A DNA stretch of 64,000 nt from Plumapathes pennacea (lineage: Eukaryota > Cnidaria > Anthozoa > Antipatharia > Myriopathidae). The stretch spans positions 3,476,501 to 3,540,500 of the forward strand of contig OZ038464.1 in the NCBI GenBank assembly GCA_964036295.1. The letters run 5' to 3'. The notes under the pieces are model-generated. The model worked only from the letters and a program-made list of their open reading frames with translations. It ran no database searches and was not told the origin of the DNA. Position numbers and translations under genes: made by a program. Position 1 is the first letter of the stretch. Each line of letters begins with the position of its first letter. This document shows positions 1-64,000 of this stretch, piece after piece.

Positions 1-593
1 TAGTGAAGCCCACGTGTAAGCTTGTGCACTTATCTTTAGAAGGAAAGGAAATCACTGCCGTGGGAACAAAGCACCTGAAGGAAGCACTGAAGAGTGAGAA
101 CTGTCAGTTAGTAGAGTTAAGCCTTTATGGAAATCGGCTCACTGATGAAGGCGTGCAGTATTTGAAGGATGCGCTAGTGATGTCCACGTGTAAACTTGAG
201 GACTTGTCTATAGGATTAAATGGAATCACTGCCGTGGGAGCAAAGCACCTGAAGGAAGCACTGGAGAGTGAGAACTGTCAGCTGACAAACTTAAACCTTA
301 AGAGAAATCAGCTCATTGATGAAGGCATGCAGTATCTGAAGGATGCGCTAGTGAAGCCCACGTGTAAGCTTGAGGAATTATCTGTAGGACTTAATGAAAT
401 CACTGACGTGGGAGCAATGTACCTGAAAGAAGCCCTAGAGAGTGAGAACTGCCAGCTGACACGTTTGAATGTTACAAGAAATCGGCTCACTGATGAAGGC
501 ATTGAGTATATTTGTGCAGCAGCTGTCAACCGGAAGTGTCAACTTATTTGCTGAATACTTGTCGACAATTTGCCAACGATGTAGAAATGAAGC
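1..593 (+). pseudogene. NLR leucine-rich-repeat array, 3' fragment
   Basis: The open frame runs from the window edge to a stop at 554 and encodes about six ribonuclease-inhibitor-type LRRs of 28-29 residues, with recurring cores such as HLKEAL, ENCQL and NQLTDEG. The same repeats, nearly identical in DNA, fill the large NLR genes at 22.5 and 48.7 kb, so this is the LRR end of another member whose NACHT part would lie before base 1. Near 541 the frame breaks where relatives continue into the C-terminal cap. Family homology persists to the shared GATGTAGAAATGAAG (579-593), where the sequence jumps to unrelated NACHT material. LRRs are the ligand-sensing part of NLRs; this copy is broken. Confidence 0.85.
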
Positions 594-599
594 GGCAAA

Positions 600-955
600 T
601 CACAATATTTTGCTCGTGTTGAACCATCACTCCTTGTACCAAACAGACAAACCAAGTCGTAAAGAGTTCAAGGAAAACAAGTTCAGAAAACCTGTGGAAG
701 AAACTCTCAGAAAACTTGGCATGTTAGCCAGGCAACGATTAAAAAAAAAAAATCTTTAAAGGAGAAGAAGTTAATATTTGAAGAGACAGACATCAAAGAT
801 TCTGCGCAGATCAGCGACGAGGAATTGCAAGAATTGGTGGCAAGCGGTTTGTTCCACCATCTGCCACGATGCTGGACGATGAATCTGAATAGTATTGTTT
901 TATTCATTTGACATCTCAAGGTTTTCTGGCCGCAAGAGTTATGGGGCGCCAAATG
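600..955 (+). pseudogene. NACHT winged-helix fragment of an NLR
   Basis: Residues decoded at 615-760 (NHHSLYQTDKPSRKEF, then LGMLARQ) match the post-NACHT region of the 22.5-kb gene (DNA near 24730-24860). Homology continues frameshifted to about 950, reaching a damaged version of the FIHLTFQEFLAA winged-helix motif. A run of A at 740-750 and later indels break the frame. The piece lies after an LRR segment, the reverse of normal domain order, so it was joined here by rearrangement. Confidence 0.85.
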
Positions 956-1044
956 TAAATTTATTATTTAGCAGTAAATGGGTACAATTTTCTATTGTTT
1001 ATAAATAAAACACAATCATTTACAAATAAAGGAGAAACACAACT

Positions 1045-1281
1045 TTGGTTAGCTTTGGTCAGCTGAGAAGTTTGAATCTTTCAGAACATCCGCTCACTGA
1101 TGAAGGCATGAAGTATATTGGTGAAGCAGTTGTCAACGGGAAGTGTCAACTTCGTGAATTGGTTGCTGAGGACGTTCGCATGACCACGGATGTAGAAATG
1201 AAGCTCGTCCACCTGTTTAAAGGCAGTAAGTGCGTTTTAAACGAGTTGTTCTTTCCACAAACTTCACATTTCAGGGAATAG
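1045..1281 (+). pseudogene. LRR C-terminal cap fragment of an NLR
   Basis: The frame encodes one LRR (LTDEGMKYIGEAVVNGKCQL) and the start of the family's C-terminal cap (KLVHLFKGSKC). The cap matches the pseudogene ending at 58321, where it runs on to a Cys-rich tail (CGKEICNVC). Here it stops early at 1281. No plausible translation start exists. The 3' flank (1300-1630) resembles DNA downstream of the 22.5- and 48.7-kb genes, so it is the relic end of one NLR unit. Confidence 0.8.
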
Positions 1282-1635
1282 CTAATTAAAGAATTTGAAG
1301 AGGCTACAAATGATTTATTGAACAATAAGAATTAGATTTGCTTTTTAATATTAGATATTTGTTAAAAGTTTAAATTGAAGAAAGGAGTACGAGTTCTTGT
1401 CTGAAAACGTCCACTACCAAAGGGAGAAAACGCCCATCCAAATCAAACCAAGAGATGTGACCACTCGAATTAAAGCTCTCCACGAGAACATTAAGTGACA
1501 ATAAAGTGTTCACCGTACGCTGTTGTGAAGCTTGCTATAATATTTTTTGACGCTATGTGTACTATGAATCCGTATTCGTGATAGTGTAGCCTGAAGTTTC
1601 ACTTTTATGCAAGCAATGTTTGAGATAATAATTAA

Positions 1636-1812
1636 GCAATATAACACGAGTTTCCATGTCTATGTACTCTTATATAAACACGCGGGATGTTGGGAGAACA
1701 CGAGAAAAAGTTCAAAATCACGAGCCGCTTCGGCTTCACTTTTTCGAGTGTTCTCACAACATCCCAAGTGTTTATATAAGAGTACATAGACATGGAAACG
1801 AGTGTCATATTG
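1636..1812. mobile_element. Long imperfect hairpin (foldback/MITE end)
   Basis: Two arms of about 75 bases (1636-1712 and 1737-1812) are inverted copies, sharing for example TTCCATGTCTATGTACTC with its reverse complement, around a short centre. The arms differ at only a few positions. A partial third arm copy lies at 2207-2235. A matching hairpin family occurs at 48106-48260. Class not recognised. Confidence 0.75.
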
Positions 1813-2284
1813 CTTTTATAAAATAACGAAGCTTTTATTACCTGAAAGACTATTAGCGAAGACTGTTTGTGCCTTCATCACCATAAACCTACAATTATTC
1901 GTGTGAAACTCCGGTGATCTATGCCATCTAGTTACTAGCTACGAGCCACAGGAGACGAAGGTATAAAGGTTAGAAACTTTAGAGAATGTTCTTTGACTGT
2001 GTAACTGTTGGCTTTCTGTCTCACGGTTTCCGAATTAAATTTCATGCAATATTCGGACAACTTTTCTTCACGCTGCTTTACTAATTGCACATGATTTGCA
2101 CACGGCTTCACTATTTGCTCTAATAGCCCACTACAGTTTCTGTAACACATGAATCTTTGAAGTAGGGGACGACACGCAGTCTTTTTATTTCAGGATTCGT
2201 CATTTCCATGTCTTTGTACTTATTTATAAAATGGTTTTTTAACCAATCAGAGCGCGCGTAGTATCATAGTTATTTTATAAAAGT
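1813..2284. mobile_element. Remainder of inserted element with GCGCGCGTAGTATCATAG end
   Basis: In the paralogous 3' flank at 53680-53700, the sequence left of 1636 joins directly to that right of 2284. So 1636-2284 is an insertion of about 650 bases. Its right end (2225-2284) is the reverse complement of the left end of the element at 47985-48040, placing both in one non-autonomous family with one simple end and one hairpin end. No coding capacity seen. Confidence 0.6.
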
Positions 2285-2750
2285 GGTTTTAATTTGAACT
2301 TATTCGCAGAAACAATTATAAAAGTACGTTACTCTACTTCGCATATGGAATAAGGGAGAAGTGCATTCTTCGCGAGTATGGAAGTTTCTGATAAAGAGAA
2401 ATATATTCCAAACAGGAGCAGTAGTACAATCAAACACGTCTGCTGATTAATTCCACGATCCAAAAGGCAACAAACTGATACCTAAAGCCGTATAGCGGTA
2501 CTGATTCAGATACAATTTCAGATGATGATGGTGGGACTGAGTCCGAGCCAAGACTGCACTAAAAGTAAGCGGGGGAGGCGTGGGGGCATGGACAGTGGAC
2601 AGGGGAAGGTAAAGGAAGATGGAGAGGGAGAGGAGAGTACAGGGGAAGGGAAGGAGTGTTGGAGACACAGCGAGTGAATGGGAGTATGCGTGTTTGTGTG
2701 TGCAGTACAGGATCAGTAATCTCTTGAAGACGTGAAGTGCCTTGAACACC
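2285..2750. repeat. NLR 3'-flank repeat, copy 1
   Basis: This G-rich stretch resembles 53690-53935, parts of 33222-33870 and 58540-58930. Shared landmarks are TTCGCAGAAACAAT, GATGGTGGGACTGA and a GGGGAAGG-rich block followed by GATCAGTAATCTCTTG. All copies lie downstream of an NLR gene or relic, so the repeat probably spread by duplication of whole NLR units rather than by transposition. Confidence 0.65.
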
Positions 2751-3161
2751 ATCAACTAGAAACGATGGAGCATGCAATAAGTCAAAGAACATGTTACTAC
2801 AAAACTACCCAAGCCGCAGTACAAAACCTTTTCTCAAGTCAACCATGCCGACAATCTATAGTTGTTAGGTGCTGTTCTTTTTACGCTTCTCCTACACTGA
2901 ATGCACTGCAGTAGATATTCTGAAACTGCCTCGGGCTTTCGTAGAGTTACTACTAAACAGCTTCGTGTAGCACACCTCGTAAAATTAAGACTCCTTTCGT
3001 ATTCTGGGGGTGCGACGAATTAACACTGGAGAATCAATGGAGTGGCATCTTTTGGCGTTTGTTCGTTTGACTGTCTATGATTTATACGCCATCGGATATG
3101 TGCTCTAAAAATGGTCACACGCAAGGAAAATCTGTGTTCTCTTCAGCACTGTTTTAAGAAA
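2751..3161. other. No gene seen
   Basis: Only short chance frames occur. No repeat family or domain was recognised before the duplicated block begins at about 3162. Confidence 0.5.
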
Positions 3162-3691
3162 AGATGCACACGAATTGATTGACTTATACGTACCTCTTTT
3201 ATTAATCAAAATCGATAGCTCAGGGTATACACCACAGATATCTTGTGCTTTGACTGAAGCTCTGCCAGCAGGTCGTGTTTTCCATCATTCTTTAAATGCT
3301 TCGAGTGAAAACTGGGCACGGAGCCAGATGAGAGTTGGCGTGGGGCGAGAGATTGGACCCTGAAATCAAGCAACAGAAATTGGCGGAATGGGAAAAATTT
3401 CGCCACGATAATAGACCAGAGGTATTATTTGACTCCTGTTACACTGATATTGAGCACGTGACATTAAGTTATACTCGGAGTGCATAGTTTAAAGGTCCTG
3501 TGAAGACTCGTGACGTTTTCAAGCGGAAACAGTGAAATACACCACCCCTCTGTAATATTGACTCCATTGTAACAACATAGAAGTAGGGATGAAAGACTGG
3601 ATCCCGAGAGTATAGTTTACAATCAAAGAGAGATCATAGAAGGTGGCGGAAATATGAAAACTTTCGCCACGATATCAAAATACTAGGTAGT

Positions 3692-3977
3692 AAAATAAGA
3701 GAAGTCACTTTATTTAAGTCTCAATGTATTTAGCACTTGCCATGCTAATTGGGGAGACTTGAAATGCAGAAACCAAATATCATAAACTGAACGCAAATGT
3801 GTTAAGAATCCCAACTGGTCGGAGGCTAGCCAGTTGGCTATTTACATAGTGTGGCTGAGGATTTGAACTCAGGGCTACCGTGTTGCAAATTCAGTTAGTG
3901 GTCAGAGCGGGACTTGACCTTGGGACCTCTGGATTTCAAGTCCGGCGCCCTAACCACTCGGCCACACTGCCTCCCTA
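3692..3977 (-). mobile_element. tRNA-Ser(UGA)-derived SINE
   Basis: Read on the minus strand, a tRNA-like head (about 3970-3901) shows GTGGCCGAGTGGTTAGGG (A box), an anticodon-like loop CTTGAAA giving UGA, and a B-box-like GGTCAAGTCC. A body follows with CGGTAGCCCTGAGTTCAAATCC and GCCAACTGGC. A second copy is at 13008-13303 on +. The paralogous site near 10435 lacks it, so insertion came after the segmental duplication. The acceptor end is not tRNA-like, so it is not a functional tRNA. Confidence 0.85.
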
Positions 3978-4103
3978 GTATTCAGTTATACACGTCACGT
4001 GCACAGTGTGTAGGTTAAAGGTCCTATAAAAACGGGTGTCACTTTCAAGCAGAAAAATTAAGTATACCACTTCAACCGTAATCAATGAGCTTTTTAATCC
4101 TTG

Positions 4104-4290
4104 ACTTCTGAGTGTGATCGAATGCAAATTTCTCCTTTAATCTTTCACTATATATCACGGGAATTTGCCACAGCATGTGAATGGCGATAAAAAATAACTA
4201 AAGTTATTTATCAATTCTCACTAAATCATTCATACATATTTTTCTTGAACAGCTGGGAGAATTTACATTCCGAACTCATGATTGAAAGGG
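4104..4290 (+). repeat. Dispersed ~190-bp repeat (TTCTC...GGGAGAAT family)
   Basis: Shares ordered landmarks (GAGTGTGATC, ATTTCTCC, AATTCTCACTA, GGGAGAAT, TGAAAGG) with 10572-10757, 31111-31306, 60762-60958, 63533-63720 and, inverted, 56022-56206. Probably an old MITE. No coding capacity. Confidence 0.6.
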
Positions 4291-4893
4291 ACAATGTAAC
4301 AACATAATAGTTTGAGTGCCATGTTACGATAGACTCTTGACATGTCGAAGACTGAATTATTCCAGGGGGTTGGGGAGGGGGGAGATGATGGCAGTCCTGA
4401 TAACTTTGGGTGGGAGTGCCTGGGTCGAAATTATTATAAAGATAAGTCGTTGGTTAATCGATATGCTAACGAATAAGTTATTTTTGGTAATTAAGAGGTT
4501 CAAATAATTAGTTTGGAAAAAGTTGTAATAGTAATGAGATTTAGCTTGTCCCGGAACAGATAACAATTTTTGATAAAGTTTCGACTCAGACCGTATCTTC
4601 TGACTAACAACATCAGTTGAACTGAGTTGTCCAGCAAGTTTTTTTTTTTTAAACCAGGAACTCATAACTGGCGAATTCATTTTGTATGCTAAAGTCCACA
4701 AAATATCCATTTCGAATTTACTGTCAATTTTATTTACTTCTTATTGTTCCATGTGCATCTGTAGTTTCACCGAACAACAAGTAAATGAGTCACAGCAATC
4801 AGTGCTGCTTCTAGCCTGTGAAAACAAACGGATTTTCCGCCTGTTGCTTTGCGAGACCTAAAAATACCGTCTGCGAAAACCGAGCTGACTTTC

Positions 4894-5010
4894 ATGACGT
4901 CATAGTCTTTGTCCAATCGGGATTTAGCTTTCAAAAATCAAGAAGACAAAGGAAAGACCATTCTTTCGTGATTTCTGATAGGTCGCTCTTGAGACAGCTT
5001 ATGACGTCAA
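4894..5010. promoter_or_regulatory. Paired ATF/CREB-like sites upstream of 4TM gene
   Basis: A perfect palindrome ATGACGTCAT (4894-4903) and a second site ATGACGTCAA (5001-5010) contain the TGACGTCA core bound by ATF/CREB bZIP factors. They lie about 190 and 80 bases before the start codon at 5092, with a GTCCAATC CCAAT-like box between (4911-4918). The arrangement is repeated upstream of the paralogue at 11361-11477. Function is inferred. Confidence 0.45.
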
Positions 5011-5091
5011 GAGAGTCCTAATGACACCTGCCTAGCTGAAACTAACTAAACAAACTTGAGATTCTGAGCGCTGTCTTGTAGTAGTGATAAT

Positions 5092-5775
5092 ATGGCCCTG
5101 TTTTACAACTTACTCGATAAAAGATGTTACCACGGATTGACTTTCATTGGAATTTCCATGTTTGTGATAACTGGAGCTTTCATTCTGATGATCATTCTTT
5201 ATGATCACGAAGAACCAGATACGTTTCACTGCTACATCACTGAAGAAAAGAAACCTGCGAATAACCTTCGCGATCGCTGCCGTGAGGAATACAACAAGCG
5301 GTACAACAAACTCCTTTCCTTCTACCACTTTGCCTTACTGGATTTTAGCCTTGTGGTGCTCGTATGTAAGGTGTACTCTTGGAACGTGCGACCGCGAATC
5401 GATCAACTGGATCAAGTAGAAAATGCAGACGAACCAAGCCCTTCGATTTATCAAGTGTTTACAGCATATGTCTTGCATTTGCAGATCAGATCTGTTCTGA
5501 TGACGGTGTTTCTGATTCTGCAGTGGACAGTGTATTATCCATCCGCATGTTTTAAAAAGGGAATTTTGACGAAAACTATGACGTACAGAGCTTTGACAAC
5601 ATCCTTCGAGTGCAGGTGTATGTGTGAACTTGTACTGTTTGGGGTAAATGCATTCTTCTTGGCAGTTTCTCTTTTTGAGCTTGCATACCTCTTCTACAAA
5701 GCCATAAACCAAACTGAAAATTTCACCACAGATTCATATTTCTGTGAAAATTATCTTAAAAAGATAAACATGTAG
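5092..5775 (+). CDS. Stand-alone four-transmembrane, channel-like protein (NLR-derived)
   Basis: Encodes 227 residues equivalent to the N-terminal domain of the large NLRs here. Hydrophobic segments lie at about 17-37, 78-98, 126-148 and 181-203. Loop 1 has C47 and C63, with the family pattern C-x15-C followed by EYNKRYN. Loop 2 has C153 and a Cys cluster at 174-178 (the paralogue has one). A conserved juxtamembrane motif (FTTDSYFCENYL) precedes the stop. Cytosolic termini and two Cys-bearing outer loops match connexin, innexin and LRRC8 topology, but no sequence identity to those families is claimed. The ATG at 5092 aligns with the family start. Downstream DNA is decayed NACHT linker, so this is a truncated NLR. 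Intactness may reflect recent duplication rather than selection. Confidence 0.7.
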   Translation: MALFYNLLDKRCYHGLTFIGISMFVITGAFILMIILYDHEEPDTFHCYITEEKKPANNLRDRCREEYNKRYNKLLSFYHFALLDFSLVVLVCKVYSWNVRPRIDQLDQVENADEPSPSIYQVFTAYVLHLQIRSVLMTVFLILQWTVYYPSACFKKGILTKTMTYRALTTSFECRCMCELVLFGVNAFFLAVSLFELAYLFYKAINQTENFTTDSYFCENYLKKINM

Positions 5776-6090
5776 TTAAGATGCCGGCGAGCAGTATGTA
5801 ACACAAAAGGTTCCGTTCCTGGTTCGCGAGGAACCACAAGCACCATCAGTAAGAATAGTAAGAAGACGGCAAATGATACAAATTATTCACTGGCCGAGAG
5901 AGAAAACTCCAAACTTTCAAGAGAGTCTCTAGAAGCACAAATGAACGCAACACTGATTCGAAGTTTCTCACCACACCCATAACGCTTTTAAAAAGTAATT
6001 AAAAATCAACCGGAGTAAATCTTTAATTAAACGAAGAAGAGAGACGAAGCCTGTTTCTTAGAAACGGAAGTAGAAGCAAATTTTTCAATT
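5776..6090 (+). pseudogene. Decayed pre-NACHT linker after the 4TM gene
   Basis: Frameshifted DNA still aligns with the linker of the full-length gene. For instance AATGAACGCAACACTGAT and ACCACACCCAT correspond to the ERNTEFINTP region, and AGACGAAGCC to the KDEAR region. This shows that the 227-residue protein lost its NACHT-LRR portion. No open frame remains. Confidence 0.75.
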
Positions 6091-6149
6091 ATGTTCTATG
6101 TATACTAATTTTCATCGATCCTCGTGTAAATATATCACAGCAGTCGGTG

Positions 6150-6328
6150 CTGCTTCCGATGAAAATTAAGTTTTAGAGTAGCCTACCAGAACACATTGAA
6201 ATCTTAAACAATAGCTATAGGAGTTCTAGCATTGTACTTCACTGAAACTTGAACCTTGTTTAAATTATTGGTCTGATTATTCGACACTCCAATATAATGC
6301 TTAGAAGAAAACAACCGGCCGACCCAAA
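6150..6328 (+). promoter_or_regulatory. Orphan copy of the family promoter module
   Basis: Very similar to 20277-20460, sharing GATGAAAATTAAGTTTTAG, GAACACATTGAAATC and ACACTCCAATATA. The CCAAT-type box at its 3' end is interrupted after AACCGGCCGACCC, and no gene start follows directly. Confidence 0.55.
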
Positions 6329-6582
6329 AAAAATCTAAAAAAGTTGGGTTTGAATTAATGTCAATTTCGTTTACGTATTTACTTAAAAGACCACAACCAA
6401 CAGGTACATCAGCTCTATTTAGAATTAATACAGAATCTTACGATTTATCCGGGTCCTTACTTTTCCCCATACATTTCCTTATAATTTTCTGTTGCGCAAT
6501 ATTCACCACAAGAGCCTTGTTCCACCTGTGATCGCTCTGATTGGTTGAGATTCCAATAAAATAGTTAGAAGATACAGCCGAG

Positions 6583-6600
6583 GACCAATAGCATGCCGTC
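6583..6600 (+). promoter_or_regulatory. Conserved CCAAT-type box of the 4TM family
   Basis: GACCAATAGCATGCCGTC recurs, with one to a few changes, at 18725, 20193, 20443 and 21395, each before a 4TM gene or module. CTGATTGGTT (an inverted CCAAT) lies about 45 bases upstream. Spacing to the ATG at 6688 is about 90 bases. NF-Y-type binding is inferred. Confidence 0.5.
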
Positions 6601-6687
6601 TTACTCGTTTTAAATGACAGCTATCAAGCTGATGCTTAAAACACTTAATTCGTATACTTGGGAATCTCAGAGCCCTTACAGTTGACA

Positions 6688-7445
6688 ATGGTCGCGTTTT
6701 TCAACCTATCCGACCTTAAGAAAGCTTTTCCCAGAGAAGCTTGGAAATTGATTCTTTACACCATAATCCTACCTGGGGCTGGCATTTTGCTTCAGCTTTA
6801 TATCATTGGACGCAATGAGCCAGAAACGTTTCGCTGCTACGTCAATAGAGAAGAGAAAACTTCGGAGGACATTCGCAATCGCTGCTACAATGAATACAAC
6901 AGTCAGTACAACGGGAACTTTTCCTTGTTCCAGTTAGCCTCGCTGGAGTTTTTCCTCGTGCTGTTGGTATGTGTTGTGTACGCTCGGTACGTGAGACAGA
7001 GAGTTGATCAACTAGAGTGAATAATGAAGAAAATGCAGAAGAACCAAGCCCATTGAGGATTACAATGTTTACAGCATATGTCACCCATTTGCTGATCAGA
7101 TCATTTCTATTGGCGGTGTTTCTGTGGAAAGTTGTTCATCCAACAACGTTTCCAGAAGAGTTCCCTTGCTTTGGAAGCATGAATGTGACAAACAGAATCT
7201 TGACAACAACCTCAGAATACAGCTGCAAGAACCCTCAAGCATGGATAAAGGAAACCTGTGCAAGCTCGATGTCTTACGTATTTAAATGGTTCCTGGTAGA
7301 GTCTCTGTTCGAGCTCCTGTACATATACCGACTCTACATTACCCAACCTAGGGGTTTTACCGAAGATCGCAATTTCTACAGGGAATATTTGAGAACTGAA
7401 CTGGGATACCGAGTAAGACGTGACAAAAAGAAGTGCCGCTCTTAG
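6688..7445 (+). pseudogene. 4TM gene with one frameshift
   Basis: The first frame (ATG 6688, stop 7018-7020) covers TM1, loop 1 with its two cysteines (FRCY, NRCY) and TM2 to QRVDQLE. The second frame (from 7017) resumes with the family's acidic linker (NEENAEEPSP), TM3, loop 2 (FPCF, YSCKNP), TM4 and juxtamembrane motif. One indel at about 7015 separates two otherwise complete halves. Either this is a recent pseudogene or the indel is an assembly error; the rotted NACHT that follows favours pseudogene. Confidence 0.75.
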
Positions 7446-8130
7446 TCCACGAGAAACCACATTAAATCACCACAAGTAACACAGTAACTTGCACAACATT
7501 CCACTATCAAAGAAAACTATAAGAGTGAGTCTTTCGGCATAAATTGCACGCGTCGAGATCATCACCACACCCATTCTTTAAAAATTAACGAAGGACCGAT
7601 CGGACAAAATTTTTAAATTTGATAATGCAAACCAAGAGAAACACGAAACCCATTTTTTAGAAACAGAACAAAGAGATGAAATTCTCAACAGACGTGCAGT
7701 GCCTTATAAACGTACGTTTGACGAACCGATAAAACTATTTTCTCCAGGGAAGCACTTGAAGGGCATGACTGATGCAACACGTACATCTGGTTGACGGCCA
7801 AGAAGTGAGAAGTAAAAGCTGCTTATTCGTGAAAATCCTACTAGAATAGAATATATCCAAAACCACTGAAGCCGAAGGAGGCGAACACTAACAAACCGCT
7901 GTATGGCAACTTACCAAGTAATCTCAGGTCAAGGCAAGCAAAGTACAGTAGCCTAGCAGGCTGAACAAATCTCCAAACGAACCGAGAAAAGTGAAGAACC
8001 GAGCAAAACCAGAAAAGCCAAGTTATCCAAACAATCCGCGGATTGGGGAAGAGCTAAGCGAACCGAAGCAGCTGCAAAACAAACGGAGAGAAGCGAACAA
8101 ACAGACGAAGCCGCTAAACGATCTAAAACA
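7446..8130 (+). pseudogene. Decayed NACHT remnant with destroyed P-loop
   Basis: Aligns out of frame with the large NLRs: CACCACACCCAT, AACAGAACAAAGAGATGAAATTCTCAA (RDRIL region) and CTATTTTCTCCAGGGAAGCA. The Walker A region (7795-7835) has lost the glycines and gained a stop. The Gln/Glu/Thr/Lys-rich insertion follows (7880-8130). A sister relic lies at 16476-17460. Confidence 0.75.
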
Positions 8131-8194
8131 AAATAAGCGCGTCTATGTGTGTTAATGCTTCAGCGCGTCTTTTTTTCCATATTCAGGATCAGTA

Positions 8195-8395
8195 TAAGAT
8201 CAGTACAGGATTTCAACAACCTCCGATCACAGATGCATCTCTCAACCTGTGCTGTTCGGGGTAAATGCATTTTTTTTGTGTTTTTTGGGGATTTCTCTAG
8301 TTGAGTTTATGTACCTTCTCTACAAAAAATCCACAGCTGACCACCAGGATTTTTCCACAGATTGAAATTTTGGTTGAATTGACGGTTTCTGATTC
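8195..8395 (+). pseudogene. TM4 fragment of another 4TM copy
   Basis: ACAACCTCCGA, GGGGTAAATGCAT, GGGGATTTCTCTAGTTGAGTTTATGTACC and CCACAGCTGA match the TM4 end of the 19.3-kb gene. A T-rich run and indels break the frame. It joins the next fragment near 8385. Confidence 0.7.
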
Positions 8396-9069
8396 TGCAG
8401 TGGACAGTGTATTATCCTTCCGCATGCTTTAAAAAGGGAATTTTGACGAAAACTATGACGTACAGAGCTTTGACAACATCCTTCGACTACAGGTGCATAT
8501 ATGAACTTGTACTGTTTGGGGTAAATGCATTCTTCTTGGCAGTTTCTCTTTTTGAGCTTGTATACCTCTTCTACAAAGCCATAAATCAAGCTGAAAATTT
8601 CACCACAGATTCATATTTCTGTGAAAATTATCTTAAAAAGATAAACATGTAATTAAGATGCCGGCGAGCAGTATGTAACACAAAGAGGTTCCGTTCCTGG
8701 TTCGCGAGGAACCACAAGCACCATCAGTAAGAATAGTAAGAAGACGGCAAAAGATACAAATGTTTCATTGACCGAGAGAGAAAACTCCAAACTTTCAAGA
8801 AAGTCTCTAGAAGCAAAATGAACGCAACACTGATCCGAAGTTTCTCACCACACCCATAACGCTTTTAAAAAGTTATTAAAAATCAACCGGAGTAAATATT
8901 TAATTAAACGAAGGAGAGACGAAGCCCGCTTCTTAGAAACGGAAGAAGCAAATTTTTTAATCATGCTCTATGTATACTAATTTTCATCGATCCTCGTGTA
9001 AATATATCACAGCAGTCGGTGCTACTTCTGATGAAAATTAAGTTTTAGAGTAGCCTACCAGAACACATT
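8396..9069 (+). pseudogene. 3' half of a 4TM gene plus decayed linker
   Basis: Near-identical to 5518-6200: loop 2 (PSACFKKGIL), TM4 (VNAFFLAVSLFELVYLFY) and the FTTDSYFCENYL motif, stop at 8652, then the same rotted linker. The N-terminal half is absent and there is no promoter, so it is a duplicated exon fragment. Confidence 0.8.
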
Positions 9070-9540
9070 GTTCATCTCTTCTTCGAAGCCAAAAATCAAG
9101 CTGAAGATTTCACCAGAGATTCATATTTCTGTCAAAATTTTTCTTGGCAGAGAAATCTTGTAGTCAAGAGGCCGAATATGTAGCACAAAGAGGTATTATT
9201 CCTGGTCCGCGAGAAACTATAAGCACCATCAGTAAGAACAGTAAGAAGACGGCAAATGATACAAATGCTTTACTGAGAGAGAAAAGCCCAAAGTTTCAAG
9301 AAAGTCTCTTGGAGCAAAATGAACGCAACATGCACTGATCCGACGTTTGTCACCACACCCATAAATCTTTTAAAAAATATTGAAAAACCGACCGGACTAA
9401 ACTATTAATTAAACGAAGAAGACAGACGAAACCCGTTTCTTAGAAACGGAAGAAATAGGAGGCGAATTTTTATATTATGCTCTATGTGCATCTAATTTTC
9501 ATCGATTCTTATGTAAATAATTCACAGCTGTCAGTGCTGC
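9070..9540 (+). pseudogene. Second 4TM tail fragment plus linker
   Basis: Starts abruptly with the end of TM4 (CTTCTTCGAAGCC) and the juxtamembrane motif (TTTCACCAGAGATTCATATTTC), then repeats linker landmarks (AATGAACGCAACA, CACCACACCCAT) to about 9450. It is closest to the 12.2-kb copy. No protein can be made from it. Confidence 0.7.
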
Positions 9541-9817
9541 TTTTGATGATAATTAAATGTTAAGCGTACTGATCTTTTTGTTGTTTATTTTTCATGTGCA
9601 CCAATTAGTCGTCATCGATCCACCTGCAAATAATTACGGTCACAGCAGTCAGTAATGCTTCTGCTAAAAATTTAATTTTAGAGCAGCCTTTCAGAGTACC
9701 ATAAATTGTCAAACGTTTTAGAAATTGTACTCAAGCTTGACAAAATAACTGTTTTTGATAATTAAAATGTTTAGTTGACCAGTCATACACGAAGAGTCGG
9801 ATTTCATTCTACGAAGA
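9541..9817 (+). promoter_or_regulatory. Decayed promoter module
   Basis: Resembles 20660-20900, with CATGTGCACC, CACAGCAGTCAGTAATGCTTCTGCT, GAGCAGCCTTTCAGAG and CACGAAGAGT. These sequences accompany 4TM gene starts elsewhere, but no start follows here. Confidence 0.4.
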
Positions 9818-10571
9818 TGCATACGAATTGATTGACTTATACGTACCTCTTTTATTAATCAAAATCCAAGGGAACCCTTTTGCCTCTTAACAAGAATCCC
9901 GTGTTGATTTTAAAACTGGAAAATCTTGTTTACGAGAGTCGACCTCAGTAATTCGATAGCTCAGGGTATACACCACAGACATCTTGTGCTTTGACTGAAG
10001 CTCTGTCAGCAGGTCGTGTTTTCCATCATTCTTTAAATGCTTCGAGTGAAAACTGGGCACGGAGCCAGATGAGAGTTGGCGTGGGGCGAGAGATGGACCC
10101 TGAAATCATGCAACAGAAATTGGCGGAATGGGAAAAATTTTGCCACGATAAACCAGAGGTATTATTTGACTCCTGTTACATACCATAAAAGTGGGATATA
10201 CACTGAAATTGGGCACGTGACATTGAGTTGTACTCGGAGTGCATAGTGTAAAAGTCATGTGAAGACTCGTGACGTTTTCAAGTGAAAACAGTGAAATACA
10301 CCACCCGTTTGTGATATTGCTCCATTGTAACGACATTGAAGTGGGGATGAAAGATTGAATCCCGAGAGTATAGTTTACAATCAAAGAGAAATCACAGAAG
10401 GGGGCGGAAATATGAAAACTTTCGCCACGGTATCAATAGACCAGGTATTCAGTTCTACACGTCACGTGCACAGTGTGTAGGTTAAAGGTCCTATAAAAAC
10501 GGGTGTCACTTTCAAGCAGAAAAATTAAGTACACCACTTCAACCGTAATCAATGAGCTTTTTAATCCTTGA

Positions 10572-10757
10572 CTTCTGAGCGTGATCGAATGCAAATTTCT
10601 CCTTTAATCTTTCACTATATATCACGGGAATTTGCCACAGCATGTGAATGGCGATAAAAAATAACTAAAGTTATTTATCAATTCTCACTAAATCATTCAT
10701 ACATATTTTTTTTGAACAGCTGGGAGAATTTACATTCCGAACTCATGATTGAAAGGG
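10572..10757 (+). repeat. Dispersed ~190-bp repeat, duplicated copy
   Basis: Carried within segmental copy B and nearly identical to 4104-4290. Confidence 0.6.
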
Positions 10758-11360
10758 ACAATGTAACAACATAATAGTTTGAGTGCCATGTTACGATAGA
10801 CTCTTGACATGTCGAAGACTGAATTATTCCAGGGGGTTGGGGAGGGGGGAGATGATGGCAGTCCTGATAACTTTGGGTGGGAGTGCCTGGGTCAAAATTA
10901 TTATAAAGATAAGTCGTTGGTTAATCGATATGCTAACGAATAAGTTATTTTTGGTAATTAAGAGGTTCAAATAATTAGTTTGGAAAAAGTTGTAATAGTA
11001 ATGAGATTTAGCTTGTCCCGGAACAGATAACAATTTTTGATAAAGTTTCGACTCAGACCGTATCTTCTGACTAACAACATCAGTTGAACTGAGTTGTCCA
11101 GCAAGTTTTTTTTTTTTAAACCAGGAACTCATAACTGGCGAATTCATTTTGTATGCTAAAGTCCACAAAATATCCATTTCGAATTTACTGTCAATTTTAT
11201 TTACTTCTTATTGTTCCATGTGCATCTGTAGTTTCACCGAACAACAAGTAAATGAGTCACAGCAATCAGTGCTGCTTCTAGCCTGTGAAAACAAACGGAT
11301 TTTCCGCCTGTTGCTTTGCGAGACCTAAAAATACCGTCTGCGAAAACCGAGCTGACTTTC

Positions 11361-11477
11361 ATGACGTCATAGTCTTTGTCCAATCGGGATTTAGCTTTCA
11401 AAAATCAAGAAGACAAAGGAAAGACCATTCTTTCGTGATTTCTGATAGGTCGCTCTTGAGACAGCTTATGACGTCAA
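11361..11477. promoter_or_regulatory. Paired ATF/CREB-like sites, copy B
   Basis: ATGACGTCAT (11361-11370) and ATGACGTCAA (11468-11477) repeat the arrangement before the first 4TM gene, at the same distances from the start codon at 11559. Confidence 0.45.
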
Positions 11478-11558
11478 GAGAGTCCTAATGACACCTGCCT
11501 AGCTGAAACTAACTAAACAAACTTGAGATTCTGAGCGCTGTCTTGTAGTAGTGATAAT

Positions 11559-12242
11559 ATGGCCCTGTTTTACAACTTACTCGATAAAAGATGTTACCAC
11601 GGATTGACTTTCATTGGAATTTCCATGTTTGTGATAACTGGAGCTTTCATTCTGATGATCATTCTTTATGATCACGAAGAACCAGATACGTTTCACTGCT
11701 ACATCACTGAAGAAAAGAAACCTGCGAATAACCTTCGCGATCGCTGCCGTGAGGAATACAACAAGCGGTACAACAAACTCCTTTCCTTCTACCACTTTGC
11801 CTTACTGGATTTTAGCCTTGTGGTGCTCGTATGTAAGGTGTACTCTTGGAACGTGCGACCGCGAATCGATCAACTGGATCAAGGAGAAAATGCAGACGAA
11901 CCAAGCCCTTCGATGTATAAAGTGTTTACAGCATATGTCTTGCATTTGCAGATCAGATCTGTTCTGATGACGGTGTTTCTGATTCTGCAGTGGACAGTGC
12001 ATTATCCTTCCGCATGCTTTAAAAAGGGAATTTTGGCGGAAACTATGACGTACAGAGCTTTGACAACATCCTTCGACTACAGGTGCCTAAGTGAACTTGT
12101 ACTGTTTGGGGTAAATGCATTCTTCTTGGCAGTTTCTCTTTTTGAGCTTGTATACCTCTTCTACAAAGCCAAAAATCAAGCCGAAGGTTTCACCATAGAT
12201 TCATATTTTTGTCAAAATTATCTTAGCAGAGAAAACTTGTAG
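11559..12242 (+). CDS. Stand-alone four-transmembrane protein, paralogue B
   Basis: A 227-residue paralogue of the 5092 gene, identical over about the first 107 residues and then differing at scattered positions; the tail ends FCQNYLSRENL. TM positions and C47, C63, C153 and C176 are kept, and loop 2 reads FDYRCLSE without the extra cysteines of copy A. The start aligns with the family ATG and is preceded by the CRE-like pair. The stop is followed by decayed linker and then a tandem copy of this gene's own 3' half. As in paralogue A, a membrane protein with four helices is predicted; whether it works alone or as a partner of the NLRs is unknown. Confidence 0.7.
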   Translation: MALFYNLLDKRCYHGLTFIGISMFVITGAFILMIILYDHEEPDTFHCYITEEKKPANNLRDRCREEYNKRYNKLLSFYHFALLDFSLVVLVCKVYSWNVRPRIDQLDQGENADEPSPSMYKVFTAYVLHLQIRSVLMTVFLILQWTVHYPSACFKKGILAETMTYRALTTSFDYRCLSELVLFGVNAFFLAVSLFELVYLFYKAKNQAEGFTIDSYFCQNYLSRENL

Positions 12243-12443
12243 TTAACTAGTTGCCGGCGAGCAGTATGTAGCACAAAGAGGTATTATTCCTTGTCCACGA
12301 GAAACTACAAGCACCATCACTAACAGGGGCGGATTCAGGATAGCCACAAAAAACCTGTACACAACTGGAAGAAGAAGAATTCGAAAGTGAAACCGCAAGT
12401 ATTTGTCAACAAATTATTCAACTTGAAACTCGGTCAAAAGAAA

Positions 12444-12900
12444 TGTATAAAGTGTTAACAGCATATGTCTTGCATTTGCAGATCAGATCTGTTCTGATGA
12501 CGGTGTTTCTGATTCTGTAGTGGACAGTGTATTATCCTTCCGCATGCTTTAAAAAGGGAATTTTGGCGGAAACTATGACGTACAGAGCTTTGACAACAAC
12601 CTTCGACTACAGGTGCATATATGAACTTGTACAGTTTGGGGTAAATGCATTCTTCTTGGCAGTTTCTCTTTTTGAGCTTGTATACCTCTTCTACAAAGCC
12701 AAAAATCAAGCCGAAGGTTTCACCATAGATTCATATTTTTGTCAAAATTATCTTAGCAGAGAAAACTTGTAGTTAACTAGCTGCCGGCGAGCAGTATGTA
12801 GCACAAAGAGGTATTATTCCTTGTCCACGAGAAACTACAAGCACCATCACTAACAGGGGCGGATTCAGGATAGCCACAAAAACCTGTACACAACTGGAAG
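12444..12900 (+). pseudogene. Tandem copy of the 4TM 3' half
   Basis: Near-identical repeat of 11912-12380, beginning at the sequence encoding YKVFTAYVLHL. A one-base change turns the loop Q codon into TAG (GATTCTGTAGTGGAC versus CTGCAGTGG), splitting the frame. The piece continues through TM4 to a stop at 12772 and repeats the following linker, including CAGGGGCGGATTCAGG. A direct-repeat duplication of about 0.5 kb. Confidence 0.8.
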
Positions 12901-13007
12901 AAGAATTCGAAAGTGAAACCGCAAGTATTTGTCAACAAATTATTCAACTTGAAACTCGGTCAAAAGAAGAAAGCGTAAATTTCTTTACGCACGTATTTAG
13001 TTTGGAT

Positions 13008-13264
13008 GCAGTGTGGCCGAGTTGTTAGGGCGCCGGATTTGAAATCCGGAGGTCCCAGGTTTAAGTCCCACTCTGACCACTAGCTGAATTAATTTGCAAC
13101 ACGGTAGCCCTGAGTTCAAATCCTCGGCCACACTATGTGAATAGCCAACTGGTTAGCCTCCGACCAGTTAGGATTCTTAACGAGTTTGTGTTCAGTTTAT
13201 AATATTTCGTTTCTGCATTTCAAGTCTCATACATTGAGACTTAAATAAAGTGATTTATTTATTT

Positions 13265-13299
<35 letters not shown>

Positions 13300-13303
13300 C
13301 TTA
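13008..13303 (+). mobile_element. tRNA-Ser(UGA)-derived SINE with (TTTA)n tail
   Basis: The head shows GTGTGGCCGAGTTGTTAGGG (A box), a TTTGAAA anticodon loop flanked by a CCGGA/TCCGG stem and GGTTTAAGTCC (B box). The body matches the 3692-3977 copy, and it ends in AATAAAGTG plus TTTA repeats. The A and B boxes would direct RNA polymerase III if intact. Confidence 0.85.
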
Positions 13304-13504
13304 TGCAGCCCAGGCTGGAGTATCATGGCCTCTGATAAATATGTAGGTGTCGAAGATAAGCAGTAGTAGAGAAATGTTCCTTCTAGGACAAAACCCACAC
13401 AACAACCCAACACCAACTCAACTGTGCTAGCAGAAGCACTATAAAGAAAAAAAAAAAGATTTTTAAACAAACATGGCTTAAAGACTCATCCACACAAATA
13501 AAAC

Positions 13505-14141
13505 ATGCCGACATTAGACCATCTAAGAAAAGGAAAGGCGAAAGAGTTAGGCATAAAAGGCCGATGGAGGATGAACGGCAAAAAAACTCTTGAAGAAGCA
13601 ATTATTGAAGAAGCGAATCCGAAGAAGGCGATAGAGAGGTTAGTTCCTGCTCCGAGAAGATATTATTGTGAGCATGGAAAGTACAAATATCTTTGTAAGG
13701 ATTGTAAAGGGTCGCAGATATGGAAACATAATAAGTATAATACCCTGTTCACACCAACTAAACCAGTTTAATTAAACCAAGTTTACAAGACTGCGTTTTC
13801 TAAATGTTGTTTTGATTTTGTGTCAATTACACAACATTTTACACCATCTCGCACAGGTTGTTTAGTTGGACGGGTTTTGAACCAGTTTAGTTTTGCCGCA
13901 CTCGCATTGTGAGCGGCCGACCTAACTAAACAAGTTCTATTAAACACCTTTTAAACATGTTTAAGCATTGGTGTGAACGAGGTATAAGCCATCTTGTAGA
14001 GATTGTGGCGGAGCGATGGTGTGTGAACACAGGAGACGAAGGTATTATTGTAAGGATCGTGGCGGTGCTGGTGTTTGCTCTCACAGAAGACATAAACACT
14101 CTTGCAAGGATTGTGAAAGAGATAGATTTGTGACGTTGTGA
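13505..14141 (+). pseudogene. Cys/His-repeat (EHGK-CKDC) protein gene split by a MITE
   Basis: ATG at 13505 opens a basic N-terminus (GKAKELGIKGRW, then EEAIIEEANPKKAIERL) followed by repeats of the form C-E-H-x5-C-K-D-C-x-G: CEHGKYKYLCKDCKG, then after an insertion CRDCGG, CEHRRRRYYCKDRGG and CSHRRHKHSCKDC, ending at 14141. Removing the 244-base insert plus one TAA duplicate rejoins the frame through HNKYK and CRDCGG. One cysteine of the repeat is replaced (CKDR), a sign of relaxed constraint. Spaced Cys/His pairs suggest zinc binding. From memory such repeats occur in protists and large DNA viruses of protists; that link needs a search. Unrelated to the neighbouring NLRs and possibly transferred. 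Confidence 0.6.
13741..13984. mobile_element. PIF/Harbinger-like MITE inside the Cys/His-repeat gene
   Basis: 244 bases with ~16-base terminal inverted repeats (TACCCTGTTCACACCA and TGGTGTGAACGAGGTA), flanked by TAA on both sides (13738-13740 and 13985-13987). A 3-base TWA target duplication is typical of PIF/Harbinger elements. No transposase is encoded. Confidence 0.8.
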
Positions 14142-14205
14142 CACAACGATTTGGTTGTGTGACATGACTGAAGAATTCATAACGAATGACGTTATGAATT
14201 TTAAT

Positions 14206-14393
14206 TAAAACCAAAACCAAAACCAAAACCAAGGTCGCTTTCCATTTGACCATCGGTCATTCCGGAATTTTCGAAAAAAGAGGACAACCTCGAGAGGTTG
14301 TCCACAATTTCCGAAACTTTCTTTCTCAAAACTTGCGGTTCCATATAATTTTTCCCGGAATTTCCGGGTATTTTGGTCAAATGGAAAGCGCCC
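14206..14393. mobile_element. MITE with GCTTTCCATTTGACC inverted ends
   Basis: CGCTTTCCATTTGACC at 14236-14251 is matched by GGTCAAATGGAAAGCG at 14375-14390, giving inverted ends around ~160 bases. The left side abuts an (AAAACC)n microsatellite (14206-14232). The interior also contains a GACAACCTCGAGAGGTTGTC palindrome. A half-copy end occurs near 54475. Confidence 0.65.
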
Positions 14394-15569
14394 CAAATTA
14401 ATTTAATTTAGTTAATTTATGGGATAGTATTTGATTGGTTTATGAGGTTAGGGAAAGTCCCATGAAGTTGAAGAATGACGTCAATATGTTCTAGACTTTT
14501 CTAAATAACAATGAAATGAAAACAAGAGGATTATGCATAATTACGGAAAACCTTCCTTAGAGAGAATTTGTGAAGCGTAAAATAATTTGAAAGAGGATAT
14601 AGGCTTAAAGTTAACAAGTATTCAAATCAAAGCAGCGTGGCCGCTGTAAGGTCGCCCATATATGTTATACTGCCTGATCGAGATTATTTTTTTGCGCCAA
14701 AGTAAGAGAAATTTGCATCGCCAGAAGTTCCGGACATTCTGCGTTCACGATTGCTTCCGGTCTTTCCCAGCGGCGTGCGGTATGAGTATGCGCCATTCGT
14801 ACATTCAACATTGTTACGTATTTTGCCTCAGTGGGGTGGGGGAGGGATGAGTTTCTCCGGTTCAAAAAGAGACTGCTACGTTTAGGAGATGTGCCGCTGA
14901 ACGATCTAGTTGAAATTAGCTTTCGTTTAATAATGCAATTTATCGACATCCAAAATATCAACATCCGAAGTCAGCGTATTTCACGGGAGGTATTCGCCAT
15001 GGCTGGCTGTGAACTGCAAATTCAAACGCAAAAAGTACACATCAAATTTGCTCCAGGGGACTGACCGAGGCTTCACAGGAGATGTTCAATCCTTCGACAA
15101 TCAGGTATGGGGTAAACATTTTGCGTTGTACCCAAGGTTCTTGTATTAAATGCAACTTAAAAAGTGACAGTAGCCGGTTTTGAGCGTATTCTGCTATCAA
15201 TCCCTTCTTACGTCGGCCGAAATTTTAAATTCAAAAAAGTACACATCGAATTTTACCGGAGATAAATTATTTTTTGTACTGTTGTGTTTAGGAAGCTTTT
15301 CTCTTCCGAATGCTACCCAAACATTTTTACGAACGTGCTTCAGTTAAGCGAAAAGCGCAATTTATTATTAGATCCCTTATATTTCTTTGTTATTTCTTGA
15401 GCGGCTCTCAGCGTGAAACCTGATGCCTTTTCCAAGATGGCGCAATGTCTGAAATTTCTGGCGATGAATTTCAAACATTTCTCGTGAAAATGTCTCTCGT
15501 TTCGTGAACAAGAACAGTTCACAGGATATTCTTGATTTTAACTCGGTTGCACTATGAAATCAATGAATT
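14394..15569. other. No gene recognised
   Basis: Short frames only (for example a 77-residue frame at 14831-15064), with no domain and no similarity to anything else in the window. Confidence 0.4.
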
Positions 15570-16110
15570 TGTGGAGGGGTCAATTTAGCCTGGTTGCATT
15601 GCCAAGGGAGGGGGTTGGGTTTGTGTTCCACCGGTCTTTCTCCTTATTGGTATAAGTGAAGTAAAAGTTGCCATAAACTCCGGCAACTGGTTGTCGCCAC
15701 AACTTTTGCCGTCATAGTTATTAGGATAACAGGCAGTTTCCCACTGCCAGCACAAGACTAACTATTCCTGAAGAAGCTAAAACACCAAGCAGCATTCTCC
15801 TCAGATACAATGTTTTTAAGTTCAATACAGCACTGATACGTGAGAAAGATTCAGAAATAAACTGTTTGATGTTTTCTGCATGTCGGCCTATGTGGCCGGG
15901 TCGAGGAATAGTGAAGAGTAAACTCTGCGTTGTGAACTGAAATTGTCAATTGACCAACACAAATCACACATTGTTTTTTGTTTGCAGACATTTTCAAGAA
16001 CGCCGTGTGCTTCTTGAAGGTGTTTTGAATTTGAATTTGAAGGTAAGTAACAAATGCGTTCATATAAGAGATATGTAGTTCTTTTTCCTTTATAATGGCA
16101 CGTGATAGCG
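15570..16110 (+). repeat. Dispersed repeat with an exon-like core, copy 1
   Basis: Closely matches 47188-47790. Both copies contain a 55-base segment (here 15988-16042) bordered by TTTGTTTGCAG and GTAAGTAAC, excellent acceptor and donor sites, and both continue to GCGCAAAACAG. Here it abuts a 4TM fragment directly. It may be a mobilised non-coding exon or part of an unknown element. Confidence 0.6.
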
Positions 16111-17460
16111 CAAAACAGTTTACAGCATATGTCACCCATTTGCTGATCAGATCATTTCTATTGGCGGTGTTTCTGTGGAAAGTTGTTCATCCAACAACGT
16201 TTCCAGAAGAGTTCCCTTGCTTTGGCAGCATGAATGTGGCAAACAGAATCTTGACAACAACCTCAGAATACAGCTGCAAGAACCCTCAAGTATGGATAAA
16301 GGAAACCTGTGCAAGCTCGATGTCTTATGTATTTAAATGGTTCTTGGCAAAATCTCTGGTTGAGCTCCTGTACATATACCGACTTTACATTACCCAACCT
16401 AGGGGTTTTACCAAAGATTGCAATTTCTGCAGGATATATCTGAGAAACCGAACTGGGATACCGAGTATGGCGTGACGAAAAGAAGCACCGTTCTTGGTCC
16501 ACGAGGAACCACAATCACCACAAGTAAAACAGTAATTTGCACAAACATTCAACAATCAAAAAGAAATGACGAAGTTTCGAGAGAGAGTCTTTCGGCGCAA
16601 ATTGTACGCACCACTGCTCGAGTTTATCACCACGCCATTCCTTTAAAAATTAATGAAGGATCGACCAGACGAAATTTTTACAAATTTAGTATACCAAAAT
16701 AAGAGAAAACACGAAGCCCATTTTTAGAAACAGAACAAAGAGGTGAAATTCTCAGCAGATAGTGCCCGGTACGTTTGACGAACCAATACAACTATTTCTT
16801 CAAGCAAGCACTTGAAGGACATGACTGATCCAACACGTAGATCTAGTTGTCGGCCAAGAAGTGATAAGTAAAAGCTGCTTATCCGTGAAAATCCTACTAG
16901 AATAAAATATATCCAAAACCAATGAAGCCGGAGGAGGCGAACAAACCGAACACTAACAAACCGCTGTATGGCAACTTTCCAAGTAACTCAGATCAGGGCA
17001 AACAAAGTACAGTTAGCCTAGCAGGCTGAACAAATCTACAAACGAACTGAGAAAAGTGAAGAACCGAGCAAAGTCAGAAAAGCCAAGTTATCCCAGCAAT
17101 CCGCAGATTGGGGAAGAACTTAAGCGAACCGAAACAGCTGCAAAACAAACGGAGAAAAGCGAACAAACAGACGAAGCCGCTAAACGAACTAAAATAAAAC
17201 AGGAGCCACAAAACCTGAACGTGACGACAGAGAAGCAGATAAGTCCTGAAACGTTTGGATTTTGATTTTTTTACAATGGTAGAGTTCTAAATTAATTCCA
17301 GTGAAATGCACCAGATTTCTGTCGAGGACCTGTTAAGAAGTTCTTCTTTCACAGTAAACCTCAGCGACGAACTGTAAAGTATAAAGCACGTATTAGGAAA
17401 TCCCCCAAAAATGTGATTCTGACATTCGATTTAAGACCTGTATCCATAAAAACTTTAAAG
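16111..17460 (+). pseudogene. NLR relic: 3' half of 4TM domain plus decayed NACHT
   Basis: An open stretch to 16475 encodes TM3 (FTAYVTHLLIRSFLLAVFLW), loop 2 (FPCF, YSCKNP), TM4 and the juxtamembrane motif, closely matching the 6.7-kb copy. Beyond it, frameshifted DNA retains the pre-NACHT region, a broken P-loop (about 16815-16900), the Glu/Gln/Thr/Lys-rich insertion (17056-17265 still open) and the DLLRSSSF stretch up to the Walker B region (about 17440). It lacks TM1, TM2 and a promoter. Confidence 0.8.
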
Positions 17461-18330
17461 AGTTTCATGGTCAAGTAAATGTCGGTTTAGTGGTCAGTAG
17501 AACGTAGTCTAAGTTGTAAGATACACGTGTAAATGGAAATGGTAAGTGGCAATTGTTCTACCGTATCTTCTGACTAACTACTAACTACATCGGTTGAACT
17601 GAGGGCCCGTTATCCAGTGGTAAACTTAATCCTGAATCTTAAGCCCCATGCACACGAGCAAGTTTTCTATGACAAGTCTTCTGCGACAAGTTATTTTGCT
17701 CGTGTACATGAGAAAATTTGGGCAAATTTTCTGTAACAAATGCATTTGCTAAAAAGCTGGCGTGCTAGCTTCTTTATGACAAGGAAAACTTGTCACATGT
17801 GAAATTTGCTCGTGTACACGAAAACTTGTCAAAGTTTTTCGGAAAACTTTAGTTCCCATGTCTTCATTTTAAGAGCGTGTTCGCACGGTCAAGATGGCGG
17901 CATCCACAACATTGACAACAAAGTCTTTGAATTAGCCATATAATGCAATTAGCCTCTTACTGGAACCTTTGAGATCACGCGAAAAGTTTACGGAACTCCA
18001 AGTCAGAAGGAAAAGAAACAAAAAGAAACAACTATGTTTTTCTCCCTATCAGTGTATAGTTTGGTCGGGGGGCCTGGTACTTGGGGAGGAGTGATTGGGA
18101 TTACGGTGAATCCCCTAGAGGTTTAGGAGTAGGTCACGTGACCAGTCGAGCGTGGGTCATTCGTCCTGAGTCATCGGCGGTATAAGACGTGTTTTCGCTC
18201 ATCCCTGCTCCTCCCCATTCCATGTCCACTCTTGGTCTTGTTATATTCAACGCTGGCTGTTGGCGTTTTTCAGTGCCCGCACCTTTACTGGGCCGAATTA
18301 TTGATCAAGGATATTTATGAGTAGATTTGA
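17461..18330. other. No gene; probable MITE at 17640-17835
   Basis: 17640-17835 repeats short phrases in both orientations (GCTCGTGTACA, ACACGAGCAAG, GACAAGT, AACTTGTC) and resembles a low-complexity DNA-transposon relic. The rest (17840-18330), including a CACGTGAC motif at about 18136, has no recognised content. Confidence 0.4.
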
Positions 18331-18334
18331 TATC

Positions 18335-18369
18335 TATATAAAAGCGGCTATGGGCCTTTGCCCATAGCC
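18335..18369 (+). promoter_or_regulatory. TATA box followed by a perfect hairpin
   Basis: TATATAAAAG (18335-18344) is immediately followed by a perfect 10-bp stem with a CTTT loop, GGCTATGGGC/GCCCATAGCC (18346-18369). The strong TATA match suggests a polymerase II start about 30 bases downstream, which would put the hairpin at or near the 5' end of an RNA. No gene is clearly attached; the next frame is the 19.3-kb 4TM gene. Confidence 0.4.
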
Positions 18370-18509
18370 ATAATAGTCCAACTTCTGTCATGTGGTTGTT
18401 GCCCAGTAAACAGGAGCTCAGGCAAGGCAGCGCGTGAGGAGAGCTAATTTTAAAGGTAGGGAGAAAGGGCATAAAGTTAAGTTTAACTTATTGTCAATTA
18501 TGTTTACAT

Positions 18510-18760
18510 CCTGGGCTTGTTAATGTTTCAGCGCGTCTTTTTTTCCATACTCAGCCCGCAGGCAAATAATGGTCACAGCAGGACTTTTAATAAAAATTCA
18601 AATTGAGAGCAATTTTTAGATAAAATTGTAAACAAGTTTTAGCACTGTAATTTACTCAAACTTGAACTTTTTGCAATTACCTATTCTGATTGTCTGAGTG
18701 TAGTGGTTAGAAAATTTAACAACCGACCAATAGCATGCCGTCTCCCCAAGGCACCTTACT
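18510..18760 (+). promoter_or_regulatory. Promoter module of the 19.3-kb 4TM gene
   Basis: Contains the family upstream phrases (GTCACAGCAG, GCACTGTAATTTACTCAAACTTGAAC, TTCTGATTG) and the conserved box GACCAATAGCATGCCGTC (18725-18742), followed by TACTTAAG. Same order as at 6.5 and 21.4 kb. Confidence 0.5.
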
Positions 18761-19344
18761 TAAGACTGAGGAGGACTAGGAACTGACATAACAAAACATG
18801 GCGGCCAGAAAACCTGGCAGATTGATCTCACGGTCGTGGTTTCTTCGCCTATGGGCCTTCCATAATGGCATCGAGTTAGAGGAAACATGGCAATATATTT
18901 TGGCCTAGAGAAGAGATTAAAGCTCAAAAGACGAAGGTCATTTTGGGCTCTACGGACTCTATAAAGCTTCGACTCGATATCGCGAGCTGGACAAACTGTA
19001 CCCGACACAAGCAAGTCATCGGAAGACGGACTTGAAATGTAGCTTAATTGCGAAAATTACAAAGAAACAGTGTGCTCACAGAGCGTGAAATGAAGGTAAG
19101 TTCTACCGCTCGAAAGAAGAATGAAGGACTCGAAATACTGTACCGAGCTACGGTTAAAACGATGTCTTTAAGTCATAACTACAACTACCGAGCTCGACAT
19201 TTTGCCGGTTTTTCGTCAGGAACAAGTAATTATGCAATTTGTGATCTCTCCCATACATTTTCCTTTATTGATCTGCGAGAGAGCCAACGGATTGTGTGCG
19301 TCAATGCGCATGCGGGGCGGCCATCTTGTCCGATATTTCTGCCA

Positions 19345-19923
19345 ATGTTTCACTGGCTGGCTTTCATTGGAATTTGCTTCTTCTTCATAACTGGAGCTGG
19401 CATTTTGATTATCATGCTTTTTATCGGTGAGCCGAAAGAGGCAGGGACGTTTCAACGCTACAAGCAGTACAGCAAAAACGTTTCGTTGTACAAGTTTGCC
19501 TTCCTGGATCTTAGCCTCGTGCTGCTCGCAAGTAAGGTGTACTCTTGGTACGTGAGACCGCGAGTTGATGAACTGGATACTGGAAAAAATGAAGACGGAC
19601 CAAGCCCATTGAGGATTAAAATGTTTACCGCATATGTCTTGCATTTGCTGCGGACCAGATCCGTTCTGACGACAGTGTTTTTGCTTCTGCAGTGGACAGT
19701 TATTCATCCATTTACATGCATTAACATCGACATTTTGACGGAAACTGTAACGTACAGAACTTCAGCAACAACCTCCGACTACAGGTGCATCTGTCAACGA
19801 GTACTGTTTGGAGTAAACGCATTGTTTTTGGGGATTTCTCTGATTGAGTTTACATACCTCCTCTACAAAAAAGCCACAGCTGAACTTTTCAGATTGGGAT
19901 TTCTGCAAAACGTATATCTCTAA
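19345..19923 (+). CDS. 4TM protein lacking the loop-1 cysteines
   Basis: The start at 19345 (MFHWLAFIG) gives about 192 residues and aligns near the family N-terminus. An in-frame ATG at 19090 would add 85 residues that resemble nothing in the family and may be 5' leader. Four hydrophobic segments are present. Loop 1 is shortened by about 20 residues: TFQRYKQYSKN replaces the usual C-x15-C stretch, through a deletion between two CGCTAC-like sites. Loop 2 keeps THPFTC and YRCIC-type cysteines. The end (AELFRLGFLQNVYL) is a frameshifted juxtamembrane motif. Losing the loop-1 cysteines would abolish inter-loop disulfides, so this is probably a decaying copy even though the frame is open. Confidence 0.5.
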   Translation: MFHWLAFIGICFFFITGAGILIIMLFIGEPKEAGTFQRYKQYSKNVSLYKFAFLDLSLVLLASKVYSWYVRPRVDELDTGKNEDGPSPLRIKMFTAYVLHLLRTRSVLTTVFLLLQWTVIHPFTCINIDILTETVTYRTSATTSDYRCICQRVLFGVNALFLGISLIEFTYLLYKKATAELFRLGFLQNVYL

Positions 19924-20022
19924 TAGCAGAAAGGAAAAACAGTAGAAAAAAAAAAATATATATATATATATATGGCTGGGCATCAGAACTATTAAACCTG
20001 TGTATATCCGTTAACCTAGTGC

Positions 20023-20518
20023 TACTTCTGATGAAAATTAAATGTTAGAGTTAAGCCTACCAGAACACATTGAAATCTTAAACAATAGCTGGGAGTTCTA
20101 GCATTGTACTTCACTGAAACTTTAACTTTTTGAAATTATCGGGTCTGATTGTATGACACTCCAATGTAGTGCTTAGAAGAAAACAACTGGCCGACCAATC
20201 GCATTCCGTCCAACGGAGAGTCCTAAATAACACCCGTCAATGTAAAACTGAATAAACAAACTTGAGATTTTGAGCTTCTGATGAAAATTAAGTTTTAGAG
20301 TAGCCTACCAGAACACATTGAAATCTTAAACAACAGCTATAGGAGTTCTAGCATTGTACTTCACTGAAACTTGAACCTGGTTTAAATTATTGGTCTGATT
20401 ATTCGACACTCCAATATAGTGCTTAGAAGAAAACAACCGACCGACCAATCGCCTTCCGTCTAACCGAGAGTCTTAAATAACACCTGCCATAGTAAAAAAC
20501 TGAATAAACGAACTTGAG
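20023..20518 (+). promoter_or_regulatory. Two tandem promoter modules
   Basis: Two ~245-base units (20023-20276 and 20277-20518) repeat the same order: GATGAAAATTAA, GAACACATTGAAATC, TTCTAGCATTGTACTTCACTG, ACACTCCAAT, GACCAATCGC-TTCCGTC (20193 and 20443), a TATA-like CTAAATAAC or TTAAATAAC, and GAACTTGAGAT. Only the second leads into a start codon (20519). Confidence 0.55.
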
Positions 20519-20690
20519 ATGAAGCGCTCTCTTGCAGCTAATAATGACCCTGTACTTCAAAGTATGATCGATAAAAGATGCTATCAACAATTAACTTTCA
20601 TTGGAATTTCCACGTTCGTTATAACTGGATGTTGTATTTTGATGATCATTCTTTTTTTTTTTTTTTTTGTTTTTCATGTGCACCTAATAT
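20519..20690 (+). pseudogene. 4TM gene truncated after TM1
   Basis: ATG 20519 leads to DKRCYQQLTFIGISTFVITG and TM1, then a poly-T run (20651-20669) after which the DNA switches to promoter-module sequence like 9580-9800. The family ATG (near 20542) is out of frame here; the frame depends on an upstream ATG within the leader. Loops and TM2-TM4 are gone. Confidence 0.75.
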
Positions 20691-21394
20691 TCTTCATCGA
20701 CCCACATGCAAATAATCATGGCCACAGCAGTCAGTAATGCTTCTGCTGAAAATTTAATTTTAGAGCAGCCTTTCAGAGCAATATTAATTGTCAAACAACC
20801 GGTTTTAGAAATTGTACTCAAGCTTGAAAAAATAACTGTTTTTGATAAAATTTGTACTTTACCAGTCATACACGAAGAGTACGTCGGATTTCATTCTACG
20901 AATTAATATGCGGTCTCTTGACAACAGATAACCTGTTCCAGGAAAATTATTTGTACCGTATCTTCTTAACAACAACGTAAATTGAACTTAGTGGTCCAGC
21001 ATTTTTGTTTTGTCACTAACCCACAAATTCATAACTGGTTGAGCCCCTGTGTAATGAAAATGACTAAAGTCCAGTTTTTGGATTACTGTCAATTCTATAC
21101 ACGTGCTAGAACCCGATGGGCTCCTGTTACGTGTTAATTAATGTTCCGTATGCATTTATTTGAGTTCATCGCGCGCGCCTCACAGGCAAATGCAGCCAAT
21201 GTAGCGCGTTAACTAAGTTCAAATGCAACGCAGACTACAGTCAGTGCTGCTTCTAAAGTTATAAACATTATAAAGCTGCTTTTAGAACAACACATTGAAA
21301 TGTTAAATTTAACAACAGGTTCTAGCATTGTACTTTACTCAAACTTAATTGTTTTGTGATTATCGGTTCTGATTGGTTAGAACATTTAACAACC

Positions 21395-21410
21395 GACCAA
21401 TTGCATGCAG
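21395..21410 (+). promoter_or_regulatory. Conserved CCAAT-type box before the 21.5-kb gene
   Basis: GACCAATTGCATGCAG, with GATTGGTT 25 bases upstream, lies about 85 bases before the ATG at 21481. Confidence 0.5.
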
Positions 21411-21480
21411 TTTAGTGCCTAGCTAAAGTTGAAAACAACAAATTCGCATCATTGAGAATCTAAGCGACCTACAGTCGAAA

Positions 21481-21903
21481 ATGTGCAAGTTTTTCAAAGT
21501 ATGCGATCAGAAATATTTTCACATCTGCAGTGTGATTGGAAATCTGATCTTCTTCGCCACCGGAGCATTCATTTTCCCTACGCTTTGTATCATTGAACAC
21601 CAAGAACCTCAAACTTTCCTCTGCTGCACTACCGAAGAAAAGAAAATTTTGGATCACATTCGAGATCCCTGCTACAATGAATACGACAAGCAGTACAACG
21701 GGAACTATTCTTTACATCACTTTGCCTTCTGGAATTTTGCCCTCGTGCTGCTGGTAGATGTTGTTTACTTATGCCACGCGAGACAGCGAGTTGATCAATA
21801 TGATGACGAAGAAAATGCAGAAAGCCCAAGCGCATTGAAGTATAAAGTTCGTTCGCTGATCAGATCATCTTTGTTGCTCAACGGTTCAGAGATTTGGCAA
21901 TGA
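21481..21903 (+). pseudogene. 4TM gene truncated in TM3
   Basis: 140 residues: TM1 (about 19-38), loop 1 with LCC and DPCYNEYDKQYN, TM2 (about 80-98), then RQRVDQYDDEENAESPSALKYK. The frame enters the start of TM3 (RSLIRSSLL) and ends in unrelated sequence. With its own promoter box it could be transcribed and make a two-pass fragment, but the family fold cannot form. Confidence 0.7.
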
Positions 21904-22490
21904 AAAGTTCGAAATTCTCCCATTTCGAGCGCCATACTAAGTTTAATAATTTTCACCCTTTGCTGCCTTGTAAATTAGGGTTTTCGAAGCTGAGACTAAT
22001 TCGAATACGCGGTTCAGCGAACGTGGAGGCCCCCGGAAACGGATTCGAGCTTCCTCATAACCTAAAATTGAGCAAATTTTACAATGTGGCCAGTTCTATT
22101 AAATATCTACTACCTCAAAAGTACTTTTTACAAATTCGCGAACTTACAGCTGCCTTGCTCCTTTGATTTCTTTGCCGACTTGGGACGGTCTCGTTGTGGT
22201 TTAAAATTCTAAATGATTGCTGCAGTGTTTTCAAAGGCTACCAGTTAAAGCGCCACACTAAAGTTCTATAATATTCACCCTCTTGTAATAGAGGGTTTTG
22301 GAAAAGACTTTCGAATACGCCGCTCGGCCAAGGTGGAGGCCTGCGGAAACGAATGCGCACTCTGTAAATTAAAAAATTCTGTTTCTGTTTTGTTAAAAAG
22401 TGAAAATTGACAAACTGTCAATTAAAAAGAGAGCCGACCGGTAAAAACAATTTGCATATAGTATTTCAGTATCTGATGGTCCTATACATG
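21904..22490. other. Spacer with an internal imperfect direct repeat
   Basis: About 100 bases at 21940-22040 recur at 22250-22350 (GCGCCA-AC-TAAGTT, TTCACCC, GAATACGC, GTGGAGGCC, GGAAACG). It separates the truncated 4TM gene from the full-length NLR and holds its leader. The conserved CCAAT box of the 4TM array is absent. Confidence 0.45.
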
Positions 22491-25400
22491 ATGTCCCCGT
22501 GTTTTGACTTACTCGGAAAGAAATGTTTCCATAGATTGGCTTTGATTGGAATTCTCATCTTCGCCTCAGCTGGAACTGGCATTTTGAGTAAGCTTTTCAT
22601 CGATGAACCCAAAGAGCCAGAGACGTTTCGCTGCCATATCAATGAAAAAAAAGCAACTTCGAATGACATTCGCGGTCGCTGCTACAAGAAATACGACAAG
22701 CAGTACAACAAGAACTTGCCCTTGTTAGGCTTTGCCTTGCTGGATTTTCTCCTCGTGGTACTGGTATGTGTTGTGTATTCTCAGTTCGTGCGACTGCGAG
22801 TTGACGAATTAGATGATTTTTATAAAGAAAATGAAACAAGAAACGGCGCAAAACCACCACGAACTTCACTGAAGTGTAAAGTGTTTACCGCATATGTCGG
22901 GCATTTATTGATCAGATCTGTTCTGATGATAGTGTTTCTGGTTCTGCAGTGGACAGTTATTTATCCAATAACGTTTCCAGAAGAGTTTACTTGCTTTGCC
23001 AGAATTGACAACTCGACATTGACAGAAAATGTGACGAACAAAACTTCGACAACAACCTCGGAGTACAAATGCGACAACCCTAAAGCAAAGATAAAGACAA
23101 TTAGTGGAACTTTAATGTTTGCAGCGACTGCATTGTTCCTATGTTTTTCTCTCCTGGAGTTGGTATGCCTCAACTGCAAAGCCAACGCTTATTATACCGA
23201 AGATGAAAATTTCTGCAATAAGCATTTGCTTCGAAGATATCATAGAAAACCAAGCAGCTGCGATACCGAGTCAGGTGATAATATGAGATTTTTGGATATC
23301 GAGGAAACACCACAAGCCCCGCAAAGAACAGAACCAAGGCCGCCAATACATACAAACGTTCCTCTGACAGAGAGAATCAAGAAGTTTCAAGACATTCTTC
23401 TGGAGCAAATTGAACGCAACACTGAGTTTATCAACACACCCATTCCATCAAATGAAGGATCGAAGAAATGGAAACTGGACGAAACCTTTGTAAATTTGGT
23501 CATCCAAACTGGAAGAAAAGACGAAGCTCGTTATTTTAAAACAGAAGACAGAGATAGAATTCTCAATCAATATGCAGTGCCCGATAAATGTACATTCGAA
23601 GAGCCAATGAAAATATTTTCTCCGAGCAAAGATTCAGAGGACATTACTGATTCACCACGTACAGTTCTGGCAGTCGGACGTGCAGGGATAGGGAAAAGCT
23701 CTTTATCCTTGAAAATCCTACGAGAATGGGCCAAAATGAAAACTAAACAAGGAGGACAAGTCACCGAACAGCGTGAGAGCGTTGGACAAGACAAAAAAGA
23801 CACGAAAAAGAACGATGAAGTCGAACAAGACACGAAAGAAACCTCCAAACACATTACCAGGCAAACTGAACAAGAGGTCGGGCAAACCAGTGATAAAGAA
23901 GAGCAAGCTGGAGAACCTGAACAAGCAACGGAAAAAAATAAACCAACGGGACAAACCGCTGAAAAAGTTGAGCAAAACAGACAGAACAACGAAACACGAA
24001 CTGGAGGGGCAGGACGAGTCAAGCGAACTGGAAGTGACGACAGAACAACCGAAGAAACGGTAAAACGCTTTGATCTTGCTTTCCTACTGGAGTTCCGAAA
24101 GCTAAATAAAATGCGCCAAATTTCTCTCAAGGACCTGTTGAGACGTTCGCCTTTCTCAGTAAACCTCAGCGACGAAGAAATACTTCAACACGTTTTAGAA
24201 AATCCTCAAAACGTTCTTCTCATCTTCGATGGTTTGGACGAGGCAAAGAATATCGGCCAAGGTATAAAAGAAGAAGAGGCATTCCATAACGAGGATGACT
24301 TAATGATGCCCGTTGGTGCCCTGTTTGCCAAGCTTGTAAGAGGAAGGCTGTTGTCAGGGGCAACAGTTCTCACCACAACAAGATCTACCGCATTATCCGA
24401 TTATGCGGTTTCTGATTTTTACTTCAAGAAAGTAAACTCAGGAGAGTTGCGACGTGTAGAAATTCTTGGTTTTACTGAAGATAAAGTCGAAGCCTTTGTC
24501 AAGAGATTCACCTCTTCTGATGGGGAAATGCAACGCCACATCTGGGACCACATCAAAGCAAACGCAAATCTCCTGTCTCTGTGCTACATCCCTGTTAACT
24601 GTTTCATAGTGTGCTACACTTTGCAGAGTTTCTTCGAAAGAAATCAAGACACAAGTGATGGTCGTTCCCAGCTGCCGCCTAAACTGCCGATAACACTCAC
24701 AGAGATCTACAACAGAGCTCTCAAGTGTTTCATATTGAACCATCACTCCTTGTACCAAACAGACAAACCAAGTCGTAAAGAGTTTAAGGACAACAAGTTC
24801 AGAGAACCTGTGGAAAAAACACTCAGAAAATATGGCATGTTAGCCAAACAAGGATTAAAGGAGAAGAAGTTAATATTTGAAGAGACAGACATCAGGGAGT
24901 CTGCTCAGATCAGCGACGAGGAACTGCAAGAATTGGTGGCCAGCGGTTTGCTCCATCAGCTGCCAAATCTGGACGATGAATCTGAAGAGCAGTACTGTTT
25001 TATTCATTTGACATTTCAAGAATTTTTGGCTGCAAGAGTCATTGCTAACGAAAGCGGAACAAAGCTTCAAACCTTTTCAAAGTCTGTTATGAAGGATTTA
25101 AATATGGGGATGATCCTTCGATTTGTGGCTGGACTGCTGAGAGATCGCGGAGACAGCAAGTGCATTGACAACTTGTTAGCGCCTTTCATTAGAAAGAGGA
25201 TCGTCACATGTATGCCATGTACTGTGCAAACTGGCTTTGCTTTATCTAGAATAGACGGGTTTTTATTACTATTGCACTGTATGTTCGAGCTCCAAGATGA
25301 AGAGAGAGCAAAACAAGTTTCCAAGCAGCAAGTGGAAGATAGACTATATCATCTCAGAGGAATTAGCGACTCGGACTGCGGGGCTCTCGTATTCTTCTTC

Positions 25401-26207
25401 AAGTATTTGAATAACACTCACCTTTCGCTTTTAGACAATTTCATCGGGTCTCGTGGCTGTGCAGAGCTGGCAGAACTGGTGCACTATGGTAAACTTGGAT
25501 GTTTAGATATTAAACACAGCAATGTTGGAGATGAAGGAGTGAAGCACCTGAAGGAAGCACTGGAGAGTGAAAACTGTCAGCTGACAAAGTTAAAACTTTC
25601 TGCAAATCAGCTCACTGATGAAGGTGTGCAGTGTCTTAAGGATGCGCTAGTGAAGCCCACGTGTAAGTTAACGCACTTATCTTTAGGACGTAATAAAATC
25701 ACTGCCCTGGGAGCAAAGCACCTGAAGGGAGCACTGGAGAGTGATAACTGTCAACTGACACGTTTGTGTCTAAGTGGAAATCAACTCACTGATGAAGCTA
25801 TGAAGTATTTGAAGGATGCACTAGTGAAGCCCACGTGTAAGCTTAAGTACTTATCTGTAGGATCCAATAGAATCACTGCTGAGGGAGCAATGTACCTGAA
25901 GGAAGCACTAGAGAATGATAACTGTCAGCTGATAAAGTTAAAACTTGGTGGCAATCAGCTCACTGATAAAGGCATGCAGTATCTGAAGGACGCTCTAGTG
26001 AAGCCCACGTGTAAGCTTGAGGAATTATCTGTAGAAAGTAATGGAATCACCGCCCTGGGAGTAAAGCACCTGAAGGAAGCACTGGAGAGTGAGAACTGTC
26101 AACTGATAAAGTTAAAACTTGATATAAATCAGCTCACTGATGAAGGCATGCAGTATCTGAACGACGCGCTAATGAATCCCACGTGCAAGCTTGAGGAGTT
26201 ATCTTAG
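22491..26207 (+). CDS. 4TM-NACHT-LRR receptor (membrane-anchored NLR)
   Basis: 1238 residues in one exon. The ATG at 22491 (MSPCFDLLGKKCFH) aligns with METCFKLLGKKCFH of the 48.7-kb gene; ATGs at 22476 and 22488 are alternatives. Order: TM1 16-37; loop 1 with C48 and C64; TM2 79-99; cytosolic loop; TM3 134-157; loop 2 with C168, C194 and N-glycosylation sequons at 174, 180 and 183; TM4 204-227; pre-NACHT (FVNLVIQTGRK, about 333); Walker A GRAGIGKS 396-403; Glu/Gln/Thr/Lys-rich insertion about 420-526; Walker B LIFDGLDE 577-584; TTTRS about 628-632; winged-helix FIHLTFQEFLAA 837-848; LRRs from about 988. The stop comes from a one-base deletion in an LRR (TCT-TAGGA against TCTGTAGGA in sister repeats), so the cap is lost. 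Predicted role: innate sensing at a membrane. Confidence 0.85.
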   Translation: MSPCFDLLGKKCFHRLALIGILIFASAGTGILSKLFIDEPKEPETFRCHINEKKATSNDIRGRCYKKYDKQYNKNLPLLGFALLDFLLVVLVCVVYSQFVRLRVDELDDFYKENETRNGAKPPRTSLKCKVFTAYVGHLLIRSVLMIVFLVLQWTVIYPITFPEEFTCFARIDNSTLTENVTNKTSTTTSEYKCDNPKAKIKTISGTLMFAATALFLCFSLLELVCLNCKANAYYTEDENFCNKHLLRRYHRKPSSCDTESGDNMRFLDIEETPQAPQRTEPRPPIHTNVPLTERIKKFQDILLEQIERNTEFINTPIPSNEGSKKWKLDETFVNLVIQTGRKDEARYFKTEDRDRILNQYAVPDKCTFEEPMKIFSPSKDSEDITDSPRTVLAVGRAGIGKSSLSLKILREWAKMKTKQGGQVTEQRESVGQDKKDTKKNDEVEQDTKETSKHITRQTEQEVGQTSDKEEQAGEPEQATEKNKPTGQTAEKVEQNRQNNETRTGGAGRVKRTGSDDRTTEETVKRFDLAFLLEFRKLNKMRQISLKDLLRRSPFSVNLSDEEILQHVLENPQNVLLIFDGLDEAKNIGQGIKEEEAFHNEDDLMMPVGALFAKLVRGRLLSGATVLTTTRSTALSDYAVSDFYFKKVNSGELRRVEILGFTEDKVEAFVKRFTSSDGEMQRHIWDHIKANANLLSLCYIPVNCFIVCYTLQSFFERNQDTSDGRSQLPPKLPITLTEIYNRALKCFILNHHSLYQTDKPSRKEFKDNKFREPVEKTLRKYGMLAKQGLKEKKLIFEETDIRESAQISDEELQELVASGLLHQLPNLDDESEEQYCFIHLTFQEFLAARVIANESGTKLQTFSKSVMKDLNMGMILRFVAGLLRDRGDSKCIDNLLAPFIRKRIVTCMPCTVQTGFALSRIDGFLLLLHCMFELQDEERAKQVSKQQVEDRLYHLRGISDSDCGALVFFFKYLNNTHLSLLDNFIGSRGCAELAELVHYGKLGCLDIKHSNVGDEGVKHLKEALESENCQLTKLKLSANQLTDEGVQCLKDALVKPTCKLTHLSLGRNKITALGAKHLKGALESDNCQLTRLCLSGNQLTDEAMKYLKDALVKPTCKLKYLSVGSNRITAEGAMYLKEALENDNCQLIKLKLGGNQLTDKGMQYLKDALVKPTCKLEELSVESNGITALGVKHLKEALESENCQLIKLKLDINQLTDEGMQYLNDALMNPTCKLEELS

Positions 26208-26213
26208 GATATA

Positions 26214-26367
26214 CAGTAGAACCCCGCTATTTCGAACTCGGTTATCTCGAACTCCCCGCTATCTCGAACCGAATCCGATTTTCCTTGGAAATGAACTTGG
26301 CAGAACCCAGCTATCTCGATCCTCCACTATCTCGAACTAATTTTTGCTTCCTTGAGAGGTTCTACTA
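26214..26367. mobile_element. pogo/Tigger-like MITE at the NLR 3' end
   Basis: 154 bases starting CAGTAGAACC and ending GGTTCTACTA, flanked by TA on both sides. The CAGTnGAACC terminus and TA target duplication are typical of pogo/Tigger elements. Internal phrases (TATCTCGAAC) repeat. LRR-like GATGGAATC follows the right end, suggesting insertion within the LRR array. Confidence 0.75.
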
Positions 26368-26369
26368 TA

Positions 26370-27479
26370 ATGATGGAATCTGACAATTCGTGAGCAAAAA
26401 TGCATGCTCAAACGCCTCAAGGGAGTAAACAGCTTATGTAATAACGAACAGCAAACAATTCTCTTCAATGCTTTACAACCACAGATAATTTCAATTCTTT
26501 CATGTTTAAATTAAAGAGCGTAGTATGAGTTCTTGTCTGAGTTCTAAACTGTGAAAATTTCGCTCCCAAAGGCCAAGTTTACTCGACCGAGAAAACGCCC
26601 AACCAAATCTCGATGATAACATGCCAATAGAAGTTTTTACGTTGCCTTTGTTGAGTGAAGCTTGTTCACGGCATATGCTGAAATGTGGACTGGACTCTGG
26701 ACGAATTGTTACAAGGGTGGGGTGGGGTGGGGTGGGGTGGTTAGGAAGGTTAAACCTCCTCGGGGAGGGGGGGGGGGGGGGGCTAAGGCCAAAAATAGGA
26801 AAAAAGGACTTCTTCGTATTATACTTTGTGTCACCTGTGAAACGCAAGTTTCACAAAGAAAAAATATGGCGTTAAGTGATGGTGAAATAAAGGAATTTCC
26901 CATGTTTCCGCCTTAAAAACACACCTTGTGATAGCTTGTCTGTCAAATATTGTGCCGCGTATGTCACATGTCAGTATTGCCAGGTCTAGTGCCGTTCACT
27001 CTTATCAAGTCTGTTTTAACTTGCAGCCACGCTAGACAACCGAATTTTGTCTTCTTTTGTTTATATTAAACCGAACGTGCCTGCTACATAAGCATCATCT
27101 TCTTTGTAGTATCGGCTTTTTAGGTTAAAGTTCATCATAACAAAAATGGAGATGTATGTATAAAGCGGTATGTATGGTATTGAGAACTAAAAATACAGTG
27201 CAAACATATTGCCCTTTTTTGTGGCAAAAAAACATGGGAATTGGACCGCAGTTGCCACAGTTTTCGAATCGTACCAGTTTCTATTACATATGGACAAAAA
27301 TCTCACTTCGCCGGCTATATCATCTTAATGTATCAAATGATTAAAAAATATTCCTTCACTTTTCCAACTTTTGCACTGTTAATCTGACGTCATACTCGGA
27401 GAACCAGTGGCAGATCGTGGGGTGGAAGGTAAAAAGCAGCGGGAGACAGCTCTTTCTCCTCCTCCTTCAACCGCTGCTC
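26370..27479. other. NLR 3' flank and G-rich tract; no gene
   Basis: 26500-26660 resembles DNA after the first-window NLR relic (GAGTTCTTGTCTGA, GAGAAAACGCCCA). A (GGGGT)n run (about 26715-26742) and a long G run (26766-26783) could form G-quadruplexes or mark assembly uncertainty. From 26900 to 27479 nothing was recognised. Confidence 0.5.
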
Positions 27480-29260
27480 CTCTTAACCTTTCTCTGCTGG
27501 TCCTGGTTTGCGTACTGTACTCTCAGTATGTTCGACAGCGCGTTGATGAAGTGGATAGCGGTGCCGTACCACACCAAAGCACGCTGCATTGTAAAGTGTT
27601 CACAGCGTATATCGTTCATTAGATCGCAAGAGTTATTATGCTTCTACTTGTAGTATTTCTGACCTTGCAATGGGGTGCTTTATACCCATTCCTGCTTTAA
27701 AACATAAGTAATTCAACAGCAGCTAGTTTAAACCAGTACCAAAACGTTCTCCGGCGGAGATGCACTGTTTACAGTAAACTTAATGCTCCTGTGTTTTTTG
27801 TATGTTCGAGGTAATATATCTGCTAAGAAGAGTCAATGACTAGACTTTCGTTGAAGGTCAAATAATGCCTTTGTAAATTGATTCATTCAAACTGAAAAGA
27901 AAGTGGAAGACTTTTGTGGTGAAGAAAGAGATGGGCACTTCTGTCGTAAACGAGGCAAAAGAAATATTAGAGCGAGGAGCAAAGAGAAAGACAACCATCA
28001 CCAAACTTAAGAGTGGAACTTACGCGCGAAGGACCAATGGACCACGAAAGGGAACCACTGATTGAAGAAGCCGTGCACACCAACTAACAACTTAGGAAGA
28101 TTTTCAAACAAGCTTGAAAAGCCAAATTCTTCGTCTCACTGAAAACATCAAGCCACTCATTCCCGGAAAATTCAATCAAATTGGATGACGCCTTTGTAAA
28201 TTTATTCAAACTTAAAATGTGGAAGACGTTTGTGGTGTAGAAAGAAATGCAGCACTTCTGTCGCATGCACAGCCGAACAAAGGTTCTAAACGAGGCAAAA
28301 GAAATATTAGAGCCTAACAAGGATGCGCAAAATCCGCGCACAATTCTAGCAGTTGACGAGTAGGAATTGGACAACCTTGTTTGCAACAAAGCTGAATTTA
28401 GGTACATGAACATCGGCGACCCTGACTAGAGCTCCCGTCTTCTTCGCGAAGAATGTTAATGGAACAAGCCTAGACCAAACACGGAATCACATTGGGCCTC
28501 GTGGCTGTGCAGAGTTGACACAACTGGCCAAAGATGGTAACCTCAGTAAGTTAGATGTCGGTGATAACAATGTTGGGAACGAAGGGACAAGGCACTTGAA
28601 GAATGCATTGAAAAGTGAACAGTGTCAACTAACAGAGCTACGCCTTGACATAAACCAGCTCGACGACGAAGGTGGGAAACATCTGAAGATCGCGCTTGTA
28701 AAGCCCAGCAAACTTAAAAACCTCTCTTTAGCATCTAATAGAAAAACTCCTGTTTTTGCAAAGCACCTGATAGAAGCACTGGAGAACGAGAACTGTCAGC
28801 TAGCAGGGCTAACCCTTGATGGAAATCAGCTCACTGATAAAGGTCTGAAGTATCTTAAGTACGTGCTTGTGAAGCCGACATGTAAGCTAAAGCAGCTATC
28901 AGTGAAATCTACTAACGTAACTGCTCTGGGAGCAAAGCACTTGAAGGAAGTATTGGAGAACTGTCAACTAGTCAAGTTGGAACTTGGTGGAAATCAGCTT
29001 AAAGATGAAGAGGTGCGGCATTTGAAGGATGCACTTGTGAAGACCACATGCAAACTTGAGATAATATGTATGAATTCTAATGGTATAACTGCCGAGGGAG
29101 CAAAGCACCAGAAGGAAGCACTGGAGAGTGAGAACTGTCGGCTGAAGCCTACATGTAAGCTTGATCTCTTATCTGTGGAATCTAATGGACTAACGGACGT
29201 TGCAGCAAATTATCTAAAAGAAGCATTGGAGTGAGGACTGTCAACTGAAAAGTTTAGGGC
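27480..29260 (+). pseudogene. Degenerate 4TM-NACHT-LRR pseudogene
   Basis: Begins in TM2 (LSLLVLVCVLYSQYVRQRVDEVD, 27485-27560), then a broken TM3 (VVFLTLQW near 27648). Pre-NACHT pieces appear twice (CCTTTGTAAATTGATTCATTCAAACTG at 27868; DAFVNLF near 28187), and no NACHT core was found. From 28495 an open LRR segment encodes about eight repeats (GPRGCAELTQLAK, then LRR cores) to 29234. One repeat has lost several residues, and the end is a frameshift in EALESENCQL. No start codon context remains. Confidence 0.8.
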
Positions 29261-30794
29261 TTCTAGGAAAATATCCTGGAAAGTCTGCGCCAAAGCGAAA
29301 GAATAACTTTCGTTAGAAGCAAAGACGAGTGGGGCCTAGCGCCTACGACTGTCCTACAATATGAAGGAGCCTAGTTCACTGAGCTTGGCGTCACTTCCGC
29401 TGGTCAACGTTAATCGCCATTACTTCCAACGAAGAGGTAAACATTTCACATAGTGTGTATATCCCATTTTTTGATACAGAAAATGTATATATATGTAATT
29501 TATGAACTTGAGTAACAAGTTTTGAGTTTCTTTGTAAATCAAGATTTTGTAAGCGTGGACAAATAAAAAAACTACAATTTTGTGCAACGACCGCTGACTC
29601 AAAAATAAGGTGATCGCAGCGTCGGAAGATTTACCAAAGGCACGAAACATCGATACACGTTTTAGCAAAAGACCACTTCGCAAATTAACCCCAATCCCTT
29701 GGTTCCTTTTCCACTTTCTGCTAGCATCTCCAATGTCCATTCAGACCCCAGTTACGTAAGTTATATTTATTGCCAAAGAGCAAGTCGAGCGAAGACGGTC
29801 GGCTTGCGAGGCGGCCAGCATAATGCCACGCGAAGTATTGCAGCAGGCAGAAAAATTCTCGATCGAGATGTTAAAAGTGTAATGCAAGGTATAGATTCCC
29901 TAGGGGCCAATTATTAGGCCGGAAATATTAGAGCCAACAAAGTCAAGGAATATGGTGTGACCGTTCTTAGCCAATCAGGAGGGAGTATTTTGCACGAGGT
30001 TAACACATGCACTCACTAGCATCTGTCATCTAGTTCTTTTTCTCTCGTTGGCACTTAGCGAAAGCTACAACTAGTTTTATTCAGTTTTGCTGATCTTGTA
30101 AGATAATTGTCCAGTGATATTCTCACATACGCGATTGAATATACATCCTACTTGCATGGGTTCATACTGCTATGCAGCTTAGAATCTGAGAGCAAAAGAA
30201 TCGATTAAAAGCAAACTGATTTATTCTTTGTCTTTAACAAAGCTAATCTTCCCCACCCTCCCCTCCCCCAACTATCCCACATCATGCTGAAATGATGTTT
30301 CCCGCCAAAAGTTTACCAATTTCTCAAGGTTGTGCGCGCGTGAAGGTCAAACGGGCTACAACCTTGTTTGATTCGTGGCTGATCTTTATCAGGCCCAAAT
30401 ATGGCAAGAATTCCTGAGAGTTACTTAATGGTTTGTCCGAAAACCAGATGTTCATTTTTGATATTTAAAACACATGCAATGCATGAAGTCGACGCATCAT
30501 CAAACAAACACCTGTGATTCGATCAATGTTGACCGAGAACCCCCCACATTTTCTCGGGAAGACTCGGATATTTTCGTAAATAAATCGATAGTTCCGGGCA
30601 TATTCCGAAACATAAATTCCGGAGGATTTGTACCAATGTACCAAATAAGCTAAAATTAGGCATCTCCAGAACTTAACAATTTAAAACTACAGCTATTGTC
30701 CTTAGTACAGTTATTTTGTTTCTATTGGCTGCTTGTTAAAATGGTAAACAAGTAAAATACATCTTGACAAAACATTTTACACTTCAAATCTAAA

Positions 30795-31062
30795 ACATTA
30801 TTACCGCACTACTCCAGGTTCCTAAATCACTGGGTCCCTTTACGATACCTAATCGGGTCCTTTATCCTGTAGCTTCTCTACGTAGGTGGATTGAAAGGCG
30901 CCCTCCACAGAGCTCGTTTTACCATACAACATTATTACCGCACTACTCCAGGTTCCTAAATCACTGGGTCCCTTTACGATACCTAATCAGGTCCATTATC
31001 ATGTAGTTTCTCTACGTAGGTGGATGGAAAGGCGCCCTCCACAGAGCCCGTTTTACAATACA
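30795..31062. repeat. 134-base tandem duplication
   Basis: ACATTATTACCGCACTACTC starts at 30795 and again at 30929. The two units differ at a few bases and are single copy at 60590-60715. Confidence 0.85.
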
Positions 31063-31110
31063 TCCAGCCATTACCTTCGTCTCGGATAAGAATTGTGATC
31101 TACGAATAAA

Positions 31111-31306
31111 CCAAGAGTGATCAAGTTCAATTTTCTCCTTCAGCTTCGGAGCATAAATATATAATACAGTGAGGAGAGCGTGGCTATTGATACCTTGCTC
31201 AGATGACAGCTGATTAAACTACCAATTCTCACTACACCACTCATTCAATTTCCTCTCTAAAGGTTGGGAGAATCTGCACTTTGAACTTGGGAGTGAAAGG
31301 ATTAAA
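31111..31306 (+). repeat. Dispersed ~190-bp repeat
   Basis: Same landmark order as 4104-4290: GAGTGATCAAG, ATTTTCTCC, AATTCTCACTAC, GGGAGAAT and GAGTGAAAGGATTA. Confidence 0.6.
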
Positions 31307-31659
31307 ACACATAGTGAAACTCCCTGAGCAAACCACCACCTTACCCAACTCCCCTCAGTCAACTATTAGTGAAACCTCTCGTAAGTGACCAAAGTTTCGA
31401 TTGGTTTTGACGTCATGTAAGCAACCACCCTGTGTGCCGAAAGGAGATTTTCATAGGAAGTAGTTTGTGTACTATTATTTTAGTCGTTAGTCGTCTAACG
31501 ACCTCTATTTCGACTCGGCCAAAAACGGTACGACACAAACGGAGCTGAATTCCATGCAAGGTGTCGCCCTTGTCATTAGCACTGAAGATGGTCACTGCCA
31601 GAGATTTGGTTGCGTCCTCAGTGGTTCTTTAAGTTGGGAGACATTATGCTATATTTTTG

Positions 31660-33221
31660 ATGCTGTGTTTGCTATGGATCTGTACCGGCCAATTTCAGTC
31701 TTGCCTGCAGTATCTAAAGTGATCGAAAGGCATGTACATGATTCCTTATACGGTTACCTAACAACAAACAATCTGATATACCTCCGGCAATCAGGTTTTC
31801 GAAAACGACACAGCACAGAAACAGCCCTTATTCAAATCATCGACGAGTTTCTGTTGAACCTCGACCAGAACCGAGTAAGTGGCGTAGTCATGGTGGACTA
31901 TTGCAAGGCGTTCGATATGGTTGACCACAATATTCTTTTGGACAAATTGGAGATATATGGGACCAACAGTAAATCGCTGCAATGGTTCAAGTCCTACCTA
32001 ACTGACAGAAGCCAGCTCGTAACGTTAGCTGGTACCGAATCAGACAGAGCAAGCGTTAAACACGGAGTACCACAGGGTAGCATCCTTGGCCCTCTGTTGT
32101 TTCTGGTGTACATAAATGATCTGCCTTTACACGTCAGCTCTGCAAAGTTGGACCTATTTGCTGATGATACAACCGTTACTTCGTCTGCGGCTCACAACGA
32201 TGCCATAAAACTGCAGGAATCTCTGAACACAGCCCTCACTGAGTTATCGGACTGGGCAGTTGCAAACAAGCTGCCTCTCAATGAAAAGAAGACTAAGGCC
32301 CTAATGATAACCGGAAAACGGCTGTCCACCAAACTAAACTATACCCCGGTACTAACAATGAATGGAAAACAACTGTCCAGTGTTCCAAATGCAAAGCTTC
32401 TTGGACTTGAAATCGACGAAAAACTCACATTTGTAGCTCACGTAGATAACCTCTGCAAAAAGCTTTCTCAGCGCATAGGGGTACTAAGGAAAGTCAGAGC
32501 CTTTCTTCCTTTACAGCAGAGGATTCTATATTATGATAGTATGATTAGGCCTGTTATGACCTATGTAAGTGCTATCTGGACATGCTGTGACCAGGAAAGC
32601 CTAGGGCGAGTACTGAAACTGCAGAAGCGTGCGGCAAGAATAATTCTAAACACTTCTAATCAAGCCCCGTCAGTAGAATTATTCAATAGGTTGAAGTGGT
32701 TGCCATTTTATGAGGAAGCTAAGTTAGCCAAGTGTTTCTTAGTATTTAAGCGACTTAAAGGTGAAGTTCCCTCTTATATCACCAACTTACTTAAGCTCAA
32801 TAGTGACCTACACTCTCGCAAGACCAGATATTCCAATTTTAATTTAGTTTGCCCCAGATTTAAGTATGAATCTGACGGAGGCAGATCGTTTGGTGTATCC
32901 GCCTGTCGGCTGTGGAACTCCTTGCCATTGGCGCTGCGTGAAATTGAGTCGTTTACTGTTTTTAAACAATCTTTGTGGAACTATTTTTTTAATCAACAGC
33001 AATTTTTGAACCATTTCATAGTGTAGCTTTTTATTAGTATGTTATCCGTGTAGATAGATGTAGTTTTTATCCATTGACCTTGTTAATACCTTTACTTTAA
33101 GCTTAGATTTTTTAAAGAATTGTTTAGTATATGTATGTAGAGGGCCACACGTTTATTAGCTCTGCTATTATGTGCTACCCTCGTTAAATAAAGACATTAC
33201 TTACTTACTTACTTACTTACT
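31660..33221 (+). mobile_element. 5'-truncated non-LTR retrotransposon (reverse transcriptase)
   Basis: The frame from about 31674 to a stop at 33026 encodes the RT part of a CR1/L2/Jockey-like LINE. It begins at YRPISVLPAVSKVIERH, then SGFRKRHSTETAL, DYCKAFDMVDH, HGVPQGSILGPLLFLVYIND, the catalytic FADD (LDLFADDTTV), the thumb-region PNAKLLGLEID and the terminal CRLWNSLP. The endonuclease and the first ORF are missing, as expected of 5' truncation during target-primed integration. The 3' end has AATAAAGAC and a (TTAC)n tail to 33221. In-frame residues before 31674 belong to flanking DNA. The RT core is open, so the insertion is fairly young, but it cannot move alone. Confidence 0.9.
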
Positions 33222-33870
33222 CTGTAATACGTTGTTCTTAATAATGTAAACAAGGAGAGCTAAATCAAACAAGGCGACTGCTTATCGATACCACGTTCCA
33301 ACTAAATCACAACAAAATGTCACCTTTAAGTCGTGTAGTGGTATCGAGACGTTTTCAGATGGTTATGATGGTGGAACTAAAGTTGCGGAGGCACCAGCGA
33401 ACACACATAAAAAGGGCAGGGATGCTCGTCATACCTTTTAGGGTTCAAAATCATGGGTGCTCAATATCAAACGCTGACATTTTTATGTGACTGAGTCCCG
33501 TTTTAGGATCGGGTGTCACTCGATAGGATTTTTTCGCCACCTGACAAAACTGTTATTAAATTACAGGTACAGTCACATAATTTGATGAATGTCACTTAAT
33601 GCCAGATAGTTTGGTACTTTGTAGGGGTCAAAATAAGCTCGAGCCACGCCCATTTTGGTACATCTCAGGGGGGCAATACAAAAATTCCCGACAAACATCT
33701 CTACCTTTTTTAATGAGGGACTTCCCCCACCCCCGGAGAAAAGAGAAAGGGAAGGGGAGTTGGAGGTGACAGGGAGTGACTGTGCGCATGCGCGTATGTG
33801 TGCGCAAAATCAGTAATTTCTTGTAAACGTGTGGAACCTTTCTCATCCGTCCCCTTCCCTGAAAGGACCC
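33222..33870. repeat. NLR 3'-flank repeat, diverged copy
   Basis: Landmarks of the 2285-2750 repeat reappear in order: GAGAGCTAAATCAAACA, GATGGTGGAACTAAAGTTGCGGAGGC, an AAGGGAAGGGGAG block and AATCAGTAATTTCTTG with ACGTG. It may be the original 3' flank of the 27.5-kb pseudogene, displaced by later insertions. Confidence 0.5.
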
Positions 33871-36800
33871 CAATTGTCAATTTAAATCTAGTTAATAATG
33901 AGAAAAGTCGCCAGTTAATATTAACATGCTATGAGTTCCATACGACTTCAATACAGTCACATGTCTAGCTTGTACGCCGTTTCATTTCTGAAGATTTCTT
34001 GAAAGAAGAAAAAAAAATACTAACTCACAGACAACAATCGTTGTCACACAGCCAAAAGTGTTGTACATAATACGGTTTTATACAATATATTGCATATCTT
34101 ATAGCATATAACTCAGCTCAGGCCCTGCTGGTATTTCATCACGATTTTATAGTGTGGTTGAATTAAATTTTGTCATTGTATACTGTATTTACGAAAATGA
34201 TTCGTTTATCAAAGAAAAGCATTGCTACAAATTTGCGAAGCAGTTTCAGTACACTTTGTTTAAGAGCACGTCTTATTTTGGGTTACTGAGAACACCCGAG
34301 AAACATCACGTTCTTTAAGTCTTACTGTCTCCATACTTGATGCCAGACAAGACAGCATTTGTGTTTAGCTGTCCACTTTTGGGGATTCATTTTCTCTTTT
34401 TGACAATTTAAGTTGTTATTAGTCTTGTCTCAACTGCCTTTTGGCTTTCCTGTGAAACCTTCCTTTATTTGTCAACTAAAAACACGGTACTCACAATGCC
34501 ATTAGGAGTCCAAGCCAGGAATTGGATGTTATTGCTTCCAAACCTTTTGGTAAGATTTTTAGCACTGACACATCAATCAATTTTACGCAGTTGTACCCAT
34601 TACCTTACCACCCCCACCCCCCCCCCCCCCCCTTCCATTTTTAAGCTACAAATTCTCCACCCCAAGTAGACAAGAGCCTTGGATTATTCCTCTTTCTTCC
34701 ATTCTTTTTCAATCTTTTTTTTCTTTCTATTTGCCAGGCAAATTCCCCTGATGCGGCCTGCTCCCCATGGGAGGGTGACCCTGGGGACTTTGTGCAGATT
34801 TGTTGACTTCTGTTGCCAGTTTAAACTTTTATCCTGGTACAGGGGGAAATTGGATTACTTTTTTTTTCTTTTTTCTTTTTTTCACTTCAAGTTTTTATTT
34901 CTTTTTGCAATTTACAGGTTTCATATGCATACAGACACAAAGCAAAAACATAAAACATTTTCAATCACAAACATACTCACAAAACAAACTTGGGATTAAT
35001 AAAACAAATATTATGAGCTGACTTAATATACTAACCTAAGCTGGTAACAACCGACTAGTTACTATTGTTGGTTTAATCTGAAGCAAAAATGCAATTTAAC
35101 TTTTCCCATTTCTTAAAAATGAAGAGGTAGCTTGTCTTTTTTCCTGGTGATATAGAGCTCAAAATTAAATAGATAAATGGATTACTTTTGTATATTTATA
35201 AAAGGATCCAAAAGGATAATGTTATTGTGTTTAGGGGGTTTATTTCATGCATGAGGGTTCCCTGGGGCCACCCCCCCCCCCCCCCTCCCACCCCCTTCAA
35301 TATGGCTGCTGATATATGTAAGTGCATTAGACAGCGAAAGTCATCGAGTTCAGTGCCATATGGAGAAGACTGTGAGAAGACTGGCCAGTTATTTGTTTAA
35401 GATGATTTCTTTCTTGCTGGTTTTTGAAGCTCTATAATATTACCATGCCCTAAAAGGGTTGCCATACATAACCAGCTATCCATTGTGTTAATCCTATGAC
35501 AATGTGATTGAAGAGGTTATAAAATTTTGTTAACCATTTTGTTAACCCACTGTTCCTAAATCACTGTACTGTTATATATTCTTGATATCTGTGCAATGAG
35601 TGAAGCAGCAGTTTATATTCTTGACATACAATATCATAATGCAGGAAACTTTTCAATTTACTTGACTGTATACTTGACTTTGAGAACTTATGAGTTCACA
35701 CGACTGCTCAGATTGGATTTACAGTTTAATTCCATCCTCACACTTGCAAAAGTGTTACTTTTATTAATATTGTTGACTTCCTGTGCAAATAAAATCAATA
35801 ATTTTCATTGCCATCACAATTTCCTTCTCAAAATTCCTATTTTTCATCACACTTTAAGTACACATGACATTTTCACAATGGCCAGCACTTGACAAGTGCA
35901 GCAATCAACATCTGTTGATATATTAGTACAAACTGTGTTTTACCAGCTTTAATTTGGCAGAGTATTTTTGTTTGTGTATCATGGAAGATCACGTGATTGC
36001 ATGCTATCTATATATATATCTATATCTCATAGTTATGAAACTATAAAATAATACTTCTAGAAATATGACATTCACATGTATACATGTATATACGTATCCT
36101 CTCCCCCTAATGGTCTGATCAAGATTTAGCACAAAGAAAGGAAGTTAATAATTCTTATGGTACAGGATCATATGATTTTGTTGATGGCAGTTTACATTCC
36201 GACAGCAGTTCACATTATAGTTTAGATACCGGCCTGAGCTGAGTGCAGTTTTAAAGTGATCATAACATTATATATACAGTTACAATATTCACAAGTCTTG
36301 AGAGTTTTGTTTTCTTGTAAACATAATCCAAATCATCCTGAGGAATGAAAACATGCTTTCTGTTTCATTTATCTTTTAATACGTGTGCCAGCAGTCAGCA
36401 GTCAGCGGTCAGAAAGATTCTCAATTTCAAATTTCTGCACTGTCTGTTAATTTCACATTTTTGCACTGTTTGGGATACATGGACATGCATGCAGCCAATC
36501 AGAATGCAGAAATTTTATATGCATTTTATTATTATATAAATAATTCGTTCAGTTGAGAAAAGCATATCCCTATGTCAGCCAACCCTCAGCTGCACTTGCA
36601 AAATTAATGGTTACATTTAAATGGTTAAATATATACATATATAATACAGAGGAAGAGTAGTAAAATTTGCAAATTTGTTTATTGAGCAGGGTTATTTATA
36701 GGGATATACCTGGCCTCCATCTCAACTTCAGTTGAGACATTACTATCCTTCCCACCAACACATCACAAAAATTAACTCAACAAACTGCAATACTGACAGC

Positions 36801-37384
36801 AGAGGAAAGATATCTGTGGAACAGCAGAATTATCCACGTGTATTACTCCAATGTTTGACTTTTTACTTCAAAAATTTAAAACTATGTGATTATTGTGAGA
36901 ATTGATTAGTTCAATCAGCTGTCAAGTGAAAGTCAATTCTTCACGAGGTAAAATATAACTTTCGGAGCAAATTTTCACATATACATGCGGCAAATTGTCA
37001 GTTACAGTTTAACTACAATTTCATAATCTTACCTGTATAGACTCCAGGACATCCAGGAGGTATCATTTTAGTAATCTGTCGTCGAGATGTCCATCGTGAA
37101 GTCAGGAAGCTGGGCTCTGGGCGACTCGTTCTTTGAGAAGGGAATTTTTCTCATCTTACTGAATTTTTTTCATCTTAGCTCACGGGCAGGGGTCTGGGCG
37201 CCACTCTATTCAGCAGTGGAGCTCTCGGGAGGTGGGGGTGGGGAAGGTTGGCCTGTACAGTACTACAGTATATTGCAAGTAACATCTGTGCCTATTTGTT
37301 GAACGAGAGCTCATGCAAATATCGTCATAATCTTAAAAGAAAGTATCTCGCACGAGGTCTTGCCCTGCGGATATCTTTTGCAAC
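33871..37384. other. 3.5 kb without a recognisable gene
   Basis: AT-rich sequence with only chance frames. Contents are homopolymer C runs (about 34610-34632 and 35270-35285), pyrimidine-rich tracts (34680-34900), a TATA-rich dinucleotide patch (36010-36030) and an inverted fragment of the ~190-bp repeat near 36890-36960. Introns or intergenic DNA; I see no exon I can defend. Confidence 0.5.
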
Positions 37385-37920
37385 GATTTCCGCCATGTGT
37401 TCTCTTCCCGGGGGGTATCGCCCGATAGGGTATCATTTTCAGGGTCCTCTGTCTTAAACAGGGTATCAAATTTTACATTTTCGTGTCTTGAACAGGATTA
37501 TTTCCCGAAGATTTTCTCCTCCTCTCCTCCCCTTCAAACACATTTTTTGCTCTCGCCATTTTCACGTGATTTCTTCGTATGCTCCAGTGGAAACGCGTGC
37601 AACACACAAACTTATCTAAACTTAGTCTTGAACAGGGTATCAAATTAGAGCACTTTGTCTTAGACAGGGTAGCAAAATTTCCATTTTTGTGTCTTGAGGG
37701 TCAGGGTTTTATACAGTCAGCGGAACCCCCCTCCCAAATTCCTATTGAGTACCCCCCCCCCCCCCCCCGGGGGGTGTTTTCTTCCATTTGACATGCAATC
37801 GGCGACACTGTTAAAATCATACCCAACCCAGACCAAAAAGCCAAAATCGATACTCTATTTCAGACAAAAAGGCAAAACTATACCCTATTTCACACTAAAA
37901 ATGCTTGAAAACGATACCCT
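37385..37920. repeat. GGGTATC-phrase interspersed repeat
   Basis: The phrase GTCTTGAACAGGGTATCAAAT and variants recur four times (37448, 37478, 37624, 37655), followed by a C/G run (37750-37772) and phrases such as AAAACTATACCCTATTTC. Looks like a degenerate transposon end. Class unknown. Confidence 0.5.
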
Positions 37921-37924
37921 TTGT

Positions 37925-39575
37925 TGCGGCACATGGCGTATATATGAGGTGGGGGGTAGAGGGGGGCCTTGTTGGGGTGATTTCGCAGCGGAAGCGTTAC
38001 GATAGCGATCCCAGAAAGCCTTGGGGCAGGCGATCGTATTCCCAAACCGGATAAGGGGCGTTCTCTTCGACCGGCCGAAAGCCAGCAAGATTCCATGAAG
38101 TAGGTATGTATCTTTCTGGCATATATTCTACTAAAATCTTTGTCAGTCGTCCCAGATCAGAGGCGTACCCATGGTCTCGTTTTAATACGGGCACGAGCAA
38201 ACGAGCGAAGCGAGGGAGCCATATGGGGGTGGGGGTTTGGTTCATGAATTTCTGCAGAGCGGAGTCATAGTCGAACTTGAAAGATTCTTTTGTGAAGGCA
38301 CGTGCCCTTTAGCTAAGAGGCAGCTACGCCACTGCAGATTGTGTTCTTGTGTTGCTTTATACCCTTGGACATCCTTGAACATGTGATGTGTTGTTATACT
38401 GATATAAAAATATCAGTGTGGATATTGCGTTGAATACAAAACGCTTCCTTATTCGCTGTTATAGCCGCATGGTAACAAGTCGCCAAGTTAAAAACTCCGA
38501 CCGCAGTAAAGAGAAGATTGTAACAAGCCAAACGATCAGTCGAGGGCTTCCATGTTTAATCTACTCACAGCTGACAAACATATTGTCTTTGAAGGGCGGC
38601 CGAACACAATTTTCGCGGGTCCTGTTTGACTTTTCTAGTTATTAATAGTTTTAACTATATATTCTGTAAACTCGCAAAGGTTGATACTGGGTTTTTCAGC
38701 TTCCAGTTGTGTTCTTTGTTTGCCTACGTGCTCTTGAATCCGCAAAGAATCTGATCCATGACCCCGCTAAAGCATAGCACGCAACAATCTGGCCACATAC
38801 TAAGTTTCTTGAGTGTGTAAGCATTTTGAACTGGAAGATTACCTCCTTGATGATCCACATTTACAGCTCTTTCGACTGGGTGTGTAGTGATAGTATTTTT
38901 GTACTTCAGATATGTTGATCTGAAAAAGAGTGTCTCTGATTTTTGATATTTTGTTTGGTTCGGAAAATATTTAAAATTAAAGTCGGGCGACGTGCTTTTT
39001 GATGAAAGTTTTTACGGCAAATAAAATAACTCGGGTTCAAAAGCGAAAACGGATAATCGGAGATATCATTTGAAAGTGGTACATCGAAACACAAGACGAT
39101 TACAATTGGTTTCCTGTTCGGTACACAACGTTCTCTACGTGTTTGTTGTTTGGGGTGATATTAATGCAACAGTTACATTTGCCAAGCATTTCCGTTGAGT
39201 GGAAATAAAAGATTCAATTATTAAATACGCGCCCCGGGCGCTTATTCTGGTTTACGGTATTTTGACAACAAAGGTTCCTGAACATATTTTGATGACTTGC
39301 CTTTCCTCATACCCTGTTTCGCAAATCGCCAATGTGTCCCAAGCTCAAATAGCTTTATGTAAGCTTTGCGTGCCTATGTTGATATGAAACTAGAAAGTAG
39401 TTATTATATATATACATGCAAAAAAGCGCCATTTTGACTTCCGGTTTTGACTTTGTCCGCGAGGTACTCGACGTTCAAAAACAAGCGTTTGCTACTTAAA
39501 AGTGGCTCTAAGCAAATCAGGATACTTAGACGTTTATACGGATATATAATTTTCTAAGAGCCTCAAAAAAATGTT
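37925..39575 (+). repeat. Unknown tandem unit U1 (internally deleted)
   Basis: First of four direct units. Landmarks: CAGAAAGCCTTGGGGCAGG, GAATTTCTGCAGAGCGGAGTCATAG, GTAACAAGTCGCCAAG, GGCGGCCGAACAC, CGCAAAGGTTGATACTGG, GATCTGAAAAAGAGTGTCTC and ATACGCGCCCCGGGCGCTTATTC. It lacks the central ~800 bases found in U2 and U3 but has a ~300-base 3' segment (39275-39575) shared only with U4. Confidence 0.8.
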
Positions 39576-42110
39576 TTTTGCGGCACATACTATATGGCTT
39601 ATAAATGGGGGTGGGGGGTGGGGGACTTGCTGGCGTGATTTTGCAGCGGAGGTGTCACAATATCAATCCCAGAAAGCCTTGGGGCAGGTGACCAGCACAC
39701 TCCCACCGGTTTCAGAGTATTTTCGACCAGCTGCAAGCTGAGCAAGATGCCATAAAGTAGGTATGTATTTTTCTGGCATATACTCTTTGTCAGTCGTCCC
39801 AGATCAGAGGCCTAGCCATGGTCCCTTGAGCAACCGAGCGAAGCGAGGGAGCCATCTAGGGGCGGGGTTTTAGGCATACGCCTCGTCTTTTCTTCCGCGA
39901 ATTTCTGCAGAGCAGAGTCATAGTCGAACTTGAAGGATTCTTTTGTGAAGGCACGTGCCTTTTTGCCTAGAGACAGCTACGCCACTGCAGATCGTGTTCT
40001 TGTGTTGCTTTATACCCTTGGACACATGATGTGTTGATACTGTAGGTGCTGTCCGATACAAAAATAGCATGTGGATAAGTGTCGATATTTCGTTTAATAC
40101 AAAACGCTTCCTCGTTCGCTTTTATAGCCGCATGGTAACAAGTCGCCAAGTAAAGAGTCGGACCGCAGTAAGGAGAAGATTGTAACAAGCCAAACTATCA
40201 CTTGGCTTCCATATTTAGTCTGCTCACAGCTGAGTAACATATTGTCTTTGTAAGGCGGCCGAACACGATTTACGCGGGTCCTGTTTGACTTTCCTTGATA
40301 TCGACAAGTAGCGCTATCTTTGGTTTTTGCTTAGAGCCACAAGACATATGTGGCTCCAAATTAATAATTCGAGTCGGATCTGTCGGTCACTTTGCGGATG
40401 TTAGATATGCCTATTCCGCTTCAGTTACACCCTTCTTATACTATGATTTGTACTATGATAAATTACTATTATCATAGTCCTTAATATATTTAACTATGCT
40501 GTAAACTTGCAAAGGTTGATACTGGGTTTTTTAGCTTCCAGTTGTGTTCTTTGTTTGCCTACGTGCTCTTGAATCCGCAAAGAGTCTGATCCATGACTCG
40601 GCTAAAGCATAGCACGCAACAATCTGGCCACATAATAAGTTTCTTGAGTGTGTAAGCATTTTGAACTCGAAGATTACTTCCTTGATGATCCACATTTACA
40701 GCTCTTTCGACTGGGTGTGTTGTCACAGTTATCCGGCTCGGTGCCGTTCGTCCTACTAAAAGGGGTGGAGTGAAATGAACAATAGCAGCCGTACGTAAGA
40801 TGACTTCTTGGGGAGTTTGAGTTTTAGTTGAATTGCGCAGCGAAAAGAAGGAAAGCAAGGTATGACCCTCGATTTGGAAAGTGTAGTGTTCAACGACAGA
40901 AAGGCGGAGAACAAATCCCCCGCTGCTGAACAATAGCACCCAGTGCGAAACAAAGGCCCTTGTCATCTATCAGGAGACGTTCGTGACATGCTCGCGGTAA
41001 AACTGCGATAGCACGAGTTCAGATTTAGACATATACCTTTGTTTTTTTGCGAAATTTTAAGCGTACGCCAATGTTAGGGATTGTTATGCAAATTAACATG
41101 GCCCCAAATGGCGAGTTTCAAGACATCACAGATTTGTCGGACTATCGAGCCGATAGTATTTTTGTACTTCAGATATGTTGATCTGAAAAAGAGTGTCTCT
41201 GCTTTTCGATATTTTGTTTGGTTCAGAAAATATTTAAAGTCAAAGTCGGGTGACGTGCTTTTTGAGGAAAGTTTTTACGGCAAATAAAATAACTCGGGTT
41301 CTAAAGCAAAAACAGAAAATCGGAGATATAATTTGAAAGTTAACATGTCGGTCTATACTTGTGCAAAATTTCAACCCAATCCGTTAAAATCCGCTTGCAC
41401 TGGAACTTCTTGAAAACACTACTAAACGACCGTTTTTCAGAAGCAGAGAAAATCGTCTGAAGATTTTCGGCGCACCGACGGTGTTTGTTGACATAAGCAT
41501 CTAATGTGTCAAACATATGTCACTTTGATTCGCTTTGATGTAAAGCAGCGTCGTGTAATCTAGCTCAAGACCTCTTCTTTCGGCGGTTTTTTCGCTCAAC
41601 AAACAGTGATTTTCCTCGTGGTTTCTCTATGCTGAATCCCACACACAATGTTTGCGTTTTTCCAGATGTCATGTGATATGTCGGTGTTGCATGAGACGCA
41701 TGAGCTGACGAGTGATGACAGATTGCTATTTTGATTGAAATTGCGTTCGAGATACCTCGCATTCCAAAGAGATAAAATTTTAATGTCATGTCTTTTACCA
41801 TAGCTAAGAGTGACTGAGATACAGACTTCAGAAGTCACGAATATCAATCAACTTGCATTTCAGTGATTCAAATATGAAGATTTTCGTTTTTACAACGGTT
41901 TCTGCTACATTACGTGGTACGTCGAAACACAAGACGATAGCAATTGGTTTCCTGTTGCGTCCACAACGTTCTATACATGTTTCGTTGCCCCTTGAGTGGA
42001 AATAAAAGATTCAATTATTAAACACGCGCTCCGGGCGTTTATTCCAGCGTTTACGGTATTTTGACAACAAACTTCAGTGCTTGTGCCTATACTAGAATGG
42101 GACCATCACC
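39576..42110 (+). repeat. Unknown tandem unit U2
   Basis: Fullest copy, about 2.5 kb. Beyond the shared landmarks it has a hairpin GAGCCAC...GTGGCTC (40334-40356), a CTATGATAA...TTATCATAG hairpin (about 40451-40478) and a minus-strand open stretch (40559-40966, 135 codons) whose frame is broken in the other units. No domain recognised. Confidence 0.8.
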
Positions 42111-44535
42111 GAGGGAGCCATCTAGGGCAAGGTTTGGGGCATACGCCTCGCCTTTCCTTCCATGAATTTCTGCAGAGCAAAGTCATAGTCAAACTTGAAG
42201 GATTCTTTTGTGTATGCACGTGCCCTTTAGCCTAGAGGCATCTACGCCACTGCAGATCTTGTTCTTGTGTTGCTTTATACCCTTGGACTTGTGATGTGTT
42301 GCTGTAGGTGTTGTCCGATACAAAAATAGCATGTGGATATAAAAAGTAGACATTTCGTTTAATACAAAACGCTTCCTTGTTCGCTTTTATAGCCGCGCGG
42401 TAACAAGTAGCCACGTTAAAAACTCCGACCGGAGTAAGGAGAAAATTGTAACAAGTCAAACTATTACTTGGCTTCCATGTTTGGTCTGCTCACACCTGAC
42501 TAACATATTGTCTTTGTAAGGCGGCCGAACACGATTTACGTGGGCCCTGTTTGACTTTTCTAGATATCGACAAGTAGTGCTATCTTTGGTTTTTGCTTAG
42601 AGCCACAAGACATATGTGGCTCCAAGTTATTAATTCGAGTCTGATCTGTCGATCACACTGTCGCCCATTTTGCGGATGTTAAATATGTCTATTCCGCTTC
42701 AGTCACACCCTTCTTATACTATGATTTGTACTATGATAAATTAATTGATCATAGTTCTTAATATTTTTAACTATATGCTGTAAACTCGCAAAGGTTGATA
42801 TTAGGTTTTTATAGCTTCTTGTGGTGTTCTTTGTTTGCCTACGTGCTCTTGAATCTGCAAAGAATCTGACTCATGACCCCGCTAAACAGCACGGAACGAT
42901 CTGGCCACATAACAAGCTTGTTAAGTGTGTAAGCATTTTAAACTCGAGGATTACCTGCTTGATGATCCACATTTACAGCTCTTTCGACTGGGTGTGCAAT
43001 CACAGTTTTATCCGGCTCGGTGCCGTTCGTCCTAGTCAGTGACAAACACTACCAAAATAGGGTGGAGTGAAATGAACAATAGCAGCCGTACGTAAGATGA
43101 GTTCTTGGGGAGTTTGAATTTTAGTTGAATTGCGCAGCGAAAAGAAGGAAAGCAAGGTATGACCCTCGATTTGGAAAGTGTAGTGTTCAACGACAGAAAG
43201 GCGGAGAACAAATCTCCCCGCTACTGAACAATAGCACCCAGTGCGAAACAAAGGCCCATCATCTATCAGGAGACGTTCGTGACATGCTCGCGGTATAGCG
43301 CGCGTTCAGATTTAGGAATGTACTTTTGTTTTGCGAAATTTTAAGCGTACGCCAATTTTAGGGGTTGTTGTGCAAATTAACATGGCCCCAGATGGCGAGT
43401 TCCAAGTCATCACAGACTTGTCGGATTACCGAGCCGATAGTATTTTTGTACTTCAGATATGTTATCTGAAAAAGAGTGTCTCTGATTTTTGATATTTTGT
43501 TTGGTTCGGAAAATATTTAAAGTCAAAGTCGGGCGAGGTGCTTTTTGAGGAAAGTTTTTCACGGCAAATAAAAAAACTCGGTTTCTAAAGCGAAAACAGA
43601 TAATCGGAGATATCATTTGGAAGTTAACATATCGGTATATACTTGTGCAAAATTTCTACCCAATCCGTTAAAAATCCGCTTGCACTGGAACTTCTAGAAA
43701 ACGATATTAAACGACCGTTTTTCCAAGCAGAAAAATTCGCGCGTGAAGATTTTGGGCGCCCCGACAGTGTTTGTTGACATAATCAGCTAATCTGTCAAAC
43801 ATATGTCACTTTGATTCGCTTTGATGTAAAGCAGCGACGTGTAATCTAGCCCAAGCCCTCTTCTTTTGGCGGTTTTTTGCTCAACAAACTGCGATTTTCT
43901 TCGTGGTTTCTCTATGCTGAATTGCACAAGCAGTATTTGTGTTTTGCCAGATGTCACGTGATATGTCGCTGTTGCATAGATTCATAAGTTGACGAGTGAT
44001 GACAGGTCGCTATTTCGATCAAAATTTGCACAATTTCTTGCGGAATAAAACAGAAACTCGAAAAAGAACAACGAATTTGGGCAGATATATTGAAAATAGA
44101 TCACAATACAGAAGAAAGAAAGTGAAAAATTTTCACCGGAACGTCTCCTCATACCCTAAAATAGTCGCGGGTCGTCTAATAAGCCGCATTCCATCGAGTT
44201 AAAATTTCAATGTCATTTCTTTTACAATAGCTAACAAAGACTGAGATATAGCCTTCGTAAGTCACGAATATCAATCAACTTGCATTGCAGTGATCCAAAA
44301 TTGAAGATTTTTGTATATCGAAACACAAGACGATTGCAATTGGTTTCCTGTTCAGCGTACACAACGTTCTATACATGTTTCGTTGTCTGGGGTGATATTA
44401 ATACAACAGTTACATTGCCAAGCATTTCCCTTGAGTGGAAATAAAATATTCAATTATTGGATACGCACCCCGGGCGCCTATTCCAGCATTTATGGCATTT
44501 TGAAAGCAAATTTCATTGCTCTATACTAGAACGAG
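42111..44535 (+). repeat. Unknown tandem unit U3
   Basis: Same order as U2 with scattered indels. Hairpin at 42600-42622. Most of the minus-strand frame seen in U2 is lost (43036-43251 remains). Confidence 0.8.
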
Positions 44536-46930
44536 ACCATCACCGTCTTTCCTTCCAAGAATTTCTGTAGAGCGGAGTCATGGTCGAACTTGAAGGATCC
44601 TTTTGTGTAGGCACGTGCCTTTTTGCCTAGAGGCAGCTACGCCACTGCAGATCGTGTCTTGTTGCTTTATACCCTTGGACATCCTTGGACTTGTGATGTG
44701 TTGGATCTGTAGGTGTTGTCCGATACAAAAAATAGCATGAAGTGTGGATATTGCGTGAATACAAAACGCTTCCTGACGTTTGCTTTTATAACCAAAAAAA
44801 CCATTTGTCTTCCATATTTAGTCTGCTCACAGCTGATTAACATACTGTCTTTGTAGGGTGGCCAAAAACGATTTACGCGGGTCCTGTTTGACTTTCCTTG
44901 TAACGCTATCTCTGGGTTTTGCTTGGGCCACAAGACATATGTGGTTTCAAGTTAATAATTCAAATCTGATCTGTCGATCACACTGTCGCCCACTTTGCGG
45001 ATGTTAAATATGCCTATTCCGCTTCAGTCATACTCTCCTTATACTATGATTTGTACTATGATAAATTACTATGATCACAGTCTTGATATTTTTAACTATA
45101 TGCTGTAACAGTCGCAAAGGTTGATTCTGGTTTTTTTAGCTTTCTGTGGTGTTCTTTGTTTACCTTCGTGCTCTGGAATCTGCAAAGAATCTGACCCATG
45201 ACCCCGCTAAAGGACAGCACGCAACAATCTGGCCATACAATAAGCTTGCTGAGTGTGTGAGCCTAATAAACTCGAAAAATACTTCCTTAACGATCTATAT
45301 TTACAGCTCTTTCGACTGACTTTGTTCACAGTTTTCTCCATTTTTTTGTCTGGGATATTGATATGTCGAGTGCTGACAGCCATTGCATATATTAGTTCTC
45401 AGATTTTACATTTTTGCAAAAACGCAAATAGCTTCAATGTCAGCGCTTTCATAGGACCGCATCAGTACTCGGTGTAGTTCGTCCTACTCAGTGACAAGCA
45501 CTCCCAACAGGGGTGGAGTGAAATGAACAAGAGCAGCCGTACCTTAGATGGCTTCTTGGGAAATTTGAAATTTAGTTGAACTGTGTAGCGAAAAGAAAGA
45601 TAGCAAGGTATGACCTTCGATTTGGAAAGCGAAGTGTTCAACGACAGAAAGGCGGAGAACAATGAACCCGACGGTGTTTGTTGACATAAATAGCTAATCA
45701 GTGTCAACCAGATGTCATTTTGATTCGCTTTGATGTAAAGCAGCGACAAGCAGCGTCGTGTAATCTAGCCCAAGACTTTTTCTTCTTCGGCGTTTTTTTC
45801 GCTTAACAGTGTTCGCTAAATCACACACGCAATATTTCTGTTTTGTTAGATTTCACGTGATATGTCGGTGTTGCATGAGACGCATGAGCTGACAAGTGAT
45901 GACAGGTTGCTATTTTGAGCGAAATCGCGTTCGAGCCAATTTCTCATGGAATAAAACAGAACACCGAAAAAAGGACAACGAATTTGGGCAGATGTATTGA
46001 AAATCGATCACAGTACAGGAAAAGAAAAGGAGAAAGAAAAAAAAAAAAAAAAGGGGGGGGGGGGGACAAATTTCACCGGAATGTCTCCTGACACCTTAAA
46101 ATAGCCTCAGGTTGTCTAATAAGTCCCATTCCAGGGGTAAAGTTTTATTGTCATGCCTTTTACTAGCTAACTGTGACTGAGACACAGACTTCAAAAGTCA
46201 CGAATATCAATCAACTTGCATTTCAGAGATTCAAATATGAAGATTTTCGTTTGTTCAACGGTTTCTGCTACATTACGTGGTACGTCGAAACACAAGACGA
46301 TAACAATTGGTTTCCTGTTGCGTCCACAACGTTCTATACATGTTTCGTTACCCCTGGGGTGATAAAACAACAGTTACATTGCCGAGCATTTCCCTTGAGT
46401 GAAAATAAAAGATTTAATTATTAGATACGCGCCCCGGGCGCTTATTCCAGCTCGGGATCCGGAACCAGGGATCCGGGAACCAGAGAACCAGAAAATTAGG
46501 AAAGAAGGAAACCAAGGAACCAGGGAACCAAGGCACTAGGAACCGGGAACTTCCTGAACGTATTTCGATGACATGCCGTTGCTCATACCTTGTACTCCTC
46601 CATTATTCACTTGAATTCGCCAATTGCCATATGTCTCAAGCCCAAATAGCTTTATGTACGCTTTGCGTGACTAGGTTCACAAGAAATTAGAAAGTAATTT
46701 AGCTAACTGATGCCCAAAGGAAAGCCTTTTCGAAGCGTTTTTTATATTTATATTTTTTGCTCGGTAAACATGCGAAAAAGAGCCATTTTGACTTCCGGTT
46801 TTGATTTTGTCCGCGACGTGCTTGATGTTCAAAAACAAGCTTTAGTCAAAAGTAGCTCTCACCTAATCAGGATACTTAGACGTTATACGGAAGGTTTGTC
46901 GGTTGTAAAACTTTTCTAAGAGCGTCACAA
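44536..46930 (+). repeat. Unknown tandem unit U4
   Basis: Direct continuation of the array, more diverged. Hairpin variant at 44925-44947. Contains a minisatellite (46445-46553) and an A/G run (46037-46065). Ends with the ~300-base segment shared with U1 (CATTTTGACTTCCGGTTTTGA; ATCAGGATACTTAGACG). Confidence 0.75.
46445..46553 (+). repeat. GGAACCAGG minisatellite
   Basis: About a dozen imperfect copies of an 8-10 base motif around GGAACCAGG or GGGAACC, inserted in unit U4. Absent from U1-U3. Confidence 0.8.
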
Positions 46931-47187
46931 AAAGAAGAATGACATTGGCGCCAGAATTTCGCAATCACCTGTGGAATCGCCTGTCACTGTCATATGTAAA
47001 TTGTAGTTATTTCTTTCGCACGATTATACTAATGTATGGCAGATATATATTTCGGGTTTGATGCATATTCGCAGTTTTTACATCTCACGACATGTTCGCA
47101 ATGTCCCCGCTTTTCTCTTGTTGGGTAGCTATTTCTGAGGTCCATTTTGCATGTCACGCAGTACTGGACCCCAGCATCGGTTTCACT
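46931..47187. other. No gene seen
   Basis: Spacer between the tandem array and the next dispersed repeat. Confidence 0.4.
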
Positions 47188-47790
47188 AAGAAATCAATGG
47201 ATTTGTGGAGGTGTCCTTTTAGCTTGGCTGGCCAAGTGAGGGAGGGTTGGGGGGGGGGGGGGGGGGGGGGGGAGGGGGGGGGGGTAGGGGGCACTGTGTT
47301 ACACCGGTCTTTCTCCTTATTGGTAAAAGTGAAGTAAAAGTTGCCATAAACTCCGGCAACTGGTTGTCGCCACAACTACTGCTGTCATATTTATTAGGAT
47401 AACCGGCAGTTTCCCACACTGCCAGCACAAGACTAACTATTCCTGAAGAACCTAAAACACCAACTATCCTCAACCAGATACAATGTTTTTCAGTTTAATA
47501 TAGCACTGATACATGAGAAAGATTCAGAAATAAACTATTTGATGTTTTCTATATGTCGGCCCGTGTGTCGGGGTCGAGTAATTTTGAAGAGTAAACTCTG
47601 CGCTGTGAACTGAAATTGTCAATTAACCAACACAAATCACACGTTGTTTTTTGTTTGCAGACTTTGTCAAGAACGCCGTGTGCTTGTTTAAGGTGTTGTG
47701 AATTTGAATTTGAAGGTAAGTAACAAATGCGTTCATACAAGAGATGTGTAGTTCTTTTACGTTTATAATGGCGTGATCGCGCAAAACAGC
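47188..47790 (+). repeat. Dispersed repeat with an exon-like core, copy 2
   Basis: Partner of 15570-16110. The 55-base exon-like segment is 47661-47715, again between TTTGTTTGCAG and GTAAGTAAC. A long G run (47249-47284) was inserted or expanded near its left end. It lies about 0.9 kb upstream of the large NLR at 48651, so it could supply a 5' non-coding exon, though no link to that start can be shown. Confidence 0.6.
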
Positions 47791-47984
47791 CAAATGTGTT
47801 TTCTGTGCGATTCACCTAGTATTGGCAGGAAAATCAAACAGTTTGCTAACAAGTATTTGTGCTGGTGAAGTATTAACATGTCCCCCCTCCCTCCACCCCC
47901 CCCCCCCCCCCCCCCCACCCCGTTTGACTCTGTGTAACCAATAGAAGCGCTGTTTACCCGTATTCGTTGCCCGTTAATTAACTC

Positions 47985-48260
47985 TAACTATAAAATAACT
48001 ATGATACTACGCGCGCCCTGATTGGCTAAATAACCGTGTTAGATGAGAGTGTATTACAGGCTGACGCGATACGCGATGTTTTTTACTTGACTAATTATGT
48101 TATAAAAGAAATATATAACGTGTTCCCGTGTAATATAGCCTCATCTAAACACTTGAGAAGTTGGCGGCCCCGTGGTTTCCTTACGCTACTCTCGTGTTCT
48201 CCCAACTTCCCGCGTGTTTAGATGAGGCTATATTACACGGTGACGCGTTATACATTTCTT
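47985..48260. mobile_element. Non-autonomous element with terminal hairpin
   Basis: The left end (ACTATGATACTACGCGCGCCCTGATTGG) is the reverse complement of 2230-2275. The right end is a long imperfect hairpin with ~65-base arms (48106-48170 and 48195-48260; GTGTAATATAGCCTCATC and its complement). Same family as 1636-2284 but shorter. Confidence 0.65.
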
Positions 48261-48650
48261 AAATATAGATGAGTCTGTAGGGAGTTTACCGGGCTAAAGA
48301 AGGTCTGGGTATTTTGATCAGTTAGCAAGGCAGTATACCATCTATGCAAACTCGTTTTAACAAGACAGGATAGCTGCGGGGGTGCGTGGGTTTGGTGCAT
48401 GGGAGTGTGCCCGGGCTCTGATGTATGCGAACCCTTACAAACTGCACGTTAGAGTTAGTAACGTTAACAAGTATTTTTTAATACATTTTATAGGTGGACT
48501 GTACTGAACTCCTCACCGCATGCAGTGCAAGTTGAATACATTTAGGAGCAACAAAGAAAGACCGACGCAGTCTTCCCCAAACAGTAAGAATACTAATTGA
48601 GATTGAAGCTGCAAATAAACTGCGTTCCGAATAATCTGCTTTAAGTCAAA
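48261..48650. other. Upstream region of the large NLR
   Basis: No copy of the 4TM-array promoter box is seen. The start codon context is TCAAAATGG, with A at -3 and G at +4, favourable for initiation. Confidence 0.4.
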
Positions 48651-51600
48651 ATGGAGACATGCTTCAAGTTACTCGGTAAAAAGTGTTTCCATGGACTAGC
48701 ATTTACTGCAATTTCCATCTTCACTTTATCGGGAGTTGGCATTCTAAGTAGTACGGTTATTTACCAAGCGAATGAGCAAGAAAAGTTTCATTGCTATACC
48801 AAGGACAAAGAGAAGGCGTCGGATTACCTTCATGATCGCTGCTTTAAGGAATACGACAAGCAGTACAGTAAGAACTTTCCCTTGTACGGCTTTGCCTCGC
48901 TGAACTTTCTTCTCGTTTTGCTGGTATGTGTTGTGTACTGTCAGTGCGTGAAAAAACGAGTTGATCAGTTGGATCATAATGTAGGAGACGCACGACGAAC
49001 CTCATTCGTGTTTAAAGCATATGTCACCCAGTTGCTGATCAGATCCATTCTGATGACGGTGTTTCTGGTCCTGCAGTGGACAGTCATCTATCCAATAACA
49101 TTTCCCGCAGCGTTCACCTGTTCTGACAGCATCAACAACTCCACAGAAAACAGAAACTCAACAACAAACTCAGACTACAGCTGTAACAATACTCTAGCAA
49201 CAAAAGAAACAATCTCCGGAATTTTTCTGTTTGCAATAACTGCATTTTTCTTGGGGATTTCTCTAGTGGAGTTGGTGTACCTCTACTGTCGAGCAAAAAA
49301 TGCTACTGAGGATTTTACCGCAGATTGGAACTTCTGCAAAAAGTATCTCAGCAGTCAGAAAAGAAGTCGGGTAGCCGATGAAGGTAATGGAACGCTTTTA
49401 GAGGATTCACAACAAGAATCGGAAAGCCCTGAACCGAGGCCGCCAATAGATACAAACGTCCCACTGGCAGAGGGAATCAAGAGGTTTCAAGGTAGTCTTT
49501 TGGAGCAAATTGAACGCAACACTGAGTTTATCAACACGCCCTTTCCATCAAATGAAGGATCGAAGAAATGGAAACTGGACGAAATCTTTGTAAATTTGGT
49601 CATCCAAACTGGAAGAAAAGATGAAGCTCGTTATTTTAAAACAGAAAACAGAGATAGAATTCTCAACAGATATGCAGTGCCCGATAAATGTACATTCGAA
49701 GAGCCAATGAAAATATTTTCTCCGAGCAAAGATCCAGAGGACATTACTGATTCACCACGTACGGTTCTGGCAGTCGGACGTGCAGGGATAGGGAAAAGCT
49801 GTTTATCTTTGAAAATCCTACGAAACTGGGCTAAAACAAAAAGTGAGCAAGGAGGACAAGCCACTGAACAAGCCGTTAGCCAAGGCACCGGGCAAGTTGA
49901 ACAAACCGAACAAGCCACGACAGAAAACGATGAACACGTTACCAGGCAAATTGAACGTTTGGACTTTGCTTTCCTATTGGAATTCCGGAAGCTGAATAAA
50001 AAGAGAAAAATTTCTCTCAAGGAGCTGTTGAGAAGTTCGCCTTTTTCAGTAAACCTCGGCGACGGAGTACTTCAGTACGTTTTAGAAAATCCCAAAAAGG
50101 TTTTTCTGATCTTCGATGGTTTGGACGAGGCAAAGAATATTGCCCAAGGTATAAAAGAAGAAGAGCAATTCGATAACAATAATGACGTGATAATGCCTGC
50201 TGGTGCACTGTTTGCCAAGCTTGTAAAAGGAAAGCTGTTGTCAGGGGCAACCGTTCTCGCTACAACAAGATCTACTGCATTATCCGATGATGTGGTTTCT
50301 AATTTTTACTTCAAGGAAGTAAACTCAAAACAGTTGCGACTTATAGAAATTCTTGGTTTCACGGAAGATAAAGTCGAAGCCTTTGTAAACAGATTCGCCT
50401 CTTCCGATGGGGAAATGCAAAGCCGCATCTGGAATCACATCAAAGCAAACGCAAATCTGCTGTCTCTCTGCTACATCCCTGTCAATTGTTTCATAGTATG
50501 CTACACTTTGCAGAGTTTCTTCGAAAGAAGTCAAGACACAAGTGATGGTAGTTCCCAGCCGCCGTCTAAACTACCGATAACACTCACAGAGATCTACAAA
50601 AGAGCCCTCAAGCGTTTTATATTGAACCATCACTCCTCGTACCAAACAGACAAACCAAGCCGTGAAGAGTTCAAGGACGACAAGTTCAGAGAACCTGTGG
50701 AAGAAACACTCAGAAAACTTGGCATGTTAGCTAAACAGGGATTAAAGGAGAAGAAGTTAATATTTGAAAAGACAGACATCAAAGATTCTGCGAAGTTCAG
50801 CAATGAGGAGTTACGAGAAATGGTGGCCAGCGGTTTGCTCCGCCAGCTGCCAAATCTGGACGATGAATCTGAAGAACATTACTGTTTTTTACATTTGACA
50901 TTTCAGGAATTTTTGGCAGCAAGAGTCATTTCTAGCGGAAGCCAAAGAGAGCTTCAACGTTTTTCTGAATCTGTTCTAGAGGATCAAAACATGGAGATGG
51001 TTCTTCGATTTGTGGCTGGACTGCTGAAAGATCGCGGGGACAGCAAGTGCGCTGACAAGTTATTATCGCCTTTCACAAGAAATAGGATCGTCACATGTAT
51101 CCCATGTGTTACACGTACTGTGCGAGATGACCTCATTCATTCCAAGAAATTGCTATTACTACTGCACTGTTTGTTTGAGCTCCAGGACGAAGAGATAGCA
51201 AAACAACTTTCTAAGAAGACAAAGGAACTTAGAGATGATAGTTGTTATACATTCAATAAAATTAGCGACTCAGACTGTGGGGCTCTCGTCTTCTTCTTCA
51301 AGCATTTGGAAAATTCTGACCTTCACCTCGAAAACAGTTTTATCGGGCCTCGTGGTTGTGCAGAACTGGCTGAACTGGTTCGGGATGGTAAACTCAGGAG
51401 TTTAAATATTAAAAACAACAGTGTTGGAGCTGAAGGAGTGAAGCACCTGAAGGAAGCACTGGAAAGTGAGAACTGTCAGCTGACAAAGTTAAACCTTGAT
51501 AACAATCAACTCGAAGATAATGGCGTGCTGTATCTAAAGGACGCGCTAGCGCATCCCACGTGTAAGCTTGAGGATTTATCTGTAAGATACAATAGCATCA

Positions 51601-52637
51601 CTGCCGTGGGAGCACATCATCTGAAGGAAGCACTGGAGAGTGGGAACGGTCAGCTGATAAAGTTAAACCTTGATGACAATCAGCTCAAAGATGAAGGCAT
51701 GCAGTGTCTAAATGACGCGCTAGTAAAGCCCGCGTGTAAGCTTGAGGAGTTATCTGTAGGTCGGAATGGAATCACTGCCATGGGAGCAAAGTACCTGAAG
51801 GAAGCGGCACTGAAGAGTGAGAACTGTAAGCTGATAAAATTAAACCTTAATAGAAATCAGCTCAAAGATGATGGCGTGCAGTATCTAAAGGACGCGCTAG
51901 TGAAGCCCGCGTGTAAGCTTCGTGACTTGTCCTTAGGATGGAATAAAATCACTGCTGAGGGAGCAAAGTACCTGAAGGAAGCACTGGAGAGTGAGAATTG
52001 TCAACTGATAAAGTTAAATCTTAATGGAAATCAGCTCAAAGATGAAGGCGTGCAGTATCTAAAGGACGCGCCAGTGAAGCGCATGTGTAAGCTTGAGGAA
52101 TTATCTGTAAGATGGAATGGAATCACTGACGAGGGAGCAAAGCACCTGAAGGAAGTACTGGAGTGTGAAAACTGTCAGCTGATAAAGTTAAACCTCGATG
52201 ACAATCAGCTCACTAATGAAGGCGTGCAGTGTCTGAAGGACGCGCTAGTGAAGCCAGCGTGTAAGCTTCGTGACTTGTCCTTAGGATGGAATAAAATCAC
52301 TGCTGAGGGAGCAAAGTACCTGAAGGAAGCACTGGAGAGTATGAATTGTCAACTGATAAAGTTAAATCTTGATGGAAATCAGCTCAAAGATGAAGGCGTG
52401 CAGTATCTAAAGGATGCGCTAGTGAAGCCCGCGTGTAAGCTTGAGGAGTTATCTGTAGGTCGGAATGGAATCACTGACAAGGGAGCAAAGCACCTGAAGG
52501 AAGCATTGAAGAGTAAGAACTGTCAGCTGATAAAATTAAACCTTAATAGAAATCAGCTCACTAATGAAGGCCTGCAGTGTCTAAAGGACGCGCAAGTGAA
52601 GCCCACGTGTAAGCTTCGTGACTTGTCTGTAGGATAG
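48651..52637 (+). CDS. 4TM-NACHT-LRR receptor (membrane-anchored NLR), second copy
   Basis: 1328 residues, one exon. TM1 about 16-36; loop 1 with C48 and C64 at the same positions as the 22.5-kb paralogue; TM2 80-99; TM3 124-147; loop 2 with C157, C178 and NST/NNT sequons; TM4 188-212; juxtamembrane FTADWNFCKKYL; RPPIDTNVPL; pre-NACHT FVNLVIQTGRK; Walker A GRAGIGKS 376-383; a short Glu/Gln/Thr insertion about 400-436 (the paralogue has ~107 residues there); Walker B LIFDGLDE 486-493; winged helix LHLTFQEFLAA about 747-757; some 15 LRRs from residue 903 as 57-residue pairs on a 171-base DNA period. The stop at 52635 replaces a Trp codon (GGATAG against GGATGG in sister repeats), and LRR sequence continues beyond it. 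Probably a membrane innate-immune sensor; possibly a recent pseudogene. Confidence 0.85.
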   Translation: METCFKLLGKKCFHGLAFTAISIFTLSGVGILSSTVIYQANEQEKFHCYTKDKEKASDYLHDRCFKEYDKQYSKNFPLYGFASLNFLLVLLVCVVYCQCVKKRVDQLDHNVGDARRTSFVFKAYVTQLLIRSILMTVFLVLQWTVIYPITFPAAFTCSDSINNSTENRNSTTNSDYSCNNTLATKETISGIFLFAITAFFLGISLVELVYLYCRAKNATEDFTADWNFCKKYLSSQKRSRVADEGNGTLLEDSQQESESPEPRPPIDTNVPLAEGIKRFQGSLLEQIERNTEFINTPFPSNEGSKKWKLDEIFVNLVIQTGRKDEARYFKTENRDRILNRYAVPDKCTFEEPMKIFSPSKDPEDITDSPRTVLAVGRAGIGKSCLSLKILRNWAKTKSEQGGQATEQAVSQGTGQVEQTEQATTENDEHVTRQIERLDFAFLLEFRKLNKKRKISLKELLRSSPFSVNLGDGVLQYVLENPKKVFLIFDGLDEAKNIAQGIKEEEQFDNNNDVIMPAGALFAKLVKGKLLSGATVLATTRSTALSDDVVSNFYFKEVNSKQLRLIEILGFTEDKVEAFVNRFASSDGEMQSRIWNHIKANANLLSLCYIPVNCFIVCYTLQSFFERSQDTSDGSSQPPSKLPITLTEIYKRALKRFILNHHSSYQTDKPSREEFKDDKFREPVEETLRKLGMLAKQGLKEKKLIFEKTDIKDSAKFSNEELREMVASGLLRQLPNLDDESEEHYCFLHLTFQEFLAARVISSGSQRELQRFSESVLEDQNMEMVLRFVAGLLKDRGDSKCADKLLSPFTRNRIVTCIPCVTRTVRDDLIHSKKLLLLLHCLFELQDEEIAKQLSKKTKELRDDSCYTFNKISDSDCGALVFFFKHLENSDLHLENSFIGPRGCAELAELVRDGKLRSLNIKNNSVGAEGVKHLKEALESENCQLTKLNLDNNQLEDNGVLYLKDALAHPTCKLEDLSVRYNSITAVGAHHLKEALESGNGQLIKLNLDDNQLKDEGMQCLNDALVKPACKLEELSVGRNGITAMGAKYLKEAALKSENCKLIKLNLNRNQLKDDGVQYLKDALVKPACKLRDLSLGWNKITAEGAKYLKEALESENCQLIKLNLNGNQLKDEGVQYLKDAPVKRMCKLEELSVRWNGITDEGAKHLKEVLECENCQLIKLNLDDNQLTNEGVQCLKDALVKPACKLRDLSLGWNKITAEGAKYLKEALESMNCQLIKLNLDGNQLKDEGVQYLKDALVKPACKLEELSVGRNGITDKGAKHLKEALKSKNCQLIKLNLNRNQLTNEGLQCLKDAQVKPTCKLRDLSVG

Positions 52638-52810
52638 AATGGAGTCACTGCCGGGGGAGCAAAGTGCCTGAAGGAAGCACTGAAGAGTAAGAACTGTCAG
52701 CTGACACTTTTGAGACTTTCACAAAATCAGCTCACTGAGGAAGCATAAAGTATATTGATGAAGTAGTTGTCAACAAGAAGTGTACTCAACTTCGTGTCTT
52801 ATCATTGCCA
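52638..52810 (+). pseudogene. Cut-off LRR tail after the nonsense codon
   Basis: Continues the LRR pattern in frame (NGVTAGGAKCLKEALKSKNCQL) to LTEEA, then TAA. Damaged cap sequence follows (KYIDEVVVNKKC) with an indel, matching the cap at 58080-58140. The original gene therefore reached at least this far. Confidence 0.8.
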
Positions 52811-53689
52811 GAAATTTCGGGCATCCGATTAATAATTCGTGTAGGCACGCCTGAAAATTTGGTGCAGGAGGCAGTGAGTGTGTGTTACACAACGTACCTC
52901 CAATAGGTGGACATTTTAGACAGTAGGGTAGAAAGAATTTGAAAAGGTTTTAAATGAGTTTTAAGTAACTTTTAAACACTAAAATTTAGATTTAGTTTTT
53001 AATATTAAGTTTGTATAAAATCAAACTAAAAATACGATAATTGCAGATAAACCCTCGCCCTGTAGATGGGTTTTCAGAATGCGGGATTCATCTATATTTC
53101 TGTTAGGTGATTATTAATCGTTTACAAACCCAGGTTGTGTAGCGCAACGCCACTTGTCGGCCTGCCGCTAAAAAAAACTTGTCGCATGGCAGTCTCGTTT
53201 ACAGTAGTTCAGATTACGTGTAGTGGGCAGTGATGCGCTTTCAAGTTTTTTGGACATTTACAAGCTAATCTCCAGAGTTCGCTGAGACAACTTTCTAGAC
53301 GAACTACAGATACTCCGAGGTTGTCTTGCAAGCTAAGAAATGCGCAATTTATTTTAACAGAAGCTGCAAGTTCCAGCCAACTCTGCATCCTAACCAAATA
53401 CGTGTATGGTTATTTTAGTTTATATATTACGCTTCTTCGAGTGTAACAAGTTCAAAACTGAAAGCGAGAATCGCTTGTTTACTCTTTCCAAGTCTCGGAA
53501 ATATGTTAATTTACAAATTTCTTGGTCCCTCAGGCTCTAAACTAGAAGTGACAATAGAAGTTTTCACGTTGTGTTGAAGCTTGTTTTAATTATGTTTTTA
53601 TGATGCAATAATACACTATGGATCCATACTAGTGGTAGTGTAGAGAGTCTGAAATGCCACTTTTATGCAAACAATGTTAGAGATAATAA
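52811..53689. other. NLR 3' flank, no gene
   Basis: 52960-53030 and 53530-53689 resemble 1330-1370 and 1500-1635 (AATAGAAGTTTT-ACGTTG, TGCCACTTTTATGCAAACAATG). The middle has no recognised content. Confidence 0.5.
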
Positions 53690-53935
53690 ACACGGTTTAA
53701 ATTTGAACCTGTTCGCAGAAACAATAGTGAAAGTACGTTGCTCTAGTTTGTGGGGGGAGGGGGTGGGGGCATGGACAGGGGAAGGTAGAGGAAGATGGGA
53801 AGGGAGGGACGGAGGGGGAGAGTACGGGGGAAGACACGGCGAATAAATGCGTGTATGTGCTTGTGTGTGCAATATAGGATCAGTAATCTCTTGAAAACGT
53901 GAAGTACCTTTTCCACCTGGCCTTTGGCAAACAAA
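53690..53935. repeat. NLR 3'-flank repeat, copy 2
   Basis: Matches 2285-2750 in compressed form: AATTTGAACCTGTTCGCAG, GTACGTTGCTCTA, GTGGGGGCATGGACAGG and GATCAGTAATCTCTTGAAAACG. It preserves the uninterrupted site where the 1636-2284 element inserted in the other copy. Confidence 0.7.
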
Positions 53936-55079
53936 ATTGATGGAATTGATGGTGCCGACAGGACCTGGTTTGATCAAGATTCTAGAAAATGCGACAATTT
54001 TGATACTTCTCTGCTCACGCTTTTCTTGGCCCCTCAAGAGAAAAACCGGCAATCAAGTTTGGAAGCACCCATAGTTCTCTAGCACTGTTTTGTAGTCAAT
54101 GGGCAACTTTTTTTGTCGAGGAAGATCTATATTTTTTGTCTTGGCATCTAAGTTATATTCTTTCATGTGCACGATAAAAATCTGGACAGTCTTCGCTTCA
54201 TATGAAACTCACTCTTAACAAAATATCTAATATGACGTATCTACTGCCACGCCTATAACTGATGCTCACTCAGAATCATCGCTTTTTTCGCACTTTTTTT
54301 TTTTTTTTTTTTTTCGCGCTCGTTTCTCATTTAATAGTCCGTCTATGCAGCTCCGAACTTAAAAAAATATCTAATCTTCGTGTTTTCCATCTACAGTTTT
54401 TTTGGCTCTAATAATAACATTTTAGGTTCGGGTTTTTTGGGTTGTTTTCGATCAGTTGGACGAAACTAACAAGGGGCGCTTTCCATTAAAGTATAAGTAT
54501 TAAGCCTTATTTGTGGCTTGTGGCGTCGTTGTTGGCCGCTTGGGGGATTTTTGTTCGCCGCGGTGGGTACGTTGGGAGGGTTTGATATGGATAACAAGTG
54601 CCAAAACAATTAGACGTGGTCCCTTAAGTTTAGTGTGGGGTCACTTTGAATTTTGCTCGATTGATACAATCAAACCTCTATTTAGCGCATCGCTTCTCGT
54701 TACACATCAGTGTTTGTGAAAAGCCGTGTAGCTTGTTTAGCCTGGCAATCCCAGAAACCCTTGCGACAGACTTGAGAAAACAAAAGCAACCTGGTCAATG
54801 AAACTTATCCATTATCAAAGGTGAAGAATTAAGCCGAAACAGAAAGCCTATAATTTAGTTTGTGAGCGTATATTGGGCTTTCTTTCAACTTTAACAATGC
54901 AAGGTAACAAATCGCCAAGCCGGTATGCAGTTTCCCGGTACATGTATACTCTAAGAGTTGACCTTCCGTTAGCCGTTTCAGGTCGTGCTTTTATGTTGTT
55001 TACTTCAGGAAATGTGATGCTATTCTTCACGTTGCGTGTTGTCCGCTTGGGTTAGAACATGAAAAATAGCACAAAGAAT
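53936..55079. other. No gene seen
   Basis: Contains a T run (54294-54315), one end of the GCTTTCCATT MITE family near 54475, and short chance frames. Confidence 0.4.
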
Positions 55080-55310
55080 GAGTGTATATTTGAATACAGA
55101 AAACAAGTCGCCAAGATGGATATATATAGAAAGTCTGACCGGAGTGTGAAAGAAACGTTCAGTTGGCCTCTATGCTTAGTCTGCACATTGATTAATATAT
55201 TTTCTTTGAACGGCTGCTGAACACGATTTGCACGGGTGCTGTTTGACTTCCTTAGGTATCGACGTTCTTTTAACATCAGCAGTTTACTTGAGCCACGAGA
55301 CGTGGCTCCA
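55080..55310 (+). repeat. Isolated, diverged fragment of the tandem unit (U5)
   Basis: Shares ACAAGTCGCCAAG, GACCGGAGT, TGCTTAGTCTGC, CTGAACACGATTTGCACGGGTGCTGTTTGACTT and a hairpin GAGCCACG-AGA-CGTGGCTC (55290-55308) with units U2-U4. It lies 8 kb beyond the array, so the unit also disperses. Confidence 0.65.
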
Positions 55311-56737
55311 AATCTTTGTCACAGTTTTAGCACAACCTCCTTATTCTTAACATAAACAATACTAACGTTTGCCGAGAATTTACGAACTTCACGGCACTTC
55401 ACTTACGATCGTAACTTCTAGTTCTTAATATTTGAACTGTGCAGAAGTCGACTGAGAACCCTTGTTTTGAGCTCCGTTTGGTGACGAGACAGCTGTGTAA
55501 ATCAGTAAAGAATGTGGCCCGAGATCTCCATTAAAACTGGATTACAGTGAAAGATACATCGACAGCCATTCTATTGTTTCAACCATGCAACTTGATTAAC
55601 GCGTCGCTACTTGCTTGCAGACTCGGCCGTCAAAGACGTTATGTGCTGCACTTGCCCTTCTGCGAAAGTATGAAACGTGCCTAATTCATTTTGTAGAGCT
55701 TGAGGTGATGGAAGAACCGTCATAAATAGCTTGCAGCTTATGAACACCAGCAAAGGTGGCCATTTGTTTGTTTGTTTGAGAGCTTTGCTCTCTCTGCCGG
55801 TCGTTCTCTCCACTGGTACAAGTATGATTGCTACATTAAGTCCGGCTAGGAGATTTTTCCCACAGTTTTAAATCACGAGAACAATTTCCCAAGTAGTTAC
55901 AAAATCTAGCAGCGTTGTGACCTGAACCAAATGTCTGGCCGCTGGAATGAGCTCTGCATGCGGTGCGATCTCAAATTGTCAACTGACGCAAATGGCACGT
56001 TACTATTTTGCAAAACTCGTTACCTTTTCACTCTCGAGCTCAAAATGCAGATTCTCCCAGCCTTTTAAGAAGAATATGTACGAGTGATGTAGCGAGAATT
56101 GATAGTTTAATCAGCCTCCATATGAGCGAGCTATCAAAAATTGCATGAAGTATCTCTGACCAGTGAGAAATTGAAAGAGAAAATTGAATTTGATCAGTCT
56201 TGGGAGTAAAAGGATTTAGCAAAGCCCCGTGCTTGTTGAGATGCATGTATGAAGGTATAAAACGTAAATTATGGAAGAGATGTGCTGAAGGGACATTAGG
56301 TAATGTTACCTGGCTAAATTTTCCACGACATTCCAGTTGTCTTGACAGCGAGCGAGAACGCTTTTATGTATACACGGTAGTAAGTTCGCTCAAAGGTCGC
56401 GAATTCAACAAAGCATAAGTACGACGCGAGTCGCAAAAACATGTAAACGAACGTAACGACAAATACCGAGTGAAGTATATCTTTAACTCTGCACATAAAT
56501 GAGCAAACGTGAACCAAACCAATGTTTCACATTTTAAATACGTTCTTTACCAAGTACTACCTGATCGTGAAACAAATAAACTTGACACAAAATACGCGGA
56601 AACTAAATACGTACATGCATACTGTATAGCGAGATAAAGTGTTGTTTTATTGGTTGGTTCTTCAGGAAAGCCTTTTAATATCTGTTTCGTGATTGACCAA
56701 GAACACTAAAGTAACCCTTTGCTCTAGCGACTTCCGC
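55311..56737. other. No gene; inverted ~190-bp repeat at 56022-56206
   Basis: The inverted repeat copy carries ATTCTCCCAGCC and AATTTGATCAGTCTTGGGAG in reverse order to the + copies. Nothing else was recognised. Short frames such as 56200-56418 have no support. Confidence 0.45.
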
Positions 56738-58321
56738 AAAGGAAGAGGAACGCTGTTGTCAGGGGCAACAGTTCTCACCACGACTAGATCTACCGCATTA
56801 TCCGATAAAGAAATTTCTGATTTTTACCTCAAGAACGTAAACCCAGGAGAGTTGCGGCGTCTAGAAATTCTTGGCTTTACAGAAGATAAAGTTAAAGCCT
56901 TTGTCAGCAGATTTGCCTCCATTGGGGACATGCAACGTCGAATCTGGAACCACATCAAAGTAAATACAAATCTGTTGTCTCTGTGCTACATTCCTGTCAA
57001 CTGTTTCATAGTATGCTGCGCTTTGCAGAGTTACCTCAAAAGAAATCAAGACACAAGTGATGGTCAAATGCCGATAACACTCACAGAGATCTACAAAAGA
57101 GCTCTCGAGTGTTTCATATCGAACCACAATAGCATTACTCGTACCAAACAGACAAACAAAGTCGTAAAGAGTCCGAGGATAATAGGCTGGAAGAAACGCT
57201 AAAAAGTCTTGGCATGTTAGCAAAACAAGGAGTAGAGGAGAAGAAAGTGGTATTCAAAAGGACAGACATGATCGAGGGGTCTGCGCAGATCAGCGATGAG
57301 GAAGTGCAAGAATTGGTAATGTCCTTGCGGTTTACTCCACCGGCTGCCAAATCTCGATGACGAATCTGAAGAACAGTACTCTTTCATTCATTTGACATTT
57401 CAAGAATTTTTAGCAGCAAGAGTCATTGCTGACAAAAGCCAAGACAAGCTTCAAGCTTTTACAAAGTCTGTTATTAGGGATTCAAACATGGGAATGGTTC
57501 ATCGGTTTGTGGCTGGACTGCTGAAAGATCGCGGGGACAGCAAGTGCATTGACAAGTTGTTAGAGCCTTTTATGAAAGAGAGAATCGTCACATGTATGCC
57601 ATATACTGTACTAGCTGACTTGCGTCGCGACAATTGCAAATTTTTATATTGCACTGTTTGTTGGAGCTCCAGGATGAAAAGAGAGGAAAACAAGTTTCCG
57701 GCTTAATGCAAATAAAGGAATATACATTTTCTCGAATAATTTGCGACTCAGACTGCAGGGCTGTCGTTTTCTTCTTCAAGTGCTTGGATAACATTGACCA
57801 TTTTTTTCGGGAACAATTTCATCGGGCCTCGTGGCTGCGCAGAACTGGCAGGACTGGTGCAGGATGGTAAACTCACAAGTTTAGATATTGGTAATAACAA
57901 TGTTGGAGATGAAGGAATGAAGCACCTGAAGGATGCGCTTGTGAAGCCAACATGTAAGCTTAAGTTATTGTCTGTAAAATCTAACGGAATCACGGCCCTG
58001 GGAGCAAAGTACCTAAAGGAAGCATTGGAGAATGAGAATTGCCAGCTGACGTATTTGGATATTAGTCGAAATCAAGTCACTGATGAAGGCATGGAGTATA
58101 TTGGTGAAGCAGTTGTTAACGAAAAGTGTCACCTCCCGCGTGTATTAGACGTTTCCGACGTTGGCATGACCAGCGATGGAGGAGTGAAGCTTGCCCATTT
58201 GCTTAAAGGCAATAAGTGCACGTTACATAACTTGATCTGTTTTAGAAACAATTTCGGTGAAAAGTGTGGAAAAGAAATATGCAACGTTTGCAAGAGCAGA
58301 GGTGTCTTGGCGGCCATTTGA
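56738..58321 (+). pseudogene. NLR pseudogene retaining the LRR C-terminal cap
   Basis: Starts abruptly after Walker B with GTLLSGATVLTTTRSTALSD (about 56748) and LRRLEILGFTEDKV. 4TM, P-loop and Walker B are absent. Frameshifts occur near 57140-57190, 57320-57350, 57640 and 57800. Winged-helix motif HLTFQEFLAARVIAD (57389-57433). LRRs restart as NNFIGPRGCAELAGL (57809), and only here is the end complete: DEGMEYIGEAVVNEKC, a cap with KLAHLLKGNKCTLHNL and a Cys-rich tail (FGEKCGKEICNVCKSRG) to the stop at 58321. It is the reference for what the two large genes have lost. Confidence 0.85.
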
Positions 58322-58539
58322 ATAATTTCAACTCTTGTCTGGGCACAGAAAATCAGGTTTAGTTGTTCGCATTATGACTATATGTTCATTTATATTTAAA
58401 TTTAAGAGCGGAATATTGAAGCTTGTTTATACATTTAGCAATAGCAATAATAATAGTATACTTTATAGAGTTTAAAATGTCACAGCCTATAATGCAAGTA
58501 ATACGTTTCACATAATAAAACAAATTCTAAATAATTGAG

Positions 58540-58930
58540 CCTACTCACAGAAACTGCCCAGAGAACAAAATTATAAATTTAAAGTACAAAGTCCTACTTT
58601 GTATGTGAAATGGTGGATTCTTTCGTTATGAACGTTTCTGGGCAAAGATACTGAAAAACAGGAAAGTTTAATCAAACAGACAACAGCGATCAATTCCAAG
58701 GACGATATAAATCAACAAAAAAGTGAATGCTGGTGGGACTGAAGCTGTGGAGGCCCGAGCCAAGATTGCACTTTATCAAAGGGAGAATATAGAAAGAAAA
58801 GGGGGGCGCAGCGGGAGGGGCAGTTGAAGATAAAAGAAGTAATGACACTCTATAAAAGACGGAGAGACCGACGAAAATAGAGTTAGGGAAATAGTAAGTG
58901 AATGTGCGCATGAGCCACTTTCAGAGTTGT
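58540..58930. repeat. NLR 3'-flank repeat, copy 3
   Basis: TACTCACAGAAACTG, GCTGGTGGGACTGAAGCTGTGGAGGCCCGAGCCAAGATTGCACT and a GGGAGGGG block reproduce the order at 2300-2640. Confidence 0.6.
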
Positions 58931-59339
58931 GCGCAGTTCGCGATGCTGATTGATTTTGGTGGGTCACATGATAATACAACGTGGCGGGTAGAATGAATAG
59001 CTGTTTCTACGGTCATAATGCAATTATGTAGACTACAACACCAAACTCAGTAGAGAGATTTACTTGACAAACACTCGTTTACGCGGGTGTCAAAACGTCG
59101 ACTTGCTACTGCGCATGACTGTAAGTATGCCTTCGCGCGCCCGCGATGCAATTGTTCTGCGGTATCCTTCATGTAAGTCAATATATAGGGTTTTACATGA
59201 TGGAAGCAAGCGAACTCCTCTGCGTCCTGTGTATACTGCACACTGTTTGCCAAACTGGAAGCAGGAAAACTCATGTGGGAGATAACTATTCTCACTACGA
59301 CGAGGTCCGTCTCTTTGTTTCCACACTGAAGTAGTAAAT
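58931..59339. other. No gene seen
   Basis: Chance frames on both strands. One 126-codon minus frame (59047-59427) overlaps NLR debris and has no recognised domain. Confidence 0.4.
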
Positions 59340-59520
59340 CAGGCAGAACTACGACTTGTAGAAATTCTCTTACGTCCCGAAAGAAGCGCTTAATAATGAA
59401 GCCTCCGTGTAAGCTTTGATCATCCAATGGGTTAACGGACGTTGGAGCAGGTCATTTAAAAAAAGCATTGGAAAGTGAGGAGTGTCAACTGACAATTTTA
59501 GGGTTTAAAGGGAAATATTC
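59340..59520 (+). pseudogene. NLR debris: NACHT scrap joined to LRR scrap
   Basis: GCAGAACTACGACTTGTAGAAATTCT (59342-59367) matches the LRLIEIL segment of NACHT. Thirty bases later an LRR piece (AAGCCTCCGTGTAAGCTT, GGGTTAACGGACGTTGGAGC, GCATTGGAAAGTGAGGAGTGTCAACTGAC) matches 29150-29250. It forms the start of duplicated block 2. Confidence 0.75.
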
Positions 59521-61303
59521 TTGTGAAGCCTGCGCCCAGGCGATGAAATAACCATTGTTGGGAGCAAGGACGAGTGAGGCCTGGCGCCTACGACTGTGCT
59601 TGATGTCACTTCCGTTGGTCAGCAATGGTTGCGCAAAGACCGCTGACTAAAAAATCAGGTGATCGCAGCGTCAGAAAATTTACTGAAGGCGCGAAACATC
59701 GATACACGTTTTAGCAAAAGACCACTTCGCAAATTAACCCCAGTCCCTTGGTCCTTTTTCCGCTTTCTCCCAGCATGTCCAATGTCCATTCAGACCCCAG
59801 TTACGTAAGCTGTACTTATTTTATTCAGTTTTGCTGATCTTGTAAGATAATTGTCCAATGATATTCTCACATACGCGATTGACTATACATCCCACTTGCA
59901 TGGGTTTATACTGCTATGCAGCTTAGAATCTGAGAACAAATGAATCAATTAAAAGCAAAATGATTGATTCTTTGTCTTTGACAAAGCTAATCTTCCCCAC
60001 CATCCCCTCCCCCAAATATCCCACATTATGTTCAAATGATGTTTCCCGCCAAAAGCTTACCAATTCTCAAGGTTGTGCGCGCGTTCAGGTTAAACGGGCT
60101 ACAACCTTGTTTGATTCGTGGCTGATCTTTATCAGGTCCAAAGATGACTAGAATTCCTGAGAGTTACTTAATGGTTTGTCTGAAAACCAGATGTTCATTT
60201 TTGAAATTAAATAAGACGGTATTAAATCGGTATTTAAAACACATACAATGCATGAAGTCGACGCATCATCAAACATTCACCTGTGATTCGATCAATGTTG
60301 ACCGAGAACCCCACATTTTCTCGGGAAGACTCGGATATTTTCGTAAATAAATCGGTAGTTCCGGACATGTTCCGAAACATAAATTTCGGAGGATTTGTAC
60401 CAGTGTACCAAATAAGCTAAAATTAGGCATATCGAGAACTTTACAATTTAAAACCAGCCACTGTCCTTGGTAGAGTTATTTTGTTTTCTACTGACTGCTT
60501 GTTAAAATGGTAAACAAGTAAAATACATCTTGATAAAACATTTCACACTTCAAATCAGCAGCATTAGTTCAGTACCGCACCGTGAATTGTATGTCATTCC
60601 AGGTTCCTAAATCACTGGGTCCCTTTACGATATCTAGTCAGGTCCATTATCCTGTAGCTCCTCTACGTAGGTGGATGGAAAGGCGCCCTCCACAGAGCCC
60701 GTTTTACCATACATCCAGCCATTACCTTCGTCTCGGATAAGAATTATGATCTACGAATAAACCAAGAGTGATGAAGTTCAATTTTCTCCTTCAGCTTCAG
60801 CAGCACAAACATATAATACAGTAAGGAGAACGTGGCTATTGATACCTTGCTCAGATGACCAGCTGATTAAACTACGAATTCCCACTACACCACTCATACA
60901 GTTTCCTCTTAAAAGGTTGGGAGAATCTGCATTTTGAACTTGGGAGTGACAGGATTAAAATATAAAGTGAAACTCCCTGAGCAAACCACCACCTTACCCA
61001 GACCCCCTCTGTCAACTATTAGTGAAACCTCTCGTAAGTGACCAAAGATTCGATTGGTTTTGACGTCATGTAAGCAACCACCCTGTGTGTCAAATGGCGA
61101 TTTTCATAGGAAGTAGTTTGTGTACTATTATTTAAGTCGTTCAGTCGTTTAACGACTTCTATTTGGACTCGGTCAAATACGGTACGACACGAACGGAATT
61201 GAATTCCATGCAAGGTGTCCCCCTTGTCATTAGCACTGAGGAAAGTCACTGCCAAATATTTGGTTGCGTGCTCAGTGGTTCTTTAAGTCGGGAGACAGGA
61301 CCG
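59397..61303. repeat. Duplicated block 2, copy 2
   Basis: Partner of 29142-31651 in the same orientation, ending at the same point (GGTTCTTTAAGT-GGGAGACA) where copy 1 meets its LINE. No gene inside. Confidence 0.85.
60762..60958 (+). repeat. Dispersed ~190-bp repeat, duplicated copy
   Basis: Equivalent of 31111-31306, carried within duplicated block 2. Confidence 0.6.
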
Positions 61304-61460
61304 CCATTTAATTTTAGTTTTAATAATCTGACTGATTGCATGTGATATGGATTACATCAATTTAGGTGTTTTAAATTTTTACGTAGAATGTATTGAGGGC
61401 CACAAGTTTGTTAGTGTTTCCCTTCTTGAAATAACTTTAGTATTGTACTATTATTATTTA
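61304..61460 (+). mobile_element. LINE 3'-tail fragment
   Basis: GAGGGCCACAAGTTTGTTAGTG and the ATT-rich end (ATTATTATTTATTAT) resemble the 3' end of the 33-kb LINE (GAGGGCCACACGTTTATTAG). No coding sequence remains. The different tail repeat points to another subfamily. Confidence 0.5.
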
Positions 61461-61465
61461 TTATA

Positions 61466-61760
61466 TAGACACGAGTGTTTTACTGGAAAATATACCGTGC
61501 GTAAAATCCATACGAAACTACATCCGGGACCCGAGTGGCGTATTTTCCATATCCTCACTAGTGAGGATATCGTTGGCATCATTTCCCACTTTTGCACGGT
61601 TGTTTGTGCAATTTCTCGTAAAACACTCGTGTCTAATATAATAAAAAGAAAATTACACGGCGGCTTGAAGATATGGATTTTATTTTCTCGTGGAAAAAAC
61701 AATATTTTACCACTCGAAAATAAAATTCATATCTTCGCACCGCCTTGTAATATCCTCTAT
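61466..61760. mobile_element. Nested palindromic element
   Basis: A perfect 18-base inverted pair (61466-61483 and 61618-61635, TAGACACGAGTGTTTTAC) encloses a perfect 22-base palindrome centred at 61559/61560 (ATATCCTCACTAGTGAGGATAT). A second inverted pair follows (61651-61695 with 61710-61755; CGGCTTGAAGATATGG against ATATCTTCGCACCGC). Looks like one foldback element beside another. Confidence 0.65.
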
Positions 61761-61860
61761 ATATAGCAACACATTTGCAGACACGTCGACCGAATAAAGC
61801 ACTGACAAGACAAAGCGAAAGAACTGTCAGCAGTTTACGAAGCAAACCAGCTGGACTTAC

Positions 61861-63488
61861 TTGATTCAGCTCGATAGTCAATTCGTCTTTGTCTTGTCCA
61901 GCGAAATCGTACAGACAACGAAGAACGACGTCATCTTGTGAAATAACCTGCACACAAAATCATCAAGTGAGCTAAGAAGAATACAAAAGAGAGCAGTGGA
62001 CGAATCTAACAGTGAGAGACCAGAAGGAAAATACAGAAAAAACAAGGACATAAAAATAAACATACAAACGGATCAAGAAACGAGAAACAAAAATACAAGC
62101 ACACAGAGTTTAAACATAAGAGAAGATAGTAAGCTCAAAGAATGAAAGGAGACCCAGTAGTATAACAAATAGAGAAACGAGGGAATAAAGTTGCGATGAA
62201 CTAAATAACAGACAAGGAAATAAACAACAAACAAACAAATAAACATGAACTATATAAACAGACAAACATGTGGTTTAGTGCATGTGAGGAGCGACGCTTG
62301 AATCGGGCCTAAATAAATAAGGAAATAAATAGACAGTGATTACACAAACGGGTAAGAAAACAACAACAACAACAAATAAACAAATAGACAAAGACGTGCT
62401 TTAGGTCAAAGAGTGCTGAGATGCAAGACAAATACAGGAAGGAAGTCAGAGGAACAAAGAGAAGCCGAACTACACGATAACGAAGTCAACAACAGTGGAA
62501 CATATGAATAAACAAGTACCTGAACATAAGTGGCCGGAAAGAATCCAACGACTCCTTTACAACTCCCCTTAACACAAAAGAAGTATACATGCATTCAGTA
62601 TTAAAATATGAACTTGTGACCAACCTTTATCTTGAGGTTGTGGAGGTATTAGAATGAAATCTAACAGAAACAAAAAAACAAACATAAAACATTGAAACAA
62701 ACAAACAGACAAACAAACCAACAAACCTTCATCTCGAGGTTGTGGAAGTATTACAATGAAATCTTACAGAAACAAACAAAAACAAGACACATAACTGAAA
62801 CAAACAAACAAACAAACAAACAAACAAACAAGATTGGCATTTTCACCTCCCACCAATGTTGATCTGCATTGTTTAATATTCGTATCTTGTTACCAGCACT
62901 GGAACCAAACAGCAGTCGGTTAAGTCTTCAAGATTTTTTTTTTTCAATCAGGGGAAATATTAGAGAAAAACAATAGCAGACCTGAGTCGCAGGTCTCCTT
63001 CGTTCTGTCCATCGTAATCGTACAACGCCACACAGATGGACACCTGGCGAGGAGAAAAACGAAGGAGGAAGACAGGAGGACATAGAGAAAGACAAGGAGT
63101 CGAAGGAGACAAAGACGGGGGACAAGCAGCAGAAGCAAAAGTGATGAACAAGAAGACAAAAGCGAAGAAGACAAAAATAACAAAAAAATAAAAATAAAAA
63201 TAGATAAATAAGAAAAAATGACAAAGAAAAACAAAACAAAAACAAAAACAAAAACAAAAAATAGATGGAGAAAATGAATCAGTGAAAACATAAACCACGT
63301 GGTTTGCCAAGCACATTTAGTTTATAATTATTTTAGTATGGTAGGCAAAGAAGGAATACAGTGAAGAGAGAGGAAGTACCATGTAGTAGTTGTCGAGTTA
63401 ACATAGAGAATAAAAAAAGCATAGAAGCTTCAATAAGATGTCACAAAACTCACCGATTTACCACAAGGTAACACTTCTTCCGCAGTAT
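61861..63488 (-). CDS. Multi-SH3-domain protein, internal exons (partial gene)
   Basis: Read right to left: exon 63488-63454 (TAEEVLPCGKS; acceptor ATTTCAG, donor GTGAGT); exon 63043-62982 (VSICVALYDYDGQNEGDLRL; donor GTCTGC); exon 62660-62614 (DFILIPPQPQDKGWSQ); exon 62567-62520 (GSCKGVVGFFPATYVQ); exon 61947-61861 (VISQDDVVLRCLYDFAGQDK and on to LNQ; acceptor TTTGTGTGCAG, donor GTAAGT). Together they spell one whole SH3 domain (ALYDY, GW, GFFPATYV) and the start of a second (CLYDF). SH3 domains bind proline-rich peptides in signalling and endocytic scaffolds. The phase between exons 2 and 3 does not match directly, so a small exon is missing. The 46-base intron at 62568-62613 is unusually short. 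Gene ends lie outside what I can see. Confidence 0.65.
62727..62762 (-). CDS. Duplicate of the central SH3 exon
   Basis: Encodes FIVILPQPRDE between TTTCTGTAAG and GTTTGTTGG, about 100 bases upstream of the equivalent exon at 62614-62660 (FILIPPQPQDK). Copies diverge just after the shared GGT, and this one lacks the following Trp codon. It is either an alternative (mutually exclusive) exon or a decaying duplicate. (CAAA)n repeats lie around both copies. Confidence 0.4.
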
Positions 63489-63532
63489 CTGAAATAAAAA
63501 AAAACGTGGAATAGTCCCAATAACTTGTCACA

Positions 63533-63720
63533 CCTGAGAGTGATCAACTTCAATTTTCTCCATCAGTCTTTCACCAGAAGTACACCATACGTTTGGAGAA
63601 TTTGCCACTTGATCAGATGAAAGTTGATTTATCTATTAATTCTCACTGCATAACTCACATTTGTTTTCTTGGGTGGTTGAGAGAATTTGTATTCTGAACT
63701 CAAGAGTGAAAAGAGTTAAA
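63533..63720 (+). repeat. Dispersed ~190-bp repeat, unlinked copy
   Basis: CTGAGAGTGATCAACTTCAATTTTCTCC through ATTCTGAACTCAAGAGTGAAAAG follows the order of the other copies, here in the intron or flank of the SH3 gene. Confidence 0.6.
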
Positions 63721-63772
63721 GTGCTACTGAAACGAAAATTACGAACTGCTCAATTAACTGTAAACAAGTAGC

Positions 63773-64000
63773 TCGGGGCCCGGTTTTTCAAAGCACGATT
63801 AGGCTAATCCTGGATTAGGTCTAAACTTTATTGTCATTTATAAGCCTGAAAACGTGAACGTTTCGTCCACAACGACTTTCTTGATAACGTTTTAAGCTGG
63901 AACAAGCTTTCTAATCCATCTTCGAACAAAGCAGTTTATTGGGAGAGAGGTCGAGAGAAAGAATTTCGTTAATCCTGGATTAGCTTAATCGACATTCGAA
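63773..64000. mobile_element. MITE cut by the window edge
   Basis: TTTTTCAAAGCACGATTAGGCTAATCCTGGATTAG (63783-63817) is mirrored by AATCCTGGATTAGCTTAATCGACATTCGAA at the right edge, giving inverted ends around ~180 bases. The GGGCCCGGTTTTTCAAA start is a common look for such elements. Class not assigned. Confidence 0.6.

Follow-up and report, generated by a model that had tools for sequence, protein, structure and literature searches.

A connexin-like four-transmembrane domain fused to NACHT and LRRs in Plumapathes pennacea suggests an immune receptor that might itself open a membrane pore

Two intact genes and their partial copies

The window analyzed here is a 64,000-nucleotide stretch of the Plumapathes pennacea contig OZ038464.1 (assembly GCA_964036295.1, positions 3,476,501 to 3,540,500). 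It holds two intact genes of the same architecture, copy 1 and copy 2, in which a four-transmembrane (4TM) head precedes NACHT and leucine-rich repeats (LRRs):

22491..26207, + strand: copy 1, intact single-frame gene (4TM putatively connexin-related domain, linker, NACHT, winged helix (WH), HD2, LRR)
22491..23195, + strand: copy 1 4TM domain, putatively connexin-related (residues 1-235; hydropathy, cysteines, sequons)
23196..23645, + strand: copy 1 linker and region ahead of NACHT (residues 236-385, approximately; Pfam search found no effector domain)
23676..23699, + strand: copy 1 Walker A, GRAGIGKS (motif; aligned to the NLRP P-loop)
24063..24518, + strand: copy 1 best Pfam NACHT stretch (P0001 530-681)
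24213..24242, + strand: copy 1 Walker B, VLLIFDGLDE (inside the Pfam NACHT match)
24816..25001, + strand: copy 1 winged helix, NOD2_WH (Pfam 21.5 bits, slightly below the cut-off of 23.1)
25005..25313, + strand: copy 1 HD2, NLRC4_HD2 (Pfam)
25542..26204, + strand: copy 1 ribonuclease-inhibitor-type LRRs in 174-bp DNA units (Pfam LRR_6, alignment)
48651..52637, + strand: copy 2, second intact gene of the same architecture, 1,328 aa (fully open frame, Pfam)
48651..49355, + strand: copy 2 4TM domain, the copy nearest connexins (Pfam Connexin, PDB phmmer)

The copy 1 frame is open from 22404 to the TAG at 26205-26207. Its first in-frame ATG, at 22476, gives 1,243 aa (P0001), and an alternative start at 22491, which matches the copy 2 start in the alignment, gives 1,238 aa; the two are equally plausible, and residues of copy 1 are numbered here from 22491. 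Four transmembrane segments followed by Walker A and B, a winged helix and LRRs, as proposed in the initial annotation, do lie in one open frame, and copy 2 repeats the order; the 'same exon' of that annotation is used here for an uninterrupted frame only. With Pfam, NACHT scored 82 bits in copy 1 and 74.5 bits in copy 2, NLRC4_HD2 (36.2 bits in copy 1) and LRR_6 exceeded their cut-offs in both and NOD2_WH passed its cut-off in copy 2 (25.6 bits) but not in copy 1. By their NACHT, WH/HD2 and LRR regions, both predicted proteins qualify as NLRs (NACHT-LRR). Matches of PGM_PMM_II and similar Pfam families on the LRRs were taken as repeat artefacts. Both frames end within an LRR unit, so the real C-termini may differ.

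A known effector domain is common, though not obligatory, in invertebrate NLRs. Pfam searches up to E = 1 found no CARD, PYD, DEATH, DED, BIR or TIR domain in either intact copy. A death-fold domain hidden in the linker was rejected for lack of a Pfam match; judged by eye, the linker looks like the stretch ahead of NACHT in NLRP-type receptors.

Exactly four regions of the 1,238-aa copy 1 product exceed a Kyte-Doolittle mean of 1.6 over 19 residues (about 19-37, 78-104, 139-157 and 201-226), in line with the four hydrophobic segments first noticed. The outer-loop cysteines were likewise found where they had been placed (C48 and C64 in loop 1, C168 and C194 in loop 2), as were sequons in loop 2, three in number (174, 180 and 183); another lies at 114 in the TM2-TM3 loop. 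Each outer loop carries two cysteines in both intact copies. The N- and C-termini of the head may be cytosolic, an orientation suggested by the loop 2 sequons and the cytosolic NACHT.

Identity between copy 1 and copy 2 is 56-57% across the 4TM part, with TM3 and the loop cysteines conserved, and 68% over the body. Purifying selection acts on the 4TM part (NG86 dN/dS = 0.39, bootstrap 0.26-0.57). Because a second, fully open copy keeps the identical part order, the one-frame 4TM-NACHT-LRR architecture is confirmed as more than chance. The idea of two separate genes, one for the 4TM part and one for NACHT, was rejected in view of the single frame, found twice, and of fusion remnants (4TM plus linker/NACHT) detected by tblastn at two more loci; the reversed-window control gave none.

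Around the intact genes lie at least nine partial 4TM copies, two of them with linker/NACHT remnants downstream:

5092..5757, + strand: 4TM copy, isolated or decayed, with an open frame of 226 aa that lacks the distal part of loop 2
6718..7391, + strand: decayed 4TM copy in two frames, then a linker-NACHT remnant
7495..7785, + strand: remnant of the linker and N-terminal part of NACHT, downstream of the 6718 copy (tblastn E 1.3e-10, 2.0e-11)
8213..8371, + strand: 4TM fragment (loop 2-TM4) adjoining the one at 8386 and perhaps a copy of its own (E 4.6e-5)
8386..8634, + strand: 4TM fragment (TM3-TM4)
11559..12230, + strand: 4TM copy, isolated or decayed, with almost the same sequence as 5092-5757
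12449..12760, + strand: 4TM fragment with one stop
16098..16523, + strand: fragment of the second half of the 4TM domain
16410..17413, + strand: linker/NACHT remnants in three frames, overlapping the end of the 16098 fragment and downstream of it
19348..19881, + strand: 4TM copy without most of loop 1
21481..21876, + strand: fragment of the first half of the 4TM domain, closely upstream of copy 1
27518..27742, + strand: 4TM fragment (TM2-TM3 region) with stops

Such debris could mean that the cluster is a decaying tandem array without function and the 4TM-NACHT joint a relic or an assembly artefact: of the 11 4TM loci counted in the window, 9 are broken or incomplete, and both intact frames stop inside a repeat. 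Against this, frames of 1,238 and 1,328 codons stay open at an overall dN/dS of 0.46, and anemone transcripts have the same kind of layout, as far as the excerpted source goes (PMC5094078); we regard decay or artefact as highly improbable. By tblastn, no relative of the 4TM domain was found in viral contigs (17 pattern matches) or prokaryotic contigs (7). Rfam gave only a tRNA-like match (13007-13076), and an NCBIfam scan gave one match far below its cut-off (E 0.036) and nothing useful.

Relationship of the 4TM domain to connexins

The connexin signal was strongest in copy 2. Pfam Connexin (PF00029) matched its 4TM domain with E 1.2e-5, and all 13 matches that phmmer retrieved from PDB with this domain were connexins (best E 3.5e-4). 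The PF00029 scores of 25.6, 22.5 and 16.5 bits all lie below the gathering score of 31.3, only 2 of the 11 4TM copies match this family at all, and the copy 1 domain alone had no PDB match by phmmer up to E 10. A five-copy profile returned connexins in six of six PDB matches (best E 0.009). A four-row profile reached them only at E 3.2-4.4, and GPR156 chains made up three of nine matches of an 11-row profile, which counts against the connexin reading. PDB also holds pannexins, innexins and LRRC8; among these families, the sequence searches returned connexins only.

Profile alignment with hhalign was performed against connexin, PANX1 and LRRC8A sequences entered by hand. The two intact copies reached a probability of 91.3% against five connexins and 89.9% against Cx43 alone (61.1% and 53.8% for five copies). 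PANX1 gave 0.54% and 0.48% for two and five copies, LRRC8A showed no appreciable similarity (4.2% and 0.26%) and three reversed controls gave 0.1-0.3%. In each of four tests, one of them restricted to TM1-loop 1, none of 100 shuffles reached the observed score. Mere shared hydrophobicity was rejected, as shuffles within 10-column blocks, which roughly preserve the hydropathy profile, never attained that score in three sets of 100. Only TM3-loop 2-TM4 shows the stronger similarity; for the first half of the head the probability was 6.4% (two copies) and 2.0% (four copies).

Searching the 770 window ORFs of at least 40 aa with the connexin HMM ranked copy 2 first (E 2.1e-6). Ranks 2 and 3 were 4TM pieces (E 0.096 and 0.39), the best reversed decoy had E 0.34 and copy 1 was absent up to E 5. 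With Cx43 as a phmmer query, seven 4TM pieces took ranks 1-7, copy 1 having E 0.14. Innexin was absent among the seven Pfam families matched by any of the 11 members. From these comparisons, the head appears homologous to connexins beyond chance and closer to them than to other 4TM channels, and a connexin-related membrane part is the most likely reading. The initial annotation had likened the head to connexins, innexins, pannexins and LRRC8 collectively; the 4TM part does appear to belong to this large-pore class, and within it the sequence evidence, mainly that of copy 2, favors connexins.

Structure prediction was less decisive. The AF2 models had a pLDDT of 53.6 (model 1, copy 2 as query, the poorer) and 61.0 (model 2, copy 1 as query, with elements in the order TM1-strand-helix-TM2-TM3-strand-TM4), so that no confident four-helix model was obtained; nor did Foldseek bring up a clearly different known fold, the outcome that the initial annotation had named as refuting. 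For the first model, connexins, LRRC8, pannexins and innexins made up 46 of the 50 matches listed, of 175. For the second, the 50 matches listed, of 136, included 12 connexins, 28 pannexins, 1 innexin and 7 designed four-helix proteins. No match of either model had E <= 1e-3. The excess of pannexins over connexins for the better model would fit a 4TM domain that belongs to the large-pore superfamily in general, on the pannexin/innexin/LRRC8 side and no nearer to connexins, or that is convergent, and the best window match of PANX1 by phmmer is copy 1 (E 0.022). Such an origin is improbable given that PDB sequence searches and Pfam return, among these families, only connexins and that the hhalign values for PANX1 and LRRC8A are low.

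A candidate receptor with a built-in pore

We infer the topology, disulfides, glycosylation, oligomerization, pore and gating of the encoded protein as follows. It would be a membrane NLR with its N- and C-termini in the cytosol and its two outer loops tied by two disulfides, equivalent to the two outer pairs of connexins (C1-C3' and C3-C1'); both loops lack the middle pair, C2-C2'. LRRs would detect a danger signal in the cytosol or close to the membrane, NACHT would bind nucleotide and cluster the subunits, and clustering would by itself open or assemble the pore, giving ion flux or ATP release as the immune output without a CARD, DEATH or TIR adaptor. Because loop 2 is long and has at least three sequons, docking is unlikely and a hemichannel, probably non-docking, likelier than a cell-cell junction; the missing cysteine pair, together with the sequons, deepens the doubt about docking. 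Known animal NACHT rings have about 10-11 subunits, a mismatch with the connexin hexamer that counts against the scheme. Overall, we are evenly divided over a membrane-anchored NLR that has a four-helix, connexin-related channel subunit as its effector and a pore opened by NACHT clustering.

The missing middle pair, with a segment before TM1 shorter than that of connexins, is also what might be expected of a connexin-derived 4TM domain without channel function, which would tether an otherwise normal NLR to the plasma membrane or a vacuole membrane (for example, that of the symbiosome) and leave signaling to other means. The pore is, after all, something we only infer, and the excerpted 2016 report on transmembrane NLRs of anthozoans proposes that they may be membrane-bound and names no channel (PMC5094078). 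A plain anchor, however, would need neither TM3 nor the loop cysteines, which are kept between the intact copies, and the purifying selection on the 4TM part also speaks against it. We consider a mere anchor rather unlikely, although it carries real weight.

The architecture fits either direction of signaling, and a membrane- or ion-sensing channel-like domain could control NACHT assembly, with the NLR part as output. In LRRC8 a 4TM pore is joined to LRRs in the cytosol, and dS between copy 1 and copy 2 is 0.72 in the head versus 0.30 in the body (0 of 2,000 permutations), as if the heads were kept different. The head dN/dS is nevertheless not raised, and neither intact copy has an output domain that Pfam recognizes; a sensory head is therefore doubtful in our view. 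If the NACHT-opened pore is real, this would be an animal NLR with its own channel, sensing and execution being combined in one polypeptide.

Comparison with known systems

The initial annotation knew of no characterized animal NLR built in this way, but novelty of the architecture is not supported: transmembrane-bearing anthozoan NLRs (TMD-NLRs) were in print by 2016, in a paper that we take to be that of van der Burg et al. In its excerpted text, anemone transcripts encode NACHT and LRR with three to five N-terminal TM segments, a layout shared by the genes described here, and the TMD-NLRs of anemones and Acropora digitifera form one NACHT clade (PMC5094078). The same text leaves the TM part unnamed (PMC5094078); here, compared by description, the corresponding part resembles connexins. 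The bare architecture is not new; the connexin likeness of the TM part is newly found here and, if true, would give that part of the TMD-NLRs an identity and a testable function.

Two surveys, one using BLAST and one HMMER plus BLAST, place connexins in chordates only, and one of them considers connexins a de novo chordate invention; the first left aside one unconfirmed sea-urchin transcriptome sequence (PMC8769644, PMC6391747; both as excerpted). We tentatively suggest, as possible though not yet probable, that a connexin-family domain was present in early animals and was kept in anthozoans as a built-in NLR effector, a NACHT-opened hemichannel, so that connexins would not have arisen de novo in chordates. 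The family would then predate the cnidarian-bilaterian split and gain a testable outgroup for its origin.

Connexins have three cysteines per extracellular loop. The window heads share with them four putative TM segments, the TM3-loop 2-TM4 similarity, cysteines placed like C1 and C3 in the loops and, by alignment, the loop 1 motif E(Q/P)xxFxC. They differ in having two cysteines per loop, a Pfam score below the cut-off, a longer loop 2 with sequons and a fusion to NACHT-LRR, and in probably not being chordate proteins. LRRC8 volume-regulated anion channels, which appear among the Foldseek matches, likewise place a 4TM part of the large-pore class ahead of LRRs, but they lack NACHT, reach only 0.3-4% by hhalign and contrast with the ribonuclease-inhibitor-like LRRs found here. 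Pannexins and innexins fall, by Foldseek, in the predicted fold class of the head. The excerpted source describes pannexins as non-docking with outer-loop sequons (PMC8769644), as the head here may be, although PANX1 gives about 0.5% by hhalign against it.

If the proposed pore exists, it has parallels in plants and fungi. In the CNL resistosomes of plants and the HeLo-type NLR systems of fungi, NLR activation leads to direct permeation of the membrane by a soluble pore-forming part, which inserts upon activation. Here, by contrast, the pore part would reside in the membrane permanently as a multi-pass domain, so that the receptor, if the reading is true, would be the animal equivalent of the plant resistosome.

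Gene copies and remnants across the window

The frame at 22404–26207 (+) is uninterrupted and encodes 1243 amino acids from the ATG at 22476 or 1238 from the ATG at 22491, the latter being the start of our residue numbering for this gene (copy 1). The layout given for 22491–26207 in the initial annotation proved correct. Exactly four hydrophobic regions occur in the whole protein (near residues 19–37, 78–104, 139–157 and 201–226). Cysteines 48/64 and 168/194 fall in the two predicted outer loops, the second of which also has sequons at 174, 180 and 183. This four-transmembrane (4TM) domain is continued in frame by NACHT, HD2, a borderline winged helix and LRRs of the ribonuclease-inhibitor type. 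A second intact gene, copy 2 (48651–52637, +), has 1328 open codons and the same part order. Both NACHT domains carry a low-complexity Q/E/K/T-rich insert after the Walker A helix and ahead of the following strand (23736–24062 in copy 1 and about 49836–49960 in copy 2), which is ~70 residues longer in copy 1. In both genes the frame is closed by a TAG inside an LRR unit, at almost the same point of the repeat (26180–26207 and 52600–52637); past the copy 2 stop, LRR-like sequence runs on in frame to 52745.

Searching the window with tblastn gave eleven loci with 4TM sequence, every one of them on the + strand; two are the intact genes and the other nine are incomplete or disrupted. A possible twelfth, separate piece lies at 8213–8371. 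Two of the nine incomplete or disrupted copies are accompanied by linker/NACHT remnants, and a reversed-window control for such remnants returned zero matches.

Linker/NACHT remnants in the window
7495–7785, + strand, linker/NACHT remnant downstream of 4TM remnant 6718–7391
16410–17413, + strand, linker/NACHT remnant with 4TM remnant 16098–16523
9258–9329, further weak linker/NACHT piece (E = 0.028)

Because the remnants occur at two further loci, the 4TM–NACHT fusion must be older than part of the cluster's duplication. A segmental duplication with 6467-base spacing (3978–4277/10445–10744, 99% identity; 5446–5745/11913–12212, 93%; 300-base samples) explains why the isolated 4TM frames at 5092–5757 and 11559–12230 (+) are nearly identical. 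Also present are a NACHT–LRR copy with broken frames and no detectable 4TM head (56744–58264) and additional fragments of this NLR family, with LRR and winged-helix sequence (3–1248 and 28410–29234). Elsewhere lie a reverse transcriptase ORF (31491–33026; RVT_1, E = 1.3e-29), probably of a non-LTR retrotransposon, a tRNA-like match just over the Rfam cut-off (13007–13076; 31.3 bits versus 29) and an open frame of 144 amino acids with zero Pfam matches up to E = 0.01 (61332–61766).

Sequence and predicted structure of the membrane domain

Pfam Connexin matched the 4TM domain of copy 2 with E = 1.2e-5 and 25.6 bits, below the 31.3 cut-off, and was matched by 2 of the 11 aligned 4TM copies. Searched alone against PDB sequences, the copy 2 domain returned only connexins up to E = 10 (13 of 13; best Cx43, E = 3.5e-4), and the copy 1 domain returned zero matches. 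All matches were likewise connexins for a five-copy profile (six of six, best E = 0.009) and a four-row profile (four of four, yet with E of 3.2–4.4); an 11-row profile including fragments gave six connexins and three GPR156 among nine. Using hhalign, the two intact copies reached 91.3% probability against five human connexins over 85 columns (TM3–loop 2–TM4), 89.9% against Cx43 alone, 4.2% against LRRC8A and 0.54% against PANX1; the corresponding values for five copies were 61.1%, 53.8%, 0.26% and 0.48%. Reversed controls (n = 3) gave 0.1–0.3%, and in each of four shuffle tests 0 of 100 shuffles attained the observed score. In one of the four, confined to TM1–loop 1, the observed score was 20.7 versus 19.1 for the best shuffle; for this part hhalign gave only 6.4% (2.0% for four copies), in a register that aligns the initial cysteine of the loop with the initial one of connexins.

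In a blind scan of 770 window ORFs, a connexin HMM ranked copy 2 first (E = 2.1e-6), followed by two other 4TM pieces (E = 0.096 and 0.39) comparable to the best reversed decoy (0.34); copy 1 was absent from the matches up to E = 5. When Cx43 was searched over the window ORFs by phmmer, ranks 1–7 were all 4TM pieces; E was 5.4e-6 for copy 2 and 0.14 for copy 1, which ranked sixth. The best match of PANX1 in the window was copy 1 (E = 0.022), which counts against a purely connexin reading. Most of the support for the connexin assignment in these comparisons comes from copy 2 and from the domain's second half.

The channel-like fold proposed in the initial annotation was borne out in part by monomer prediction and fold search: matches were mostly to connexins, LRRC8 and pannexins, but the AF2 models, built from window sequences only, were weak (pLDDT 53.6 and pTM 0.39 for the first; 61.0 and 0.49 for the second), and Foldseek against the PDB gave nothing with E up to 1e-3. 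The second model places TM1, a strand, a loop helix, TM2, TM3, a strand and TM4 in that order. Among the best 50 of 175 matches to the first model were 34 connexins, 10 LRRC8, 2 pannexins and 4 others; the best 50 of 136 to the second comprised 28 pannexins, 12 connexins, 1 innexin, 7 designed four-helix proteins and 2 others, with Cx36 first (E = 0.044, probability 0.99). The models support a large-pore fold class without selecting a family within it.

Constraint and divergence between the intact copies

Comparison of copies 1 and 2 gives the 4TM part a dN/dS of 0.39 (bootstrap 0.26–0.57); the values are 0.47 for the linker, 0.49 for NACHT–WH–HD2, 0.50 for the LRRs and 0.46 overall. By point estimate, protein-level constraint on the membrane part is at least as strong as on the rest of the protein. 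Over the 4TM part dS is 0.72, compared with 0.30 for residues 290 and beyond, a difference equaled in 0 of 2000 permutations. In 60-codon bins, dS is 0.57–1.20 to residue 300, falls sharply near there and is 0.12–0.50 thereafter, except for a single bin, located at the low-complexity insert, that reaches 0.68. The NACHT–LRR bodies have probably been homogenized by gene conversion or recombination, with differing membrane heads retained.

Putative mechanism and relation to known systems

LRR sensing could lead to NACHT clustering and thereby open or assemble a putative pore. Known NACHT rings have about 10–11 subunits versus six in connexins, a mismatch that favors either the gating of channels already assembled or a ring of unusual type. 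If NACHT is cytosolic, both termini would lie inside and the loops, with the loop 2 sequons, outside. Loop glycosylation is said to block docking in pannexins, and some innexins with such sites are described as still forming gap junctions (PMC8769644). Given the loop 2 sequons and the pannexin precedent, a hemichannel would be likelier than a gap junction.

A 2016 anemone study describes three to five N-terminal TM segments in 8 of 35 complete or partial NLRs, places 15 TMD-NLRs from anemone and Acropora digitifera in one clade and credits an earlier report of TMD-NLRs in Nematostella and Acropora (PMC5094078). TM domains are also mentioned for sponge NLRs (PMC12909245). Connexins are given as chordate only in one survey, bar one unconfirmed sea-urchin transcript (PMC8769644), and likewise in a second (PMC6391747). 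In a literature search covering few subscription papers and no bioRxiv preprints, connexin, cnidaria and NACHT never appeared together in one paper, and among the papers listed connexin-like domains were never linked to NLRs.

Connexin loops are joined by the disulfides C1–C3', C2–C2' and C3–C1'. The intact copies have two cysteines per loop, aligned with connexin C1 and C3, and in both copies the middle cysteine is missing from both loops. With a shared fold, the two cysteines that form one disulfide would be expected to disappear together. The middle cysteine is, however, a defining feature of connexins; given its absence and the sub-threshold Pfam score, we name the 4TM domain connexin-related, on sequence grounds, rather than classing it as a connexin.
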